A stretch of 64,000 nt of DNA, taken from NCBI RefSeq assembly GCF_000499285.1, contig NZ_AWUN01000005.1, positions 1-64,000 on the forward strand. Direction: 5' to 3'. Shown here in pieces: positions 1 through 64,000 of this stretch; position 1 is the first letter of the stretch, and every line of letters begins with the position of its first letter. Source of the stretch: Bifidobacterium sp. 7101 (GTDB taxonomy: Bacteria; Actinomycetota; Actinomycetes; Actinomycetales; Bifidobacteriaceae). The notes below the pieces were generated by a model. The model searched no databases and was not told where the DNA came from. It saw only the letters and a program-made list of their open reading frames with translations. Position numbers and translations under genes: made by a program.

Positions 1-139
1 ACCGATCAGCTGTATTAATCAAAACAACGATTCAAGCCACGCACGGATTTGCAAATCTTCTATGCAATAGCACATTTCAATAAATGTAGAAAGCAGGGAA
101 GATACGAATCACAATAGCCCCAACGACGTGGAATCGAGT

Positions 140-227
140 GTCCGGAACGGGAGTTGAACCCGTACGCCTGTATATATATAGGCACTAGCACCTCAAGCTA
201 GCGCGTCTACCATTCCGCCACCCGGAC
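140..227 (-). tRNA. tRNA-Leu (anticodon GAG)
   Basis: Read on the minus strand, this 88-nt sequence folds as a class II tRNA. It has a 7-bp acceptor stem (one G-U pair), a D-arm of the GGCGGAATGGTAGACGCG type typical of tRNA-Leu, a CTAGC/GCTAG anticodon stem around the loop TTGAGGT (anticodon GAG), and a T-arm with GTTCAACTC. The variable arm has a GCCT/AGGC stem with an unusually long AT-alternating loop. The 3' CCA is not encoded. Bases 1-139 downstream of it show no gene or clear terminator. Confidence 0.95.
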
Positions 228-333
228 AGGTGCGTAATCGCAACGGAGATAATCATAGCATCTCAGGCGGCATCGTGCACTGGGCGATTGGGGGAGCGTG
301 TCGTCGCGGAGAGTGCTTTTCGGCGGCGGGCTG

Positions 334-346
334 TAGCCTAACACCA
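334..346 (+). promoter_or_regulatory. Extended -10 promoter of rsmE, probably leaderless
   Basis: TGTAGCCT gives an extended -10 hexamer TAGCCT at 334-339. Only six bases separate it from the ATG at 346, so a transcript starting at the normal distance would begin at or next to the A of the start codon. No ribosome site precedes the ATG, which fits a leaderless mRNA. The -35 region is weak. The same TAGCCT with an upstream TG occurs ahead of tag (63443-63454). Confidence 0.45.
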
Positions 347-1119
347 TGACTGCACCCCTCTTCCTGCTGGATCCCGACCACGATGATTCCCCACTGGCCA
401 GCGATGAGCTCCATACCGGCTGGCGCCTGACCCTGCCCGAGCACATTCGTCGCCATGCCCTGGGCTCCATGAGGCTGAAGAATGGGGACCAGCTGGATCT
501 TTCTGACGGGGGCGGACTGCGCATCAGAGCCCTGGTAAGGGATGCCTCGACCGGCCTGGTGGAGGTCACCGCTGTGGGGCGGCAGGCGCCTCCCAAGAAG
601 GAACTGATTCTTGTTCAGGCCCTGGCCAAGGGCGGCAGCGACGAGCAGGCCATCGATATGGCCACCCAGATTGGAGTGGATCAGGTCATGCCTTGGCAGG
701 CTGATCGGTCCATAGCCAAATGGAGGCCGGGCCGCAACGACCGGCACTGGCAGGCCACATTGGATGCAGCCACTGAGCAGAGCCGGAGGGCCTACCGTCC
801 TCGACTGCTGGACAAGGTGGACAGCCGTGGTCTTGCCTCCTGGTGCCGGAAGGCGACTGATCAGGGATGCCTGGTCCTGGTCCTGCACCAGGATGCCGAC
901 CTTGGGTGGGATGCGGTCCGCAAGCGCGTAGACGAGCTTCCAGCGAGCTCGCCTGTTGCCGTGGTTGTGGGCCCGGAAGGCGGGATTGCCGACCAGGAGG
1001 TTCAGACCATGATGAGGGAGGGAGCCCTGGCAGTTCGGCTGGGCGGCAATATTCTCCGGGCCGCTCTTGCCGGACCTGTGGCCATGACCCTGCTGGCGGA
1101 CATGCTGGGTCGTTGGTAG
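346..1119 (+). CDS. rsmE: 16S rRNA (uracil-1498-N3)-methyltransferase RsmE
   Basis: A 257-residue SPOUT-class methyltransferase that would methylate N3 of U1498 in 16S rRNA using S-adenosylmethionine. The N-terminal part has the PUA-like start (HIRRHALGSMRLKNGD, residues about 33-48). The C-terminal knot is marked by VVVGPEGGI (about 206-214) and RLGGNILRAALA (about 229-240). The family usually has R-V-LR-TETA in that last motif; here it is NILRAALAGP, a mild divergence. Length is normal for the family. No ribosome site is visible before ATG 346, and the promoter lies immediately upstream. The HIT protein gene follows after about 110 bases. Confidence 0.93.
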   Translation: MTAPLFLLDPDHDDSPLASDELHTGWRLTLPEHIRRHALGSMRLKNGDQLDLSDGGGLRIRALVRDASTGLVEVTAVGRQAPPKKELILVQALAKGGSDEQAIDMATQIGVDQVMPWQADRSIAKWRPGRNDRHWQATLDAATEQSRRAYRPRLLDKVDSRGLASWCRKATDQGCLVLVLHQDADLGWDAVRKRVDELPASSPVAVVVGPEGGIADQEVQTMMREGALAVRLGGNILRAALAGPVAMTLLADMLGRW

Positions 1120-1236
1120 TCGGAAGCCCCTGAGCCCAGCGCATGAAGTCGCGCGCAATATACAACCTCGACAATAAGATGGAAAACAGCGAAAACGCCA
1201 AAAACAGCAATGCCGGCAAAGAATTAAGGAGTGGTC

Positions 1237-1584
1237 ATGAGCGATGACGATCGACAGGAGGACTGCATTTTCTGCAGAATCGTGGCAGGGAAGGTCCCCA
1301 GCGAGAAGGTCTATGAGGATGAGACCGTCTACGCTTTCAAGGATGCCAACCCCAAGGCCGCCGTCCATGTCCTGATCGTCCCGCGTCACCACTACGCGTC
1401 GGTGGCTGAATTGGCCAAGGCTGATCCTGACACCCTGGCCCACATCGTCCAGGTGGCACAACAGATTGCCGACCAGGACTTCCATGGAGCCTACCGACTG
1501 ATCTTCAACACAGGGGAGGATGCCGGACAATCGGTCTCCCACGTCCACGCCCACGTCCTGACCGGACAGGTGCTGCCCGAGTGA
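1237..1584 (+). CDS. HIT family protein (HinT-like nucleotide phosphoramidase)
   Basis: A 115-residue histidine-triad protein, expected to hydrolyse purine nucleoside phosphoramidates such as AMP-lysine. It begins with the CIFCRIVAG motif, whose cysteine pair often binds zinc. It carries [15 protein letters not shown] in the middle and ends in the triad HVHAHVL that holds the active-site histidine. A GTG lies at 1231, but AAGGA at 1226-1230 is correctly spaced for the ATG at 1237, so that start was chosen. It heads the phoH-ybeY-CBS-era gene run, with 40 bases to phoH. Confidence 0.93.
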
Positions 1585-1624
1585 GGCCCATGTTCACCAT
1601 CGTCGTCGTGCAGGAAGGGAATCC

Positions 1625-2800
1625 GTGGCGGTAACTACGCGAACCCTGGAGATTCCTGAGGGGATCGACCCGGTTCAGGTGTTGGGGCCGGAGGATGCAG
1701 TCATCGACAGGATCGGGCGCGCCTTCCCGGCAGTGTCCATCCTGGTTCGGGGCAACCGGATCGTGCTGCGGGCCCAGGACCGGCAGGGCGACGTTCAGGC
1801 GGCCCAGATCCGGGACCTGCTGTCTGAACTCATGCAGACTGCCGATCAGGTTCCCCTGGATGCCGATCAGGTGGGGCGAATACTGGATCACCGTCGCTTG
1901 GGGACTGCCCCCGCAACTGCGGCTGACTACTCCCGTCCAGAAGGGCAGAAAATTACAGACCGCAAAATGCAAGACCGCGATACTCAGGACCGCAATACGA
2001 CAGACCATACTTCTGTAGACCGTAATTATCATGAGACAGCCATTGCCGAGTCGGAGGCGAGCAACACGCTGGAAGGCGGCGACCAACCCCGCCAGGCAGC
2101 TCCTGCTGCTCTTCGTCGCCGCCCCCTGACCCAGGCCTCCAAGGGTCCGATCAGGCCCAAGACCGCTGGCCAGTCCGCCTATGTGGCCGCCATTGAAACG
2201 CATACCATTACCTTTGGCGTCGGACCGGCCGGCACCGGCAAGACCTATCTGGCGGTGGCCAAGGCCGTTCAGGAATTCCGGGCCGGGCGTATCGGGCGAA
2301 TCATTCTGACCAGGCCTGCCGTGGAGGCGGGGGAGAGTCTGGGCTTCCTGCCCGGCACCCTCAATGAAAAGGTCGACCCCTATCTGCGGCCCCTCTACGA
2401 TGCCCTGGCCGACATGCTGGGCACCTCAAGGCTCCACCGGCTTCTGGCCGACGAGACCATTGAGGTGGCTCCGCTGGCCTACATGCGAGGGCGGACACTG
2501 AACGATGCCTTTGTCATTCTGGATGAGGCGCAGAACACCACCCGCAGGCAGATGAAGATGTTTCTGACCCGTCTGGGCTTCAACACCAAGATGGTCATCA
2601 CCGGCGACGTCACCCAGGTCGATCTGGGCGGGCCAGCATCTGGTCTGGCAACCATTGAAGGGGTGTTGCACGGCATCGACGACATTGCCTTCGTACACCT
2701 GCAGGCGGCCGACGTAGTGCGCAATCGGCTGGTCGGGCAGATTGTCCGGGCCTATGACCGCGCAGATCAAGCCCGCAGCCGTGGACGGGAGCAGGCATGA
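1625..2800 (+). CDS. PhoH-like P-loop ATPase with repeat-containing linker
   Basis: A 391-residue PhoH-family ATPase. The N-terminal 90 residues form a KH-like part. The P-loop domain has Walker A GPAGTGKT at residues 200-207, the family block [16 protein letters not shown] at about 229-244, Walker [10 protein letters not shown] near 296-304 and a sensor-like ITGDVTQVD. The family usually has 320-350 residues. The excess lies in a linker at about 95-175 that contains five tandem 5-residue repeats. GTG 1625 is preceded by AGGAAGGGA. The stop overlaps the ybeY start as ATGA. PhoH and YbeY are commonly neighbours and probably act together in RNA quality control. That role is family knowledge, not shown here. 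Confidence 0.93.
1955..2029 (+). repeat. Five 15-bp tandem repeats inside the phoH-like gene
   Basis: Five consecutive 15-base units encode [20 protein letters not shown] and VDRNY (residues 111-135). The central GAC-CGC/CGT pair (Asp-Arg) is kept in four units and changed to Asp-His in one. The period is exact and in frame, so unit gain or loss would keep the reading frame. The units lie between the N-terminal domain and the P-loop ATPase domain, where length variation should be tolerated. Confidence 0.85.
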
Positions 2801-3351
2801 GCGTAGAGGTGACCAACGAGACCCAGTGGCTGATCGACGCCAAGACCTTCTCCGATCTGGGGGTTTGGGTGCTGGACCAGATGCGGGTGAGCACCCAGTC
2901 CGACATGACCATCATCTTCAACGATCCCGAGCCCATGGCGGTGCTGCACGAGCGTTGGATGAACCTGGCCGGGCCAACCGATGTCATGAGCTTCCCTATG
3001 GACGAGCTGCGCCCCGGAGACGAGAACCATCGGCAGGAGGGCATCCTGGGCGACATTGTCATCTGCCCCTGGGTGGCGGCCCAGCAGGCTCTGGCAGCAG
3101 GTCATTCCACAATGGAGGAGATGCTGCTGCTGGCCATCCACGGCACCCTGCATCTGCTGGGATACGACCACGCCAGCAGGGAACAGGAGGCGCAGATGTT
3201 CGGTCTGCAACGCCAACTCTTGCTGACCTTCCTGGCCCTTCGCCAGGGGCCCATTGCGGATGCCGCACTGCCGGCCGGGGCCACCAATGCCATGGAAATC
3301 TACGAGCGGTACGGCCGTGATGCCCACCGGAGAGGCAAATCCCATGAGTGA
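2797..3351 (+). CDS. ybeY: Endoribonuclease YbeY (16S rRNA maturation)
   Basis: A 184-residue member of the UPF0054 family, a zinc-dependent single-strand RNase needed for 16S rRNA 3'-end processing and ribosome quality control. The metal site is [11 protein letters not shown] (about residues 111-121), giving the H-x3-H-x5-H ligands. The upstream [10 protein letters not shown] and GDIVIC strands are typical. About 45 residues after the site ([13 protein letters not shown] and beyond) extend past the usual end of about 155 residues, as in other actinobacterial members. The ATG overlaps the phoH stop by four bases, and its stop overlaps the next start by eight, suggesting translational coupling. 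Confidence 0.95.
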
Positions 3352-4753
3352 GCAGACCATCGCTGCCCTGGTGGTCATGGTTCTGGCCGTCATCGCCCTG
3401 GTCGTGCTCTCCCTGGCGTTGGCAGAGGCCCAGGGGGCGCTCAATCGGGTGACCAGGTCCAGCCTCAACAATTTGATTTTGGGCCTGCAGACCGACCAGG
3501 AGCTCAGCCAGTTCTCCAGAATGAAGCGGATTGACCGCATTCATCGGGCACAGAGTCTGATTTCCCAACGGCAGGTGACAGGCAGCGCCTGTGCCTTTTT
3601 CCGCATCATCTGCGACATCATGGTCGGCGTCCTGGTGGCTTGTATGGCTGCTCTTGGCGGCCTGCCCTTCTGGGAGCAACTGCTGTGCGGAGTGGTCATG
3701 GCCATCCTGGTGGCTGCCATCTCCGTCACCCTGGGTCCGCATGGCCGCTCCCGCCAGCCCATGGAAGCATTGCTTAAGCACGTCCGGCTGGTCGGGCTGG
3801 CTGTTCTCCTGACGCCTTTCAAGCGTCGGCGGCAGGCTGAAGCCAGTGCCCGCATAAACCATCGCGGCGACCTTTCCGACGATGAGGAACTGGAGAAGAT
3901 CCAGATCGAGCAGGGCCGTGCCATGGTCGACCAGTTGGTGGAGGCCGGCGCCTTCGATCCTGAAATCTCCGAGATGCTGAAGAACGTGCTGACCCTGTCG
4001 ACCACGCTGACCCGCGAGATCATGGTCCCTCGTACAGACATGATCTGCATTTCCAAGGACGCAAGTCTGGATTCGGCCCTGAAGCTCTTCTCCCGGTCGG
4101 GGTTCTCCCGCATACCTGCCATTGGTGATGACGTGGATGACCTGGTCGGCATCGTCTACTTGAAGGATGTGGTCCGGGCCCTGGCCTTCAGCCACAAGGG
4201 CGACAGATCGGTCGCCTCCATCATTCGTCGGCCTGTTCTGGTGCCTGAATCAAAGCCGGTGGACGATCTCTTCCACTACATGCAGCGCTCCCGCCACCAC
4301 CTGGCCGTGGTTGTGGACGAGTACGGGGGCATCGCCGGTCTGGTCACCATTGAGGACGCCATCGAGCAGATCGTGGGCGAGCTGGAGGACGAGCACGACC
4401 GGGTCCAGCATGACGAGCCCAAGCAGATCGGCCTGCACACCTGGCAGCTGCCGGTCCGCACGCCCATCGCCGACCTGGAGGAACTCTACGAGATCACCAT
4501 CGACGAGGACGATGTGGATACGGTGTATGGACTGCTGACCAAGCTGCTGGGTTCCGTACCCGTCTCAGGCTCATCGGCAGTGACCCGGGGAATCAGGTTG
4601 ACTGCGGGCGAAGCCGTGGGTCGCCGCAAGAAGATCGCCACCATCGTGGTCGAGCCAGCCAACGGATCCAGCATCGCCCTTGAGGACGATGCGGAGGAAG
4701 ACCAACATACCGACGGGGATCAACCCGAGCAGGACAGTCAGGAGAATTCATGA
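3344..4753 (+). CDS. CNNM/HlyC-CorC family membrane protein with CBS pair
   Basis: A 469-residue membrane protein. An N-terminal DUF21/CNNM region has about four hydrophobic segments (residues 5-25, 85-105, 112-130, 145-160). It is followed by a linker, [13 protein letters not shown] leading into two CBS modules (about 225-345), and a C-terminal CorC_HlyC domain (about 360-440) with [13 protein letters not shown]. The tail is acidic. The family is linked to magnesium or cobalt efflux and cation homeostasis. The substrate is not readable from sequence. ATG 3344 lies inside the end of ybeY, and the stop overlaps the era start as ATGA. Confidence 0.9.
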
Positions 4754-5703
4754 CCAAGGAAAAACAGAGCGATGCCAAGGCGCCGGTCCACCGATCGGGG
4801 TTCGTGGCAGTAGTGGGCCGACCCAATGTGGGCAAGTCCACGCTCATGAACGCCCTGGTGGGCAGGCCCATCGCCATCGCCTCCTCCCGGCCGGAAACCA
4901 CCCGTAAGGCCATCCGGGGAATCATGACCCGGCCAGAGGCCCAGGTGGTTCTGGTGGACACCCCGGGCATCCACCGTCCGCGCACCCTGTTGGGTCAGCG
5001 TCTCAACGACGTCGTGGAGGCCTCCCTGTCGGACGTGGACGCCATTGCATTTCTGCTGCCTGCCGACCAAGCCATCGGCCCTGGCGACCGTCGCATTCTC
5101 AGTCGGCTGCGGTCCGACTTCGCCCGCAAGGATAAGGACGGCAAGTGGATCTGGCGAAAGCCGCTGATCGCCGTAGTGACCAAGATTGACCAGCTGAGCA
5201 AGGGTCAGCTGGTGGACAAGCTGCTGGAGATCGGCGCCTTTGCCGACTTCTCCCAGATTGTTCCGGTCAGCGCCCTGGAGGCTGACAACGTGGACGAAGT
5301 GGCACAGGTTTTGATTGATGCCATGCCCGAGGGCCCTCAGCTCTATCCCGACGATCAGCTGACCGAGGAACGTCCCGAGGACATGATCGCCGAGCTGGTA
5401 CGCGGAGCCTACCTGGAGGAGCTCGACGACGAGCTACCGCACTCCCTGGCCGTCCGTGTGGAGTCCATCGAGCCGGATCCAGAGGGCGGGCGCGACACTG
5501 TCCATATAGGTATTTACGTAGAGCGCGACTCCCAGAAGCCCATTGTCATAGGGCGGGGAGCCGAGCACCTGGTGCGGGTGAAGAAGAAGCTGCGTACCGC
5601 CGTCAACCGGACCATGGGCCGTAAGGTCCGGTTGGACCTGCACGTCAAGGTGGCCCGCAACTGGCAGACCGACCCCAAGCAGCTGGAGCGCCTGGGGTTC
5701 TGA
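4750..5703 (+). CDS. era: GTPase Era
   Basis: A 317-residue Era GTPase, which binds the 3' end of 16S rRNA and helps 30S assembly. The G motifs are GRPNVGKS (about 23-30), the ETTR switch I, DTPGIH (G3) and VVTKIDQ (G4). The C-terminal type II KH domain is seen as YVERDSQKPIVIGRGAEH followed by LRTAVNRTMGRKVRLDL (about 255-305). Length is standard. ATG 4750 overlaps the previous stop by four bases, with AGGAG five bases upstream. Gene order phoH-ybeY-CBS protein-era is the conserved actinobacterial arrangement and makes a ribosome-biogenesis operon likely. Confidence 0.97.
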   Translation: MTKEKQSDAKAPVHRSGFVAVVGRPNVGKSTLMNALVGRPIAIASSRPETTRKAIRGIMTRPEAQVVLVDTPGIHRPRTLLGQRLNDVVEASLSDVDAIAFLLPADQAIGPGDRRILSRLRSDFARKDKDGKWIWRKPLIAVVTKIDQLSKGQLVDKLLEIGAFADFSQIVPVSALEADNVDEVAQVLIDAMPEGPQLYPDDQLTEERPEDMIAELVRGAYLEELDDELPHSLAVRVESIEPDPEGGRDTVHIGIYVERDSQKPIVIGRGAEHLVRVKKKLRTAVNRTMGRKVRLDLHVKVARNWQTDPKQLERLGF

Positions 5704-5709
5704 TCGTGC

Positions 5710-7731
5710 TCAGCGGCGGGGTGCCGGGGTGCGCTTGGCCGTGTACATCCGGGTGTTCAGCAGGTCGGCGTAGCGCTCGATGACCTTGGGCCGGATCACC
5801 TTCATGGATGGTGTCATCAGTCCGTTGTCCTGGGTGAACTCCTCGGGCAGGATGATGAACTTGCGCACTGATTCGGCTCGTGAGACGCCCTCGTTGGCCC
5901 GGTCCACATATTCCTGGACCTCGGCCCGGACCACGGCGTTCTGAGCCGCCTCCTGCAGGGACATGTTGCGGTCCAGTCCCTTGGAGGCCAACCAGGGCCG
6001 CAAGGCGGACTCGTTCAGGGTGACCAGGGCGGAAATGAAGGGACGTTTGTCACCCAGCACCAGGGCCTGGGAGACGATCTCGGAGCGTTCGATGACTTCC
6101 TCGATGGGCCTGGGGGAGACGTTCTTGCCGCCGGCTGTGATGATCAGGTCCTTCTTGCGCCCGGTCAGGAAGAGGAACCCGTCACGGGAGAGCCGTCCCA
6201 GGTCGCCGGTGGCGTACCAGCCGTCCTCGGTGAAGGAATCGCGGGTGGCCTCCTCATTCTTGTGGTAGCGGTGGAATACGCAGACGCCCTTGATCTGTAC
6301 TTCGCCGTCCGAGGCGATGCGGATGGTGAATCCCGGGAAGGGGATGCCCACCGAGCCCCTGTGGTAAGGGGTGCCCAGGGGGTTGAAGGCGCAGGGTGCT
6401 GTGGTCTCGGTCAGACCGTAGCCCTCATAGACCGGAACATTGGACCCGCGGAAGAATCCAAGCAGCTCCGGGTCCAGGGGTGCGCCCCCTGAGACGATCC
6501 ACTTGGCCCGTCCGCCCAGGACCTGGCGCAAAGAAGAGTAGACCAGCGGGTCGTAGAAGGCTCGCCGCAGGGCGCTGCGCTTGGTCGGCCAGCCCTGGCG
6601 GGAGATGTCCTCCATGTAGGTGCGTGCCGCCCGTGCCGCTCCGTTGAAGATTCTGCCCTTGATGCCGTGCCCGGCCTTCTGGGAGGCGGCGTTGTAGACC
6701 TTCTCAAAGACCCTGGGCACGCCGATGATGACCGTGGGCTTGGACTCCTGCAGGTCGGACAGCAGGGTGGCCAGCCCGGAGGAGATGTATACGTGCATGG
6801 TCCCGTAGACGACCCCGTAGCTGATGGCCCGGGCGAAGGTATGGGCCTGGGGCAGGAAGAGCAGGATGGATCCATCCGGGTCGTGGGTCAGATTGGGGAT
6901 GAAGGCGTTCAGGTTCCTGGCCAGCTGGCAATAGTGCTCATGGGTCATCTCCACACCCTTGGGCGCCGCTGTGGAACCGGAGGTGTAGACGATGGAGCAG
7001 AGGTCGGTCTTGCGGATGGAGTTGATCCGCTCGTCAAGTTCGGCGTCGCTGACCGACTCCCCATAGGCCTGCAACTCCTGCAGGGCACCGGACTCCAGGC
7101 AGGCGATCCGCTCCAGGGTGGGGCACTCCTTGTCGGCCCCCTCGGCCTTGGCCCGCATCTCGGCTGTCTGCACAACCAGCAGCCTGGCATCGGAGTTGTT
7201 GACGATGAATCGGATCTGTTCGGCCGAATCGGTGTCGTAGATGGTCGCGATGACCCCGCCGATGGACAGGACCGCGGCATCCACGATGTCCCACTCGTAG
7301 CTGGTCCTGCACATGAAGGCCACGGCATCACCCTTCTTCAGCCCGTAATGCAAAAAGCCCTTGGCGGTGGTTCTGATGTCGTGCAGTATCTCCCGGCCGG
7401 TCCGGTAGGTCCAGCTGCCGTTCTCCACAAAGTGCAGCACCGGCTGGTCGGGGGTGCGGCGGGCCCGGTCGGCGTAGATGTCATAGACGGTCATGTCGTC
7501 AGGCACCGGACCCATGCCGGCGGTGGTGGCCGAAAGCAGTCCCGAGGCCGGATCCATGCGCGTGGTGGTGGCGTAGTCAGCCGACCAGAAATGCGTATTG
7601 GGCAGGGCCAGCGAATCCTCGGCGGCCCGGGGGGCAGCCTGCGACAAATCCGCATTCTCCTCGCCAGTCGGTCCCTCCCCATGACCCACCTGGTGTGCCA
7701 CAAAAGATTTGACCGATGCTAGTAACGACAC
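5710..7731 (-). CDS. Long-chain fatty acid--CoA ligase (AMP-forming)
   Basis: A 673-residue adenylate-forming enzyme of the long-chain acyl-CoA synthetase type (FadD15-like). The signatures in order are IVYTSGSTAAPKGVEMTH (AMP-binding loop, about 248-265), VYEGYGLTETTAPCAF (about 436-451), the GDLG motif in DGWYATGDLGRLSRDG, and FLTGRKKDLIITAGGKNVSP, which carries the hinge and the A10 lysine region. It would activate free fatty acids to acyl-CoA at the membrane for lipid synthesis. The GTG start at 7731 has AAGGAG correctly spaced upstream. It is convergent with era, six bases apart, with no visible terminator between them. Confidence 0.93.
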   Translation of the reverse strand: MSLLASVKSFVAHQVGHGEGPTGEENADLSQAAPRAAEDSLALPNTHFWSADYATTTRMDPASGLLSATTAGMGPVPDDMTVYDIYADRARRTPDQPVLHFVENGSWTYRTGREILHDIRTTAKGFLHYGLKKGDAVAFMCRTSYEWDIVDAAVLSIGGVIATIYDTDSAEQIRFIVNNSDARLLVVQTAEMRAKAEGADKECPTLERIACLESGALQELQAYGESVSDAELDERINSIRKTDLCSIVYTSGSTAAPKGVEMTHEHYCQLARNLNAFIPNLTHDPDGSILLFLPQAHTFARAISYGVVYGTMHVYISSGLATLLSDLQESKPTVIIGVPRVFEKVYNAASQKAGHGIKGRIFNGAARAARTYMEDISRQGWPTKRSALRRAFYDPLVYSSLRQVLGGRAKWIVSGGAPLDPELLGFFRGSNVPVYEGYGLTETTAPCAFNPLGTPYHRGSVGIPFPGFTIRIASDGEVQIKGVCVFHRYHKNEEATRDSFTEDGWYATGDLGRLSRDGFLFLTGRKKDLIITAGGKNVSPRPIEEVIERSEIVSQALVLGDKRPFISALVTLNESALRPWLASKGLDRNMSLQEAAQNAVVRAEVQEYVDRANEGVSRAESVRKFIILPEEFTQDNGLMTPSMKVIRPKVIERYADLLNTRMYTAKRTPAPRR

Positions 7732-7778
7732 GTTGTCTCCTTCAATAATCGCGGGATATGTCCAGAATACCCGCCTAC

Positions 7779-7807
7779 TTGGAGAAGGGCGGGCCCGGTG
7801 CTAAAGT
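7779..7807 (+). promoter_or_regulatory. Promoter of rplY with leader hairpin
   Basis: TTGGAG (7779-7784) and TAAAGT (7802-7807) are separated by exactly 17 bases, and TGC before the second box makes an extended -10. Transcription would start near 7814, leaving a leader of about 150 bases before rplY. The leader holds a GGAGGC/GCCTCC hairpin at 7828-7845. No known protein-binding leader motif was recognised. The remaining bases 7732-7966 show no gene. Confidence 0.6.
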
Positions 7808-7966
7808 AGGCACGTTGCTTTGGCGAGGGAGGCTTTTCGGCCTCCGTTATCGACTCGGCTGGATCATCGGCGGCCTTTCCTTATGGGCGGTCCGGAATCC
7901 GACGCGGCGATGCGCCAGGACCGGCCCAGGTCGGTCTTGAGGAACCACTCAAGGAAGGAAGCCAAC

Positions 7967-8590
7967 ATGGCTAACACAATTAAGCTCGAGGGCGAAGTCC
8001 GCGACCAATTCGGCAAGGGGGCGGCACGCCGTATGCGCGTGGCCCAGCAGATTCCAGCCACCATCTACGCCGGCGGCGCCCAGCCCGACTACATCAAGCT
8101 GCCCATGCGCGAGACCACTCTGGCCCTGCGCCGCGCCAACGCCCTCTTCTCCATCAGCTTCGGTGGACAGACCAAGACGGCCGTGGTCAAGGACGTGCAG
8201 CGCAATCCGGTCAAGCGCCAGGTGGAGCACATCGACTTCTATGAGGTCCGCGCCGGCGAGAAGGTCACCGTTGAGGTGCCTGTCTTCGTCAGCGGCGAGA
8301 CCAAGGGCGCTGCTGTGGCCCTGATCGACACCCAGAACCTGCAGGTCCGGGCTGACGTGTCCAACCTGCCCGAGCGCATTGACATCAGCGTTGAGGGCCT
8401 GGCCGAAGGCGACAAGATCCTGGCCAAGGACATCAAGCTGCCCGAAGGCTCCGAGCTGGTCATCGACGATATGGAGGAATCCATCGTCTCCGTTGAGATT
8501 CCCAAGGAGGAGAGCCTGGAGACCCCCACCGAGGAGACCGAACAGGCCGATACGGAAGCTGCTCCGGAGGCCGACGCCCAGAGCGAGTGA
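7967..8590 (+). CDS. rplY: 50S ribosomal protein L25 (general stress Ctc type)
   Basis: A 207-residue L25 of the long CTC type. The N-terminal L25 domain (about 1-90) starts EVRDQFGKGAARRMR and binds 5S rRNA. A C-terminal TL5/CTC beta domain (about 95-180) contains VEVPVFVSGETKG, followed by an acidic tail rich in Glu and Thr. An open frame continues upstream to 7820, but AAGGAAGG at 7951-7958 fits ATG 7967, and family members begin at this point. A strong terminator follows, so it is transcribed alone from the promoter at 7779. Confidence 0.96.
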   Translation: MANTIKLEGEVRDQFGKGAARRMRVAQQIPATIYAGGAQPDYIKLPMRETTLALRRANALFSISFGGQTKTAVVKDVQRNPVKRQVEHIDFYEVRAGEKVTVEVPVFVSGETKGAAVALIDTQNLQVRADVSNLPERIDISVEGLAEGDKILAKDIKLPEGSELVIDDMEESIVSVEIPKEESLETPTEETEQADTEAAPEADAQSE

Positions 8591-8611
8591 ACCCGAAGGT
8601 TCGATTTGCAA

Positions 8612-8646
8612 GGCCGTGGGATCATCACGATCCCGCGGCCTTTTTG
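8612..8646 (+). terminator. Rho-independent terminator of rplY
   Basis: A 12-bp stem (GGCCGTGGGATC with GATCCCGCGGCC, one G-U pair) closes a five-base loop and is followed by TTTTT. It begins 21 bases after the rplY stop. Confidence 0.95.
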
Positions 8647-8777
8647 TCTAAGACGGTCACAATGCGAAATGCGCCGGACAGGTCAAGGCCTGCCTATGCG
8701 ATAGTTCGGGTACCGGGCATCGCCATAAGCATTGCACCCGAGCAACCAAATACAGTAGCAAGAAGAAGTGGTAGATA

Positions 8778-9905
8778 ATGGCAGAGCAATCACATCACGA
8801 CCCGAAGGCACTCAATGAGTTGGCGGACGCTTTCAAGGTCATTCCCAACGATCATCCCGCCTCTGACGAGGAGCGTGCCCGGCTGATTGACAAGCCCGCC
8901 TTCGGCCAGCTCTTCTCAGACAACATGACCCATATGGGATGGACTTCGGAAGGCGGCTGGGCGGACCGCAGGGTTGAGCCCTACGGACCGATTAACCTGG
9001 ATCCAGGGGCTTCGGTGCTTCACTACGCCCAGGAGGCCTTCGAGGGACTCAAGGCCTACTACCACGACGACGGCTCCATCTGGCTCTTCCGGCCCGATGC
9101 CAATGCCCAGCGCTTCTACAACTCAGCCAAGCGTCTGGCCCTGCCCCCGCTTGAGCCCAATGATTTCCTGGGCTCGGTCGCGGCCCTGGTCCGCCGTGAC
9201 GCGGCCTGGGTGCCCAAGCGGCGTGAGTACACGCTCTATATGCGCCCCTATATGTTCGCCTCCGAGCCCTTCCTGGGCGTGCGCGCCCCGCATGCGGTGG
9301 ACTATTGCGTCATCGCCTCGCCCTCGGGGCCCTACTTTGCCGGCGGCGTCAAGCCGGTCAGCATCTGGGTGGAGGACAAGTGGTTCCGCACCGGCCCCGG
9401 CGGCACCGGCTTCGCCAAGTGCGGCGGCAACTATGCGGCCTCCCTGCTGGGCGAGAACCGCGGCGCAGAGCACGGCTGCCAGCAGGTCTGCTTCGTTGAT
9501 GCTGCCACCAAGACCTACCTGGAGGAGCTGGGCGGCATGAACATGTTCACCGTCCACAAGGACGGACACCTGGAGACCCCCAGCCTGACCGGAACCATTC
9601 TGCCCGGCGTCACCCGCAACTCCTTGATTGCTCTGGCCCAGGATCACGGTCGTGACGTGGTGGAGACCATGATCCGTCTGGACACCCTGCTGGACGACAT
9701 CCGCTCCGGCGAGGTCACCGAGGTCTTCGCCTGCGGGACCGCCGCCATCATCACCCCGATCGGGCGTTTCAAGTCCGAGAACTTCGACGTTCAGGTGGCC
9801 GACGGCGGCTCGGGCAAGGTCACCATGGACTTCCGCAACGAGCTCCTGGGCATCCAGCTGGGCGAGATCGAGGATCCGCACGACTGGATGTGGAAGGTCT
9901 GCTGA
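8778..9905 (+). CDS. ilvE: Branched-chain amino acid aminotransferase
   Basis: A 375-residue class IV PLP aminotransferase that performs the last step in leucine, isoleucine and valine synthesis with glutamate as amino donor. Family features visible are SVLHYAQEAFEGLKAY (about 75-91), RPDANAQRFYNSAKRL, GGTGFAKCGGNYAASL, where the lysine is the PLP Schiff-base residue (about Lys214), and the phosphate-contact block LTGTILPGVTRNSLIALA. Length matches the actinobacterial IlvE type. The gene stands alone, with about 190 bases upstream and a terminator just downstream. Confidence 0.96.
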   Translation: MAEQSHHDPKALNELADAFKVIPNDHPASDEERARLIDKPAFGQLFSDNMTHMGWTSEGGWADRRVEPYGPINLDPGASVLHYAQEAFEGLKAYYHDDGSIWLFRPDANAQRFYNSAKRLALPPLEPNDFLGSVAALVRRDAAWVPKRREYTLYMRPYMFASEPFLGVRAPHAVDYCVIASPSGPYFAGGVKPVSIWVEDKWFRTGPGGTGFAKCGGNYAASLLGENRGAEHGCQQVCFVDAATKTYLEELGGMNMFTVHKDGHLETPSLTGTILPGVTRNSLIALAQDHGRDVVETMIRLDTLLDDIRSGEVTEVFACGTAAIITPIGRFKSENFDVQVADGGSGKVTMDFRNELLGIQLGEIEDPHDWMWKVC

Positions 9906-9941
9906 GCGCTGACCTCATTCCTGCCTGACAGGTTTTGAGAT

Positions 9942-9985
9942 AAGGCGGCTTCAGGGCAGCACTTAGCCCTGAAGCCGCCTTTTGT
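9942..9985 (+). terminator. Rho-independent terminator of ilvE
   Basis: A perfect 15-bp stem (AAGGCGGCTTCAGGG with its complement) encloses a ten-base loop and runs into TTTTGTC. It lies 36 bases after the ilvE stop. Confidence 0.95.
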
Positions 9986-10088
9986 CATCTTTGTGGCCTT
10001 ACGCACATCACCGGCCTGTTCTGCTGTGTGCTTGGCTAATCTATAGACAGACTTGAGTGAGAACCTGTTCCGGAAGGAGAAGCGCGGG

Positions 10089-10871
10089 ATGAAGACGGCC
10101 TTGGAGGGGAACCTGATCTTCATGGTCATCGAGTACCTGGGCATCTTGAGCTGTGGGCTTTCGGGCGGTCTGGCTGCCGTGCGCAAGGGCTACGACATCA
10201 TCGCTATTCTGCTGGTCTCCTGGATCAGTGCCCTGGGCGGCGGGGTGGTCCGTGACGTTCTTCTGGGTCAGGTGCCGCCCAGTGGCATCACCGACAAGGG
10301 CTCGGTCATCGTCACCCTGGCTTCCGGCCTGGTAGTGGCTGTCGCCCATCCCGAAATCAGCCGTATGACCTGGTCCATGCTGGTCACCGATGCCATGGCC
10401 CTGGGATCCTTCGCCGTCAACGGGACAGCCAAGGCTCTGATGTGTGGAACCGGCGGCATGACGGCCATCTTCATGGGCATGGCAACGGCCCTGGTCGGCG
10501 GTCTGCTGCGAGACATCCTGCTCAACCAGGTGCCTGCGGTCATCCAGGACCAGCACTGGTACGCGCTGCCTTCCCTGATCGGTTGCCTGCTGACCCTGGC
10601 TTCCACGCGCGCTCAGCAGCATGGGCTCTATCCGGCCCGGGTCGACATGATCCTGGACCTGGCCATCGTGGCCCTGGTGGTCGTCCTGCGCATCATCTCG
10701 GTAAAATTCGACATCCTGGTGCCTGGGGCGGTGGACCGGCACTCGGCCCGACTCCCACTCAGTGACGCCCAGCTGGCCAGGGCCATCCGTCACCTGATGC
10801 ATGGCCGGTCGAACATCAGCGTCACCATCAAGCACACCGACGAGGACCCGGATACCAAAAAGGGCTGGTGA
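10089..10871 (+). CDS. TRIC-type cation channel family membrane protein (YadS/YicG-like)
   Basis: A 260-residue integral membrane protein with seven hydrophobic segments in two repeats. Each repeat contains a glycine-rich GGG-RD-type motif: SALGGGVVRDVLLGQVP near residue 45, and ALVGGLLRDILLNQVP near residue 130. This duplication defines the prokaryotic TRIC/UPF0126 family of trimeric cation (mostly potassium) channels. The frame is open from TTG 10053, but AAGGAG at 10075-10080 points to ATG 10089. Its last codons overlap the stem of the rpsT terminator on the other strand. Confidence 0.85.
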   Translation: MKTALEGNLIFMVIEYLGILSCGLSGGLAAVRKGYDIIAILLVSWISALGGGVVRDVLLGQVPPSGITDKGSVIVTLASGLVVAVAHPEISRMTWSMLVTDAMALGSFAVNGTAKALMCGTGGMTAIFMGMATALVGGLLRDILLNQVPAVIQDQHWYALPSLIGCLLTLASTRAQQHGLYPARVDMILDLAIVALVVVLRIISVKFDILVPGAVDRHSARLPLSDAQLARAIRHLMHGRSNISVTIKHTDEDPDTKKGW

Positions 10872-10895
10872 TCCAAGCGCTTGGATCACCAGCCC
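10862..10895 (-). terminator. rpsT terminator, a near-perfect palindrome
   Basis: A 34-base inverted repeat (GGGCTGGTGATCCAAG, CG centre, then its complement). On the minus strand it follows the rpsT stop and runs into CCCTTTTTGG, as an intrinsic terminator should. On the plus strand it contains the stop codon of the TRIC gene and has no T-run, so termination in that direction should be weaker. Confidence 0.85.
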
Positions 10896-10911
10896 CCATA
10901 GGGCACCCGGT

Positions 10912-11172
10912 TCAGAGGGCGTTGACGGCGTTGGCCAGACCGGACTTACGGTTGGCGGCCTGGTTGCGATGAATCACACCCTTGCCGGCGGCCTTGTCCA
11001 GACGGCGGGCGGCCACCTGGTAGGCAGCCTGAGCGGCCTCCTTGTCACCGGCATCCACGGCCTTGCGCACGGAACGCACGGAGGTCTTGATTGCGCTCTT
11101 GACCTCCTTGTTGCGCAGGTGCGCCTTTTCGTTGGTGATGACCCGCTTCTTCTGCGACTTGATGTTTGCCAA
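10912..11172 (-). CDS. rpsT: 30S ribosomal protein S20
   Basis: An 86-residue S20, which binds 16S rRNA early in 30S assembly. The sequence [20 protein letters not shown] and the closing block [17 protein letters not shown] are diagnostic. It is entirely helical and highly basic. The start is TTG at 11172, chosen because GGAG lies five bases upstream and the mature protein is known to begin ANIKSQ. A rare start codon on S20 is known in other bacteria to take part in autoregulation. Whether that holds here is inference. An extended -10 (TGCTACTAT, 11215-11223) lies about 45 bases upstream on the minus strand. Confidence 0.96.
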
Positions 11173-11317
11173 TGTTGCTCCAAACGATGAATGTATCTGT
11201 ACAGACAACCCACCATAGTAGCACCCGACCGGGAGAAGAATCCGCCAGAGGCGGGCGCTTCGGCCCAGGGCATCGTCTAGAATCGTTAGACCAGACGTAC
11301 GTGAGGAGAGCAGACCG

Positions 11318-13195
11318 GTGCAGGAAGCCAAGAACCAACCAGGATTCACTGACCAATCGCTGATCCGTAATTTCTGCATCATCGCCCACATCGATCACGG
11401 TAAATCAACGGTGGCCGACCGGATTCTGCAACTGAGCGGGATCGTGCCCAAGCGCGAGATGCACGACCGGTTCCTGGACAGGATGGACATCGAGCAGGAG
11501 CGCGGCATCACCATCAAGTCCCAGGCTGTTCGCCTGCCCTGGGTCAAGGACGGCGTCGAATACACCCTGGGCATGATCGACACCCCTGGCCACGTGGACT
11601 TCACCTACGAGGTCTCCCGGGCCCTGGAGGCCTGCGAGGGCGCGGTCCTGCTGGTGGACGCCACCCAAGGCATCGAGGCGCAGACCCTCTCAAACTTGTA
11701 CATGGCCCTGGAGGACGACCTGACCATCATCCCCGTGCTCAACAAGATCGACCTGCCCTCGGCCGAGCCGGACAAGCACGCTGAGGAGATCGCCAACCTG
11801 ATCGGCTGCTCCACGGACGAGGTGCTGCGGGTGTCGGGCAAGACCGGCGAAGGAATCCGCGAACTGGTGGACCGTATCGTGGACCGGATACCGGCCCCCA
11901 AGGGGGATCCCAAGGCCCCGGCACGAGCCCTGATCTTCGACTCGGTCTACGACTCCTACCGGGGAATAGTCACCTACATCAGGATGGTGGACGGCGAGCT
12001 CAAGGAACGTCAGAAGATTCGCATGATGGGCCGGGGGACCGTGCACGACCCCATCGAGCTGGGCGTGATCAGCCCGGACATGACACCCACCAAGGCCCTG
12101 GGTGCCGGCGAGGTCGGCTACGTGATCACCGGCGTCAAGGATGTCAGCCAGTCCAAGGTGGGCGACACGGTCACCACCGAGGCCAATCCCGCCAAGGAAC
12201 CCCTGCCCGGCTATCAGGACCCCCAGCCCATGGTCTATTCCGGGCTCTTCCCCATCGACAACGCCCAGTTCCCGGAGTTGCGTGACGCCCTGGACAAGCT
12301 CAAGCTCAACGATGCCGCACTGGTCTATGAGCCGGAGACCTCGGTGGCCCTGGGCTTCGGCTTCCGTTGCGGCTTCCTGGGGCTGCTGCACATGGAGATT
12401 GTCACCGAGCGCCTGAGCAGGGAGTTCGGCATGGACCTGATCGCCACTGCCCCCAACGTCACCTATCAGGTGACCATGGAGGACGGCAGTGAGCACACGG
12501 TGACCAACCCCAGCGAGTTCCCCGACGGCAAGGTTCGTCAGATTCTGGAGCCTGTGGTCAGCGCCGACATCATCACCCCCAAGGAGTTCATCGGACCGGT
12601 CATGGAGCTCTGCCAGGACCATCGCGGGCAGATGGGGACCATGGAGTATCTGAGCCCTGAGCGCGTCGAGATGCACTACAGGATGCCCCTGGCCGAGATC
12701 GTCTTCGACTTCTTCGACCAGCTGAAGAGCCGGACCAAGGGCTACGCCAGCCTGGACTACCAGCCCGACGGCACCCAGTCCGCCGACCTGGTCAAGGTGG
12801 ACATCCTCATCCAGGGGGAGAAGATCGACGCCTTCTCGGCCATCGTCCACAAGGACAAGGCCTACGCCTACGGGGTGATGATGACCAAGAAGCTGCGCAA
12901 GCTGATTCCCCGTCAGCAGTTCGAGATCCCCATCCAGGCGGCCATAGGGTCTCGGATCATCGCCCGGGAAACCATCAGCGCCCTGCGCAAGGACGTGCTG
13001 GCCAAGTGCTACGGGGGCGACATCACCCGCAAACGCAAGCTGCTGGAGAAGCAGAAGGCCGGCAAGAAGCGCATGAAGATGCTGGGACATGTCGAGGTGC
13101 CCCAGGAGGCCTTCATCGCCGCCCTGAGCACCGGCCAGGCCCAGGATCGGGACACCAAGGACAAGATCCGGGCCGCCGCCAAGAAGGAGGGCTGA
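11318..13195 (+). CDS. lepA: Elongation factor 4 (LepA), back-translocating GTPase
   Basis: A 625-residue EF-4. G-domain motifs are [10 protein letters not shown] (about 25-34), [19 protein letters not shown] and NKIDLP. The LepA-specific C-terminal domain is seen in the blocks [20 protein letters not shown] and [22 protein letters not shown]. It binds ribosomes and affects translocation and 30S biogenesis. GTG 11318 has GAGGAGAG upstream. It is divergent from rpsT, sharing the intergenic stretch 11173-11317. The stop is followed after four bases by hemW, whose ribosome site lies inside the lepA end, so the two are co-transcribed. Confidence 0.97.
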
Positions 13196-13199
13196 ACGG

Positions 13200-14543
13200 G
13201 TGGGATCCTACCAGGTCTACATCCATGTGCCCTTCTGCATGCGCCGCTGCGGCTACTGCGACTTCAACACCTACACGGCCCGGGACCTGGGCGGGGGAGC
13301 CAGCCGGGAGCACTACGCCGACCTGGCCATCCAGGAGATGCGCATGGTCCGCGACTGGCAGACCTCCCGAGGGCTGATAGAGCCGCCCGTGTCCACCATC
13401 TTCTTCGGCGGGGGCACCCCGACCATTCTGCCCGCACAGGATCTGGTGCGCATGGTCGAGGCCGTGGCCGACCTCTGGGGTCTGTCTCCGGAGGCTGAAA
13501 TCACTACGGAGGCCAACCCCGACACCGTGGATCGGGCCTACTTGGAGCAGCTGCTCCGGGGCGGCATCAACCGGGTCTCCTTCGGCATGCAGTCGGCGGT
13601 GCCCAGCGTCCTGGCCACCCTGGACCGCACCCATACTCCGGCCAATGTGACCACTGATGTGGCCGCTGCCAAGGACCTGGGACTCAGGGCCAGCGTGGAT
13701 CTGATCTACGGGACGCCAGGGGAGCGGCTTGAAGATTGGCGGACCAGCCTGCAGGCGGCTCTGGACCTGGGTGTGGACCATGTCTCCGCCTATGCGCTGA
13801 CCCTGGAGCCCACCACCAAGATGGGCCGTGCCGTGCGCCGGGGCCAGTTGCCCGCCCCCGATGACGACGACGAGGCGACCAAGTACGAGATGGCCGACGA
13901 CATGCTTTCCCAGGCGGGCCTTTACTGGTACGAGATCTCCAACTGGGCCCGTCCCGGCCAGGAGAGCCGCCACAACCTGGGCTACTGGCACAACGTGGAC
14001 TGGGCCGGCATCGGGCCAGGCGCCCACTCCCACTATCGTGCTCTGGAAGGCCAGGACACAGGCATGGCACTGGTAGAAGAGGCTCAGAAGTCGGAGCCCA
14101 TACCTTCCGTCTCGCCCGGGTTCAGGGCCACCGGAAAAGCAGCAGCACAAGAGGCCGATCCTGGGGCACGCTGGTGGCTTTCGCCGGAGCCCGGCCTGGA
14201 GGAACGGCATGCCCGGGCCATCCGCTCCTGGGACATCGCCCACCCCAGGGACTGGGCAGCCGCCATGGATGACGGACGTGTGCCCTGGCAGGATGCCGAG
14301 CTTCTGGGCTGGAGGCAGGACCTTGAGGAGACGGTCATGCTGGCCCTGCGCTTGCCTGAAGGCCTGGGACTGGATCGGCTGACCAGGCTGGCAGGTCGTC
14401 CGGTAGACCCGAAGATCCTTAAGGATCTGGTCGACCAGGGCCTCCTGCTGCCCGTGGGTGACAGAATCCAGGTGACCCGCCGGGGCCGTCTGCTCAACGA
14501 TCTGGTCATCGATCAGGTCCTGGAGGCGGTGGGCATTCGTTAG
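13200..14543 (+). CDS. hemW: Radical SAM heme chaperone HemW-like
   Basis: A 447-residue radical SAM protein of the HemN/HemW family. The cluster motif is CMRRCGYC (C-x3-C-x2-C, about 13-20), in which the last cysteine is followed by DFNTY. Next are IFFGGGTPTIL, TTEANPDTVD, RVSFGMQS and the family ending, a winged-helix-like block. HemW proteins deliver heme rather than oxidise coproporphyrinogen, and the short CxxxCxxC start without further cysteines agrees with that. It exceeds the usual 380-400 residues through an insertion at about residues 280-330. GTG 13200 is preceded by AAGGAGGG. lepA-hemW is a common gene pair. Confidence 0.88.
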   Translation: MGSYQVYIHVPFCMRRCGYCDFNTYTARDLGGGASREHYADLAIQEMRMVRDWQTSRGLIEPPVSTIFFGGGTPTILPAQDLVRMVEAVADLWGLSPEAEITTEANPDTVDRAYLEQLLRGGINRVSFGMQSAVPSVLATLDRTHTPANVTTDVAAAKDLGLRASVDLIYGTPGERLEDWRTSLQAALDLGVDHVSAYALTLEPTTKMGRAVRRGQLPAPDDDDEATKYEMADDMLSQAGLYWYEISNWARPGQESRHNLGYWHNVDWAGIGPGAHSHYRALEGQDTGMALVEEAQKSEPIPSVSPGFRATGKAAAQEADPGARWWLSPEPGLEERHARAIRSWDIAHPRDWAAAMDDGRVPWQDAELLGWRQDLEETVMLALRLPEGLGLDRLTRLAGRPVDPKILKDLVDQGLLLPVGDRIQVTRRGRLLNDLVIDQVLEAVGIR

Positions 14544-14666
14544 ACACTGCGGAACGTTACATGGATGTCACCTGTGGATGCATTATTCTGTTGATTCACC
14601 AATGACCAGGCTCTTCAAGGGCGGAGCATGCCGGCCCCGCCCCCGTCCACGAATGAGGTGATTGCA

Positions 14667-17600
14667 GTGTCATTCACGGCCCCTCTCGATCTGCACGTCC
14701 ACGGCCCGCAAGGGCTCTATGACCCTGATACGGAACACGATGCCTGCGGTTTCGGCATGGTGGCCACCCTCAACCGACGGGATGAAAGGCTGATCGTCGA
14801 GCAGGGCATCCGTGTCCTGGTCAATCTGGACCACCGAGGAGCCGTGGGAGCCGAGCCCAACACCGGCGATGGGGCCGGCATCATGCTTTCCATGCCCGAC
14901 GAGTTCATGCGCACCCGCGTCTACCGGGATCTGCCTGAAGCCGGCCATTATCTGGCGGGAATGGCCTTCCTGGACAGGGACCCGGCTCAGGCTGCCAGCC
15001 AGGAGGAGGCCATAGCATCGATTGCAGGCCAAGAGGGGCTGCGCGTCCTGGCCTGGCGGTCAGTGCCCACCAATCCTGACGGACTGGGCCTGCAGGCTCT
15101 GGCCTCCATGCCCCGCTTCCTCATGCCAATTATGTGTGACGCCGGTCATCAAGGTCGCGGAGGCCTGGATCTGGAGCGGCTGGGCTACCGGGTCCGCAAG
15201 CGGGCCGAGCACGAGCTGGGCGTCTATTTCGCCTCCCTGTCCTGCAGGACCATCACCTACAAGGGCATGCTGACCACCAAGCAGCTGCAGGGTTTCTTCC
15301 CCGACCTGAGTGATCCGGCCATGAAGGCCCGCCTTGCCATCGTCCACTCCCGTTTCTCCACCAACACCTTCCCCTCCTGGCCTTTGGCCCAGCCTTTCAG
15401 GATGATCGCCCACAACGGGGAGATCAACACCATCCAGGGCAACCGCAACTGGATGTCGGCGCGCGAAGGAAAGCTCAGCTCGGAGCTGCTGGGCGACATG
15501 GCCCCCCTGCTGCCGGTCAACACCCCTGGAGCCTCAGATTCGGGCACCTTCGACGAGACCCTGGAGTTGCTTCACCTGGCAGGACGGTCCCTGCCCCATG
15601 CCGTCTCCATGATGATGCCTCCAGCCTGGCAGCAGGACCCGGACATGGACCCGGACCTGAAGGCCTTCTACCAGTACAACGACACTCTGATCGAGCCCTG
15701 GGACGGGCCGGCTGCCATCGTCTTTACCGACGGAACCCTGGTGGGTGCCCAGCTGGACCGCAATGGCCTGCGTCCCGGCCGCTGGCAGCTGACCGATGAC
15801 GGCCACCTGGTCCTGGCTTCGGAGGCCGGCGTCCTGGAGGACACGCCTCAGGAGTCCATCGTCGCCAAGGGCAGGCTGGAGCCGGGACGCATGTTCCTGG
15901 CCGATACCAAAGAGGGCCGGATAGTGCCTGACAGCGAGATCAAGCACCAGCTGGCCGGTCTGCACCCCTACAGGAAGTGGATTGCCGAACGCACCGTCCG
16001 CCTGGACGACCTGCCCGAGCGCGAACACGTCAATTACTCGCGAATCTCGGTCCACCGAAGACAGCAGGCCTTCGGCTACACCCGGGAGGATCTGACCATG
16101 CTGCTGGGGCCGATGGCCGAAACCGGCAAGGAGCCCATCGGATCCATGGGCAATGACGCACCCATCGCCGTACTCTCACGCCGGTCCCGCATGCTCTTCG
16201 ACTACTTCACACAGAAATTCGCCCAGGTCACCAACCCGCCCCTGGACTGGGAGCGCGAGGAACTGGTGACCAGCATCGCTTCGGCCATCGGCCCCGAGCC
16301 CAACCTTTTGGAGGACACCCCCGAGCATGCCTGGAAGATTCACATCGACCTGCCTGTGGTGGACTCCGTCCAGATGGCCCAGATCAAGCGCCTGGATCGG
16401 GCGCCGGTCCTGGAAGGCCGCTTCCGCCCCCGTCTGATCCGGGGCCTTTACCAGGTGGCTGGTGGTGGCAAAGCCCTTGAGGAGCGTCTGGAGGCCATCG
16501 AGAGGGAGGTGGATCAGGCCATCGAGGAGGGCTGCAATGTCCTTGTCCTCTCCGACCGGGATTCCAACCATATCTGGGGACCCATACCCTCCCTGTTGCT
16601 GACCGGGGCCGTCCAGCACCACCTGCTCCGTCAGCACACCCGCACCCAGGTCTCCCTGGCGGTGGAGGCCGGAGATGTGCGCGAGGTCCACCATGTGGCA
16701 TTGCTGATCGCATACGGCGCCGCCTGCGTCAACCCCTATCTGGCCCTGGAGTCAGTGGAGAACCTGGCCAACAGCGGGGACCTGCACGTGGATGCCAAAA
16801 AGGCCTCAAACAACCTTGTCCGGGCCCTGAGCACCGGGGTCCTGAAAATCATGAGCAAGATGGGCGTGAGTACCATCATGTCCTACCGTGGCTCCCAGCT
16901 CTTCGAGGCCGTCGGACTGAGCCGTGAGGTCATCGACCGCTGGTTCACAGGCACCACCTCCCTGGTGGGCGGCATAGGCCTGGATGAGATCGCCGCCGAG
17001 GTGGCCCAGCGCCATCGGGTGGCCTATCCCATTGAGTGGACCGCAGGCTCCGGGCATGATCTGGAGACAGGCGGCAACTACCACTGGCGGCGCACCGGCG
17101 AGGATCACCTGAACGACCCTGAGTCCATCTTCCTGCTCCAGCAGTCCACCAAGCGCGGAGACTACGGACTCTTCAGGGCCTATACCGACCATGTGAACGC
17201 GGCGGCCAAGCAGGGCATGACCCTGCGCGGTCTCATGGAGCTGCACTCCGACAGGGCGCCCATACCGCTGGACCAGGTGGAGCCTGCCGAGTCCATCGTC
17301 ACCCGCTTCTCCACCGGCGCCATGAGCTACGGGTCCATCTCCCAGGAGGCCCATGAGACCATGGCCCTGGCCATGAATCGGCTGGGAGCCCGGTCCAACT
17401 CCGGCGAGGGCGGCGAGTCCCCGGACCGGATTGCGGACCCTGCCAGGACCAGCCGCATCAAGCAGGTGGCCTCGGCCCGGTTCGGGGTGACCAGCGACTA
17501 CCTGGTTTCTGCCACCGACCTGCAGATCAAGCTGGCCCAGGGAGCCAAGCCGGGGGAGGGCGGCCACCTTCCCGGCGCCAAGGTCCCGCCTTGGATCGCC

Positions 17601-19241
17601 CAAGTCAGACGGTCCACTCCCGGGGTCGAGCTCATCTCGCCCCCGCCCCACCACGACATCTACTCCATCGAAGATCTGAAGCAGCTGATCCATGACTTGA
17701 AGATGGCCAACCCCCGAGCCCGCATCCACGTCAAGCTGGTCTCCGAGCACGGGGTCGGAACCGTGGCCGCGGGCGTGGCCAAATGCCATGCCGATGTGGT
17801 CCTCATCTCCGGCCAGGACGGCGGCACGGGGGCGGCACCGCTCAACGCCATCAAGCACGCGGGCACCCCCTGGGAGCTGGGCCTGGCCGAGACCCAGCAG
17901 ACCCTGGTCATGAACGACCTGCGCTCGCGGATCGTGGTCCAGTGCGACGGGGAGCTCAAGACTGGCCGTGACGTGGTCATAGCCGCCCTGCTGGGGGCCG
18001 AGGAGTTCGGCTTCGCCACTACAGCGCTGCAGGTGGAAGGCTGCGTCATGATGCGGGCCTGCCACAAGAACACCTGTCCCCAGGGCATAGCCACCCAGGA
18101 TCCGGAGCTGCGCTCGCGTTTCACGGGTCGGCCCGAGGATCTGATCAACTTCTTCATGTTCATGGCCCGCCAGGTGCGCGAGATCCTGGCCTCCCTGGGC
18201 TTCGCCAGTCTGGAGGATGCGGTCGGCCATGTGGAGTGCCTGCGCCGGGACCCCTCCGTGCAGACCTGGAAGAGCCAGGGCATTGATCTGGATGCCATCC
18301 TGCGCAAGCCTGGCCCCACCCCGGGCACGGTATTGCACCACACCCAGGCCCAGGACCACGAGCTGGACAAGTCCCTGGATGTAGATCTGATCAATCAGGC
18401 TGTCGATGCCCTGGACGAGGGCCGGCCGGTGGCCATCAAGACAACCGTACGCAACGTCAACCGGAGCGTGGGCACCATGCTGGGCTACAGGATCACCCGC
18501 AAATACGGCGCGGCCGGCCTGCCGCAGAACACCGTGGACATCACGCTGACAGGTTCTGCCGGTCAATCCCTAGGTGCCTTCATTCCCAGAGGCGAGACCA
18601 TCCGGGTGATCGGCGAGGCCAACGACTATGCGGGCAAGGGCCTGTCCGGCGGTCGTCTGATCCTCCACGCCGCCCAAGGCGTTCGATTCGACCCGCACCA
18701 GACCGTCATCTGCGGCAATGTGGCCGGATTTGGTGCCACCTCGGGCGACATGTTCGTGGCTGGACGGGCCGGGGAGCGCTTTGCCGTACGCAATGGTGGC
18801 GGCCGCTTCGTGGTCGAGGGCCTGGGCGACCACGGTTGCGAGTACATGACCGGCGGACTGGTGGTCGTTCTGGGTTCCACAGGACGCAACTTCGGTGCCG
18901 GCTTCTCGGGAGGGGATGCCTACCTGCTGGACATGGATGCCTCCCGGCTCAATCCTGAAGCCTGGAATGATGGCTCCCTGCTGGCCCTGGAGCCTGACCA
19001 GGACCAGGCGGCCATGCTCAAGGAACTGATAGGAGAGCATGTCCGGCTGACCGGGTCAAAGGCTGCGGCCGACCTGTTGGAGGACTGGCCAAGTGCGCTG
19101 GCCCGGTTCACCCATCTGGTTCCCCGTCGTTATCTGGCCATGAAGAAGGCCATGGAAGAGGCCGAGCGCGAGCAGGTGGACTTCAACGCGCCCGGCGTCT
19201 GGGACGCCACCTACGCCCAGGTCATGGAAGGAGCACACTGA
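14667..19241 (+). CDS. gltB: Glutamate synthase large subunit
   Basis: A 1524-residue GOGAT alpha subunit that makes two glutamates from glutamine and 2-oxoglutarate with GltD. Cys27 (EHDACGFGMVATL) would become the N-terminal nucleophile after removal of a 26-residue propeptide. The class II amidotransferase domain (to about 430), central domain, FMN-binding synthase domain (about 850-1230) and C-terminal GXGXG helix domain (about 1280-1480) are all present. The 3Fe-4S ligands are CVMMRACHKNTC. GAGGTG six bases before GTG 14667 decides the start. The frame is also open from ATG 14628. gltD follows one base after the stop. Confidence 0.96.
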   Translation: MSFTAPLDLHVHGPQGLYDPDTEHDACGFGMVATLNRRDERLIVEQGIRVLVNLDHRGAVGAEPNTGDGAGIMLSMPDEFMRTRVYRDLPEAGHYLAGMAFLDRDPAQAASQEEAIASIAGQEGLRVLAWRSVPTNPDGLGLQALASMPRFLMPIMCDAGHQGRGGLDLERLGYRVRKRAEHELGVYFASLSCRTITYKGMLTTKQLQGFFPDLSDPAMKARLAIVHSRFSTNTFPSWPLAQPFRMIAHNGEINTIQGNRNWMSAREGKLSSELLGDMAPLLPVNTPGASDSGTFDETLELLHLAGRSLPHAVSMMMPPAWQQDPDMDPDLKAFYQYNDTLIEPWDGPAAIVFTDGTLVGAQLDRNGLRPGRWQLTDDGHLVLASEAGVLEDTPQESIVAKGRLEPGRMFLADTKEGRIVPDSEIKHQLAGLHPYRKWIAERTVRLDDLPEREHVNYSRISVHRRQQAFGYTREDLTMLLGPMAETGKEPIGSMGNDAPIAVLSRRSRMLFDYFTQKFAQVTNPPLDWEREELVTSIASAIGPEPNLLEDTPEHAWKIHIDLPVVDSVQMAQIKRLDRAPVLEGRFRPRLIRGLYQVAGGGKALEERLEAIEREVDQAIEEGCNVLVLSDRDSNHIWGPIPSLLLTGAVQHHLLRQHTRTQVSLAVEAGDVREVHHVALLIAYGAACVNPYLALESVENLANSGDLHVDAKKASNNLVRALSTGVLKIMSKMGVSTIMSYRGSQLFEAVGLSREVIDRWFTGTTSLVGGIGLDEIAAEVAQRHRVAYPIEWTAGSGHDLETGGNYHWRRTGEDHLNDPESIFLLQQSTKRGDYGLFRAYTDHVNAAAKQGMTLRGLMELHSDRAPIPLDQVEPAESIVTRFSTGAMSYGSISQEAHETMALAMNRLGARSNSGEGGESPDRIADPARTSRIKQVASARFGVTSDYLVSATDLQIKLAQGAKPGEGGHLPGAKVPPWIAQVRRSTPGVELISPPPHHDIYSIEDLKQLIHDLKMANPRARIHVKLVSEHGVGTVAAGVAKCHADVVLISGQDGGTGAAPLNAIKHAGTPWELGLAETQQTLVMNDLRSRIVVQCDGELKTGRDVVIAALLGAEEFGFATTALQVEGCVMMRACHKNTCPQGIATQDPELRSRFTGRPEDLINFFMFMARQVREILASLGFASLEDAVGHVECLRRDPSVQTWKSQGIDLDAILRKPGPTPGTVLHHTQAQDHELDKSLDVDLINQAVDALDEGRPVAIKTTVRNVNRSVGTMLGYRITRKYGAAGLPQNTVDITLTGSAGQSLGAFIPRGETIRVIGEANDYAGKGLSGGRLILHAAQGVRFDPHQTVICGNVAGFGATSGDMFVAGRAGERFAVRNGGGRFVVEGLGDHGCEYMTGGLVVVLGSTGRNFGAGFSGGDAYLLDMDASRLNPEAWNDGSLLALEPDQDQAAMLKELIGEHVRLTGSKAAADLLEDWPSALARFTHLVPRRYLAMKKAMEEAEREQVDFNAPGVWDATYAQVMEGAH

Positions 19242-19242
19242 T

Positions 19243-20790
19243 ATGGTCGACCCCAAGGGATTCCTCAAGGTACGCACCCGGCACGAGCTGGCCGAGCGCC
19301 CGGTCGCTGAACGCCTGAAGGACTGGCGCGACGTGCACCAGACCACCAGCCCCGGGCCCTGGACCGCCGAGCAGGCCGCCCGCTGCATGGACTGCGGCAC
19401 CCCCTTCTGCATGACCGGCTGCCCCCTGGGCAACCTGATCCCCGAGTTCAACGACCTGCTGTCCCGGGGCCGCTGGGAGGAGGCCTACGAACGGCTGAGC
19501 CTGACCAACAACTTCCCGGAGTTCACCGGACGGATCTGCCCGGCTCCTTGCGAGTCCTCCTGCGTGCTCTCCATCCATCAGCCGGCCACCACCATCAAGC
19601 TGGACGAGCAGACCATCATCGACCAGGCCTGGTCCCTGGGTCTGGTCAAGCCCCGGCCTCCGCAGCGACTGACCGACATGACCGTGGCCGTGGTCGGGTC
19701 CGGTCCCGCCGGGCTGGCATGCGCCCAGCAACTGACCCGGGCAGGGCACACGGTGGTGGTCTACGAGCGCGCCGACGCCATAGGCGGCCTCCTTCGTTAC
19801 GGCATTCCAGCCTTCAAGCTGGAGAAGTCCTTGTTGGACCGTCGGCTGGAGCAGATGGAGGCCGAAGGGACCCGATTCCGCACCGGTATTGAGGTGGGCC
19901 GAGACCTGACCTGGGACCAATTGCGGGCCCGTTATGACGCCCTGGTGGTGGCCATCGGTTCCACCGAGCCCCGCCGGGTGGACCTGCCCGGGCGGGATTT
20001 GCAGGGCATCCACTACGCCATGGACTTCCTGCCTGATCCCACACGTAAACTCATGGGCCGCGAGCCCATCAACAACATCGACGCGGCCGGCAAGGACGTC
20101 ATCATCATCGGCGGCGGCGACACCGGGTCGGACTGCCTGGGCACGGCCCTGCGAGAGGGTGCCAAGTCGGTTACCGTCCTGCAGATCCGTCCCAAGGAGC
20201 CCTCTTCCAGGCCCGATAACCGGCCCTGGCCGACCTACGCCCGGCTCTACAATCCCACCTCCTCCATGGAGGAGGGTGGACACTACGAGTACGCTGCGGA
20301 CAGTCTTGAGTACCTGGGCGACAGTTCCGATGACCGGATCAACCTGGACCAGAGCAGTGCCCCCACCGGCTTCGACCGGGACCATGAGGGACGGGTGTGC
20401 GGCGTTCGGGTGGTGGACGTCAGCCGGGACGACCAAGACCGAATCGTTCCCCATCCCGATACCGAGCGGGTCCTGCCCGCCGACCTGGTGCTGATCAGCA
20501 TTGGCTTCGCCCATCCGGAGACGGCCACCCTGAGCGGACAGACCGGCATAGGCCTGGACCCTCGCGGCAACGTGGCCCGGGATGCCGACTACGCCACCGA
20601 CCGCGACGGTATCTTCGTCTGCGGTGATGCAGGACGCGGCCAATCCCTGGTGGTCTGGGCCCTGGCCGAGGGTCGTTCCTGCGCTGCGGCCGTGGACCGG
20701 TATCTGACAGGGTCCACCGAGTTGCCCGCCCCCATCCGAGCCGATGAGCGCGCCATGACCCTGCCCGCAGCCGACCGGCGCCCACGCTAA
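19243..20790 (+). CDS. gltD: Glutamate synthase small subunit
   Basis: A 515-residue NADPH-dependent beta subunit that feeds electrons to GltB. The N-terminal cysteine clusters for 4Fe-4S centres are CMDCGTPFCMTGCPLGNLIP (about 47-66) and CPAPCESSC (about 99-107). The FAD fold follows with VVGSGPAGLACAQ (about 150-162), and the NADPH fold with IIGGGDTGSDCLG (about 287-299). A closing GIFVCGDAGRGQSLVVWA block completes the FAD site. AAGGAG within the end of gltB serves as its ribosome site. The pair provides ammonium assimilation together with glutamine synthetase, which GlnE (44984) regulates. Confidence 0.97.
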   Translation: MVDPKGFLKVRTRHELAERPVAERLKDWRDVHQTTSPGPWTAEQAARCMDCGTPFCMTGCPLGNLIPEFNDLLSRGRWEEAYERLSLTNNFPEFTGRICPAPCESSCVLSIHQPATTIKLDEQTIIDQAWSLGLVKPRPPQRLTDMTVAVVGSGPAGLACAQQLTRAGHTVVVYERADAIGGLLRYGIPAFKLEKSLLDRRLEQMEAEGTRFRTGIEVGRDLTWDQLRARYDALVVAIGSTEPRRVDLPGRDLQGIHYAMDFLPDPTRKLMGREPINNIDAAGKDVIIIGGGDTGSDCLGTALREGAKSVTVLQIRPKEPSSRPDNRPWPTYARLYNPTSSMEEGGHYEYAADSLEYLGDSSDDRINLDQSSAPTGFDRDHEGRVCGVRVVDVSRDDQDRIVPHPDTERVLPADLVLISIGFAHPETATLSGQTGIGLDPRGNVARDADYATDRDGIFVCGDAGRGQSLVVWALAEGRSCAAAVDRYLTGSTELPAPIRADERAMTLPAADRRPR

Positions 20791-20835
20791 TATGAAAAGG
20801 AATGGTGCCGATCGAAGGGATGGAGGCAGTGGGAT

Positions 20836-21288
20836 ATGACCAACCGCGCTGAACGTAGGGCGCAGGCCAAGCGGAGCCGCCGTGGCGGCAGCGACGACCG
20901 GAGGATGACGGCCAAAGGCAGGGCTGGAGTGATGGACGAACGGGCCTTGCAGGAGCGCTCCCGTCGGCTGGAGGCTGGCCAGGGAGCCGAGTGGAAGCCC
21001 ACCGGGCACACCGATGACCTGGTGCAGAAGGATTCCGTGGACCCCAATGACCGCAACCCCCGTCTGCTGAGGGCTCCCAGCGGCGTGCGCCAGTGGCTGC
21101 GAATCCTGGTCTGGGCCTTGATCATCTGCTCCGGCCTGGCATTCCTGGTCTGCATGTGGCTGCCACACGTTCCCATCTGGGCCACCATCGCCATCGCGGC
21201 GGTCTTCTGCCTGGGCGTACTGGGGCTCTTCCTGGTCGGCGGCAACCGGGACAATCCCCGTCTGGACTCCTACGGAACGGCCCTGTGA
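20836..21288 (+). CDS. Small membrane protein of unknown function
   Basis: A 150-residue protein with a very basic head (RAERRAQAKRSRRGG), a charged middle, and two hydrophobic segments at about 91-110 and 116-136 near the C-terminus. The short link HVPIW lies between them, so both termini are probably cytoplasmic. I do not recognise a family. GGAGG lies upstream of ATG 20836. The stop is within six bases of the ABC ATPase start, and a GTG at 21285 even overlaps it, so it may be the membrane partner or simply co-transcribed with that ATPase. Confidence 0.75.
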   Translation: MTNRAERRAQAKRSRRGGSDDRRMTAKGRAGVMDERALQERSRRLEAGQGAEWKPTGHTDDLVQKDSVDPNDRNPRLLRAPSGVRQWLRILVWALIICSGLAFLVCMWLPHVPIWATIAIAAVFCLGVLGLFLVGGNRDNPRLDSYGTAL

Positions 21289-21290
21289 CC

Positions 21291-22130
21291 ATGAGCGAAA
21301 GCGTGGCAGAAAAACAGGCCGTGCTCATGCAGCACGTGGGATTCCGCCGTCAGGGCCGGGTTATTCTGGACGATGTCAACCTTGAGGTGGGCCGCGGGCA
21401 GAAGTGGGTGCTCTTCGGGCCTAACGGGGTGGGCAAATCCACCTTGGTGGCCATGATGAGCACACGAGGCTTCCCCAGCACCGGCAGCGTAGAGATCCTG
21501 GGCAACCGGCTGGGCAAGGTGAACGTTTTCTCCTACCGGCATCGGATTGGTCTGGCCTCGGCCGGCCTGGCCAAGACCATCAGTCCTCAGGAGGATCCCT
21601 ACGACGTGGTGCTGACCGCCTTCAGCGACACCACAGGCCGCTGGAGGGAGACCTTCACGCCCGAGCAGGAGGAGGCCACCCTGGCCCTGATGGACCGGTT
21701 CGGCATCACCTACCTCAAGGGCAAGCGCATGTACCGGCTCTCTGAAGGGGAGCGCGGCCGGGTGCTGATATGCCGGGCGTTGATGGCCAATCCCGATCTG
21801 CTCATCCTGGATGAGCCGACCACCGGGCTGGACCTGGGCGGCCGGGAGCTGGTGCTCAGGGCCTTGAGTGACATCGGTCGTGAAGACAAGGACCGCACGG
21901 TCATCCTGGTCACCCACCGGCTTGAGGAGATTCCCCTTGGTTTCAATCGGATAGCCATGATGGGCCGGCGTCCTGCCGACACTGCAGACACCGGCGACCC
22001 GGATCCGGGCACCATCGTCTACCAGGGCCCCTTGGAGGGCGGACTGACTGGTCCGCGTCTGAGCGAGCTCTTCGGTCTGGACCTGACAGTTGTCCACCGC
22101 GACGGACGCTGGGGTGCATTCGCCGTCTGA
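21291..22130 (+). CDS. Orphan ABC transporter ATP-binding protein
   Basis: A 279-residue single ABC ATPase domain. Walker A is GPNGVGKST (about 43-51), the signature is LSEGERGRV (about 148-156) rather than LSGGQ, Walker B is LLILDEPTTGLD (about 168-179), and the H-loop is VTHRLEEIP. The variant signature and the EEIP after the H-loop resemble the stand-alone YlmA/ModF-like ATPases. No permease with typical features is adjacent, only the two-segment protein before it. ATG 21291 was preferred. GTG 21285 is possible and would overlap the previous stop. Confidence 0.85.
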   Translation: MSESVAEKQAVLMQHVGFRRQGRVILDDVNLEVGRGQKWVLFGPNGVGKSTLVAMMSTRGFPSTGSVEILGNRLGKVNVFSYRHRIGLASAGLAKTISPQEDPYDVVLTAFSDTTGRWRETFTPEQEEATLALMDRFGITYLKGKRMYRLSEGERGRVLICRALMANPDLLILDEPTTGLDLGGRELVLRALSDIGREDKDRTVILVTHRLEEIPLGFNRIAMMGRRPADTADTGDPDPGTIVYQGPLEGGLTGPRLSELFGLDLTVVHRDGRWGAFAV

Positions 22131-22272
22131 ACGCCACTGCCCGCGGACCCGTTCTGACACGCCCGTATCAGCTCAAGGAATAGCAAATTCGTTGGCCAAG
22201 GCACGGGTATAGACTGTGGTGGTTTGTCTGCCCGGGGACCGCGGCAGACCTGTATGCGTGAAGGATGTTGAC

Positions 22273-24036
22273 GTGATCAAGATATGGACCCGCTACCTGC
22301 GGCCTTACTGGCTCCAGGTGGCCGTTCTGGTGCTCTTTCAGGTGGCGCAGACGGCCTTGAATCTCTACCTGCCCAACCTGCAGGCGGACATCATCGACAA
22401 GGGCGTGGCCGTAGGCGACCAGGATGCCATCTACAGGATCGGCTGGGAGATGATGGGCATCACCGCCGTCCAGATTGTGGCCAACGTGGTAGCCGTCTAC
22501 TGCGCCACCCGGCTGGCCATGAGGATGGGCTACGAGCTGCGCAGGGATCTGTTCGCCTCGGTGGAGGGCTTCAGCCTCAACGAGATCGAGCGTTTCTCGG
22601 CAGGTTCCCTGATCACACGCACCACCAACGACGTCCAGCAGATGCAGATGACCACCATGCAGACACTGATGATTATTCTGCAGGCCCCGGTCATGCTGAT
22701 CGGCGGTCTGGTTTTGGCCCTGCGTCAGGACGGCCCCCTGACCTGGTCCCTGGCGGTCATTGTGCCCCTGATCCTGGTGGTGGCACTGGTGCTCATGGGC
22801 AAAATGGGGCCCTTGTTCACCCGTCTGCAGAACATGCTGGACTCGGTCAACCGCCTGGTCCGCGAGCAGATCTCCGGGGTGCGGGTCATCCGAGCCTTCG
22901 TCCGCGAAAAGACCGAGGCCGCCCGCTTCGACAAGGCCAACCGCGACGTCTACGGTGTCCTGATCTCCACCGGTAGGCTGATGAGCATGATGGTGCCGCT
23001 CATGTGGTTCCTGCTGAACATGTCCAACGTTGCCATCATGTGGTTCGGCGGCCGACGCATCGACTCCGGCGCCATGCAGATCGGTGCCCTGCAGGCCTTC
23101 ATCCAGTACCTGATGATTATCCTGTCAGGCCTGATGATGGCTGCCATGATGTCGGTCATGCTGCCAAGGGCGGCTGTAGCCGCCCGAAGGATCAACGAGG
23201 TTCTGGAGGCCACCAGCGAGATTGCCGCTCCTGAGCATCCCTACCGGAACGAGCACCCCCAGGGACTACTGGAGTTCAAGCACGTGGACTTCAGCTACCC
23301 GGGCGCCCAGGACCCGGTTCTTTCGGACATCTCCTTTACCGCCCGGCCGGGCACGACCACGGCCATCATCGGGGCCACGGGATCCGGCAAGTCCACCATC
23401 ATCCGGCTGGCCAACCGCATGTTCGACGTCACCGACGGCCAGGTCCTGGTGGACGGGCACGACGTGCGTGAGTACGACCCCGACCAGCTGGCCCTGATCT
23501 TCGGGCCGGTCCCGCAGAAGGCCACCCTCTTCACCGGCACCATCCGCGACAACATGCAGTACGGGGACCCAGACGCCGACGACGACCGCATCTGGGAAGC
23601 CCTGCGCATCGCCCAGGCCGAGGACTTCGTGCGGGAGATCCCTGAGGGTCTGGACGCCCGCGTGGCCGAGGGCGGCACCAACTTCTCAGGCGGGCAGAAG
23701 CAGCGGCTCTGCATGGCCAGGGCCATTCTGCGCAACCCCCGCATCTACACCTTCGACGACTCCTTCTCCGCGCTGGACATGACCACCGACCGAGCCTTGC
23801 ATGAGGCCCTGGTGCCGGTCACCCGCGAAGCAACCCAGATTGTGGTGGCCCAGAGGGCGGCATCCATCCGGCAGGCCGATCAGATTCTGGTCCTGGAACG
23901 CGGTCGCATCGTCGGCCGGGGCACCCACGACGAGCTCATGGAGGACTGCGCTACTTATCAGGAGATCGTCCAGTCCCAGGGCGGGCAGGGTCCCGACGTG
24001 GAAGAGCTCAGCATTGACGAGGGGAGGGCCGAGTAG
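22273..24036 (+). CDS. ABC exporter half-transporter, degenerate-site subunit
   Basis: A 587-residue half-transporter. Six membrane segments (about 1-300) precede a nucleotide-binding domain with Walker A GATGSGKST (about 370), signature FSGGQKQ and Walker B YTFDDSFSALD, in which Asp496 replaces the usual catalytic glutamate. That substitution marks the non-hydrolysing site subunit in heterodimeric exporters such as TM287/288 and BmrCD. AAGGA at 22261-22265 sets the GTG start at 22273. The next gene starts directly after the stop (TAGATG), and the two proteins should pair. The substrate is not predictable and may be drugs, lipids or peptides. Confidence 0.92.
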   Translation: MIKIWTRYLRPYWLQVAVLVLFQVAQTALNLYLPNLQADIIDKGVAVGDQDAIYRIGWEMMGITAVQIVANVVAVYCATRLAMRMGYELRRDLFASVEGFSLNEIERFSAGSLITRTTNDVQQMQMTTMQTLMIILQAPVMLIGGLVLALRQDGPLTWSLAVIVPLILVVALVLMGKMGPLFTRLQNMLDSVNRLVREQISGVRVIRAFVREKTEAARFDKANRDVYGVLISTGRLMSMMVPLMWFLLNMSNVAIMWFGGRRIDSGAMQIGALQAFIQYLMIILSGLMMAAMMSVMLPRAAVAARRINEVLEATSEIAAPEHPYRNEHPQGLLEFKHVDFSYPGAQDPVLSDISFTARPGTTTAIIGATGSGKSTIIRLANRMFDVTDGQVLVDGHDVREYDPDQLALIFGPVPQKATLFTGTIRDNMQYGDPDADDDRIWEALRIAQAEDFVREIPEGLDARVAEGGTNFSGGQKQRLCMARAILRNPRIYTFDDSFSALDMTTDRALHEALVPVTREATQIVVAQRAASIRQADQILVLERGRIVGRGTHDELMEDCATYQEIVQSQGGQGPDVEELSIDEGRAE

Positions 24037-25983
24037 ATGGCTAAGGACTTGAGCGCGAATACAGGCTCGCAGGCCGTAAGCGGCCGCCGTCACACTGTGG
24101 GCCGGCTGGTCCATTATCTGCTGGCCAGCCCCTGGAGGGTCATCGTCATGGTCCTCGCCGGCATGACCGCCGTGGCCATGATCGTCATCGGCCCCAAGGT
24201 CATGGGCGAGGCCACCAATGTCCTCTTCGAGGGGCTGCTGGGGTCCATGCTGGTGAAGATGGGCGCCAAGCCCGGTACCCCCAAGCAGGCTGTGGTCACC
24301 TACTTGCAGTCCCGCGGCCAGGACAAGTTCGCCCGGATGATTGACTCCATGAACGTCCAGGTGGGCGTGGGGATCGACTGGGGGCGCTTCGGCACCATCC
24401 TCATGTTCGTCATCGGCATCTATCTGGTCTCCATCCTGGTCAGGCTGGTGCAGAACTTCCTGATGACCCGGCTGGTCTCCGACGCGGTCTACACCATGCG
24501 CAGGCAGATCGAGGACAAGCTGGACCGGTTGCCCCTTCAGTACTTCGACCGGACCCCGCGCGGCGAGGTCATGAGCCGGACCACCAACGACATCGACAAT
24601 ATCTCAGGCACCCTGCAACAGATCCTGGGCGAGCTGCTCTTCTCGGTCTTCTCCATCATCGGCGCCTTCATCATGATGCTGACCATCTCGCCCCTGCTGA
24701 CCCTGATCGCCTTCATCATCATCCCGGTCATGGCCCTGTGCGCGGGCATCATCCTCAAGAAGACCCAGCCCCAGTTCACTAGGCAGTGGATCCGCACCGG
24801 CCAGGTCAACAGCCACGTGGAGGAGATGTTCTCCGGCCACATGGTGGTCCGGGCCTTCGGCCACCAGCGCAAGGCCGAGGAGGAGTTCGAGGAGCGCAAC
24901 CAGGAGCTCTACCAGGCCAGCTTCAAGGCTTCCTTCTTCTCCGCCCTGGTCACGCCCATGTCAACCTTCTTCGGCAACCTGAGCTTCGTGATCGTGGTCA
25001 TCATCGGCGGCGTGCACGTGCTCAACGGCAGCATGAGCCTGGGCGGTCTGCAGGCCTTCACCCAGTACACCCGTCAGGCCTCTCAGCCCATCGGTCAGCT
25101 GGCCTCCATGGGCACCATGCTCCAGTCCTCCCTGGCCTCCTGCCGCAGGGTCTTCGACTTCCTGGACGAGGCCGAAGAGGTGCCGGACATCGAGCATCCC
25201 GACCATCTGGGACAGGAGACCGGAGGCAAGGTCGAGGGCCACGTCCGCTTCGACCACGTCCGCTTCTCCTACGATCCGGCCGAGCCGTTGATCAAGGACC
25301 TGTCCATCGAAGCCAAGCCCGGGCAGACCATCGCCATCGTCGGGCCCACCGGGGCGGGCAAGACCACCCTGGTCAACCTGCTCATGCGCTTCTACGAGAT
25401 CCAAGGCGGGCGCATCACCATCGACGGCGTGGACACCTCCAGGGTGACCCGTCACGACCTGCGCAGCCACTTCGGCATGGTCCTGCAGGACACCTGGCTA
25501 TTCGACGGCACTGTTCGCGACAACCTGCTCTACGGGCTGGACGAGGGGCAGACCATCCCAGAGCAGACCATGATCGATGGCGCCAAGGCAACGCACGTGG
25601 ACGAGTTCATCCGCAAGCTGCCTCAGGGCTACGACACCGTTTTGAATGAGGACAGCAGCGAGCTCAGCCAGGGCGAACGCCAGCTGATGACCATCTGCCG
25701 GGCCTTCCTGTCCGACCCGGACATCCTGATTCTGGACGAGGCCACATCCTCGGTGGATACCAGAACCGAGCTGCTGGTCCAGCAGGCCATGAACACCCTG
25801 CGCAAGGGCAGGACCTCCTTCGTCATCGCCCACCGGCTGTCCACCATCCGCGACGCCGACCTGATCCTGGTGGTCAACCACGGTTCGGTTGTCGAGCAGG
25901 GCACCCACGACCAGCTGTTGGAGCGTGGCGGGGCCTATGCCTCCCTCTACAACTCCCAGTTCACCAAGGGCGAGGAGGACTGA
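24037..25983 (+). CDS. ABC exporter half-transporter, catalytic-site subunit
   Basis: A 648-residue half-transporter. An extended first loop (about 60-115) lies between TM1 and TM2, and six membrane segments end near residue 350. In the ATPase domain Walker A is GPTGAGKTT (about 432-440), the signature is LSQGERQ (degenerate) and Walker B is LILDEATSSVD with the catalytic glutamate intact. Degenerate signature here plus degenerate Walker B in the partner place one defective ATP site across the dimer interface, as in known heterodimeric exporters. The start abuts the stop of the partner gene, so the two are made in equal amounts. Confidence 0.93.
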   Translation: MAKDLSANTGSQAVSGRRHTVGRLVHYLLASPWRVIVMVLAGMTAVAMIVIGPKVMGEATNVLFEGLLGSMLVKMGAKPGTPKQAVVTYLQSRGQDKFARMIDSMNVQVGVGIDWGRFGTILMFVIGIYLVSILVRLVQNFLMTRLVSDAVYTMRRQIEDKLDRLPLQYFDRTPRGEVMSRTTNDIDNISGTLQQILGELLFSVFSIIGAFIMMLTISPLLTLIAFIIIPVMALCAGIILKKTQPQFTRQWIRTGQVNSHVEEMFSGHMVVRAFGHQRKAEEEFEERNQELYQASFKASFFSALVTPMSTFFGNLSFVIVVIIGGVHVLNGSMSLGGLQAFTQYTRQASQPIGQLASMGTMLQSSLASCRRVFDFLDEAEEVPDIEHPDHLGQETGGKVEGHVRFDHVRFSYDPAEPLIKDLSIEAKPGQTIAIVGPTGAGKTTLVNLLMRFYEIQGGRITIDGVDTSRVTRHDLRSHFGMVLQDTWLFDGTVRDNLLYGLDEGQTIPEQTMIDGAKATHVDEFIRKLPQGYDTVLNEDSSELSQGERQLMTICRAFLSDPDILILDEATSSVDTRTELLVQQAMNTLRKGRTSFVIAHRLSTIRDADLILVVNHGSVVEQGTHDQLLERGGAYASLYNSQFTKGEED

Positions 25984-25989
25984 GGAGGT

Positions 25990-27123
25990 ATGAGCTTGAG
26001 ACGCGGTCCGCTGAGCGTAGGGGAGCGGGTCCAGCTGACCGACCGGCGTGGCCGCAAGCTGACGGTCATGCTGGAACCAGACGGCCTCACCCAGACCGAC
26101 CACGGTCTCCTGCCGCACGAGGCCATGATCGGTCTGCCCGAGGGGTCCGTGGTGGTGACCATCTCGGCCGACAAGTGGCGGCAGATGCGTCACAAGCAGG
26201 ATGCCGACACCGACACAGGGGAGCATGACAGGGCCAAGCCCTGGAAGTCCTCGCGAGGCATCGGAGGATGGGCTTTCACGGTCATGCGTCCTCGGCTGGA
26301 GGACTACATTCTCTCCATGCCTCGCGGCGCCCAGATCATGTACCCCAAGGATGTGGCCAGGGTCATTCTCCTTGGCGACATACGTCCCGGCATGAGGGTC
26401 TTGGAGTCGGGAGCCGGTTCAGGGGCGATGAGCCTGGGTCTTCTGGATGCCATCGGCGCGGAAGGAAAACTGACCAGCATCGAGAGGCGGGAGGAGTTCG
26501 CCAGGGTGGCCATGGGCAACGCCACCGTCTTCTTTGGGCAGCGCCCTGCCCAGTGGGACCTGCGTACCGGCGACTTCGACACCGTTGCTGCCGACCTGCC
26601 CGAGGACGGATTCGACCGTATTGTTCTGGACATGCTGGATCCCTGGAACCGTCTGGAGCAGGCATATCGGGTCATGGCCCCGGGCGGCGTGCTGACCGCC
26701 TATGTGACCACCACCACTCAGCTCAGCCGACTGGCCGAGGCCCTGCGCGCAGACGGTCGATGGACCGAGCCCGAAATCATGGAGAGCCTGGAGCGCTCCT
26801 GGAAGGCAGACGGCCTGGCGGTGCGACCCGAGCACGAGATGATCGGGCACACCGGCTTCCTCTTGACCAGCAGGGCCATGGCTCCCGGCCAGGAGGCTCT
26901 GCGTAAGCATATCCGGGCCACCAAGGACTACCAGACTGACGTGGATCAGGGCCGGCGGCCTGCCAAGATCAGCGGCTCCAATCACGAGCGCGAGATGCAG
27001 GATCTGGAGAATCTCGAGGATCTGGAGCTGCGCCGGGTCTCCGATCGTAAGCTGCGCAAGGTGTTGCGTGATCTGGATCATCAGGTGCGCACCCTGGAAG
27101 GCGGCAGTGAGCAGGAAAGCTGA
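25990..27123 (+). CDS. trmI: tRNA (adenine-58-N1)-methyltransferase
   Basis: A 377-residue GCD14/TrmI-family enzyme that makes m1A58 in the T-loop of tRNAs. The N-terminal beta domain (about 1-60) is followed by the catalytic fold with YPKDVARVILLGDIRPGMRVLESGAGSG in that order (about 118-145), where ESGAGSG is motif I. FDRIVLDMLDPW is motif IV. The C-terminal 60 residues are charged and helical. AGGAGG sits one base before ATG 25990 but seven before TTG 25996, so the true start may be the TTG two codons later. It directly follows the ABC exporter genes. The actinobacterial neighbour Mpa is absent. Confidence 0.93.
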   Translation: MSLRRGPLSVGERVQLTDRRGRKLTVMLEPDGLTQTDHGLLPHEAMIGLPEGSVVVTISADKWRQMRHKQDADTDTGEHDRAKPWKSSRGIGGWAFTVMRPRLEDYILSMPRGAQIMYPKDVARVILLGDIRPGMRVLESGAGSGAMSLGLLDAIGAEGKLTSIERREEFARVAMGNATVFFGQRPAQWDLRTGDFDTVAADLPEDGFDRIVLDMLDPWNRLEQAYRVMAPGGVLTAYVTTTTQLSRLAEALRADGRWTEPEIMESLERSWKADGLAVRPEHEMIGHTGFLLTSRAMAPGQEALRKHIRATKDYQTDVDQGRRPAKISGSNHEREMQDLENLEDLELRRVSDRKLRKVLRDLDHQVRTLEGGSEQES

Positions 27124-27203
27124 TTGCCCATGACCTGCGCCTTCAGTCAGCTCTGTCATAATGGAGAAGACGCCTGATAGGAACTCCGGGAAAGGAAGTA
27201 TGC

Positions 27204-27764
27204 ATGGGTTTGCGAAAAGGTCTGAAGGCCGAGGATCTGCGCAGGTGCAGCCGGACACTCATGCTCATGCGTCATGCCAAGACCGAACGCCAGGGGTCAC
27301 AGGGTGATCGCAGCCGTCAGCTGACCGACCGAGGCCGGAAACAGGCCCGAATCATGGGTCGTGGATTGACCGCTTTGGGCCTGGTTCCCGACCGCATCAT
27401 CTGCTCGGGTGCGCCCCGGGCACGTCAGACCCTGGACGGCATGCTCAAGCCCCTGGGTGACGGGCCGCGGGTCGATTACCGGGAATCCCTCTATGAATCC
27501 GGCATGCAGGCGGTCTTCGACGAGCTGGCGCAGTCCGAGGATCGTGACCGCCGGGTCCTCATCCTAGGGCATGAACCCACCATGTCTATCTGCTCACAGT
27601 GGCTGGCCGAGGACAACTCCGACCCCGACCTATTGGACCTGCTCAATCTTGGACTGCCGCCGGCCACCATGGTCGTGCTGGGGTCTGAGCGACCATTGAC
27701 CGACTGGGGAACCCACCAGGCCCGTTTGCTTGGCATTCTGGGCCCTCAGGACCTTGAAGACTGA
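27204..27764 (+). CDS. SixA-like histidine phosphatase
   Basis: A 186-residue histidine phosphatase superfamily protein. The catalytic motif is LMLMRHAKTE (histidine at about residue 24), and the second conserved histidine is in LILGHEPTMS (about 115). The short length without a large cap domain and the RHAKTE rather than RHGxT start match the SixA branch, known to act on phosphohistidine in histidine phosphotransfer domains. The substrate here is not known. AAAGGAAG lies upstream of ATG 27204. About 180 bases separate it from metE. Confidence 0.85.
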   Translation: MGLRKGLKAEDLRRCSRTLMLMRHAKTERQGSQGDRSRQLTDRGRKQARIMGRGLTALGLVPDRIICSGAPRARQTLDGMLKPLGDGPRVDYRESLYESGMQAVFDELAQSEDRDRRVLILGHEPTMSICSQWLAEDNSDPDLLDLLNLGLPPATMVVLGSERPLTDWGTHQARLLGILGPQDLED

Positions 27765-27942
27765 CCGGCATAAGAAGCCGTAGACGATCTTCTATAGGCA
27801 GTCTTGGCGACCAATAATCCCCTGGCTGCTGTCATGTCGTTATCGATTCAATTTATGGCGACACCTTATTTGCACCAATTACCCGCCTCCCCCCGCCGCT
27901 GATAGGCTGACCGGAGACATCAGGACGAAACTGGGAGGTTTC

Positions 27943-30279
27943 ATGGCAGCGATTACATCCGTGTCCGGGTTCCCGCGCATCGGTGCGCACCGCGAACTCA
28001 AGAGGGCCATCGAGGGCTATTGGAAGGGCGAACGGAATCTGGGCGAGGTTCGGCGCACGGCCGCCGACCTGCGGGCCAGGCACTGGCAGCTTCAGCAGGA
28101 GGCCGGCGTCGACCTGATTCCCGTCAATGATTTCAGCTACTACGACCAGATCTTGGATACGTCCATTCTTCTGGGCGTCGTGCCCGAGCGCTATCGGAAG
28201 CTGGGCCTGGGCCCCGAGGACACCCTCTTCGCCATGGGCCGTGGTTACCAGGGGGAGCAGGGTGACGTGACCGCCCTGCCCATGAAGAAGTGGTTCACCA
28301 CGAATTACCACTACCTGGTTCCCGAGATCGATCAGGACACCAAAATCGCCCTGGAAGGCGACAAACCATTCAAGGAGTACCAGGAGGCGCGCGAGCAGGG
28401 CATCGCCGCCAAGCCGGTGCTGATCGGCCCCTACACCTTCCTCAAGCTGGCGCGCGGTCCCCAGGGTGAGCTGCTGGATCCTGACCCGGCGCTGGTCCAG
28501 GACCTGGCCAAGGCCTATGCGACCATACTGGAGCGGTTCATCGGCCTGGGCGCCGACTGGGTACAGCTGGACGAGCCTTATCTGGTCCTGGACAAGGAGC
28601 CTGGCGACCAGGACCTCTTCGATACCCTCTACCAGCCCATTCTCAAGGCCCGCCAAAGTGACCAGGGTAAGGTCCGTATTCTGCTCAACACCTACTTCGG
28701 CCATGTGGGCGACTGCTATGACCGGCTGGCTGATCTGGGCTTCGACGGCATCGGTCTGGATCTGGTCGAGGGCAGGGATGAGAATCTGGCGGCCCTCAAG
28801 GAGCACGGCGTGCCCGAGGGAACCACCATCTTCGCCGGCCTGGTCAACGGACGCAACATCTGGCGCAACGACTATGCGGTCAGTCTGGGCCTCTTGGATG
28901 CCCTGCACCAGGTAACCTCGAACGTGGTGGTGGCCACCGCATGTTCCCTCCTGCACGTGCCCTACACTGTGGCCGACGAGGACGGGCTGGATGCCGACAC
29001 CGTGCGGCCCCACTTCGCCTTTGCCCTGGAGAAGCTGGGCGAGCTGCACGACCTGGCCCAGCTGGCCGATGCCGACGAGGACCAGCGCCGTTCCAGCAAG
29101 GCTCTTGCCGATAACCAGAAGCTCTTCGACGGCAGCCGCGTCCAGCCCGACCCGCAGGTGCAGCAGCGCCTGGCCGGTCTGAAGGACGAGGACTTTGTAC
29201 GTACACCGGCCCGGCCCGAGCGCCAGAGGATCCAGGCCCAGGAGCTGGGTCTGCCCCTGCTGCCTACCACCACCATCGGCTCCTTCCCCCAGACCGCCGA
29301 GGTTCGCGCCGAGCGAGCCCGCCTGCGTAAGAAGGAGATCAGCCAAGAGGACTACGACGACTTCATCGCCCGCAAGATCGACCAGGTCATCGACCACCAG
29401 GAGCAGATCGGCCTGGATGTCCTGGTCCATGGGGAGTTCGAGCGCAACGACATGGTCGAGTACTTCGGCCAGAACCTCAAGGGCTACCTCTTTACCCGGA
29501 ATGCCTGGGTCCAGTCCTATGGCACCCGCTGCGTCAAGCCTCCCATCGTCTGGGGGGACATCTCCCGCGCCCGGCCCATCACCGTGCGCTGGTCCTCTTA
29601 TGCACAGTCCCGCACCAACCATGTGGTCAAGGGGATGCTGACCGGTCCGGTGACCATTCTCAACTGGTCCTGGCCCCGCGAGGATATCGATCACAAGCAG
29701 CAGACCCGTCAGCTGGCTCTGGCCATCAGAGATGAGGTCCTGGACCTGGAGGCCGCGGGCATCCGCATCATCCAGATTGACGAGGCCGCCCTGCGCGAGA
29801 AGCTGCCGCTGCGGCGCTCCGACTGGCACAGCCGATACCTGGACTGGGCCATCCCTGCCTTCCGGCTGGTGCATTCCGGCGTCAAACCCACTACCCAAAT
29901 TCACACCCACATGTGCTACTCGGAGTTCAACGACATCATCAAGGACATTGATGCCATGGACGCCGATGTGATCTCCTTCGAAGCCTCCCGCTCCGACCTG
30001 ACCGTTCTGGATGCCATCCAGGAGGCCAAGTTCGAGACCGAGGCAGGCCCCGGAGTCTACGACATCCACTCGCCGCGCATCCCCTCCACCGAGGAGATCG
30101 TGGACCGGATCCATGCCATCCTGAAGAAGCTGGACGCGGCCAAGGTCTGGATCAATCCCGACTGCGGACTCAAGACCCGAGGCGATAAGGAGACCTGGCC
30201 CAGCCTGGAGCACATGGTGGCCGCAGCCCATCAGGTGCGTGCGGAACTATCGTCCAGTCAGGAGTCGGATCATGCATGA
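27943..30279 (+). CDS. metE: Cobalamin-independent methionine synthase
   Basis: A 778-residue MetE that transfers the methyl of 5-methyltetrahydropteroyl-triglutamate to homocysteine. The N-terminal half starts [17 protein letters not shown], and the catalytic half begins [19 protein letters not shown] (about 430-450). Zinc ligands are seen as HTHMCYSEF (His and Cys, about 655-662) and the closing NPDCGLKTR (Cys, about 742). AGGTTTC-ATG places the start with GGGAGG upstream. metF overlaps its end. The 178-base upstream stretch shows no recognisable SAM riboswitch. Two similar words, GGCGACCAATAAT and GGCGACACCTTAT, occur in it. Confidence 0.97.
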
Positions 30280-31153
30280 GCCTATCTTTTCCCTGGAGGT
30301 CTTTCCCCCCAAGCGTGATGCCCCGGTGGGCACCATCTACGACACTCTGGATGGGCTTGAAGGGTTGATGCCCGACTTCATCTCGGTGACCTACGGGACC
30401 GGACGACGCTCAGACCGCACGGCCACGGCCCGCATAGCCAAGACGATCCATACCGAGTATGGCATCCCTGCCGTGGCGCACTTGACCGCCCAGTATGCGG
30501 ACCGCGAGGTGATCGATCAGGCCCTGGATATGTTCGATGACGCAGGGGTGGCAGCGGTGCTGGCCCTGCGGGGCGACAGCGTGGAGGGCCGTGAGCCCGC
30601 CGGAGTCTTCGACCACGCCAGCGACCTGGCTGCCTACATCCGGTCCCGTCGGCCAAACCTGTCGATATACGGGGCCTGTTATCCCGAGACCCACCCGGAG
30701 GCCGCCTCGCCTGAGGAAGACATTGAGAATCTGCGAATCAAGGTCGATTCCGGCGTGGACCATCTGGTTTCGCAGCTCTTCTACGACAACGCCGATTTTC
30801 TGGACTTCCTGGACCGGGCTCGTGCAGCGGGCATTCAGGTGCCCATCGAGGCCGGCATCATGCCCATCACCAACGAGGGCCAGGTCCGGCACATGAGCGA
30901 GGTCTGCAAGGCGCGGATCCCGGCGGCTGTTGAATCCATCCTGGAACGCTGGGGTGACGACCGGGCCAGCCTGCGCGAGGCGGGCATCATCTACGCCTCT
31001 CAACAGATTGCCGACCTGGTGGCTCATGGGGTGGACGGCATCCACCTCTACTCCATGAACCACTCGGGGGTCACCAGGCGCATCTGGCACAACGTCCGTC
31101 ACCTCTTCCGTCAAGTGGGCGCCAAGGAGGAGCCGGCAGACTCAAATCGGTGA
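30272..31153 (+). CDS. metF: Methylenetetrahydrofolate reductase
   Basis: A 293-residue MetF that reduces 5,10-methylene-THF to the 5-methyl-THF used by MetE. It begins with [11 protein letters not shown], whose glutamate is the conserved acid (about residue 9). It has [19 protein letters not shown] (about 38-56), [14 protein letters not shown] and [22 protein letters not shown] 30272 with AGGAG eight bases upstream lies within the metE end, giving an eight-base overlap and translational coupling. It is the last core gene before the low-GC mannan locus, and the next gene is convergent at 31183. Confidence 0.96.
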
Positions 31154-31182
31154 CAGATTCCTTCCGTTGAAGTCACCGTGGT

Positions 31183-32976
31183 CTATTTATCAGCTACGGA
31201 TATTGCCTTACAAAAGGGTGGAGCAGGGAGGCCGGCATCATTCATTAATGGTGCTGGCCCCCATCCATGCCAAGCGTAACGAAGCCATCGTGGATTTCTG
31301 ACCTTGTTCAATGTCAATATGATGATTCTGCAGTCTTCTGGCTTACCAAAAGGTTGATGTGATTGCCCTAATGGCATGCAAGATTGCCTGTCTGAAAACG
31401 GTAGAATCTTCGCTGCAACCGGATAAAACAGGCCATCAGCCCCTGCCGCTTCAAAACCAGATTCTCCTGCCTCTCTCCAATCAGAGGAATGAACAGTCTC
31501 AGCATGCCGCAATCCTGGCATCTTCGCACTAAAGTGCATACCAGCAGCATGAACCATGCGCACAGACAGATGGACTGGGTCAATTTTCCTCGGCCCGAGT
31601 GGGCTCGGTCCATTTATCGGTAGTCCCTGTTGACCGTACACCCAGTGAAGGGCATGAACTGCCAAACGTTCACCTGGGGTGCGCTTGTCCTTCGGATGCA
31701 GGTTATGTTCCTCCCCGCAATCCATCAGACATACTGTGTGCACAGCACTCCTTGCCTGACTCATCGACCATTGCGCTTTTCTGATACGGGGCCAATCGGA
31801 GTCTGTTACCATGTCGTCTTCACCTTCTGAGGGCGACCACTGGGGCAGTTGGACAATAAAGAACGGCAGCTTTTTCTGCGCAGCACTATCAGATGTGCTG
31901 ATCATATGATCCGGTAGCTGCCATAAAGACCTCCACCGGTCTATAAGCAAGCCAAGCAAGGTTTGGTAAGTCGAGCTAAATGGCCCATCTTCTTCTCCCT
32001 GGTACCAAAGAATACCTGCCAGCGCATAGGGGGCTGTCCGTTCAAGCATGGAGGCAAAAGCCCCCGTTGGACGATATTGAGAGTGCCTGGTCATTGGCGG
32101 CGGCCACGGGCATTGGCCGCATGCCGAATTGATCTCTTCGTCTGATATTCCGGGATACGCCTGCCGTATTTCCGATACTCGGTTGTTCCACGCATCAAAG
32201 GTTGTTTGCCACGATTCAGCTTGAGCTTCCAGCTCTTCGTCAGTGTGACCCGATACTGTTCTACTGAAACGATCCAGATAGATCCGTCCTTCCGGACAAG
32301 ATTGCAATGTCTCTTGATCAAGCCAGACGGCTATTGAGGTACCGCCTATGTAGCAATCGATGATTCCCACTGCGGTCTTTACGGGTAGATGCTTGCGAAG
32401 CTTGCGGGCAAAGTAGTAGGCCACTGCAGACATTTGTCCGCTTGTTTTCGGTTCGCAGCTGTTCCAGCCTGCCTGAGCTTCTGCTTGCCTGTCTATACGA
32501 CCCGTCTGAGGAACCTGGTAGAACCTGATCAACGGGTCTTGGCTCTCGGCGACAGCAGTTGCTCCGTTGGCGCTATCCGCTAAGCTCAATGCCATATTGC
32601 TTTGACCTGAAGCCATCCATACTTCACCAATCATCAGATTCTTCAGATTAATGCACTCTTTTTTGGTGCGAACGGATAGGTTGTACGGCCCCCCGGATTG
32701 GCATGGTGGAAGAACTCCCAGCCATTTTCCGCTGATTTCGACCTGACAGGTTGTGCTGATTGATCCGGTCAATCGATCAGGGTTGGTCGGAGTTAATTCA
32801 ATATGTACCGCATCTTCCGGTTGACCCCATCCGAAGATCGGGATTGGTTTGTAACTTTGCAGAACTGCACCATCAGTGAAGATGGCAGCAAGCTGTAATT
32901 TATGATGGTTGAAGTCGGTTGCAGGCACTTGCCTTCCCTGCGCACCACTTGCGTTTTTGCAATCCTCTTCTGTCAT
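31183..32976 (-). CDS. DUF303/sialate O-acetylesterase-like carbohydrate esterase
   Basis: A 597-residue intracellular esterase of the DUF303 SGNH type. The nucleophile block is GEVWMASGQSNM (serine in GQSNM), and GIIDCYIGGTSIAVWL is the oxyanion block. LWYQGEEDG carries the Gln-Gly-Glu motif typical of the family. No signal peptide is seen. In this locus the likely job is removing acetyl groups from imported manno-oligosaccharides; sialic acid use is not supported, since no sialidase or Nan genes are near. TTG 32997 and GTG 32994 are upstream options, but AGGAAAGG fits ATG 32976. The start lies near the stop of the CE2-like gene. Confidence 0.82.
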   Translation of the reverse strand: MTEEDCKNASGAQGRQVPATDFNHHKLQLAAIFTDGAVLQSYKPIPIFGWGQPEDAVHIELTPTNPDRLTGSISTTCQVEISGKWLGVLPPCQSGGPYNLSVRTKKECINLKNLMIGEVWMASGQSNMALSLADSANGATAVAESQDPLIRFYQVPQTGRIDRQAEAQAGWNSCEPKTSGQMSAVAYYFARKLRKHLPVKTAVGIIDCYIGGTSIAVWLDQETLQSCPEGRIYLDRFSRTVSGHTDEELEAQAESWQTTFDAWNNRVSEIRQAYPGISDEEINSACGQCPWPPPMTRHSQYRPTGAFASMLERTAPYALAGILWYQGEEDGPFSSTYQTLLGLLIDRWRSLWQLPDHMISTSDSAAQKKLPFFIVQLPQWSPSEGEDDMVTDSDWPRIRKAQWSMSQARSAVHTVCLMDCGEEHNLHPKDKRTPGERLAVHALHWVYGQQGLPINGPSPLGPRKIDPVHLSVRMVHAAGMHFSAKMPGLRHAETVHSSDWREAGESGFEAAGADGLFYPVAAKILPFSDRQSCMPLGQSHQPFGKPEDCRIIILTLNKVRNPRWLRYAWHGWGPAPLMNDAGLPAPPFCKAISVADK

Positions 32977-32990
32977 CAGAGCCTTTCCTG

Positions 32991-34151
32991 TCACCAAATT
33001 CTGCTGCCTAACCCCTGAATAAAAGCCACAAGCTCATCAGCCATTTCCTTCTGTTCGCTTATCCGAGGATGACCGCTTGTGGCAATGCCATTGCGACGAT
33101 ATACAAGATGGTGAATACAGGACCGGTCTAACTCGCGGCATGCATCCTCAATGGCCTGGTCCCAATGCTCATCGTGGGACAGGACGGAGGTGGCGGTTAT
33201 GATTTGTGCTTGAGGATAGGTTTCCAGAAGAGTCCGCAGAAACTTTGCATAGCTCCGCCGCCAATGTTCAGCCTGCGATCCTGAGTAGTCTTGAGCCATG
33301 AAATCTCTAGGGTAAGCATCATTCTGGCCAAGGGCGACGATTACCACCTGCGGTTGGTATCGTGAAAAATCCCAGGGTTTGCAAGGACCGATAAACGAAT
33401 TGTATTCAATTTTATTCCAGATACTCTCCATGCCAATGGCTTGTGGTGCCTGGAACCAGCCAATGCCATCAAGCAGAGCGGCCCCGCCCTGTGAAACGTC
33501 ATGGAGCTGTGCCCCCAGCGATCTTGCTGCAATAGCGGCGAAGGAATACCAAGCATTGCTATATGAACTAAGATCTGCTGATGGATCCTCGCGGCCTGCA
33601 TACAGGCTGGCTTCATTGCGCTCTCCGCAAGCGATTGAATCTCCGAAGACCTCCATTCGTCGTTTTGGCGGCTGTTCTTTATCGGGATACAGTTTTGCTG
33701 ATTGTTCAAGCATGATTCCGGTTAACTTAAGATAATGCTGTCCATCCTGACGCTTGAATATTACTGCTTCATGCTCGATGTCAGGCAGGTTGTCAGCTAT
33801 GGTTACTTCTACCGAATATGGCGATACAGCTGAATCAGGCCAGACAAAATCTTGATCTGCGACAGGCACGTTCCTTTGTGACGGACAATGCACGAGGTCT
33901 ATTCGATATTCAAATCCGTCTATAAATGCACCTAGACAGCTGGTTCCATATTGGCGTGCGTTTATCAGCCGGACACCAAGGTACTTTCCGGTGAATCTGA
34001 ATCTGACCTGAGTATATGGAAAGACCCATAATGGGCACTGATCAGCCTTCCAGTCCACCCTGCCCATGTATGTTAAAGACTTGTTTGCTGGCTTTATAAG
34101 TCGAAGTGTGTTCGCCTCGTTTGGCTTCGCATAGCTATCACTCAATGACAA
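32991..34151 (-). CDS. CE2-like SGNH acetylesterase
   Basis: A 386-residue two-domain esterase resembling carbohydrate esterase family 2. An N-terminal jelly-roll part (about 25-140) is followed by an SGNH domain with FGDSIACGE (Ser172), VSQGGAALLDG, VVIVALGQNDAYP and a C-terminal SGHPRISEQKEMA that supplies the histidine. The Asp normally two residues before the His is replaced here by serine, and CE2 enzymes can work with a Ser-His dyad. No signal peptide. CE2 members deacetylate mannans and xylans at O-6. The start codon is TTG (34151, or 34145, which has better spacing from GAGAGG). First gene of a two-gene minus-strand operon. Confidence 0.8.
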   Translation of the reverse strand: MSLSDSYAKPNEANTLRLIKPANKSLTYMGRVDWKADQCPLWVFPYTQVRFRFTGKYLGVRLINARQYGTSCLGAFIDGFEYRIDLVHCPSQRNVPVADQDFVWPDSAVSPYSVEVTIADNLPDIEHEAVIFKRQDGQHYLKLTGIMLEQSAKLYPDKEQPPKRRMEVFGDSIACGERNEASLYAGREDPSADLSSYSNAWYSFAAIAARSLGAQLHDVSQGGAALLDGIGWFQAPQAIGMESIWNKIEYNSFIGPCKPWDFSRYQPQVVIVALGQNDAYPRDFMAQDYSGSQAEHWRRSYAKFLRTLLETYPQAQIITATSVLSHDEHWDQAIEDACRELDRSCIHHLVYRRNGIATSGHPRISEQKEMADELVAFIQGLGSRIW

Positions 34152-34253
34152 CGCCTCTCATCCCAACGCCATTCGACGATGACAGACAGCAACCGTCGTG
34201 TTCGTCTCGAGGTCGAACGGCATGCAACATCACTGTTTGTGTTTATCAATTGA

Positions 34254-34282
34254 ATAATAACTGAACCGATTCATTGTTGCAA
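34254..34282 (-). promoter_or_regulatory. Promoter of the esterase operon
   Basis: On the minus strand TTGCAA (34282-34277) and TATTAT (34259-34254) are exactly 17 bases apart. The operator 34262-34273 fills the spacer, so a bound repressor would exclude polymerase. The start site would fall near 34247, about 95 bases before the CE2-like start. The rest of 34152-34616 holds the divergent promoter at 34447, a small hairpin AAGGCC/GGCCTT (34536-34554) in the leader and a 10-base palindrome ATTCCGGAAT (34501-34510); no gene is seen. Confidence 0.6.
34262..34273. promoter_or_regulatory. LacI-family operator candidate O1
   Basis: TGAACCGATTCA is a 12-base inverted repeat with a central CG and one mismatched pair, the usual shape of a LacI/GalR operator. 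It lies within an 18-base block (34257-34274) that is repeated identically at 43556-43573. The LacI gene of this locus (40981) is the likely binder. Confidence 0.65.
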
Positions 34283-34438
34283 AGTGCAATAAGGTAGGAT
34301 CGCTGGCATTTATAACTGAATGCCAGGATATGAACGGCGGGATGTTTTCGCTGTCTGCCCCAATATTGCAGCGATTTTGCTGGGAATGATTTTAGAGTGC
34401 GTAATAACCGAGCAAGAAGCAGGTTTGCAGAAATAAAC

Positions 34439-34450
34439 TTAACCGGTTGA
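34439..34450. promoter_or_regulatory. LacI-family operator candidate O2
   Basis: TTAACCGGTTGA keeps the AACCGGTT core and matches the TNAACCGRTTNA pattern shared with O1 and O3. It overlaps the -35 box (34447-34452) of the binding-protein promoter. Confidence 0.55.
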
Positions 34451-34475
34451 CAAAAAGACAGTGGGTTGCTATTTT
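34447..34475 (+). promoter_or_regulatory. Promoter of the sugar transporter operon
   Basis: TTGACA (34447-34452), a perfect -35, and TATTTT (34470-34475) are separated by 17 bases. The start site near 34482 leaves a leader of about 135 bases before the binding-protein gene. Operator O2 overlaps the -35. Confidence 0.7.
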
Positions 34476-34616
34476 GTCAAGTATCGACTCCATTCATGTG
34501 ATTCCGGAATGAATCGATGCTGAACTATTTCCAATAAGGCCAATAGGTGGCCTTTATCGGAACTGCTCAAAATGTCGCATAAGTGAATATCAGTGGATTT
34601 CAACGAGGAGATTTCA

Positions 34617-36020
34617 ATGAAGAATGCACGTAAGTTGATTGCAGTAGCCATAGCTGGCTTATGTTTTTGGCCCTTGTCTGGATGCGGAGGAACCGGGGGC
34701 GCTGATTCGAATACACAAGCGACAAACCTGAATTATGCTTCTATCAAACTCGGTACTACCGGAAAGGATATTCACACCAAAATTAAGCTTTTTAATCACA
34801 AAACAGACATGTCTGTTGATACTTATCCTGGGAAAAACTGGAAGCAGTACGTCGCTGATTTCAACAAGCTGTATCCAAACATCTCCGTTGAAGTTGAAAC
34901 CGATACCAATTATGCCGGCGATGCCTTAACGAGGCTGCAGGGTAAGGATTGGGGCGACATGATGATGATACCTGCAGTGGATCGTTCCGATCTCAGTACA
35001 TATTTCCTACCCTTTGGCACCCAAGAGGAGATGTCAAAGTTGATTCGTTGGTCCAATGCATCTGAATATGGCGGGAAAGTGTATGGCGTGCCGAGCAATG
35101 GAAACGGTCTTGGGATCGTCTACAACAAACGAATCTTCAAAGAAGCTGGGGTTAGTGAGAATCCAAAAACGCCTCAGGAATTTATACAGGCCCTGAAAGC
35201 TATTAAAGAGAAGACAAAGGCTATACCATTGTATACAAATTATGCTGCAGGTTGGACCATGGCAGCTTGGGACGGCTACATTGGCGTCAACGCCACTGGA
35301 GACGGGCGTTATATGAACCAGAAACTATTACACACCAAAAATCCGTTCTCTGATCCCGGAGATGACACCCACGCTTACAATGTCTACAAGATTCTTTATG
35401 ACGCCGTTTCAGACGGCTTGACCGAAGACGATTATTCCACGACTGACTGGGAGTCAAGCAAGGCCAAAATCAATCGAGGCGAAATAGCCACCATGGTACT
35501 AGGCGCCTGGGCAGTCTCACAATGCAAGAATGCTGCAGACCATCCAGACGATATCGGGTATATGCCATTCCCGATTAGCGTGAAAAACAAGCAATACACG
35601 GTTTCTGCTGGTGATTACGCATATGGCATCAATAGCCACGTGTCCAAGACTCGTCAAGAGGCATCCATGATCTTCATCAAATGGATGACCGAGCGTTCCG
35701 GTTTTGCCAAGAACGAGGGAGGCATCCCCACAGCGCAATCTGACAAAAGCATGCCTGACGCCTACAAGGAATTCTCGGATGTACATTTTGTAGAGGACCA
35801 GCCATCTGTCAAAGGTGAAGAGGATCTGTTCAATACTTTGAATTCTGACTCGGAGCTTGCTATTAACTCGGGCGGCAATGCGCGAATTCAAGCCATTGTT
35901 GAGCATGCTTCCAAGCATGACAAACCATACAATGACCTGGTCAAGGATTGGAATTCCAAGTGGAATGATGCTCTGAAAACCGAAGGCATCGAAGCGCAGT
36001 ATGACACTGCAAGCAAGTAA
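34617..36020 (+). CDS. ABC sugar transporter substrate-binding lipoprotein
   Basis: A 467-residue extracellular solute-binding protein of the carbohydrate (CUT1) type. The signal peptide has a basic start (KNARK), a hydrophobic core and the lipobox PLSGC, so Cys24 or so would be lipidated and the protein anchored outside the membrane. Family blocks include YAGDALTRLQGKDWGDMM, NGLGIVYNKRIFKEAGV and the closing domain with NRGEIATMVLGAW. AGGAG upstream supports ATG 34617. Two permease genes follow after a hairpin. The context suggests manno-oligosaccharide binding, which the sequence alone cannot prove. Confidence 0.93.
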   Translation: MKNARKLIAVAIAGLCFWPLSGCGGTGGADSNTQATNLNYASIKLGTTGKDIHTKIKLFNHKTDMSVDTYPGKNWKQYVADFNKLYPNISVEVETDTNYAGDALTRLQGKDWGDMMMIPAVDRSDLSTYFLPFGTQEEMSKLIRWSNASEYGGKVYGVPSNGNGLGIVYNKRIFKEAGVSENPKTPQEFIQALKAIKEKTKAIPLYTNYAAGWTMAAWDGYIGVNATGDGRYMNQKLLHTKNPFSDPGDDTHAYNVYKILYDAVSDGLTEDDYSTTDWESSKAKINRGEIATMVLGAWAVSQCKNAADHPDDIGYMPFPISVKNKQYTVSAGDYAYGINSHVSKTRQEASMIFIKWMTERSGFAKNEGGIPTAQSDKSMPDAYKEFSDVHFVEDQPSVKGEEDLFNTLNSDSELAINSGGNARIQAIVEHASKHDKPYNDLVKDWNSKWNDALKTEGIEAQYDTASK

Positions 36021-36041
36021 GTATCCACGCTGATCAAGAGG

Positions 36042-36068
36042 CTGCCGACGGTAAATAGCCGTCGGCAG
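36042..36068 (+). other. Intercistronic hairpin after the binding-protein gene
   Basis: A perfect 10-bp stem (CTGCCGACGG with its complement) and seven-base loop lie 21 bases after the stop. No T-run follows, so it is not a standard terminator. Such structures between binding-protein and permease genes commonly protect the upstream message and let the binding protein be made in excess. Confidence 0.75.
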
Positions 36069-36095
36069 TCCGGGCAAACCGAGGAAGAAGGAGTT

Positions 36096-37154
36096 ATGAC
36101 AGCTACAACGATTGAATCTTCGCTGTCTCCTGATGTTCCGGACAACAAGCGACCCTTTGATTGGCGAAAGGGCATCATCATCGTGGCCTTTTGCGCCATT
36201 CCATTGACACTTCTTGTTGTTTTCACCTACCTGCCTTTCGGGCAAATGGTTGGATTCAGTTTCTACCGAATGAAGTATATTGGTGTTCCCCATTGGGTAG
36301 GGTTGCAGAATTATCGCCAGATTGTGACGAGGCCGGACATACTGCCCTCTCTGAAACTGAGCTTATATTACATGGCGGGGTCAGTGCTACATATTTCACT
36401 GGCGTTGTATCTTGCAACCATACTGAGTTTCCGGGTACGATGCGGCAATCTTTTTAAGGGTTTGTTCTTCTTTCCTTACCTCATCAATGGTATAGCTGTC
36501 GGCTTTATATTCAAATTCTTCTACACAAGGGGTTTCATATTCGACAGCGTTCTTCAATGGTGCGGTTTCAGCTTGAACAGCCTGCCATATTGGCTTAAGG
36601 ATCAGTCCATCAACAACTGGTCATTGGTGGGTGCCTCTGTGTGGCGGTATATGGGCCAAACCATGATCCTGTTCATAGGAGCGATCATGTCGATCGATCA
36701 GTCGCTCTATGAGGCTGCCGAAATCGATGGGGCCAATAAGTTTCAGCAATTTCTACATATAATTCTTCCGAGCATCAAAACGATCCTGGTTTTGAATGTC
36801 GTGCTGTCGGTTACTGGAGCCCTGAGCGTTTTTGAGATTCCATTCGTTATAACCACTGGGGCCAACGGCACAGGAAGTTATTTCGTGCTTATGGACCGCA
36901 TAGCTCATACAAATCAAAAAGTAGGTTTGGCCTCGGCCATGGCTGTTGTCTTGTTGATTGTCATTTTGATATTCGCCCTTTTACAGCAGATCCTGTTCAA
37001 ATTCCTTTTCCGCAATCAGGATGATGGGGTTAAAGCAGCGAAAAGGCGTGCCCGCCGTGCCAAGCGTCAAAGGAACCGCATCGCTGCAGGAAAGGCGCCC
37101 TTGCTTACAAATGGTAGAAGACAGAGGGCTTACAGCCTGGAACGGGGGCAGTGA
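36096..37154 (+). CDS. ABC sugar transporter permease (MalF/UgpA type)
   Basis: A 352-residue permease with six predicted membrane segments (first at about 29-50). The coupling-helix EAA-like motif is YEAAEIDGANKFQQFLHIILPSI (about 205-227, quoted in part order E-A-A then G and P). The C-terminal tail is long and strongly basic (AAKRRARRAKRQRNR). CUT1 importers use two different permeases, and the partner is the next gene, whose ATG shares a base with this stop (TGATG). AAGGAG-type sequence lies before ATG 36096. Confidence 0.92.
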   Translation: MTATTIESSLSPDVPDNKRPFDWRKGIIIVAFCAIPLTLLVVFTYLPFGQMVGFSFYRMKYIGVPHWVGLQNYRQIVTRPDILPSLKLSLYYMAGSVLHISLALYLATILSFRVRCGNLFKGLFFFPYLINGIAVGFIFKFFYTRGFIFDSVLQWCGFSLNSLPYWLKDQSINNWSLVGASVWRYMGQTMILFIGAIMSIDQSLYEAAEIDGANKFQQFLHIILPSIKTILVLNVVLSVTGALSVFEIPFVITTGANGTGSYFVLMDRIAHTNQKVGLASAMAVVLLIVILIFALLQQILFKFLFRNQDDGVKAAKRRARRAKRQRNRIAAGKAPLLTNGRRQRAYSLERGQ

Positions 37155-38047
37155 TGCAGACGAAAAAGATGACCGCGACCATCGACAACCTAGGTCGATT
37201 CCGAGAGAATCCACCGGTCCTCAAGGATGCCGTCTTCAATGTGCTCAAATATGCAATACTGATATTCCTGGCTTTCTGGTTTATGCTGCCTTTGATAAGC
37301 TGTGTGATCACCGCGGCCAAGACAGATAAGGAATACGCCACAACCACAGTTACGCAGTTGCCAAAGAACTGGTTCAATATACAAAGCTATATCAATGCTT
37401 TTAATCTCTCCAATATGGGTAACGCCTTTAAGAACTCGATTATTATTCTTGTGGTCGTTTTAGTCTGTACTACCCTGATTGGCACGCAGCTTGCCTACGT
37501 TCTAAGCAGATTCACTTTTCCAGGCAATACCCTTATCCGAGGGCTGTTTACTGTGGCCGCCCTCTTGCCTGGCATTGCCATGCAGGTCGCCTTGTATAAA
37601 ATGATGGTTGGCATGCACGCGGTCAATTCGCTGTGGGGATACATCATCATGTCGATGGGCACCGATGTGATTTCCATATATGTTTTTATACAGTATTTTG
37701 AAAATATTCCAATTTCCTTGGATGAATCCGCGATAGTGGATGGTGCTTCATACTTCACCGTCTACTCAAAGATCTTGTTGCCCTTGCTTAAGCCTGCAAT
37801 CGTCACCTGCGTCATTCTGAAAGGTGTCGGAGTCTATAACGAGTATTATGCCGCAAATTTATATCTGCAAAGTGCGCATTTGAAGACCGTTGCCATAGCG
37901 CTGTATACTTTCACCGGTCCACAGGGAAGCAAATACAACCTTATTTGCGCAGGAGTGATTCTGACTCTGCTCCCGATGCTTGTGCTGTTCCTGCTTTTCC
38001 AAAAGCAGATATACACCGGTATAGCAGCTGGAGCAGTAAAGGAGTAA
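37154..38047 (+). CDS. ABC sugar transporter permease (MalG/UgpE type)
   Basis: A 297-residue permease with six membrane segments and a DESAIVDGASYFTVYSKILLP region (about 190-210) that carries the EAA-like coupling loop. The ending LLFQKQIYTGIAAGAVKE is the classic C-terminus of MalG-type CUT1 permeases. The start could also be GTG 37151. ATG 37154 was taken because it overlaps the upstream stop by one base. No ATPase gene follows anywhere in the locus, so the importer must borrow an MsmK-like ATPase encoded elsewhere. Confidence 0.92.
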   Translation: MQTKKMTATIDNLGRFRENPPVLKDAVFNVLKYAILIFLAFWFMLPLISCVITAAKTDKEYATTTVTQLPKNWFNIQSYINAFNLSNMGNAFKNSIIILVVVLVCTTLIGTQLAYVLSRFTFPGNTLIRGLFTVAALLPGIAMQVALYKMMVGMHAVNSLWGYIIMSMGTDVISIYVFIQYFENIPISLDESAIVDGASYFTVYSKILLPLLKPAIVTCVILKGVGVYNEYYAANLYLQSAHLKTVAIALYTFTGPQGSKYNLICAGVILTLLPMLVLFLLFQKQIYTGIAAGAVKE

Positions 38048-38082
38048 ATCACTCTCCCTAGCAAAACATAGATGTTGATGCA

Positions 38083-38112
38083 GAGGCGACAAGTTCAATC
38101 AACTTGTGCCTC
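38083..38112 (+). other. Intercistronic hairpin between permease and beta-mannosidase genes
   Basis: GAGGC-G-ACAAGTT pairs with AACTTGT-GCCTC around a CAATC loop, giving 12 base pairs with one bulged G. No T-run follows. It may be an RNA-stability or attenuation element separating the transporter message from the enzyme message. Confidence 0.6.
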
Positions 38113-38114
38113 GG

Positions 38115-38151
38115 TTATGAGAATTTAAGAGGCCAGGTATAAACCGGTCAG
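38115..38151 (+). promoter_or_regulatory. Possible internal promoter and weak operator before beta-mannosidase gene
   Basis: TTATGA (38115-38120) and TATAAA (38138-38143) are 17 bases apart. The -10 overlaps TAAACCGGTCAG (38140-38151), which matches eight of the ten fixed positions of the locus operator pattern. A start near 38150 would leave only about 20 bases to the gene. The -35 is poor, so this is tentative. Confidence 0.35.
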
Positions 38152-38167
38152 CCGTGGAGAAGGAACA

Positions 38168-40882
38168 ATGATGCCGTCTGGACAGTTGCAATCATCAAGT
38201 GATTCTGTGCGTTACCTATCACTCAACAAAGAATGGAATGTGCGGGCTCTCAACCCCGAAAAGGCCCCAACCAATCTTCGAGAAAGACTGCGTGAGGGTC
38301 TTCCTGCGGAAGTACCGGGGGAGGTTACCCTGGACCTTCTGCGGGCAGGTCTGATATCCGACCCATTTGATGGCGACAATGAGCAGATGCAACAGTGGAT
38401 CGGTGACATTGATTGGCAATACACATGTCATTTTTCATGGCATGAAGATGATCAGCAATGTCATGATTTGGTGGCCTACGGATTAGATACCGTGGCTTTG
38501 GTGCAGCTCAATGGCCGCATGCTCGGGACCTGCAAGAATTTTTATTGCATGTACCGGTGGAATGTTGACGGTTTTCTGCAACAAGGCGTAAATACGTTGG
38601 TCGTTACTCTGAATTCACCGGTTCAAGAGTGCGAAAAGCGCGAAAGGCTCATCGGGTATTATCCGCATACGGAGCATCACGCATTCAATCAACTGCGCAA
38701 GCCACCCTTCCAATTTGGATGGGATTGGGGCATTGATGTGGCCGGAGTCGGCGTATGGAGGCCAATTGGCATTGATTCTTGGTCACAGACAAGAATCCGA
38801 TCTGTACGTCCTTCCATACAAGTGCTGGATGACGGTACAGGAATTGCTGAGGTTCATGTCGATCTTGACTGGGCCGAATTTTCTGGGTCTCTGCCGGGCA
38901 AGCAACCACCTTCGGAGAATGCTCCGGTCGAATATCGGCTGACGGTTGAAGGCCATGGGACGAGAAAGACTGTGGAGGGAACCCTTGCCTATGGAGTCTC
39001 CGAGCTTGTTTCGACCGTGAGAGTTCCTCATGTCAATCTGTGGTGGCCACGCGGGTACGGGAAACAGCCCCTATACAATCTGTGTGTGCGTGTCGGAACG
39101 GCCGAATGGAAGGGAAGAATCGGCTTTCGTACGGTAACGGTGGATACCAGGGCAGATAAAGATGGACGTCCTTTCCGTTTATATATCAACGGGCTTCCAA
39201 TTCACGCAAGAGGATTCAATTGGGTACCTCTGGATGCATTTATTTCCCGGGCGGATTCAGCGGCATATCGAGCCCGATTCCAAGATCTTGTCGAATCAAA
39301 CGCCAACATGGTCAGAGCATGGGGAGGCGGCATTTACGAAACAGATGAATTTTACGATCTAGCAGATGAGTATGGAATCCTGGTCTGGCAGGATTTCGCT
39401 TTTGCCTGCGCCGCTTATCCAGAAACAGCCGAAATGCGGCAAGAAGTCGAAACTGAGGCAATACAGCAGATAAGCAGATTATGCCCGCATCCGAGTCTGG
39501 TTGTATGGAATGGTTCTAATGAAAACTATGTCGCATATGCGCAATGGGGTGGTTTCAAACAGGCCTTGAACGACGATCAAGAACCGAAGAACGCATACGG
39601 GTATGGCGAAAAGGGGTGGGGAGATTATTACTATTCTACGCTACTGCCCAAACTGCTGAAGAGACTGGATAATACTCGGGTTTATCTACCAAGTTCTCCA
39701 ATGAGCTTCACTCCATTTGTGGACGCCAATGCCGATACGGATGGCACCATGCATATCTGGGATGTATGGAACAATGCTGATTACCATCGATACCGCGCTT
39801 ATCGCCCTCGTTTTGCCGACGAATTTGGATATCAAGCCCCACCGGCCTGGAGCACTTTGATGAGAGTGATCCACGATCCACAGCCCGGACCGTCCTCTCC
39901 TCATATGTTGGCCCACCAAAAAGCCTCGTCAGGCAATGAAAAACTGGCAAAAGGCATGCGGTCCCATTTGACTTCAGGACAATTTGATGACATCGCTTAC
40001 AATCTCGATGGGTCACGAAATTGGTTGATTCCTAGCGATCGTTGGAGTGATCTGGAGGATTGGCACTGGGCCTGCCAGTTGCAACAAGGGCAGGCAATTC
40101 GTTTCGGGCTGGAACACATGAGGTCATTGGAACCGCTTAATGCTGGAACACTGATTTGGCAGCTCAACGATGATTGGCCAGTTATTTCATGGTCGGCGAT
40201 AGACTACGACGGGCACAAAAAACCGCTTTGGTTTGTGGCGCGCTCATGCTTCGCTCCTTGCTTTGCAACAATTCAGCCGTGGACTTCCGATCAGATGTTA
40301 CAGGATCGGAGCTGGGAGGGTTCCCAGGTGGATCCAGACAGCCTCGCTCTTGTGCTGATAAATGACAGTATCTGTGACCATCATATGACTTGGAAGGTTG
40401 AACGACGTACCTTAGGGGGAACTGTATTAGCACAGCAGGTTTTCCAAGTCGATTTGGAGCGGCTGAGTAAAAGGACTCTTTTGCTGAATGACGATGTGGC
40501 AACCTGTTCTGATCCATATAATGAGCTGCTTGTGGCTACGCCGAATGGGCAAGGGTTCAGCGATCCGACATTTGCCAGAACCGTTTACGACTTTGCTGAA
40601 GTGATCGATCAAAGTTTGAATCCCAATCCTCTATCGGTAGAAGCAAAAATGTGTACAGATGGATATATTTTGAAAATTACGGCCAATGCGTACGCTCGCG
40701 ATATCTTTTGCATGGTTGACAAAATCGATCCTTCAGCCTCCATCGATGGCGGGATGGTCTCTCTGCTTCCCGGAGAGAGTCTGAGCTGGCATATAGCTTC
40801 GCGAAAGAAAGTGGATCCCCAGGTTTTTGCCCAAAAACGTGTGTTACGTAGCGCCAATGATTTGCGAGAAAGCCATCAGTGA
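38168..40882 (+). CDS. GH2 beta-mannosidase, cytoplasmic
   Basis: A 904-residue glycoside hydrolase family 2 enzyme. The sugar-binding N-domain includes the beta-mannosidase hallmark FQFGWDWGID (about 178-187). The barrel carries the acid/base Glu452 in WNGSNENYVAY and the nucleophile Glu552 in FADEFGYQAPP. The pattern EFGYQAPP, rather than the beta-galactosidase or glucuronidase versions, supports removal of terminal beta-mannose. No signal peptide, so it works on imported oligosaccharides. Two ATGs (38168, 38171) are adjacent, and AAGGA at 38160-38164 is better spaced for the second. It follows the transporter genes. Confidence 0.92.
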   Translation: MMPSGQLQSSSDSVRYLSLNKEWNVRALNPEKAPTNLRERLREGLPAEVPGEVTLDLLRAGLISDPFDGDNEQMQQWIGDIDWQYTCHFSWHEDDQQCHDLVAYGLDTVALVQLNGRMLGTCKNFYCMYRWNVDGFLQQGVNTLVVTLNSPVQECEKRERLIGYYPHTEHHAFNQLRKPPFQFGWDWGIDVAGVGVWRPIGIDSWSQTRIRSVRPSIQVLDDGTGIAEVHVDLDWAEFSGSLPGKQPPSENAPVEYRLTVEGHGTRKTVEGTLAYGVSELVSTVRVPHVNLWWPRGYGKQPLYNLCVRVGTAEWKGRIGFRTVTVDTRADKDGRPFRLYINGLPIHARGFNWVPLDAFISRADSAAYRARFQDLVESNANMVRAWGGGIYETDEFYDLADEYGILVWQDFAFACAAYPETAEMRQEVETEAIQQISRLCPHPSLVVWNGSNENYVAYAQWGGFKQALNDDQEPKNAYGYGEKGWGDYYYSTLLPKLLKRLDNTRVYLPSSPMSFTPFVDANADTDGTMHIWDVWNNADYHRYRAYRPRFADEFGYQAPPAWSTLMRVIHDPQPGPSSPHMLAHQKASSGNEKLAKGMRSHLTSGQFDDIAYNLDGSRNWLIPSDRWSDLEDWHWACQLQQGQAIRFGLEHMRSLEPLNAGTLIWQLNDDWPVISWSAIDYDGHKKPLWFVARSCFAPCFATIQPWTSDQMLQDRSWEGSQVDPDSLALVLINDSICDHHMTWKVERRTLGGTVLAQQVFQVDLERLSKRTLLLNDDVATCSDPYNELLVATPNGQGFSDPTFARTVYDFAEVIDQSLNPNPLSVEAKMCTDGYILKITANAYARDIFCMVDKIDPSASIDGGMVSLLPGESLSWHIASRKKVDPQVFAQKRVLRSANDLRESHQ

Positions 40883-40980
40883 ACCTTGGGCTACTAGAAT
40901 AGCTTGGTACGTGCTGCAATAAGTGCACGGGTCTGCATTCGCCCTCCTTTCCAAACTATGCATTGACGGGAGAACAGAGC

Positions 40981-42012
40981 ATGGTATTGCCGAAGTCGAA
41001 AGTGACCATTTCTGATGTGGCACAGGAGGCTGGCGTCTCCAACAGTGCGGTTTCGTATGCTCTCAATGGTAAACCCGGTGTTTCGAACAAGACCCGCCGA
41101 AAGGTATTGGACGTCGCCGAACATCTTGGATGGAGGCCTAATAGCGCGGCCAAGGCGCTTTCCGATGCCAAGACGCACAATGTGGGACTCGTGCTTACTT
41201 ACGATACCGGTATCCTGTCGGTAGAGTCCTACACAATGGAACTTATCGCAGGATTGACGACGGAGTTGGAAAAACAGGGTTATTCCCTGTTATTACGATC
41301 TTCGCAAAGTCGGCAACAGGAGGTGGCCATTCTCAAAGAATGGGTGAGTGCTGGCGCAGTCGATGCCATGTTGATCATGAACCTGGAGCTAGGCGATCCG
41401 CGGATGGATTTATTCAAACATCACCCTGATATGCCTGTACTGGCTTTATGCGATGTTTCCATTGCTGATGGGTTGCCGTCTTTGTCCGATGATGCTCAGA
41501 GTGCAGCCCATCTTATCGTCGATTATCTGCATGAATTAGGTCATCGACGGATTGCAAGGATAGCTGGACCCGAGACTTTGGAGCATACTTTCATCAGAGA
41601 CAATGCATTTGTCGAGGAAGTAGCGGAATTGGGCTTGCAGTACAGTTGTTTTCACACTGATTATTCACCTGACGAGGCGCGATCTAGTACAAAACGATTT
41701 TTGCAATTGCCCGAAAGGCCTACGGCCATCGTTTATGACAGCGATGTAATGGCGCTTTCTTCGCTCAAGACCATTGCGGACATGGGGCTGCGCGTCCCTG
41801 ACGACCTTTCGGTAATTTCATGGAACAATTCTTTTATGTGCGAGGTCGGCCTGCCCAGTATCACAGCATTGGACCGTAATGTTGTGGCGCGGGGTAGGAA
41901 AGCGGCTCAAATGATGCTGGCTTTGATTGCCGGAGACAGAGTCAGTTCTCAAAGGGAGGATGACTGCAGTCTCATTTTCCGTCAGTCGAGCGGTCCTCTG
42001 AGAATCCACTGA
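40981..42012 (+). CDS. LacI-family transcriptional regulator
   Basis: A 343-residue regulator. The helix-turn-helix TISDVAQEAGVSNSAVSYALNG begins at about residue 8, and the hinge helix RPNSAAKALSDAKTHNVGLVL follows near 47. The periplasmic-binding-protein-like effector domain includes VDYLHELGHRRIARIAGP and DVMALSSLKTIADMGLRVPDDLSVISWNNS. GGGAG precedes ATG 40981; the frame is open from TTG 40963. It is the expected sensor of a manno-oligosaccharide or mannose signal and the candidate binder of the three operators. It is convergent with the YesL-like gene. Confidence 0.93.
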   Translation: MVLPKSKVTISDVAQEAGVSNSAVSYALNGKPGVSNKTRRKVLDVAEHLGWRPNSAAKALSDAKTHNVGLVLTYDTGILSVESYTMELIAGLTTELEKQGYSLLLRSSQSRQQEVAILKEWVSAGAVDAMLIMNLELGDPRMDLFKHHPDMPVLALCDVSIADGLPSLSDDAQSAAHLIVDYLHELGHRRIARIAGPETLEHTFIRDNAFVEEVAELGLQYSCFHTDYSPDEARSSTKRFLQLPERPTAIVYDSDVMALSSLKTIADMGLRVPDDLSVISWNNSFMCEVGLPSITALDRNVVARGRKAAQMMLALIAGDRVSSQREDDCSLIFRQSSGPLRIH

Positions 42013-42054
42013 CTCTTTAGATACGAGTTAGTCATTCAACCGCATGTTCTACGA

Positions 42055-42684
42055 TCATGATGCAGGTCGAGGATGGATTCGAAGCAAAATTGTATTCGTG
42101 ATATATGCCGTGACACCTGTTCCCAAAACGCTCCATACAAGCAAAATGACAGGAAGCGCGTCAGGTGCAACGATCACGAGTATCAGAGGCAATAGCTTCA
42201 AAGCGGCTATTGTGCATGCGTATAAGGGATGGAGCAAGGACAACCGAGCTGAGTCGGTAATCAGTTGCAAAGCCTTTGCATCGCTCCGAGCGGCGAGCGG
42301 GAACACAAATGAACCAGCTGCCATTAACACAAATGAAGTCGTTACTACGATGCCGTAAGCCAGTGAAGACAAATCAGAGTCCATCATGCCGTTGGACAAA
42401 TACCATAGGTCAAAACCGGCCAAAAATACTATTGAAGCCATCACTATTGTCAATTTAAATGAACGTAATATATTGTTAAGCAGACCACGGAAGAATTGTC
42501 TGATCATATGGCTTCCTCGGCCAGTTTGAAGTTGTTCAATCTGAGTGTACAAGGCAGTGTCGGCTGCGCCTATGGTAACCAATGGTATGCAGGATATAAT
42601 CCAACAAATATTGAGTATAGACAAGTCTCCGATGGCTGACATTACGGTATTATACGGACTGTCCTGTCGAAACATAGAGGTCAT
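42055..42684 (-). CDS. YesL-like DUF624 membrane protein
   Basis: A 209-residue membrane protein with about five hydrophobic segments (18-45, 78-100, 105-130, 150-175, 178-200). The opening ILNICWIISCIPLVTIGAADTALY is the family hallmark. YesL proteins sit in many carbohydrate operons of Gram-positive bacteria, and their molecular job is unknown. GGAAGGTG decides the ATG at 42684, although the frame extends to 42726. It follows the unrecognised anchored-protein gene on the minus strand by four bases, so the pair forms one operon running away from the GH26 gene. Confidence 0.87.
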   Translation of the reverse strand: MTSMFRQDSPYNTVMSAIGDLSILNICWIISCIPLVTIGAADTALYTQIEQLQTGRGSHMIRQFFRGLLNNILRSFKLTIVMASIVFLAGFDLWYLSNGMMDSDLSSLAYGIVVTTSFVLMAAGSFVFPLAARSDAKALQLITDSARLSLLHPLYACTIAALKLLPLILVIVAPDALPVILLVWSVLGTGVTAYITNTILLRIHPRPAS

Positions 42685-42688
42685 CAGT

Positions 42689-43459
42689 TCACCTTCCACA
42701 CACAAACTTCGTGAATCGTACAGCATCCTGTTTGTGAGGACTATTCACTGCCAATCCAATGACTGCTTGATTGGGTGATGTGCTCTTGCCTTTTGCAAAT
42801 CCATATTTTTCGCTTTCTTTTTTCTGGTGCGGCCTCCAGTGCCGATTTTGGATGGAGTCGCAAATTAATCCATAAGGCTTTATCGGGCCTTTATCCATTG
42901 ATGCCTCTGCCTCGTCGTCTTGGCTGTCATCCCCTGGACCGGGCAATAGTGCTTGTTCGCCGAACTGATTGTCAGGAAAAATTTGGCTCAAATCAGTCAT
43001 ATATCCATAGTTGGCCAACTGCGCGAAGGTACTCTTGGGCGCAATGATCACATCGATGGTACCGGCACTAAGCATGGTTTGGAGTTTAGGAAGACCGTCA
43101 CGTGAAAAATCAAAACCGTCGTCGACAACCAAACCGGAATTATCATCTGCTTGCATATGCAGGGCAATTGCCGCTTGTGAATTCAACTCACCCGCTTCCA
43201 CATTCTCTATGGGATCATCAACAAGAGCCACGAATAACTTGGGGCCGGTAGCCGGGTGCAGAATGTGCATGGTCAGCCAGATCAACAAGCAGCATATGGT
43301 GATAATCGCGATGATTGGAATCGAAAAATGATCGATGAAGTAAGACCAGCGTTTCTTCCCTGAAAGCGACTGTAATACGGCGATCCGGCCTCCATTCCTC
43401 ACTGGAGACGATGCCAAGGCGTCCACGGCTTTGGAACGATGCTCTTTGGGTGCAGTCAA
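42689..43459 (-). CDS. Membrane-anchored protein with binding-protein-like outer domain, unknown
   Basis: A 256-residue protein with a basic cytoplasmic head, one membrane segment (about 47-68, IPIIAIITICCLLIWLTMHI) and an outer domain of about 185 residues. The stretch LSAGTIDVIIAPKSTFAQLANYGYMTDLSQIFP looks like a lobe of a solute-binding protein. The middle is acidic. I cannot name a family; similar single-span proteins occur beside YesL genes in other Gram-positives, by recollection only. The start is TTG 43459, fixed by AAGGAGG six bases upstream. It is divergent from the GH26 gene across a shared operator region. Confidence 0.78.
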   Translation of the reverse strand: MTAPKEHRSKAVDALASSPVRNGGRIAVLQSLSGKKRWSYFIDHFSIPIIAIITICCLLIWLTMHILHPATGPKLFVALVDDPIENVEAGELNSQAAIALHMQADDNSGLVVDDGFDFSRDGLPKLQTMLSAGTIDVIIAPKSTFAQLANYGYMTDLSQIFPDNQFGEQALLPGPGDDSQDDEAEASMDKGPIKPYGLICDSIQNRHWRPHQKKESEKYGFAKGKSTSPNQAVIGLAVNSPHKQDAVRFTKFVCGR

Positions 43460-43552
43460 TGCAATCCTCCTTTCAGCAGCTTCTTCGGAGCCATGGCATA
43501 CTCAGCAATAAGAAGCCGAATAGGCAAATTACTGGTCACAATGCTATATTTC

Positions 43553-43581
43553 AGTATAACTGAACCGATTCATATATGCGA
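43553..43581. promoter_or_regulatory. Divergent promoter region with operator O3
   Basis: Operator O3, TGAACCGATTCA (43561-43572), lies in the 18-base block shared with O1. On the minus strand a perfect-looking -10, TATACT (43558-43553), lies at the same distance from O3 as the -10 does from O1, though the matching -35 (TCGCAT) is poor. On the plus strand TTCAGT (43550-43555) and TATATG (43573-43578), 17 bases apart, could serve the GH26 gene with O3 in the spacer. The rest of 43460-43679 shows no gene. Confidence 0.5.
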
Positions 43582-43679
43582 CTTTGCCATGTTTAGATGC
43601 TTGTTGTTGTCACGAACCTTAGTCACGGCATCAGTTCAGAGGCTCTGATCGATAAAGCAACTGCCCGGAAGGAGAAGAC

Positions 43680-44849
43680 ATGCATCACATAGGGTCGCCC
43701 ATCGACAGCCATCCAACAGATCAGCTACTAACTCTATGCTCCCGATTAAGGCGATTTACCGGGAAGAAAACAATGCTCGGCCACCAGGACACTACACTTT
43801 GCCGACGCATGCACGAATGCGACAGTGATGTTGCGACTCTTACGGGAGCATACCCAGCAGTTTGGGGGTTTGACCTGGGACGTACTGAATTGGGCTGGGA
43901 AAAGAATATCGATAATATTTCTTTTGCGCGTATTCATCAAGAGGTTTCGCACGCGCACGATATTGGTGCAATTCCCACCTTTACATGGCACTCGGTAAAC
44001 CCGATTACCAGCGGTGGATACGGCAGTAATACAGCTCCAGGCTCTGTTTGCGCAGTGCTGCCGGGAGGCGATTGCCATGGACGCTTTCTTGACTGGCTTG
44101 ACCGAGTGGCGATAATGCTCAACTCTTTGACCGATGACGATGGCTTACCGATTCCAGTGGTCTTTAGGCCTTTTCATGAGCACAATGGCACCTGGTTCTG
44201 GTGGTCCCTCGGTTCCCGCATGGGGACAACTGACACCTCAGAAGAGGAGTTCAAGCAATTATGGCGCATGAGTATTGATTATTTAAGAAACAGTTGTGGT
44301 ATTCACCATGTGCTTTATGCCTATTCTCCAGATCGCAGCAGAATAGACTTAACCAATGAAACTGCTATAACAGAGGAATATCTTTACGGGTATCCGGGTG
44401 ACGACTATGTCGATGTGCTCGGAATCGACGATTATTGGGACATGGATCAGCATCCTTCGGGCACAGATCCAGCAAAGCAGCATGAGGAGCTTATTACTAT
44501 GCTTACACTGGTCGGACGTCTCGCCGAAAAGCATGGCAAGCTTGCAGCTGTTACCGAAATCGGTTCGCCAGGAGCTTTCGCGTCAAGACTGAACAATGGA
44601 AAAGATGGGGATGAAGTATATGCTCCCCGTCCTTGGACAGGCTATTTGCTTTCCGCCTTGGAAGCGAACCAGTTCACTGCTCGAATGCTATGGTGCCTTC
44701 CATGGCGTAATTCCTTGGAGGGTGAAGGCACAGGTGCTTATGGAACCCCTTCTGCTGCTTCTCCTTACGCACGAGATTTTATCGATTTTGCAGAGAGCCA
44801 GCGCATCGTCCTTATTAAAGAGTCGGCAAAATTGCCAGCTGACGAATAA
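43680..44849 (+). CDS. GH26 beta-mannanase-type glycoside hydrolase, cytoplasmic
   Basis: A 389-residue single-domain GH26 enzyme. KKTMLGHQDTTL (about 29-40) is the usual N-terminal strand, the acid/base is Glu167 in FRPFHEHNGTWFWW, and the nucleophile is Glu293 in AAVTEIGSPG. There is no signal peptide, cell-wall anchor or binding module, so it should act inside the cell on short imported manno-oligosaccharides, as exo-type GH26 enzymes do. Other GH26 activities (beta-1,3-xylanase, mixed-linkage glucanase) cannot be excluded, but the nearby beta-mannosidase supports mannan. AAGGAG is well placed before ATG 43680. Confidence 0.92.
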   Translation: MHHIGSPIDSHPTDQLLTLCSRLRRFTGKKTMLGHQDTTLCRRMHECDSDVATLTGAYPAVWGFDLGRTELGWEKNIDNISFARIHQEVSHAHDIGAIPTFTWHSVNPITSGGYGSNTAPGSVCAVLPGGDCHGRFLDWLDRVAIMLNSLTDDDGLPIPVVFRPFHEHNGTWFWWSLGSRMGTTDTSEEEFKQLWRMSIDYLRNSCGIHHVLYAYSPDRSRIDLTNETAITEEYLYGYPGDDYVDVLGIDDYWDMDQHPSGTDPAKQHEELITMLTLVGRLAEKHGKLAAVTEIGSPGAFASRLNNGKDGDEVYAPRPWTGYLLSALEANQFTARMLWCLPWRNSLEGEGTGAYGTPSAASPYARDFIDFAESQRIVLIKESAKLPADE

Positions 44850-44915
44850 GCCATTATTTATAGAAAACTCGGTATTGCCTTGACGTTCCCACTGGGGCTG
44901 ACGACCCGTCATCCC

Positions 44916-44921
44916 TATAAT
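44916..44921 (+). promoter_or_regulatory. -10 box of glnE
   Basis: TATAAT, a perfect -10, lies about 60 bases before glnE. The -35 position (TGGGGC, 44893-44898) is poor, so an activator or extended contacts may be needed. It marks the return to core DNA after the mannan locus. Confidence 0.45.
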
Positions 44922-44983
44922 GCCTGTACTGGTTCCGCAGACTTCACATTTTTTGCGGGCCTGAGGAAGGCAGGGGATAAGTC

Positions 44984-47900
44984 ATGGAAGATCCGGTGCG
45001 ACCGACCACTTCGACCCTGATCCACCTCGGGTTGCACGACCTGGACAAGGCCCGGGTTCGGCTGGATCGGCTTGCCCGCCTCGTGGACGACCAGGCTCTG
45101 GCGCAAACCCTGATCCAAGCCCTGGGACAGGCCTGCGATCCTGATGAAGCCCTTGCTGGACTGATACGGATTCTGGAACAGTATCAGAAGGCAGACCGAC
45201 CGAACTTTCTGGCCGGATCTCCGCAGGAAAACCAAGAGGCCGCCCAGTCGCTGATCAGGGTGCTGGGGGCCTCGGAGGCCATGGGCCGACTGATGCGCTC
45301 GCGTCCGGAGTTGGTAGAGGCGGCTGCCCTGGATTCCGACCACCTGGCTGACTGCCCGGCTGAAATTAGACAGGAAAGGATCCTGGATGCCCTGGACAGG
45401 GTGGAAAAGAATTCAGAATCCCTGCCCTCGCTGGCCGCCTACGCGGATGCACTGCGCTCCGAATACCGGCTGCAGCTGGCCGCCGTCATGGCCCGGGATC
45501 TGGCAGCCGAGGATCCCTTGGAGCTGGAGCCGGCAATCAGCCGGGCCCTGTCCGATATGGCCGACGCTGCGCTTCAAGGGGCTCTGAGCATCGCCCGCCG
45601 TCAGGTTACCGACGCTGATTCATGCCGTCTGACGGTCATCGGCATGGGCAAACTGGGCGCCCAGGAACTCAACTACGTGTCCGATGTGGATCTCATGTAC
45701 TTGGTGGAGCCGGCCTCGGGGGTGGATACGAGCGAGACCGATCCCATCGCCGTGGGCACCGCCATGGCCGTCCTCTTGCAGCGGGTCTGCCAGTCGGTCA
45801 TCCCCGGTTCGACCGAGCCGCCGCTCTGGAAAGTTGACACTGCCCTGAGGCCTGAGGGGCGTGATGGCCCCTTGGTCCGTCGTCTGGCCTCCTACGCTGA
45901 CTACTATGCACAATGGGCCGAGAATTGGGAGTTCCAGGCCCTGCTCAAGGCCCGTCCGGTCGCGGGCGACAAGGCCCTGGGCCAGGACTACTCGGCCATG
46001 ATCGAGCCCCTGGTCTGGGGTGCCTGCCAGCGGCCCAACTTCGTCTACGACTGCCAGCGGATGCGCCAGCGTGTGGAGAGGCTGATACCCGAGGACCGTA
46101 AGGAGCGCGAGATCAAACTGGGCCAGGGTGGATTACGGGACGTGGAATTCACCGTCCAGATGCTCCAGCTGGTCCATGGCTCCAGCGACGAGGATCTGCG
46201 TTGTCCAGCGACTCTTGACGCCTTGCAGGCCTTGTCCCGCGGTGGCTACATTTCACGCAAGCACGGTGACCAGCTGGACCATGACTATCGGTTTGAGCGG
46301 GTCATGGAGCATCGTCTGCAGATGTGGCAGCTGCGTCGCACCCACCTCTTTCCGAAAATCAACCGCTCAGGCACCTCCGGCCAGCGGCCGCCCAGTCTGG
46401 AGGAGCTGGAGAGCAACCGAGATCTGAGGCGGCTGGCCCGGGCATTCGGTCTGCATGCCGACCAGATGCTGGCCCAATATCAGGCCACCAGGATCGAGGT
46501 CCGCAACCTTCACCAGGCCATTTACTTCCGTCCCATGCTGCCCATCAACGCCCAGGTGGATGAGGACGAGGTCAGCCTGCGTCCCCAGGCGGCCCGCGCA
46601 CGGTTCGCCTCCATCGGATTTGCCGACCCCGATGCAGCCATTCGCCACGTCACGGCCCTGACCACAGGGGTGACCCGATCGGCGCGGATCAACCGTATTC
46701 TCATGCCCGCCGTTCTCCAGTGGCTGGGGGAGGGACAGGACCCTGACATGGGACTGCTGGGCTGGCGAACCCTTGAGGAGCACTTCGGTGGCAAGAGTAC
46801 CTACCTGGGCTTCCTTCGGGACTCCACTTCGGCCGCCCGCCGCCTCTGCCACGTCCTGTCCAACTCACGCTATTTGTCCGGTGCCCTGGCCCGGTCCGTC
46901 CAGTCGGTGACCTGGCTGGGCCATGACCAGGATATGGTTCCCCGTGATAGGGCCACCTTGGACAAGCGCACCGCAGCCTACCGCACCCGGCATGCGGACT
47001 CATTGGAGGAGTTCGCCACCGCGGTCCGGGCCATGCGCCGCCAGGAGATCGAACGGATCGGGCTGGGCTGGATGAGCGGGGTGGACGATCAGCAGGCCTG
47101 CCTGGCGGGCATGTCCGATGTCTACGATGCAGCCATCAATACAGCCCTGGACTGGGCCGTGGACCATCGTTCGGAACAGGCTAGCGCACCAGCCGATCTG
47201 GCCGTCATCGGCATGGGTCGCTACGGAGGCAGGGAGGTCAACTTCAACTCGGACGCCGACATTATGCTGATCTACCGTCCCACATCAGGCGCCGACCAGG
47301 ACCAGGCGGCTGAATTCGCACGTGGCGTGACCGCCGATCTACGCGCCGTCCTGGCTGGACCGGCCAGCCTGGAGCCAGGCATCGACCTGGACTTCGACCT
47401 GCGCCCCGAAGGTCGTCAGGGGCCTCTGGTGCGTTCTCTGGACTCCTACCAGCGCTATTACCGTGAGTGGTCGGAAACCTGGGAACATCAGGCCCTGATC
47501 CGGGCCAGATTCGCAGCCGGGAATGCTGACCTGGCCAAGGACTTTCTGGAGGACATAGCCAATCCGCTGCGCTACCCAGAGCAGCCGCCCAATGAGGAGC
47601 AACTGGGTCAGATCCGCCGTCTCAAGGCCCGAATGGAGGCAGAGCGGCTGCCGCGCGGGGTGCGTCGGGACCGGCATCTGAAACTGGGCAGGGGAGGGCT
47701 GTCTGACGTGGAGTGGACGGTTCAGCTCCTCCAGCTGCGCTACGCCCACGATCTGCCTGATCTGCAGGTCACCGGCACGCTGACCGCCCTGGATGCCCTG
47801 GAGTCTGCGGGACTCATAGAGTCCAAGGACGCCAAGGCCCTGCGCCGCAGCTGGGTGCTCTGCACCGCAGCCCGCAACGCCAACTTCCTCTGGTCCGGAC

Positions 47901-48064
47901 GCGTCTCCCAGGCGGACATCCTGCCGGACGATGGTCAGGTTTTGGGAGGCATCGCGGTCTGCCTGGGCTACCCGGCCCACCGGGGCCAGCATTTTATCAA
48001 CGAGCTGCTGGCGGCCATGCGCCGCTGTAGGCAGGTCATGGAACGGCTCTTCTACGGAGGCTGA
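44984..48064 (+). CDS. glnE: Glutamine synthetase adenylyltransferase/deadenylase
   Basis: A 1026-residue bifunctional enzyme that adds AMP to, and removes it from, glutamine synthetase. Two nucleotidyltransferase domains are seen. The N-terminal deadenylase domain has GMGKLGAQELNYVSDVDLMY (about 220-239), and the C-terminal adenylylase has GMGRYGGREVNFNSDADIML (about 744-763). Each is followed by a helical regulatory stretch with LGQGGLRDVEFTVQ or LGRGGLSDVEWTVQ. Length matches actinobacterial GlnE. ATG 44984 follows a weak ribosome site (GGGGAT). Its role in nitrogen control complements gltBD earlier in the window. Confidence 0.97.
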   Translation: MEDPVRPTTSTLIHLGLHDLDKARVRLDRLARLVDDQALAQTLIQALGQACDPDEALAGLIRILEQYQKADRPNFLAGSPQENQEAAQSLIRVLGASEAMGRLMRSRPELVEAAALDSDHLADCPAEIRQERILDALDRVEKNSESLPSLAAYADALRSEYRLQLAAVMARDLAAEDPLELEPAISRALSDMADAALQGALSIARRQVTDADSCRLTVIGMGKLGAQELNYVSDVDLMYLVEPASGVDTSETDPIAVGTAMAVLLQRVCQSVIPGSTEPPLWKVDTALRPEGRDGPLVRRLASYADYYAQWAENWEFQALLKARPVAGDKALGQDYSAMIEPLVWGACQRPNFVYDCQRMRQRVERLIPEDRKEREIKLGQGGLRDVEFTVQMLQLVHGSSDEDLRCPATLDALQALSRGGYISRKHGDQLDHDYRFERVMEHRLQMWQLRRTHLFPKINRSGTSGQRPPSLEELESNRDLRRLARAFGLHADQMLAQYQATRIEVRNLHQAIYFRPMLPINAQVDEDEVSLRPQAARARFASIGFADPDAAIRHVTALTTGVTRSARINRILMPAVLQWLGEGQDPDMGLLGWRTLEEHFGGKSTYLGFLRDSTSAARRLCHVLSNSRYLSGALARSVQSVTWLGHDQDMVPRDRATLDKRTAAYRTRHADSLEEFATAVRAMRRQEIERIGLGWMSGVDDQQACLAGMSDVYDAAINTALDWAVDHRSEQASAPADLAVIGMGRYGGREVNFNSDADIMLIYRPTSGADQDQAAEFARGVTADLRAVLAGPASLEPGIDLDFDLRPEGRQGPLVRSLDSYQRYYREWSETWEHQALIRARFAAGNADLAKDFLEDIANPLRYPEQPPNEEQLGQIRRLKARMEAERLPRGVRRDRHLKLGRGGLSDVEWTVQLLQLRYAHDLPDLQVTGTLTALDALESAGLIESKDAKALRRSWVLCTAARNANFLWSGRVSQADILPDDGQVLGGIAVCLGYPAHRGQHFINELLAAMRRCRQVMERLFYGG

Positions 48065-48105
48065 CCCTGGGTCCATCCGGGGTCGTATGCTTGTTCAGGT
48101 CACAT

Positions 48106-48129
48106 AAGGTGGCCACCTTGAGGAAGGTG
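48106..48129 (+). promoter_or_regulatory. Possible translational switch ahead of pyrB
   Basis: The order AAGGTG (48106-48111), CACCTT (48114-48119), AAGGTG (48124-48129) lets the central CACCTT pair with either copy. Pairing with the second forms a six-base-pair hairpin with GAGG loop that buries the pyrB ribosome site (GAGGAAGGTG). Pairing with the first frees it, but only as a five-base-pair stem with a GGCC loop. No PyrR-type anti-terminator sequence or uracil-sensing terminator was seen. Confidence 0.35.
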
Positions 48130-48134
48130 AGCCG

Positions 48135-49142
48135 TTGTCCCAACAAGTTGATCACGCATCCAAAACCTCTTCCACCGTTGTTCCGCTTCGTGGGCGAAGT
48201 GTGGTAACCCTCGACGACATTCCCATGACACAGATCCTGGACCTGCTGGATCGGGCGGCCTATATCGACACCCATCGCCGTCAGGTGGCCCACACCTGTG
48301 ACGGCCGGGTCCTGGCCACGCTCTTCTATGAACCCAGCACCCGCACCCGGCTCAGCTTCGAGACGGCCATGCTCCGTCTGGGCGGCCAGGTCATCGGGTT
48401 CGCCGGCGCCCAGCTGGCCAGCGTCTCAAAGGGGGAGTCCATCAGCGACACCCTGAAGACGGTCTCCAACTACGCCGACATCGTGGCCATCCGCCATCCC
48501 AAGGAGGGTGCCGCCCTGGTAGCCTCCCAGGCAGCCACCGTCCCGGTCATCAACGCCGGCGACGGCGGGCACATGCATCCCACCCAGACCCTGACCGACC
48601 TGGCCACCATCCGCGCCCGCAAGGGTCGGCTGAACCACCTGACCATCGGCCTGTGTGGTGATTTGACCTTCGGCAGAACCGTCCACTCCCTGATCACCAC
48701 CCTCTGCCGCCTGGGCCATGTGGACTTCGTTCTGATCAGCCCCGACGAGCTGCGCACCCCCGAATACGTCCTGGAGAGGATCCGCTCCTCGGCCGACTGC
48801 ACCTACCGGGAGACCGGGGATCTGAACGGGGTTATCGGCGACTTGGACGTGCTTTACATGACCCGTGTCCAGCAGGAGCGCTTCTTCAACGAGGACGACT
48901 ACCTGCGCCTGCGCGACACCTACATTCTGAATGCCGACAAGCTTCGGGCTGCGCGATCCGACATGGCCGTTCTCCACCCCCTGCCCAGGGTCAACGAAAT
49001 CGCCGTGGAGGTGGACGATGATCCGCGTGCGGCATACTTCCAGCAGGTCCGCAACGGCATGCTGGTCAGAATGGCCCTGGAAAGCGCCCTGCTGGGTGAC
49101 GAGCTGCCCGGTTACCGCGAGCAGAAGGAGGTGGCGGCATGA
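48135..49142 (+). CDS. pyrB: Aspartate carbamoyltransferase catalytic chain
   Basis: A 335-residue ATCase catalytic subunit that joins carbamoyl phosphate and aspartate, the first committed step of pyrimidine synthesis. The carbamoyl-phosphate site FYEPSTRTRLSFETAM (about 56-71), GDGGHMHPTQTLTDL and DVLYMTRVQQERF are present, with HPLPRVNEI near the end. The TTG start at 48135 follows AGGAAGGTG. A PyrI gene overlaps the stop, so the enzyme should be an allosteric PyrBI holoenzyme. First gene of the seven-gene pyrimidine operon. Confidence 0.97.
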   Translation: MSQQVDHASKTSSTVVPLRGRSVVTLDDIPMTQILDLLDRAAYIDTHRRQVAHTCDGRVLATLFYEPSTRTRLSFETAMLRLGGQVIGFAGAQLASVSKGESISDTLKTVSNYADIVAIRHPKEGAALVASQAATVPVINAGDGGHMHPTQTLTDLATIRARKGRLNHLTIGLCGDLTFGRTVHSLITTLCRLGHVDFVLISPDELRTPEYVLERIRSSADCTYRETGDLNGVIGDLDVLYMTRVQQERFFNEDDYLRLRDTYILNADKLRAARSDMAVLHPLPRVNEIAVEVDDDPRAAYFQQVRNGMLVRMALESALLGDELPGYREQKEVAA

Positions 49143-49552
49143 AGGTCACCAGCATTGTTGACGGCATCATCATCGACCACGTTCGTGCAGGCACTGCCCT
49201 GAAGGTGCTGCACTACCTGCGCGTGGATCCGGCGAAGACCCGGCTGGCCCTGATTATGAATACGGACAGCCGCAAGTACGGGTCCAAGGACATCATCAAG
49301 ATCGAGCAGACCGGGGATCTGGACCTGACCGCCCTGGGGTTCATCGCCCCCGAGGCCACCGTGGATGTGGTTCGGCAGGGCAGGATCGTCAGCAAGCATC
49401 AGCCGGACCGCCCCAGCCATCTGGTGAACGTCATCACCTGCGTCAACCCCCGTTGTGTAACCACGGTGGAGACTGGCGTGGATCAACGCTTCCACCTGGA
49501 CGATGCCGGGGTCTACCGCTGCGACTACTGCGACGAGAAGGCTGAAGACTGA
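49139..49552 (+). CDS. pyrI: Aspartate carbamoyltransferase regulatory chain
   Basis: A 137-residue regulatory subunit. It has an N-terminal allosteric domain that binds CTP or ATP (IIIDHVRAGTALKVLHYL, about 9-26) and a C-terminal zinc domain with ligands CVNPRC and CDYC (about 101-132). PyrI gives feedback control by nucleotides. Its presence is a useful taxon mark, since bifidobacteria have it and most Actinobacteria do not. It overlaps pyrB by four bases, with AAGGAGG correctly placed for ATG 49139. Confidence 0.97.
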   Translation: MKVTSIVDGIIIDHVRAGTALKVLHYLRVDPAKTRLALIMNTDSRKYGSKDIIKIEQTGDLDLTALGFIAPEATVDVVRQGRIVSKHQPDRPSHLVNVITCVNPRCVTTVETGVDQRFHLDDAGVYRCDYCDEKAED

Positions 49553-49553
49553 C

Positions 49554-50978
49554 ATGCGGCTGCTGGGGTTGACTGATTGGCGTAGCGGCAGGGCGGTCGA
49601 TCTAGTACTTCCCCTGGCCGCCAATGGTGCGCTGATTGACGAGACCGGTGCCATGTCGGCAGAGGTGGATCAGATAGATGCCTCGGGGCTGGTGCTGGCT
49701 CCCGCCCTAGTCGACCCTCACGTCCACCTGCGGGACCCTGGCCAGACCGACAAGGAGGACATGGTCACCGGCACAGCTGCCGCAGCCGCCGGAGGCTACG
49801 GGCTGATACTGCTCATGCCCAACACCCAGCCAAGCATGGACGGACGCGCCAGGATGGCCGACGGGCGCACGGTCATTGACTACCTGGAATCCTACGAGCA
49901 GGACCACGGGCTGAGACTGCCGGTGGGCTACGCCCTCTGCGTGGCGGCCACCCTGGATCGGGCTGGCCGTCAGGCCTCGAACCCTGACGACTGGTCGGGG
50001 CACCTGCCTGGCCACGGATGGAAACACCCTGTAGTGGCCATCAGCGACGACGGCTCGGCCGTCACCGATCAGACACTGGAGGCCGTGGCCGCCAACGCAA
50101 GGGCTTTCGACTTGCCCATCCTGGATCACTGCGAACACCACGAGCACGGTCAGGTCAATCTTGGAGCCGTCAGCCGCCGACTGGGGTTGGAGGGGATTCC
50201 AGCCTCGACCGAGACCGCCATCATCAATCGGGACATCGTCTTGGCCGAACGTACCGGCATCCGGGTGCACCTGCAGCATGTCAGCACCGCCGGGGGATTC
50301 GAGGCCGTCCGCCGGGCCAAGGGCCGTGGATTACCGGTCACCTGCGAGACCGCGCCCCACTATCTGGCCCTCTGCGACGAGGACCTGCTGCGCTGCGGCA
50401 GCATGGCCAAGATGAACCCTCCGCTGCGCTCCCGCGCCGACCAGCAGGCAGCCCTTGAGGCCGTGGCCGACGGCACTGTGGACATGATCGCCACCGACCA
50501 TGCCCCACATACTGCTGCTGAAAAGGCGCTGGGGCTCAAGGATGCCCCCAACGGCATCATCGGCATGGAGACTGCGTATGCGGTCTGCAACCAGGTTCTG
50601 GTCAAAAGCGGGATAATCAGCCATGACCGCCTGATTGAGCTCATGTCCCTGGCTCCGGCCGGGCTCATGGGCATGCATCGGCTCATACCTGAAGACCTGC
50701 CTTCGAACACTGCCAACAATGTCAATAAGGCCGGCACCGGTCCCCTTCAACTGGAGGCCGACAAGCCCAACGAGACCGGCCAGCCGCCCGTTGACTTGGT
50801 CATCCTGGACCCTGAGGCCAAGTGGAAGGTTGATCCCAGCCGCTTCCACTCCAGGGCGAGGAACACCCCCTTCGCCGGGGCGGAACTGGCTGGACGGGTC
50901 ATGGCCACCATCAAGGATGGGCGTCTGGTCTTCTCCCGTCTGCCTGCAAGCCGCCTCATCCCCAGGGAAAGGATCTGA
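49554..50978 (+). CDS. pyrC: Dihydroorotase
   Basis: A 474-residue class I dihydroorotase closing carbamoyl aspartate to dihydroorotate. Metal ligands are seen in LVDPHVHLRDPGQTDKED (about 58-75), with further histidines in ILDHCEHHE and HLQHVSTAGG. The catalytic Asp is in DMIATDHAPHT (about 309-319). It is longer than the usual 430 residues because of a linker near 400-415 with NNVNKAGTGPLQLE. ATG 49554 starts one base after the pyrI stop; an upstream extension to 49503 is open but overlaps pyrI. Confidence 0.95.
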   Translation: MRLLGLTDWRSGRAVDLVLPLAANGALIDETGAMSAEVDQIDASGLVLAPALVDPHVHLRDPGQTDKEDMVTGTAAAAAGGYGLILLMPNTQPSMDGRARMADGRTVIDYLESYEQDHGLRLPVGYALCVAATLDRAGRQASNPDDWSGHLPGHGWKHPVVAISDDGSAVTDQTLEAVAANARAFDLPILDHCEHHEHGQVNLGAVSRRLGLEGIPASTETAIINRDIVLAERTGIRVHLQHVSTAGGFEAVRRAKGRGLPVTCETAPHYLALCDEDLLRCGSMAKMNPPLRSRADQQAALEAVADGTVDMIATDHAPHTAAEKALGLKDAPNGIIGMETAYAVCNQVLVKSGIISHDRLIELMSLAPAGLMGMHRLIPEDLPSNTANNVNKAGTGPLQLEADKPNETGQPPVDLVILDPEAKWKVDPSRFHSRARNTPFAGAELAGRVMATIKDGRLVFSRLPASRLIPRERI

Positions 50979-50980
50979 GC

Positions 50981-52042
50981 ATGGACCGACTGACCGCGCT
51001 CATCCAGAACAAGAACAATCCGACCGTGGTCGGTCTGGATCCGCGACCGGAACTGCTGCCCAGCCAGCTGATCGAACAAGCCAGACAACGTGCCGCCGGG
51101 AGCATGGCCCAGATGGGCTTGGACCCCAAGGATCCCCAGCAGACCCAGGGCGAGCAGGCTCAGGCTGTCTGGGCGGACAACCTGGCCCGGGTCTATCTGC
51201 GCTTCAACCTGGCAATCCTGGAGGGCGTGGCCGATCTGGTGCCTGCAGTCAAACCCCAGATCGCCATGTACGAGGCCCTGGGAGCCTGGGGTATCAGGGC
51301 CTACACCGGCACCTGCCGGGCCGCAGCCGACCGCGGCCTCTACGTCATCGGGGATGTCAAGCGCGGTGACATCGGCTCAACAGCCGAGGCCTATGCCGCC
51401 CATCTGGACGGGCTTCCCCTGCCCTTCAATCCTGGGCAGCCAGCGGATGGGCCGACCCGAGTAGGTGGAAGGTTCCCCTGGTATGAGGATGCCCTGACCA
51501 TCAATGTCTACCTGGGTTCCGACGGGGTGGAGCCCTTCCTGCAGGCGGCCGAGCACATCCAGGGTGACCTCTTCGCCCTGGTGCGCACTTCCAATCCTTC
51601 GGGTAGCCAGATCCAGGAGCTGGGTCTGGACACTCACTCGGGCGGGGGCACCATCTATCAACGCCTGGGCGACCTGGTCGAGTCCTGGGGGCAGCCCTCC
51701 ATCGGCCAATCAGGCTACTCCAGGCTTGGAGCAGTGGTCGGCGCCACCCACCCCGAGGATGGTGCTCTTCTGCGGCAGGCCATGCCCCACACCTTCTTCC
51801 TGGTCCCCGGCTACGGAGCCCAGGGCGGTTCGGCAGCCGACGTGGCGCCCATGTTCGACCGGTCCGGCGGCGGTGCTGTGGTCAATTCCTCCCGGGGGAT
51901 CATCGCAGCCTGGCGGAAGGATCCGGACTACAGTCCGCAGCTGAGCGTCCAGGCGGCACTTGGTATGGTCACCCGCGATGCCCGCCGGGCCGCAGAGGCC
52001 ATGAAGGACGATCTCAATCAGGCGATCAAGGAGGCCCGATGA
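50981..52042 (+). CDS. pyrF: Orotidine 5'-phosphate decarboxylase (PyrF, long type)
   Basis: A 353-residue OMP decarboxylase of the type 2 family that is typical of actinobacteria, converting OMP to UMP. Conserved blocks are VVGLDPRPELLP (about 12-23), the catalytic DVKRGDIGSTAEAY (about 126-139, Lys and two Asp), VYLGSDGVEPF and FLVPGYGAQGG. It is longer than the 280-residue norm by an N-terminal insert (about 35-65). ATG 50981 has AAAGGA upstream, and its stop overlaps pyrK as ATGA. Confidence 0.94.
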   Translation: MDRLTALIQNKNNPTVVGLDPRPELLPSQLIEQARQRAAGSMAQMGLDPKDPQQTQGEQAQAVWADNLARVYLRFNLAILEGVADLVPAVKPQIAMYEALGAWGIRAYTGTCRAAADRGLYVIGDVKRGDIGSTAEAYAAHLDGLPLPFNPGQPADGPTRVGGRFPWYEDALTINVYLGSDGVEPFLQAAEHIQGDLFALVRTSNPSGSQIQELGLDTHSGGGTIYQRLGDLVESWGQPSIGQSGYSRLGAVVGATHPEDGALLRQAMPHTFFLVPGYGAQGGSAADVAPMFDRSGGGAVVNSSRGIIAAWRKDPDYSPQLSVQAALGMVTRDARRAAEAMKDDLNQAIKEAR

Positions 52043-52884
52043 AACCCAACCTCTTCATATCCACCAGCAGGGTGGAGGATCAGGCCCGACAGGCGGGCCG
52101 GATGCCCGGACGCCGCACGGCCCAGGTCACCGGTATGGAGCCCCTGGACCGGCAGGTCTGGCGGATGACCATCCGCGACCCCTACCTGGCAGCCCACGCC
52201 CCGGCAGGAGCCTTCATCAACCTCTACTCGGCCGACCGCATGACCATGATGCCCAGACCCTTCGGCATCAGCAGGGTCCTGGAGGGCGAGCAGATTGAGA
52301 TCATCTTCGCCGTGGTGGGCCAAGGGACCTACGAATTCTCCCGACTGCAGCCGGGCATGGCTGTGGACCTGCTGGGGCCCCTTGGTCATGGCTTCGACCT
52401 GGAGGAGCGGGCCCACTATCTGCTGGTGGGTGGCGGTCTGGGCGTCCCCCCGCTGATCCGCGCAGCCCAGTGCCTGCAAGGCCGGTCCGGTGCGCGTACC
52501 ACCGCCCTGCTGGGCTACCGTGACCACCGGTTTGCCGATGCCATCATGGGTTCGCTGACCGACCGGCTGGAGTCCATCGACAATGCCTCCGGGGATGTCA
52601 TAACCCTCTTGGACCGTGTTCGCGGCGACATCGATCCCGAGCGGACCATCATCCTGACCTGCGGACCTCTGCCCATGATGCGGGCCGTGGCCGCCTGGGC
52701 CCGCAAGACAGGTCTGCCGGCCCAGTGTTGCATGGAGTCCCGGATGGGTTGTGGCTACGGCACCTGCGTGGCCTGTGTGGTCGACACCGTGGACGGCAGG
52801 CTCAAGGTCTGCAAGGACGGCCCGGTCTTCGCCGCCGACCGTCTGATCTGGGATGCAGACGAGGACAAGAAGGAGACACGATGA
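52039..52884 (+). CDS. pyrK: Dihydroorotate dehydrogenase electron transfer subunit
   Basis: A 281-residue ferredoxin-reductase-type subunit with FAD and a 2Fe-2S cluster. It passes electrons from PyrD to NAD+. FAD contacts are RPFGISR (about 73-79), and the NAD fold has [16 protein letters not shown] (about 131-146). The cluster ligands are [17 protein letters not shown] and the later VCKDG (about 232-260). Together with PyrD this makes a class 1B enzyme. It overlaps pyrF and pyrD by four bases each, with AAGGAGG in front of ATG 52039. Confidence 0.96.
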
Positions 52885-53828
52885 GCGGGCTGACAATCAT
52901 GGATCCTCTGGAGCCACACGTCTGGCGGCATGGCACTATTGTGGCCGGCACGCCCTGGAAGAACCCGGTGGGCACGGCCTCGGGCACCTTCAACCTGGAT
53001 GCCTGCGGGGGCTATTACGACGTCTCCCAGATGGGTGCCATATCCACCAAGGGTGTTTCACCGGTTCCCTGGGAAGGCAACCCCACGCCCAGGACCGCCG
53101 AGAGCCCAGCCGGCATGGTCAATTCCGTGGGCCTGCAGAACCCGGGCGTAGACCATTACCTGGTGGACGAGCTGCCCAGACTCAAGGCCCTTGGAGCCAA
53201 CGTGGTCACCAATGTGGCCGGTCACAGCGACGAGGACTATGCCGCCGTCGTGGAACGCTTGGCCGACTCCCCAGCGGACATGCTGGAGATCAACGTCTCC
53301 TGTCCCAATGTCTCTCATGGGGGGATGTCCGTGGGCACCGATGCCAAGGCCCTGAACCGGTTGATCACCCGGCTGCGGGCTCTGACCGACAAGCCCATGG
53401 TGGTCAAGCTGACCCCAAACGTCACCGACATCGTGGAGGTGGCCAGGGCGGCTGTCGACGGGGGAGCGGATGCCCTCAGCCTGATCAACACCCTGGTAGG
53501 CATGCGCATCGACATTACTACAGGCAAACCCATCCTGGCCCAAGGCACCGGCGGTGTCTCAGGCCCCTGCATCCTGCCCATTGCCTTGTCCTTCGTCTGG
53601 CGGGTGCGCCAGGCACTGCCCGACATTCCCATCATCGGCATCGGGGGCATCGACTCGGGACGCACGGCCTTGGAATTCCTTTATGCGGGGGCCAATGCCG
53701 TGGAGGTGGGGGCTGCGGCCCTGGTGGATCCTGTGGCTCCCATGCGGGTGGCTCGGGAACTGGACGATCTGTTGGACGAGCGGCCCGATATGGCCGATTT
53801 ACTCAAGAAAGGGGAATGCTGGCGATGA
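52881..53828 (+). CDS. pyrD: Dihydroorotate dehydrogenase, class 1B catalytic subunit
   Basis: A 315-residue FMN enzyme that oxidises dihydroorotate to orotate. [22 protein letters not shown] (about 33-54, of which GTASGTF is the FMN loop) leads in. The catalytic cysteine lies in [15 protein letters not shown] (about 134-148), which is the class 1B choice of base, and [11 protein letters not shown] holds the FMN lysine. [29 protein letters not shown] in order completes the phosphate site. It pairs with the preceding PyrK. ATG 52881 overlaps pyrK by four bases, with AAGGAG upstream. Confidence 0.96.
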
Positions 53829-54574
53829 ACGCATCCGCAGCAGAAGACAAGGCCAACCATGACGGGGATGCCCAGGAGCAGACCCGCCGCATCCAGGAGG
53901 GCTTCACCAGCTTCCTGCTCCAGAGCGGAGCGCTCAAGTTCGGTGACTTCACCCTGAAGTCGGGGCGGCGCTCGCCTTACTTCATCAACGCCGGGGCTTT
54001 CAACGACGGACGGCTGATTGCCTTGCTGGGGGAGTTCTACGCCCGGACCATTGTTCAGGCCGTGAAGCAGGGGACCCTTCCCGCCGACATCGACACGGTT
54101 TTCGGCCCAGCCTACAAGGGGATTCCCCTGGCCGTCTCCACAGCCATAGCACTGAGCGGGGCACATGGGATGCCAGTCGGCTACACCTTTGACCGCAAGG
54201 AGGTCAAGGACCATGGCGACGGAGGCCTCATGGTCGGCACGCAGCTCAAGGACGGCATGAGGGTGCTGCTGGTGGATGACGTCATGACAGCAGGGACCGC
54301 AGTTCGCCAGGTGGTGCCCAAGATCATGTCCCAGGCCAAGGTCACCATCGTCGGCCTGGTGCTCTCTGTGGACCGGATGGAGCGCACCGGTCAAGGCCAG
54401 GGCTCGGCTGTGGAGTCAATCATGGACGAGTTCCATTTCCCTGTCATCAGCATCGTCAACGTCCGCCAGATCTTCGATGCTGCTGCCTCCATGAAGGGCC
54501 CGGACGGGTCGCCCATTCTGGACCAGCGCACGGCTGATGCCGCCAGGGACTATCTGGAGCGCTACGGGGCCTGA
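53825..54574 (+). CDS. pyrE: Orotate phosphoribosyltransferase
   Basis: A 249-residue enzyme joining orotate to PRPP to form OMP. Blocks seen are [19 protein letters not shown] (about 43-61), the [12 protein letters not shown] loop, [13 protein letters not shown] and the PRPP-binding [16 protein letters not shown] (about 148-163). The first 20 residues are polar and not conserved. ATG 53825 overlaps the pyrD stop by four bases. It ends the pyrimidine operon; the 155 bases after it hold no strong terminator, only a weak GGTCAT/ATGACC hairpin near 54641-54660. Confidence 0.96.
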
Positions 54575-54730
54575 GTAAAGGACCGTCTTATATCAACATG
54601 CGAATTGTGCATTCGTGCCACATTGACGCACCTTCTTCGGATGGTCATTCTGCCGGATGACCCTCGTGTAGATTAATAAAGGTCCGCTGGGCAGGCCGGC
54701 GGATCATCATCGCAAGGAAGGCCATGGATC

Positions 54731-55849
54731 ATGACGAAACCGCAGGAGCAGAACGGTCATGAGGAACCGGACCAGACTAGGGACGATGCAGTGGATTCGG
54801 TGAAGCCTACCGCTTCGGCCACAGCAGCTGACGCAGTGAACCCTTCAGCTGTGGCTGAATCTGCTGATAGTCATATTGCGACTGAGGATGAACCGGCAGA
54901 GGCAGGCCAGCCCCAGGAGAGCGAGTCTGAAGAAAGTGCGTCTGCACAGCGCTTGCGGAGGTTTCCGCTGATACTGGTGGCGGTGGCTCTTGTGCTGGTG
55001 CTTGCGGCAGGCATATACATGCTATGGGCAGAACATTCTGGAGTCGGCCAGTCAGCCCAAAAGGCTTCATCCGGAGCATCGACCGCGCAAGCTGGTCAGG
55101 CTCCCAGCGGAGACGCCACGGCCTATAAGGACCTGCAAGAGGTCGCCGTCAAGCCTTCGGTGGCCGACGACCAGGGAGGACTGACCGTTTCAGCCAAGGG
55201 GGTCGGCAGCAAGAAGAAGGTTGCCGATGCGCCGACCCTAGAGATCTTCATGGACCCCATGTGCCCCTGGTGTGGCAAGGTGGGCCGGGTCATCGATCCG
55301 CAGTTGCAGCGCATGATCAGCGCCGGCCAGATCAACGTCACCTACAACTTTTTGAACTTCCTGGATTCAGCCTCAAGCGACGAGTACTCCAGTCGCGTGG
55401 ACAACGCCCTGGCCATGGTGGCCCAGGAGGACCCGGATCATCTGCCGGCCTTCGCCGCTGCCATTTTTGCCACCGACTTCCAGCCCGATGAAAGCTCCTA
55501 TCAGGCCGTCTCCGACGCGCGCCTGGCCGACCAGGCCGTGGGAGCTGGAGTGCCCAGGTCCTTGGCGGACCGTTTCGCCCAGGGCACCTACAGGCCATGG
55601 GTGGACAAGGTCAACGCTTACGCCATCACCCGGAAGGATGTCAAGGACGCCAAGGGGGAGTTCTCGACACCCACCATCATGATCAACGGCAAGGTCTGGG
55701 ATTTGACCGCAGCGGCAAAGAGCCAGGGAGGGCTGGAACATCTGGACCAAGCCCTGCTCAAGGCCCTGGGGCTCAAATCGCAGGATGTGGGTCACCAAGG
55801 AAAGATGCCATCCATCGGAGCCCAAGGAAAAGCGTTGAAAGTACAGTGA
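54731..55849 (+). CDS. Membrane-anchored DsbA-like thioredoxin-fold protein
   Basis: A 372-residue protein. A polar, Ala/Ser/Glu-rich cytoplasmic head (1-75) leads to one membrane span (about 79-100), a flexible Ser/Gln linker, and an outer thioredoxin fold of the DsbA/Thioredoxin_4 type (about 165-345). The active site is DPMCPWCGKV with Cys178 and Cys181, and the cis-proline loop is STPTIMINGK. It likely forms or rearranges disulfides in secreted proteins, as similar actinobacterial proteins do. It lacks a neighbouring VKOR or DsbB gene. AAGGAAGG lies upstream of ATG 54731. Confidence 0.88.
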   Translation: MTKPQEQNGHEEPDQTRDDAVDSVKPTASATAADAVNPSAVAESADSHIATEDEPAEAGQPQESESEESASAQRLRRFPLILVAVALVLVLAAGIYMLWAEHSGVGQSAQKASSGASTAQAGQAPSGDATAYKDLQEVAVKPSVADDQGGLTVSAKGVGSKKKVADAPTLEIFMDPMCPWCGKVGRVIDPQLQRMISAGQINVTYNFLNFLDSASSDEYSSRVDNALAMVAQEDPDHLPAFAAAIFATDFQPDESSYQAVSDARLADQAVGAGVPRSLADRFAQGTYRPWVDKVNAYAITRKDVKDAKGEFSTPTIMINGKVWDLTAAAKSQGGLEHLDQALLKALGLKSQDVGHQGKMPSIGAQGKALKVQ

Positions 55850-55868
55850 CCGGTTGCTTGTTTTGCTG

Positions 55869-56807
55869 CTACTCGCCTGACTCCTGTTCAATCAGCGAGT
55901 ATCCGTGGTTGGACACCACCTGGCACAGCTTGTCCAAGTAGAGTTCGGCAGCGTGGGACAGTTTGGTCCGGCTGTTGACGATCCAACCCACCAGCATGGA
56001 TTCATCTGATTCCAAGGGGACGCTGACGATCTTCTCGTTGTTCAGATCCTCGTTGTCGATGCCTGTGCAGACCGTGTAGGCGTTCAGCCCCACGATGAAG
56101 TTGAGCATGGTGGCCCGGTCGCTCACAGTGATCTGCTTGGGGGAGTAGTCGGGCCAGACCGCCTCCTCGGCGAAGTAGAAGGAACCCTCTTCACCTTGCT
56201 CGTACTGCAGGAAGGGATAGGGCTCCAGGTCCTTCATGGTCACCATGGCCCGATCGGCCAGGGGGTTGGTCCGGGCGAGGAAGACATGCAGGTCCGCCCG
56301 GAAGAGGGGATGGAAGTCCAGGTGCTTCTCGCGTAGCATCTTGGAAAGGACCCGTTTGTTGAAGTCGGACTCATAGATGATGCCAATCTCCGACTGGAGG
56401 GTGGCCACCTGGTCGATGATGTCCCTGGTGCGCGTCTCCCGTATGGTGAATTCGTACTCGTCCGAATCGATGGAGTTGATCATCTCCACGAACGCTTCGA
56501 CTGCGAACATGTAGTGCTGGGTGGAGACCCGGCAGAGCTGCTTGCGGGGCCTGACCTGCCGGTAGCGGGCCTCCAGCAGGTCGGTCTGGTCCAGAATCTG
56601 CCGGGCGTAGGTCAGGAATTCCGCCCCGTCCACGGTCAGAGCAATCCCCTGCGAATGGCGGGTGAAGATCTCGATGCCCAGCTCGTTCTCCAGCTCCTTG
56701 ACCGATGAACTCAGGGCCGGCTGGGAGATGTAGAGCTCATGCGAGGCCTCGTTCATGGAGCCGCATTCGACAATTTTGACGATGTAGCGCAGTTGGAGCA
56801 GTGTCAT
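55869..56807 (-). CDS. LysR-family transcriptional regulator
   Basis: A 312-residue LysR regulator. The winged helix lies at about 1-60, with LRYIVKIVECGSMNEASHELYISQPALSSSVKELE in parts. The effector domain (about 88-300) includes IGIIYESDFNKRVL and FIVGLNAYTVCTG, resembling the CysB/YeiE-like two-lobe fold. Neither the target nor the effector is evident. The frame is open to TTG 56816, and ATG 56807 starts at the usual LysR position. It is convergent with the DsbA-like gene and follows gpmA on the same strand with 24 bases between, so gpmA could lie upstream in one message. Confidence 0.88.
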   Translation of the reverse strand: MTLLQLRYIVKIVECGSMNEASHELYISQPALSSSVKELENELGIEIFTRHSQGIALTVDGAEFLTYARQILDQTDLLEARYRQVRPRKQLCRVSTQHYMFAVEAFVEMINSIDSDEYEFTIRETRTRDIIDQVATLQSEIGIIYESDFNKRVLSKMLREKHLDFHPLFRADLHVFLARTNPLADRAMVTMKDLEPYPFLQYEQGEEGSFYFAEEAVWPDYSPKQITVSDRATMLNFIVGLNAYTVCTGIDNEDLNNEKIVSVPLESDESMLVGWIVNSRTKLSHAAELYLDKLCQVVSNHGYSLIEQESGE

Positions 56808-56831
56808 ATAAGCCAATCTATACCCAAGGCC

Positions 56832-57614
56832 CTATCGGCCCAGGGCCACGGTTTCCGCCATGCCCTGGTTCGCGGCCTCCTGATCCAGATAGCGACCCGG
56901 TCCCTGGACCTGGGGGTTGCCGTCTCCATCGGTCTCGAAGCTGTAGACCATGGGCACGCCGGTGGGTACATTGATGGATCGGATGTCCTTGTCGTCTACG
57001 CCCTCAAGGACCTTGATCAGGCTGCGGACCACGGAACCATGGGTGACGATGAGCACAGTCCGACCCTGGGCCAGGTTGGGGGCTATCCGGCTGCGCCAGT
57101 AGGGATGCAGGCGAATCAGCAGGTCCTTGAGACACTCGGCACGGATTTCGGCCGGATTCTGGCTGTCCAACTCGTCGCACATGGCCGGGGCATAGCGCGG
57201 ATCCCGTCCCTGAAAGTAGGGTGAATCGGTTTCGATGGCGGGAGGCCGAACATCGTAGGAACGTCGGTAGATATTGAATTGCTGCTGACCGTAGCGTTCC
57301 AGCATGGCCGGTCGCGTCTGTCCCTGGAAGGCGCCATAGTGGCGCTCGTTCAACCTCCAGGTGCGCTCCACCGGAATCCAGGCCCGATCAACCAGGTCCA
57401 GGACCGTGTTGGCGGTGATGATACTGCGGGTCAGCAGGGAGGTGAAGACCAGGTCAGGCAGCAAGCCTGATTTCTTGAGCAGCTGTCCGGCATGGCGGGC
57501 CTGTTGCAGTCCGCGTTCCGTCAGGGGTACGTCCACCCAACCGGCGAAACGGTTGACCGACTTCTGAGTCCAGACGCTCTCTCCGTGACGCATGACGATG
57601 AGCTGTGCGGTCAT
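56832..57614 (-). CDS. gpmA: 2,3-bisphosphoglycerate-dependent phosphoglycerate mutase
   Basis: A 260-residue dPGM interconverting 3- and 2-phosphoglycerate. The phospho-histidine is in VMRHGESVWTQ (His10 or so), FAGWVDVPLTERG follows (about 23-35), WRLNERHYGAFQGQ holds the conserved Glu and Arg, and the second histidine is in VLIVTHGSVVRSLI. The residues after HGES diverge from the usual EWN. AAGGAG upstream of ATG 57614 sets the start. The nnr gene ends 28 bases upstream on the same strand. Confidence 0.94.
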   Translation of the reverse strand: MTAQLIVMRHGESVWTQKSVNRFAGWVDVPLTERGLQQARHAGQLLKKSGLLPDLVFTSLLTRSIITANTVLDLVDRAWIPVERTWRLNERHYGAFQGQTRPAMLERYGQQQFNIYRRSYDVRPPAIETDSPYFQGRDPRYAPAMCDELDSQNPAEIRAECLKDLLIRLHPYWRSRIAPNLAQGRTVLIVTHGSVVRSLIKVLEGVDDKDIRSINVPTGVPMVYSFETDGDGNPQVQGPGRYLDQEAANQGMAETVALGR

Positions 57615-57642
57615 CGAATCAACTCCTTTTCCAACCACATGC

Positions 57643-59550
57643 TTAGAACCAAAGTGAGCTGTTTTCGAAGAATTGAGAGGCATCGTCTCCATCTTGGATG
57701 GATTGGTCGATCTGTTCAGCAGCCCCTTCGGCTCTGGACATGACCAGTCCTATGGCCCTGGGTAGGGCATCGGCCACCTGCCCGGCGCGGATTGGCTGTC
57801 CCATGTGCCCAGCAACGACCCCCTGACCCTCAGGCTGGTTGTCCTCGGCAACCAGATCCGCAAAATCCTGAGGCTTGCGGGGGTCGAAGATCAGCGGTTG
57901 TTCCCAGCCGGTCTGCCTGCCGCCGCTGGCCAGAGAGCCTGCCAGTCCGTGCAGGAAGGCCGCGGCAGCCGTTAGATCCACCATCAGTGTGGCATCATCC
58001 TGGATCGGTCCGGCGTTCTGGGCCAGCATGGCCCCGATGGTTCCGGAGAGCACGTCCCCTGATCCGGCTGTGGACAGCCAGGCTGGGCCGAAACCGGTGG
58101 TCATGACTCGAGGGCGGTCGGTGCCGTCCTCGCCGACGACCAGTGTGATGGCCCCCTTGAGCAGAATGGTGGCCCCGGTCAGTTGGCAGGCGCGGACAGC
58201 CCAGCGCAGGGGTTCGGCCATGACCTGGTCGCCGTCCACGTTCTCGCCATGCGAGTTGAGCAGGGCGGCCATCTCGCCGGCATGCGGGGTCAGCACGGTA
58301 CGCGGGCCCAGTCGGTCCGGCAGCAGATCCAGGGCTCCTGCATCGGCCACCACCGGCGGGTCGGCCGCTGCATCGTCCTCGTCCAGGTCCGCGGCCTGAC
58401 GATTGAGTATGTCGGCAATCAGGTCCCTCTGGCCGTCCTGGCCTTCAGGTCCGGCGGCCTCCTGGGCCTGCCGGGTGGGCACGCCCGAGCCCAGCACCCA
58501 GGACTCGACCCGCCCACGGCCCAGGACAGTTTCGGGCAGCTCCTGCAGGATTAGGTTGCCCACCTGTTCGGGGCCACAGTAACGGATCATGCCCACATTG
58601 CTGCTGGCCGCAGCCCTGCTGGAGAGCAGCCCGGCGCCATGGTAGAGGGCGGATCCGGTGACCAGGCCGACTACGCCCCGGCTGTACTTTGTGTCATCGA
58701 CCCGGGGCGCCCGCAGGAGACCGGCGCAGTCCTCGGCGTTCATGCAGGAGACGCTGGGGACCAGGGCCGAGGTATCGAAGCCGAAGTCCACCAGGACGAT
58801 TCTGCCGCAGACGTAGGCGGACGGGGGCAGCATCAGGCAGGGCTTCATGGCCCCCATGGTCACGGTCACATCAGCCGGGATGTAGGCCCCGGGCAGGGTG
58901 CCTTCATCAATGTCCACGCCGGAGGGGGTATCTACAGCCAACACCAGGGGGCCATCCTGTCCGGCGGGATCGTGCCAGGCTGGTCTGTCGGGCAGACCGC
59001 TCTCCATGCCCAGTTCTGCGGCCAGAGCTGCGGGAATGCCGCGCAACGCACCCTTGAGACCGATACCCGTCATGGCGTCGATGATCAAATCCGCCTGTCG
59101 GCACAGCTCCAGGGCCTGGTCCAGCTCCTCGGAAGCCTGGTCCGGTCCTACTGGTGCCTCGCAGCCCTGGATGGCTGCCTGGGGATCCAGGGTAGTGACC
59201 ACTCCGCCGGCGCGCAGGAGGGCATCCAACCCGCCCTGGTGCAGGCTGCGCCCGGTCGCCACCACAGTCACGTCGGCTCCATGCCCGGCCAGATCAGCCG
59301 AGGCATAGAGTCCATCGCCGCCATTGTTGCCGGCCCCTGCCAGCAGGACGATCCTGGCTCCTGCCGGCTCCAGCCCGGCCTGGGTCAGCATGACGTCGGC
59401 CACGGAGGCCAGGGATCCGGCGGCAATGCGCATCAGGGGCACCCCGTCATCCAAAAACGGCTGCTCCAGGGATCGGATCATGTCGGCGGTATAGGCGCTG
59501 GTGGCCAGGGTCCGCCAGGCTTCGCGGCGTTCATCTGATGACGGCTTCAT
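57643..59550 (-). CDS. nnr: Bifunctional NAD(P)H-hydrate epimerase and ADP-dependent dehydratase
   Basis: A 635-residue fusion that repairs hydrated NAD(P)H. The N-terminal YjeF epimerase domain (about 20-250) contains VLLAGAGNNGGDGLYASADLA (in order, about 68-88) and DAMTGIGLKG. The C-terminal ribokinase-like dehydratase (about 265-600) has RTVLTPHAGEMAALL and the catalytic GSGDVLSGTIGAMLAQ. A long acidic insert (DLDEDDAAADPP) sits before the dehydratase's DAGALDLL. The start at ATG 59550 was chosen over an extension to 59580 because AAGGGTG precedes it. It is divergent from the MgtC-family gene. Confidence 0.93.
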   Translation of the reverse strand: MKPSSDERREAWRTLATSAYTADMIRSLEQPFLDDGVPLMRIAAGSLASVADVMLTQAGLEPAGARIVLLAGAGNNGGDGLYASADLAGHGADVTVVATGRSLHQGGLDALLRAGGVVTTLDPQAAIQGCEAPVGPDQASEELDQALELCRQADLIIDAMTGIGLKGALRGIPAALAAELGMESGLPDRPAWHDPAGQDGPLVLAVDTPSGVDIDEGTLPGAYIPADVTVTMGAMKPCLMLPPSAYVCGRIVLVDFGFDTSALVPSVSCMNAEDCAGLLRAPRVDDTKYSRGVVGLVTGSALYHGAGLLSSRAAASSNVGMIRYCGPEQVGNLILQELPETVLGRGRVESWVLGSGVPTRQAQEAAGPEGQDGQRDLIADILNRQAADLDEDDAAADPPVVADAGALDLLPDRLGPRTVLTPHAGEMAALLNSHGENVDGDQVMAEPLRWAVRACQLTGATILLKGAITLVVGEDGTDRPRVMTTGFGPAWLSTAGSGDVLSGTIGAMLAQNAGPIQDDATLMVDLTAAAAFLHGLAGSLASGGRQTGWEQPLIFDPRKPQDFADLVAEDNQPEGQGVVAGHMGQPIRAGQVADALPRAIGLVMSRAEGAAEQIDQSIQDGDDASQFFENSSLWF

Positions 59551-59687
59551 GGCATCACACCCTTCATTCAAAAGGTCCACGTGCGGCGGCGGCAGGGCCG
59601 GCCACGTGCTGGCTCCACTCTATCCGATGGCCATGTCCTGCAAGCGTTATAAAGTCTGCCTATTTACGAGGGCAGGAAGGGAATTTC

Positions 59688-60377
59688 ATGCAGGGATTCG
59701 CAATGCCGAATCAAGGCCAGATTATGGCGGTGGTCCTGACGGTGGTCCTCTGTGGCCTGATCGGCTTCGAGCGCGAGTTCCTCAAACATGACGCTGGCAT
59801 CCGCACCCACATCCTGGTGGGTCTGGGAAGCTGCTTGTTCACCATGGTCTCCCTCTATGGCATCCAGGCTGCTGTGGGCAACTACTCCTGGGACGCCTCG
59901 CGAATCGCAGCCGGAGTGGCCTCGGGCATCGGCTTTATCGGCGCCGGAGTCATCTTCTTCAACCATGATTCGGTCAAGGGTCTGACCACGGCCAGCGCCA
60001 TCTGGGTGGCTGCCGCCGTTGGCATGGCCTGTGGGGTACAGCTCTTCGCCATCGCCATCCTGGCGGTCGTCTTCTACTTTCTGGCCGTTCTGGTCATCGC
60101 GCCCATCCTCAAGTGGTTCCTGCGCAACCGTCAGAATACGGTCCTGCGCATCGTATATCAGGATGGCCACGGCTGCCTGCGCGAATCTTTGCTGCTGGCA
60201 ACCCGAATGGGCTTCGAGTCCCGGGTACTGACCATCCACGAGCTGCACCGGGATGCCTGGAAGGGCGCCGATGTAACCGTCAACCTGCTGGGCAAGGGGG
60301 ATGTGACCGAGCTGGTCGAATCCATTGGGCAGACTCCAGGGGTCAAAGGCGTGGAAGTCCTGGGGGAGGACGACTGA
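59688..60377 (+). CDS. MgtC/SapB family membrane protein
   Basis: A 229-residue protein. Four to five membrane segments fill residues 8-140, with the family motifs GLIGFEREF (about 23-31), GIRTHILVGLGSCLF, RIAAGVASGIGFIGAGVIF and KGLTTASAIWVAAAVGMACG. A soluble ACT-like C-terminal domain (about 150-225) follows. MgtC proteins help growth in low magnesium and affect the ATP synthase or membrane potential. The exact role here is unknown. AGGAAGGG precedes ATG 59688. Confidence 0.93.
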   Translation: MQGFAMPNQGQIMAVVLTVVLCGLIGFEREFLKHDAGIRTHILVGLGSCLFTMVSLYGIQAAVGNYSWDASRIAAGVASGIGFIGAGVIFFNHDSVKGLTTASAIWVAAAVGMACGVQLFAIAILAVVFYFLAVLVIAPILKWFLRNRQNTVLRIVYQDGHGCLRESLLLATRMGFESRVLTIHELHRDAWKGADVTVNLLGKGDVTELVESIGQTPGVKGVEVLGEDD

Positions 60378-60401
60378 CCCGCTTTTCGCTATCGCGGCTA
60401 C

Positions 60402-62003
60402 CTACTCCTCGGCCACCAGATCCAGGTAGTCGTCGCTCCAGAGGTCCTCGTCACCGTCGGGCATGAGCAACACCCGTTCGGGATTGAGCGCCTTGACGGC
60501 ACCCTCGTCGTGGGTGACCAGCACGATGGCTCCCTCGTACTTGGCGATGGCCTTGAGAATCTCGTCGCGCGAGGCGGGGTCCAGGTTGTTGGTGGGTTCG
60601 TCCAGCAGCAGGACGTTGGCCCGGCTGGTCACCAAGGTGGCCAGGGCCAGACGGGTCTTCTCGCCGCCCGAAAGCACCTTGGTGGGCTTCATGGCATCGT
60701 CCCCTGAGAAGAGGAAGGAGCCCAGGATGGTCCGTGCCTGGGTGTTGTCCAGGTCCGGGGCCACATGCTGCAGGTTCTCCAGAACGGTGACGTCGTTATC
60801 AAGGGTGTCGTGCTCCTGGGCGAAGTAGCCGATCTTGGCCCCATGCCCCAGGGTCACCTTGCCCGTGTCGGGCTGCTCGATGCCGGCCAACAGCCGCAGG
60901 GTGGTGGTCTTGCCGGCACCGTTGTATCCCAGGATGACCACCCGGGAGCCCTTGTCGATGGCCAGGTTGATGCCGGCGAAGACGATGTTGGAGCCGTAGG
61001 CCTTGGACAGGTCCTCGGCCATGATGGGCGTGCGGCCGCAGGGTGCCGGATCCGGGAAGCGCAGATCGGCCACCTTTTCGGCCTTTTCCGCCTCCTGGGT
61101 GTCGGCCAGCAGACGCTGGGCGCGACGCATCATATTTTGAGCAGCCACAGCCTTGGTGGCCTTGGCATGCAGACGGATGCCCTGCCGCATCAGCCGGTCG
61201 GCCTTCTTTTCGGCCACCTCGCGTTCACGGCGGCGGCGTTCCTCGTCCACCACCCGCTGGCGCAGGTAGGCCTTCCATCCCATGGTGTACATGTCGATGC
61301 AGGAGCGCTGGGCATCCAGGTGCCAGATGCGGTTGACGGTCTCGTCCAGCAGCTCGGTGGAGTGGGAGATGATCAGGAAGCCGCCCTCGAACCGGCGCAG
61401 GTAGCCCTTGAGCCATTCGATGGAGTCGGCATCCAAGTGGTTGGTGGGCTCATCCAGAATCAGGGTGTCGGCGTCGGAGAAGAGGATTCTGGCCAGTTCG
61501 ACCCGTCGGCGCTGACCGCCTGAGAGGGTGCCCAGTGCCTGCTGCAGGGTCTCCTGGCTCAGCCCCAGGCTCTCGCCCATGACGATGGCCTGCGATTGAG
61601 CCGCATAGCCGCCGGCGTTCTCGAAGTCCTGCTGGGCCTTGTCGTAGCGCTTCATGGCCTTTTCCATGACCTTGGGATCAGGACTGGTCATCTCGGTCTC
61701 GGCCTTGCGCATCCGCTGGATGATGGATGCGATGTCCCTGGCGCTCATGACCCGGTCCAGTGCGCTCTGCTCGGAGTTGCCCGCATGGGTGGACTGGGGC
61801 AGGTATCCCAGCTGTCCGGTCACACGCACCTTGCCGGCCGAGGGGAGCATATCGCCGGTGATGACCCGGGTCAGTGTGGTCTTGCCTGCGCCGTTACGGC
61901 CCACCAGGCCGATCCGGTCGCCCTTGGTCACGTGGAAGTCGGTGGCTTGCAGCAGTAGCCGGGCACCTATTCGGATCTCAAGTCCCTGCGCCTCAATAGC
62001 CAT
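60402..62003 (-). CDS. ABC-F family ATPase
   Basis: A 533-residue protein with two ABC ATPase domains and no membrane segment, which acts on ribosomes in known members. Walker A motifs are GRNGAGKTT (about 36) and GYNGAGKTT (about 350). Signatures are LSGGQRRR and LSGGEKTR, and Walker B motifs are LILDEPTNHLD and LLLDEPTNNLD. The linker (about 240-310) is rich in Arg, Lys and Glu (RRRREREVAEKKADRL), as expected for the P-site interaction motif. It may aid translation or give drug protection. The exact subfamily is not decided. Confidence 0.93.
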   Translation of the reverse strand: MAIEAQGLEIRIGARLLLQATDFHVTKGDRIGLVGRNGAGKTTLTRVITGDMLPSAGKVRVTGQLGYLPQSTHAGNSEQSALDRVMSARDIASIIQRMRKAETEMTSPDPKVMEKAMKRYDKAQQDFENAGGYAAQSQAIVMGESLGLSQETLQQALGTLSGGQRRRVELARILFSDADTLILDEPTNHLDADSIEWLKGYLRRFEGGFLIISHSTELLDETVNRIWHLDAQRSCIDMYTMGWKAYLRQRVVDEERRRREREVAEKKADRLMRQGIRLHAKATKAVAAQNMMRRAQRLLADTQEAEKAEKVADLRFPDPAPCGRTPIMAEDLSKAYGSNIVFAGINLAIDKGSRVVILGYNGAGKTTTLRLLAGIEQPDTGKVTLGHGAKIGYFAQEHDTLDNDVTVLENLQHVAPDLDNTQARTILGSFLFSGDDAMKPTKVLSGGEKTRLALATLVTSRANVLLLDEPTNNLDPASRDEILKAIAKYEGAIVLVTHDEGAVKALNPERVLLMPDGDEDLWSDDYLDLVAEE

Positions 62004-62061
62004 GCCGCCTCCGACCCCGCTTTCCTTATGGATTCAAAACTTGCAAGGAATCATGGTAGCA

Positions 62062-62099
62062 AGAAGCAAGCCCCGCCAGTGCGTCTCGGCTGACGGGGC
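62062..62099 (-). terminator. Terminator of the TspO-like gene
   Basis: On the minus strand a 10-bp stem (GCCCCGTCAG with CTGGCGGGGC, one G-U pair) is followed by the T-rich TTGCTTCTTGC. It lies 22 bases after the stop at 62121 and before the ABC-F gene. Confidence 0.65.
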
Positions 62100-62120
62100 A
62101 ATGGATCAGTCATGGATGGG

Positions 62121-63296
62121 TCAGCGACGGACCACCCTGAACTTGCTCCAGGGGAAGTAGACCAGGAAGGCACCTACTGCGGTCAAAGCAATGACCAGCA
62201 CACCCATGACTGCCGCGAAGGAGAAGATCCTGATGCCGATGCCCAGGCAGGCCCAGATGACCACCAGGCCGAAGACCCAGTCCTTGCCATGCCTGTTCAT
62301 CAGATAAGCGACGGCCAGTAGGGCGCCGACCACGATGATGGTGGCGAATCCCTGTACTGCATTGCCGACCTTGTGCCCGGCCACCACCATGTATCCGGCG
62401 TTGACCAGGGTGGCCACACTCAGCCAGCTTGCGTAGATGGACAGGGGGATCCAATCCAGGGCCTTGGCTGCGGTGGGGGTTCCGGCCTTGGTGGCATCCC
62501 TGCGCACCAGGGCGTAGAGCATCCAGGCCAGCACGGTCAGAATGAGGATGATGACCAGGGCCCAGAAGTTGCGCTCCATATGCCACAGTGCCAGCCAGGC
62601 GATGTTCAGGCAGCAGGTGGCCACGAAGAGCAGCCCGCTCAGCGTGAAGGGCAGGAAGCCAAGACGTTTGCGGCTGGGGCCGGCCAGGCAGAAGCGGAAG
62701 AGCCAGATGGCCAGGGCGATGTAGATTACCCCCCAGATGGCGAAGACGTATCCGGCGGGCATAATCCACAGGTCGACCTTGCGTGCCAGGCCGCCCACGG
62801 TCGTGCCATTGAAGTGGTAGACCTCCGCATAGCCGTTGAAGCCCACCATGGCCACCCAGGCCACCCAGAGCACGATATCCTCGAAGAGCTTCCAGCCGCG
62901 TCCCTTGGAGGATTGCTGCTCCTTTTCAGGCTGACTCTGCTTTGTTTGATTTGATTCCTGCGCTGCCTCATTGCTGCTGCGATTAGAGCGACTCTTGACT
63001 CCATTGGCAGTCTCATCTGCACTGGTTTTGTCAGTTGGCGCCTTCTTCGACGAATCACCAGACTGGTGGTCTGCGGCACCTGAAGGCGATGAACCTGAGC
63101 TAGATGAATTTGAAGTAGACGACTTTGGTGTCGATGAATTCGGAGACCCCGAACCTGTACTCGTCGAACTCCGAGATGCCGATGCCGAATTTGCGCTCGA
63201 TTGGTTGCCCTGCATGGCAGGGGAGGTGCGCTTGGCCCTCTCGACCGGGTTCTCATCGTCGGTCCAGAGTCTGCGCGGATTGTCCTTGTCAGTCAT
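62121..63296 (-). CDS. TspO/tryptophan-rich sensory-like membrane protein with serine-rich head
   Basis: A 391-residue protein. Residues 20-140 are strongly Ser/Thr/Asn-rich and disordered. The rest (about 150-388) has about eight membrane segments. The block DLWIMPAGYVFAIWGVIYIALAIWLF resembles the P-x-G-x-x-F-x-x-W-x-x-Y signature of the larger TspO-related family, found in Bacillus and others. The assignment is by motif resemblance only. GGAG lies upstream of ATG 63296; an open extension to 63383 lacks support. A terminator follows. Confidence 0.68.
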   Translation of the reverse strand: MTDKDNPRRLWTDDENPVERAKRTSPAMQGNQSSANSASASRSSTSTGSGSPNSSTPKSSTSNSSSSGSSPSGAADHQSGDSSKKAPTDKTSADETANGVKSRSNRSSNEAAQESNQTKQSQPEKEQQSSKGRGWKLFEDIVLWVAWVAMVGFNGYAEVYHFNGTTVGGLARKVDLWIMPAGYVFAIWGVIYIALAIWLFRFCLAGPSRKRLGFLPFTLSGLLFVATCCLNIAWLALWHMERNFWALVIILILTVLAWMLYALVRRDATKAGTPTAAKALDWIPLSIYASWLSVATLVNAGYMVVAGHKVGNAVQGFATIIVVGALLAVAYLMNRHGKDWVFGLVVIWACLGIGIRIFSFAAVMGVLVIALTAVGAFLVYFPWSKFRVVRR

Positions 63297-63442
63297 GGCA
63301 CATGCTTCCTCTCCTTGCCGGCCGCAACCGTACTGCCGCCGTGGGGATTGCCCCGGGCATGGGCCGACCGGCCTCTGCTCCAACTCTAAATCAGCCCGCC
63401 TGGCTCAGTGGTATTGACCACCCGTTCCGGGCGGCCTCCGGT

Positions 63443-63454
63443 GCTAGCCTGAAG
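63443..63454 (+). promoter_or_regulatory. Extended -10 of tag
   Basis: GGTGCTAGCCTG gives a TG-extended -10 (TAGCCT), about 30 bases before the tag start. It is the same hexamer as ahead of rsmE. TTGACC at 63413-63418 is too far away (about 25 bases) to be a proper -35. Confidence 0.4.
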
Positions 63455-63481
63455 CCGAATACTGGAGAGGGGGAGTGCGAG

Positions 63482-64000
63482 ATGGTTGAACCTTTACATC
63501 GGTGCGACTGGGCTCAGGTGGACGATCCGCTCATGCGCAGCTACCACGACCATGAGTGGGGCCGCCCCTTGCACGGGTCCCAGAGGCTCTTCGCCATGCT
63601 CTCCCTGGAGATATTCCAGTGCGGGCTCAGCTGGCAGCTGGTCCTACACCGCCGCCAGGCCCTCTTCAAGAATTTCGACAACTTCGATATCCAAGCGGTC
63701 TCCAACTTCGATGCCGACCGCATCAACCGTCTCATGGCCGACCCTGCCATCATCCGCAATCGTCGCAAAATCGAAGCCACGGTGGCCAACGCGGCCCTGA
63801 TCACCCGACAATTTCCCGGGGAGGCATTCGACCGCTACTGCTGGTCCTTCACCGGTGGCCAGACCATCAACCACGACTACCCGGACGACCCCTCCATACC
63901 GCGCTACGACCACCTGTCAGCCATCGTCTGCAAGGACATGCGCGACCTGGGCCTGCGCTTCCTGGGGCCGGTGACCGTCCACTCCTTCCTCCAGGCAGCC
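63482..64000 (+). CDS. tag: DNA-3-methyladenine glycosylase I (partial, cut by window end)
   Basis: The first 173 codons of Tag, which removes 3-methyladenine from alkylated DNA. The start RCDWAQVDDPLMRSYHDHEWGRPLHG (in order, about 8-33) holds the first zinc cysteine and the family signature. LEIFQCGLSWQLVLHRRQALFKNF, DPAIIRNRRKIEATVANA and FLGPVTVHSFLQA follow. The C-terminal zinc ligands lie outside the window. AGAGGGGGAG precedes ATG 63482. Confidence 0.95.
   Translation, partial: MVEPLHRCDWAQVDDPLMRSYHDHEWGRPLHGSQRLFAMLSLEIFQCGLSWQLVLHRRQALFKNFDNFDIQAVSNFDADRINRLMADPAIIRNRRKIEATVANAALITRQFPGEAFDRYCWSFTGGQTINHDYPDDPSIPRYDHLSAIVCKDMRDLGLRFLGPVTVHSFLQAA

Follow-up and report, generated by a model that had tools for sequence, protein, structure and literature searches.

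The low-GC block at 31183-44849 of the DNA analysed here (the window: 64,000 nt of Bifidobacterium sp. 7101, NZ_AWUN01000005.1 positions 1 to 64,000, GCF_000499285.1) is, by its gene content, a bifidobacterial import locus for beta-manno-oligosaccharides (MOS). It likely operates as a LacI-controlled cassette for the uptake of MOS, acetylated ones included, and their cytoplasmic finishing, and likely replaced a ChvE-type cassette. The block fills the metF-glnE interval and is sharply set off in composition, with 48.6% GC against 63.5% outside; in 500-bp steps its GC of 0.426-0.534 (mean 0.486, n=27) has zero overlap with the 0.550-0.694 (mean 0.635, n=100) of the rest of the window. The ten block genes have GC3 values of 0.46-0.57, compared with 0.73-0.84 for six neighbouring genes, and codon-usage distances to those neighbours are 0.19-0.26 versus 0.06-0.12. 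These measures bear out the low-GC block between metF and glnE of a preliminary description, whose base counts (27/60 at 35341-35400, 40/60 at 25021-25080) are exact. Its gene list is likewise recovered by Pfam and NCBIfam, in the order metF, SASA-type esterase, CE2_N plus GDSL esterase, SBP_bac_1 binding protein, two BPD_transp_1 permeases, GH2, LacI, DUF624/MusI-like protein, a protein with no hit, GH26 and glnE; gene calls rest on ORFs and homology, those of signal peptides on hydropathy and inspection by eye. Comparison of eight alleles refines its borders, 31183-44849, to a replaced stretch of about 31137-44893 (Table 1). Read by eye in these eight alleles, metF homology to the non-mannan alleles ends 16-28 bases ahead of the metF stop, and the final ~90 bases before glnE, its promoter region, are kept. 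The host is a honey-bee-type Bifidobacterium, and the block stands between two housekeeping genes.

Table 1. Features of the cassette, in window coordinates.
Feature	Position	Strand	Basis
Whole cassette, approximate borders	31137..44893	.	alignment to what other genomes carry between metF and glnE
CE20-like acetylesterase, SASA family, without signal-peptide-like start	31183..32997	-	Pfam SASA 47.4 bits; GQSNM 131-135, N-x-H 432-434
CE2 acetylesterase, without signal-peptide-like start	32991..34151	-	CE2_N + Lipase_GDSL_2
LacI-type operator TGAACCGATTCA, near CE2-CE20 operon	34262..34273	+	pattern match, kept in relatives
LacI-type operator TTAACCGGTTGA, overlaps -35 box of importer promoter	34439..34450	+	pattern match, kept in relatives
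Importer promoter-like site: TTGACA, 17-nt spacer, TATTTT	34447..34475	+	B. mellis and B. polysaccharolyticum retain both hexamers
Lipoprotein solute-binding protein (SBP) for MOS, BlMnBP1 homologue	34617..36020	+	SBP_bac_1; lipobox LSGC read from sequence
Importer permease A, CUT1 type	36096..37154	+	Pfam BPD_transp_1
Importer permease B, CUT1 type	37151..38047	+	Pfam BPD_transp_1
GH2 beta-mannosidase-like enzyme, without signal-peptide-like start	38168..40882	+	Pfam GH2 domains; solved beta-mannosidases E 2.9e-108
LacI-family regulator	40963..42012	+	Pfam LacI + Peripla_BP_3
DUF624/MusI-like membrane protein, five TM-like stretches	42055..42684 (ORF listed to 42726)	-	DUF624, MusI_fam
Anch ('unknown anchored protein'): single TM helix after an N-terminal part, then a domain with weak likeness to part of a solute-binding protein	42689..43459	-	no Pfam/NCBIfam family
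LacI-type operator TGAACCGATTCA, between divergent Anch-MusI and GH26	43561..43572	+	pattern match, kept in relatives
GH26 glycosidase, without signal-peptide-like start, nearest a mannobiohydrolase	43680..44849	+	Pfam GH26, CjMan26C

In the mechanism that we propose, MOS freed by other bacteria or enzymes would be bound by the surface lipoprotein SBP and imported by the two permeases, which would draw on an ATPase from another locus and be assisted by the MusI/Anch membrane pair; Pfam finds no ABC ATPase among the ten block genes. Inside the cell, the CE2 and CE20-like esterases would strip the acetyl groups, the exo-type GH26 would yield mannobiose and GH2 mannose, and mannose would enter central metabolism via mannose-6-phosphate isomerase, for which the genome holds one match of type I. 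LacI would sit on TKAANCGNTTMA-like sites at the divergent Anch-MusI/GH26 promoter, the importer and the esterase operon, and would leave them once MOS are present in the cell.

Across 27 genomes of the genus, the metF-glnE slot holds the mannan cassette in three, a ChvE-type ABC cassette in 11, a stretch of ~1.1 kb in three and less than 1 kb in nine, with one slot unresolved. The three carriers (the window, B. mellis and B. polysaccharolyticum) do not form one clade in rpoB and glnE trees whose inner branches are weak. The cassette is found here in 2/26 other genus genomes, with the same low GC3, rather than in all relatives with normal composition. Identical borders recur in eight alleles of three kinds. 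The preliminary description had the block acquired by transfer, a reading that has to be refined, as the slot holds alternative contents between the same borders; the cassette would have replaced an earlier ChvE-type ABC cassette, and the simplest route for this is homologous recombination via the flanking core genes. The trees, which cover the importer, GH2 and LacI genes, place these inside Bifidobacteriaceae, so that for them a distant donor need not be invoked. We also considered and rejected an integrative mobile element or tRNA-linked island: there is no integrase among the genes scanned and no repeat pair flanking the block in 30900-45300, and the sole RNA element in the window is a tRNA at 138-227.

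That no transfer took place, the cassette being ancestral to the bee-associated group, retaining its low GC and being lost or displaced in most species, is an alternative to which we give a modest chance. Among the three carriers, dS in cassette genes (0.08-0.61) is like that of metF and part of glnE (0.22-0.42), and the Bifidobacteriaceae placement just described fits this alternative as well. Against it stand the presence of the cassette in so few of the genomes, the 11 genomes with a ChvE-type binding protein in the slot, which include the more distant G013, G014, G023 and G024, a GC3 near 0.5 in all three carriers versus 0.71-0.83 in metF and glnE, and the comparison of B. mellis with its sister G011, which share flanks (metF 90-100% by step, glnE 92-100%) and differ in slot contents. 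One slot with alternative contents, in which sister genomes carry different food cassettes, would give strain differences among bee-gut bifidobacteria a molecular explanation that can be put to the test. Xylan and mannan enzymes have already been reported among the accessory genes of honey-bee bifidobacteria (PMC4449606), and the passages of that paper on bee bifidobacteria do not describe the locus itself. The terms mannan or mannos- are absent from the main text of a Bifidobacterium regulon paper covering 10 genomes (PMC4746261, consulted for these terms), as are mannan and GH26 from those of PMC9429759, PMC10092428 and PMC8597283, and among the titles listed, subscription papers aside, none concerns this locus.

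The binding protein aligns with BlMnBP1 over residues 31-462 (E 4.9e-172, 576 bits), the first entry of a different kind scoring 65.5 bits, and BlMnBP1/BlMnBP2 are its closest solved relatives over the full length, which places it in the BlMnBP1 type; BlMnBP1 was crystallised with mannotriose and mannopentaose. Its start is better set at ATG 34617, which gives the lipobox, than at the listed GTG 34593. At the subsite-2 position of BlMnBP1 Asn63, as read from the alignment, the window, B. mellis, B. polysaccharolyticum and some other loci carry His, a point against the proposed reading since Asn63 tunes mannobiose binding; BlMnBP2, according to passages of PMC8106489, prefers mannotriose although its residue at this position is Gly. 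As that review describes it in part, the beta-mannan locus of B. animalis subsp. lactis ATCC 27673 resembles the present one in its ABC importer, closely similar MOS-binding protein and putative beta-mannosidase, but has a pair of binding proteins together with a GH5 mannanase and a beta-glucosidase, where the block has a single binding protein, two esterases and a GH26 that lacks a signal-peptide-like start (PMC8106489). The mannan loci (MULL) of Roseburia and Faecalibacterium likewise combine a MOS ABC importer of the same family, CE2 in many, and intracellular finishing; the SBP is 50-60% identical in the non-bifidobacterial loci compared.

Shared operator-like sites suggest that these genes respond together. 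The operator pattern has four matches in the window versus 0.05 expected, three of them in cassette promoters, an enrichment that is not independent because the pattern was derived from the window's own sites; 18 identical bases are common to the site in the 43561 region and the site at 34257. In the loci of relatives, the operator with at most one mismatch lies upstream of SBP in 17/17, of CE2 in 11/11 and of Anch in 12/13, and exact matches (5/17, 11/11 and 11/13) total 27/41 against a mean of 0.195 and a maximum of 11 for 200 permuted palindromes; these counts overlap, as a single promoter region is often common to SBP and CE2, and they take no account of relatedness. At one mismatch it also precedes LacI in 10/16 and GH2 in 3/17 loci, the permuted control being at the exact-match level. 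A narrow form of the pattern has 8 matches in the whole genome versus 3 for its reverse. Two matches were rejected as operators, one at 53353 inside a pyrD-like ORF and an exact one at G000:C1:326790 inside a coding frame. With operators at three promoters of the cassette and in corresponding positions in relatives, the cassette is probably one LacI regulon, and the earlier suggestion that the whole block acts as one system gains support.

The freshest part of the cassette is Anch, whose function is putative. It matches no Pfam or NCBIfam family, SBP families included, its fold bears a weak likeness to part of an SBP (best E 1.5e-3, with TM-scores of 0.20-0.38 among the top ten matches), and a viral fold library gives a best E of 0.13. 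Its neighbour matches DUF624 (Pfam 35.9 versus 24.2 bits) and, like MusI of the maltose importer MusEFGK2I, is a DUF624 membrane protein tied to a sugar ABC importer; unlike MusI, it falls below the NCBIfam cut-off for MusI_fam (NF052431, 116.4 versus 160 bits) and is paired with Anch. A MusI/DUF624 gene adjoins Anch in 30/30 loci, one per genome, these being the best-scoring 30 of 73 genomes with an Anch hit. Among 20 further Anch regions, six strong hits have MusI and 14 weaker ones are without a MusI-HMM neighbour; inspection by eye shows a DUF624-like frame following two of the 14. Across 189 genomes, 35/37 with the MOS binding protein have Anch and 35/39 with Anch have the binding protein (Fisher p 3e-31, relatedness ignored; Anch cut of 80 bits, chosen after a gap from 81.1 to 53.3 bits was seen). 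In a search of other Actinomycetota at E 1e-8, with the best few candidates per genome scored, Anch relatives were found in 1/396 sampled genomes, the window's own.

We tentatively suggest that Anch and its MusI partner may form an unrecognised accessory module of MOS importers, a reading that we hold as possible yet far from assured. Anch could be a membrane-tethered, cut-down SBP that alternates with the true SBP on the permeases or docks next to it, and with MusI it could make the importer work or set its gate; the module would have evolved in a Bifidobacteriaceae-Lachnospiraceae pool of mannan cassettes and would travel with the swapped cassette. The predicted extracellular domain of Anch and its ~38 residues N-terminal to the TM stretch would also suit a sensor pair reporting extracellular MOS. 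Such a pair, or an unrelated membrane pair carried along, seems to us a doubtful explanation, as Anch tracks the importer, has its own operator-like site (43561..43572), a position kept upstream of Anch in most loci examined, and MusI is a named part of the maltose ABC importer in C. glutamicum (passages of PMC10101108). An importer accessory of two proteins, one without a family name, could change the way in which sugar ABC importers are depicted for gut bacteria. Further 'hypothetical proteins' occur in the Mus clusters of Gardnerella (in the part of PMC10101108 that treats them). Among the DUF624/YesL and musEFGK2I papers listed, subscription papers aside, no title or opening of an abstract mentions an anchored partner, and no paper pairs the whole word MusI with maltose and Corynebacterium.

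The glycosidases are consistent with finishing inside the cell. The NGSNEN and ADEFGYQ blocks of GH2 are conserved in 17/17 rows. GH26 clearly belongs to its family (Pfam 149.3 bits versus a gathering score of 20.2), and its first structural match is CjMan26C (E 2.7e-60), with 4zxo at E 8.8e-57. Its HEHNG and TEIG motifs align to CjMan26C, with a glutamate where the 2vx7 chain has Ala; this residue we take to be the GH26 nucleophile, and both glutamates are presumably catalytic. With CjMan26C as closest solved relative, GH26 is a candidate exo-type mannobiohydrolase; a review passage counts CjMan26C among three characterised exo-beta-mannobiohydrolases (PMC10492685). Judged by eye from hydropathy, GH26, GH2, CE2 and the CE20-like esterase have no signal-peptide-like start or TM stretch, and GH26 is therefore probably cytoplasmic, which leaves extracellular polymer breakdown unexplained by the block; nor does the block contain a gene for beta-glucosidase or alpha-galactosidase.

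Breakdown could instead be encoded elsewhere in the genome, making the strain a primary mannan degrader, which we regard as unlikely. A signal-peptide-like N terminus is visible by eye in one GH5 (662 aa), whose closest PDB entries are cellulases, and some enzymes of the GH5 cellulase kind cut glucomannan. However, the sole GH26 match in the genome is the block's own, and in a search that covered GH26 and GH5 there are two GH5 matches, the other being nearest to 6xrk ('Glycoside hydrolase type 1'), followed by cellulases and a xyloglucanase; no GH26 or GH5 was a convincing secreted mannanase. In the growth passages of PMC8262883, F. prausnitzii is reported not to grow on intact glucomannan or galactomannan and to grow after mannanase pretreatment. 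That species uses CE17, GH113 and GH130 phosphorolysis with an epimerase (same paper, locus passages), where the block encodes CE20-like, GH26 and GH2 enzymes.

Both esterases are well supported as family members. CE2 scores 57.0 versus 27.9 bits for CE2_N and 35.6 versus 32.9 bits for Lipase_GDSL_2, matches a solved CE2 esterase at E 1.5e-13 and keeps the GDS and GQND blocks in 11/11 rows; as an AxeC2 equivalog it falls short (NCBIfam, 86.1 versus 500 bits). Acetylated beta-mannan oligosaccharides, the substrate first proposed for this block, are made more plausible by the BlMnBP1 match and by a Roseburia CE2 that deacetylates mannan (passage in PMC10492685). Some other beta-mannoside, for example the mannose-beta-GlcNAc N-glycan core or microbial mannan, with esterases acting on other acetyl groups, is an improbable substrate: GH2 and GH26 also accompany CE20 in a locus predicted for N-glycans (SsCE20_IV, in a passage of PMC12313940) and the His replacing Asn63 could shift SBP specificity, but the closest solved relatives of the SBP were crystallised with manno-oligosaccharides, GH26 is nearest to an exo-mannobiohydrolase, and Pfam finds no hexosaminidase or fucosidase among the ten block genes.

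The CE20-like enzyme would extend acetyl-mannan use to a further esterase family. Its best PDB matches are CE20 entries (E 7.7e-45), and its AF2 model matches XAC1771 (E 4e-35) and other CE20 structures. It has the SGNH domain flanked by two beta-sandwiches, the GQSNM serine and the (D/N)xH histidine of CE20 members such as XacXaeA and Fl8CE20_II (motif passages of PMC12313940), with GQSNM present in 9 of 10 related rows (one row is cut there) and N-x-H in all 10. Some CE20 enzymes have a beta-sandwich ancillary domain inserted in the SGNH domain, and PMC12313940, where it treats their clusters, places these in Bacteroidota and Proteobacteria; in the present enzyme, which stands with mannan genes, the insert at about 235-293 is predicted to be helical (model pLDDT 73) and may thus differ from that domain; the word mannan is absent from the main text of that paper. 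Genome context would assign CE20-like esterases to acetylated mannan, a substrate for which Roseburia pairs its CE2 with CE17.

The block between metF and glnE is a real and well-bounded cassette that by its sequence would serve acetylated beta-manno-oligosaccharides (MOS), and it is a new form among the bifidobacterial and clostridial mannan-oligosaccharide loci of which it is a variant. Measured in 500-bp steps, GC content is 0.426-0.534 inside the block (n=27) and 0.550-0.694 everywhere else in the window (n=100), two ranges without overlap, and GC3 and codon usage set all ten block genes apart from six neighbouring genes. These measures confirm the lower GC and different codon use claimed in a preliminary description, whose base counts for two 60-base stretches were exact on recount and whose gene families were recovered as listed with Pfam and NCBIfam. 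The host genome (2.12 Mb, 16 contigs) is inferred to belong to the B. asteroides group of honey bees; mannan enzymes among the accessory genes of honey-bee bifidobacteria have already been published (PMC4449606).

Positions of the features discussed (window coordinates unless a contig is named; G000, genome of the window; L, fetched region)
Feature	Position	Strand	Fetched region
Low-GC cassette	31183-44849		
Cassette edge beside metF (CE20-like gene)	31183-32997		
Cassette edge beside glnE (MusI, Anch and GH26 genes)	42055-44849		
Operator-type site, first	34257		
Operator-type site, second	43556		
MusI/DUF624-like gene	42055-42684	-	
Anch gene	42689-43459	-	
Second Anch-class locus	G000:C1:95309-98084		L145 5310-8085
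GH5 locus	G000:C1 around 49587		L166
RCC1-like repeat protein	G000:C1 near 326790		L201 134-3010
B. aquikefiri LMG 28769 mannan locus			L027 8810-15959
G024 mannan locus			L028 4267-9045

The substrate assignment draws on the importer and the hydrolases together. The closest solved structures to the solute-binding protein (SBP) are BlMnBP1 and its paralogue, both crystallised with manno-oligosaccharides (best 576 bits; the next entry of another kind scores 65.5 bits), and a His, also seen in some other bifidobacterial loci, stands at the position taken for Asn63 of BlMnBP1. The GH2 protein matches solved beta-mannosidases (E 2.9e-108). For GH26 the best PDB match is CjMan26C (E 2.7e-60), followed by 4zxo, which we take to be BoMan26A. 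A review lists CjMan26C, BoMan26A and RsMan26H as the characterised mannobiohydrolases (PMC10492685). Breakdown is placed in the cytoplasm because neither a signal-peptide-like start nor a membrane stretch was found in GH26, GH2, CE2 or the CE20-like esterase.

In Roseburia, CE2 removes 3-, 4- and 6-O-acetyl groups and is partnered by CE17, which removes the 2-O-acetyl groups (PMC10492685), whereas in the window its partner is a CE20-like esterase, a pairing not found for mannan loci in the literature searched. In sequence this second esterase resembles CE20 entries in the PDB; it carries the GQSNM and N-x-H motifs, and has a predicted model that matches XAC1771 (E 4e-35). Its insert is predicted to be helical where the known CE20 insert is a beta-sandwich. 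Its genome context suggests that it may act on mannan, a substrate that the main text of the CE20 paper (PMC12313940) does not mention.

The cassette is probably under one LacI regulator. The operator pattern TKAACCGRTTSA, derived from the window's own sites, has four matches in the window against 0.05 expected; three lie in cassette promoters, one of them overlapping the -35 box of a TTGACA-17-TATTTT site, and the two tabulated sites have 18 identical bases in common. Relatives give the better test. In 17 bifidobacterial loci, made up of the window and 16 of the 17 fetched (a 3-kb fragment was left out), the 350 bases upstream of each gene contained TKAANCGNTTMA with at most one mismatch, and in brackets exactly, at SBP in 17/17 (5/17), CE2 11/11 (11/11), Anch 12/13 (11/13), LacI 10/16 (1/16), GH26 5/9 (3/9) and GH2 3/17 (0/17), the permuted control covering exact matches only. 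Exact matches for SBP, CE2 and Anch combined amount to 27/41, where 200 permuted palindromes averaged 0.195 and reached 11 at most. The SBP and CE2 counts are not independent because the promoter region is often common to both. A recurrent operator set of MOS loci was not found in the literature searched.

Slot content at metF-glnE changes between close relatives. Among 27 genomes of the genus, with sizes taken from metF and glnE positions, a GH26 of this kind occupies the slot in three: the window genome, B. mellis Bin7N (87%) and B. polysaccharolyticum W8117 (82%). B. aquikefiri and G024 carry a GH26 relative (44-46%) outside it. Elsewhere the slot measures 7.0-7.5 kb in ten genomes, 8.7 kb in G010, about 1.1 kb in three and less than 1 kb in nine, and in G017 metF and glnE lie on separate contigs. 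In the ten genomes and G010 (11/27) the slot holds a ChvE-type binding protein, which shares 77-100% identity with the G011 protein; the three mannan carriers gave no match to it over the full length. Gene lists were taken from seven regions and Pfam was run on G011 only, whose slot encodes Peripla_BP_4, an ABC ATPase, BPD_transp_2, a ROK regulator and a second ATPase; G009, one of the 1.1-kb genomes, retains the small membrane-protein frame that adjoins metF in G011. The eight alleles compared share both border points. B. mellis and G011 group as sisters, with 100% support in two trees, combined and glnE, and 84% in the rpoB tree; their metF is 90-100% and their glnE 92-100% identical by step, yet their slot contents differ. 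Alternative contents at this position were not found in the literature searched. The G010 glnE adjoining the slot (L173) is itself a mosaic, its first ~1.2 kb being 54-77% identical to two relatives and the remainder 86-95%.

Acquisition by transfer, as first proposed, is favoured by the differing slot content of these sisters, but a distant donor is not needed to explain the low GC, because in the concatenated SBP-permeases-GH2-LacI tree the cassette falls within Bifidobacteriaceae, as a long-branched neighbour of G159 (support 89). That tree was rooted on five non-bifidobacterial loci with SBP and permeases only, and separate GH2 and LacI trees were midpoint-rooted. An unsampled lower-GC bifidobacterial lineage fits as donor. 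The three carriers form no single clade in the combined, rpoB or glnE tree, whose inner supports are weak. Cassette dS between carriers (0.08-0.61; 25/30 values 0.26-0.50) is of the order seen for metF and part of glnE (0.22-0.42), and thus no very recent exchange is seen among the three; the value of 0.08, for CE2 of the window against that of B. mellis, is an outlier on the low side. Among carriers, dN is 0.06-0.14 for CE20-like, MusI, Anch and GH26 against 0.006-0.027 for SBP and permeases, and both cassette edges therefore evolve faster than the importer. In the related mannan loci of B. aquikefiri and G024, SBP and GH26 are separated by additional genes, which encode an AraC regulator, a second GH2 and an AP_endonuc_2-type protein (Pfam on the B. 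aquikefiri locus only), and an arabinofuranosidase-like gene lies just past GH26 in B. aquikefiri.

Anch, the anchored protein of the cassette, belongs to no Pfam or NCBIfam family. In its predicted model (28 sequences; pLDDT 78, pTM 0.67), residues 34-67 form one long helix and residues 75-255 a domain of alternating strands and helices. No PDB entry reached E 0.001 in a Foldseek search; the leading hits (best E 1.5e-3, prob 0.99) are for the most part sugar ABC binding proteins, matched partially, with TM-scores of 0.20-0.38 for the first ten, and the modelled likeness to sugar-binding proteins is real but weak. A MusI/DUF624 gene follows Anch on the same strand in all 30 loci taken one each from the best-scoring genomes. 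Eighty loci fetched by SBP similarity held 21 Anch genes, with MusI adjoining in 12/12 bifidobacterial loci and 2/9 others (mostly Lachnospiraceae); some non-bifidobacterial Anch genes adjoin an importer without MusI, and no MusI-HMM neighbour stood beside fourteen weaker Anch-class matches. Across 189 family genomes, strong-class Anch occurs in 39, the MOS binding protein in 37 and both in 35; in 29 of these the two genes share a contig, 4.6-14.0 kb apart, and in 6 they lie on separate contigs. In a sample of 396 Actinomycetota, the sole match was the window's own genome. We read the unnamed Anch-MusI pair, which was not found in the literature searched, as an importer accessory; in the C. 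glutamicum maltose importer MusI is the last-named component (PMC10101108). Our leading guess, a tentative one, is that Anch could be a truncated, tethered binding lobe docking on the permeases.

The same genome holds one more Anch-class gene, a distant one, which follows the permease pair of a different importer. It also encodes a cellulase-type GH5 flanked by frames that by eye are GH31-like and GH43-like, and a ~950-aa protein whose repeats look, again by eye, RCC1-like and whose C terminus looks sorting-like.
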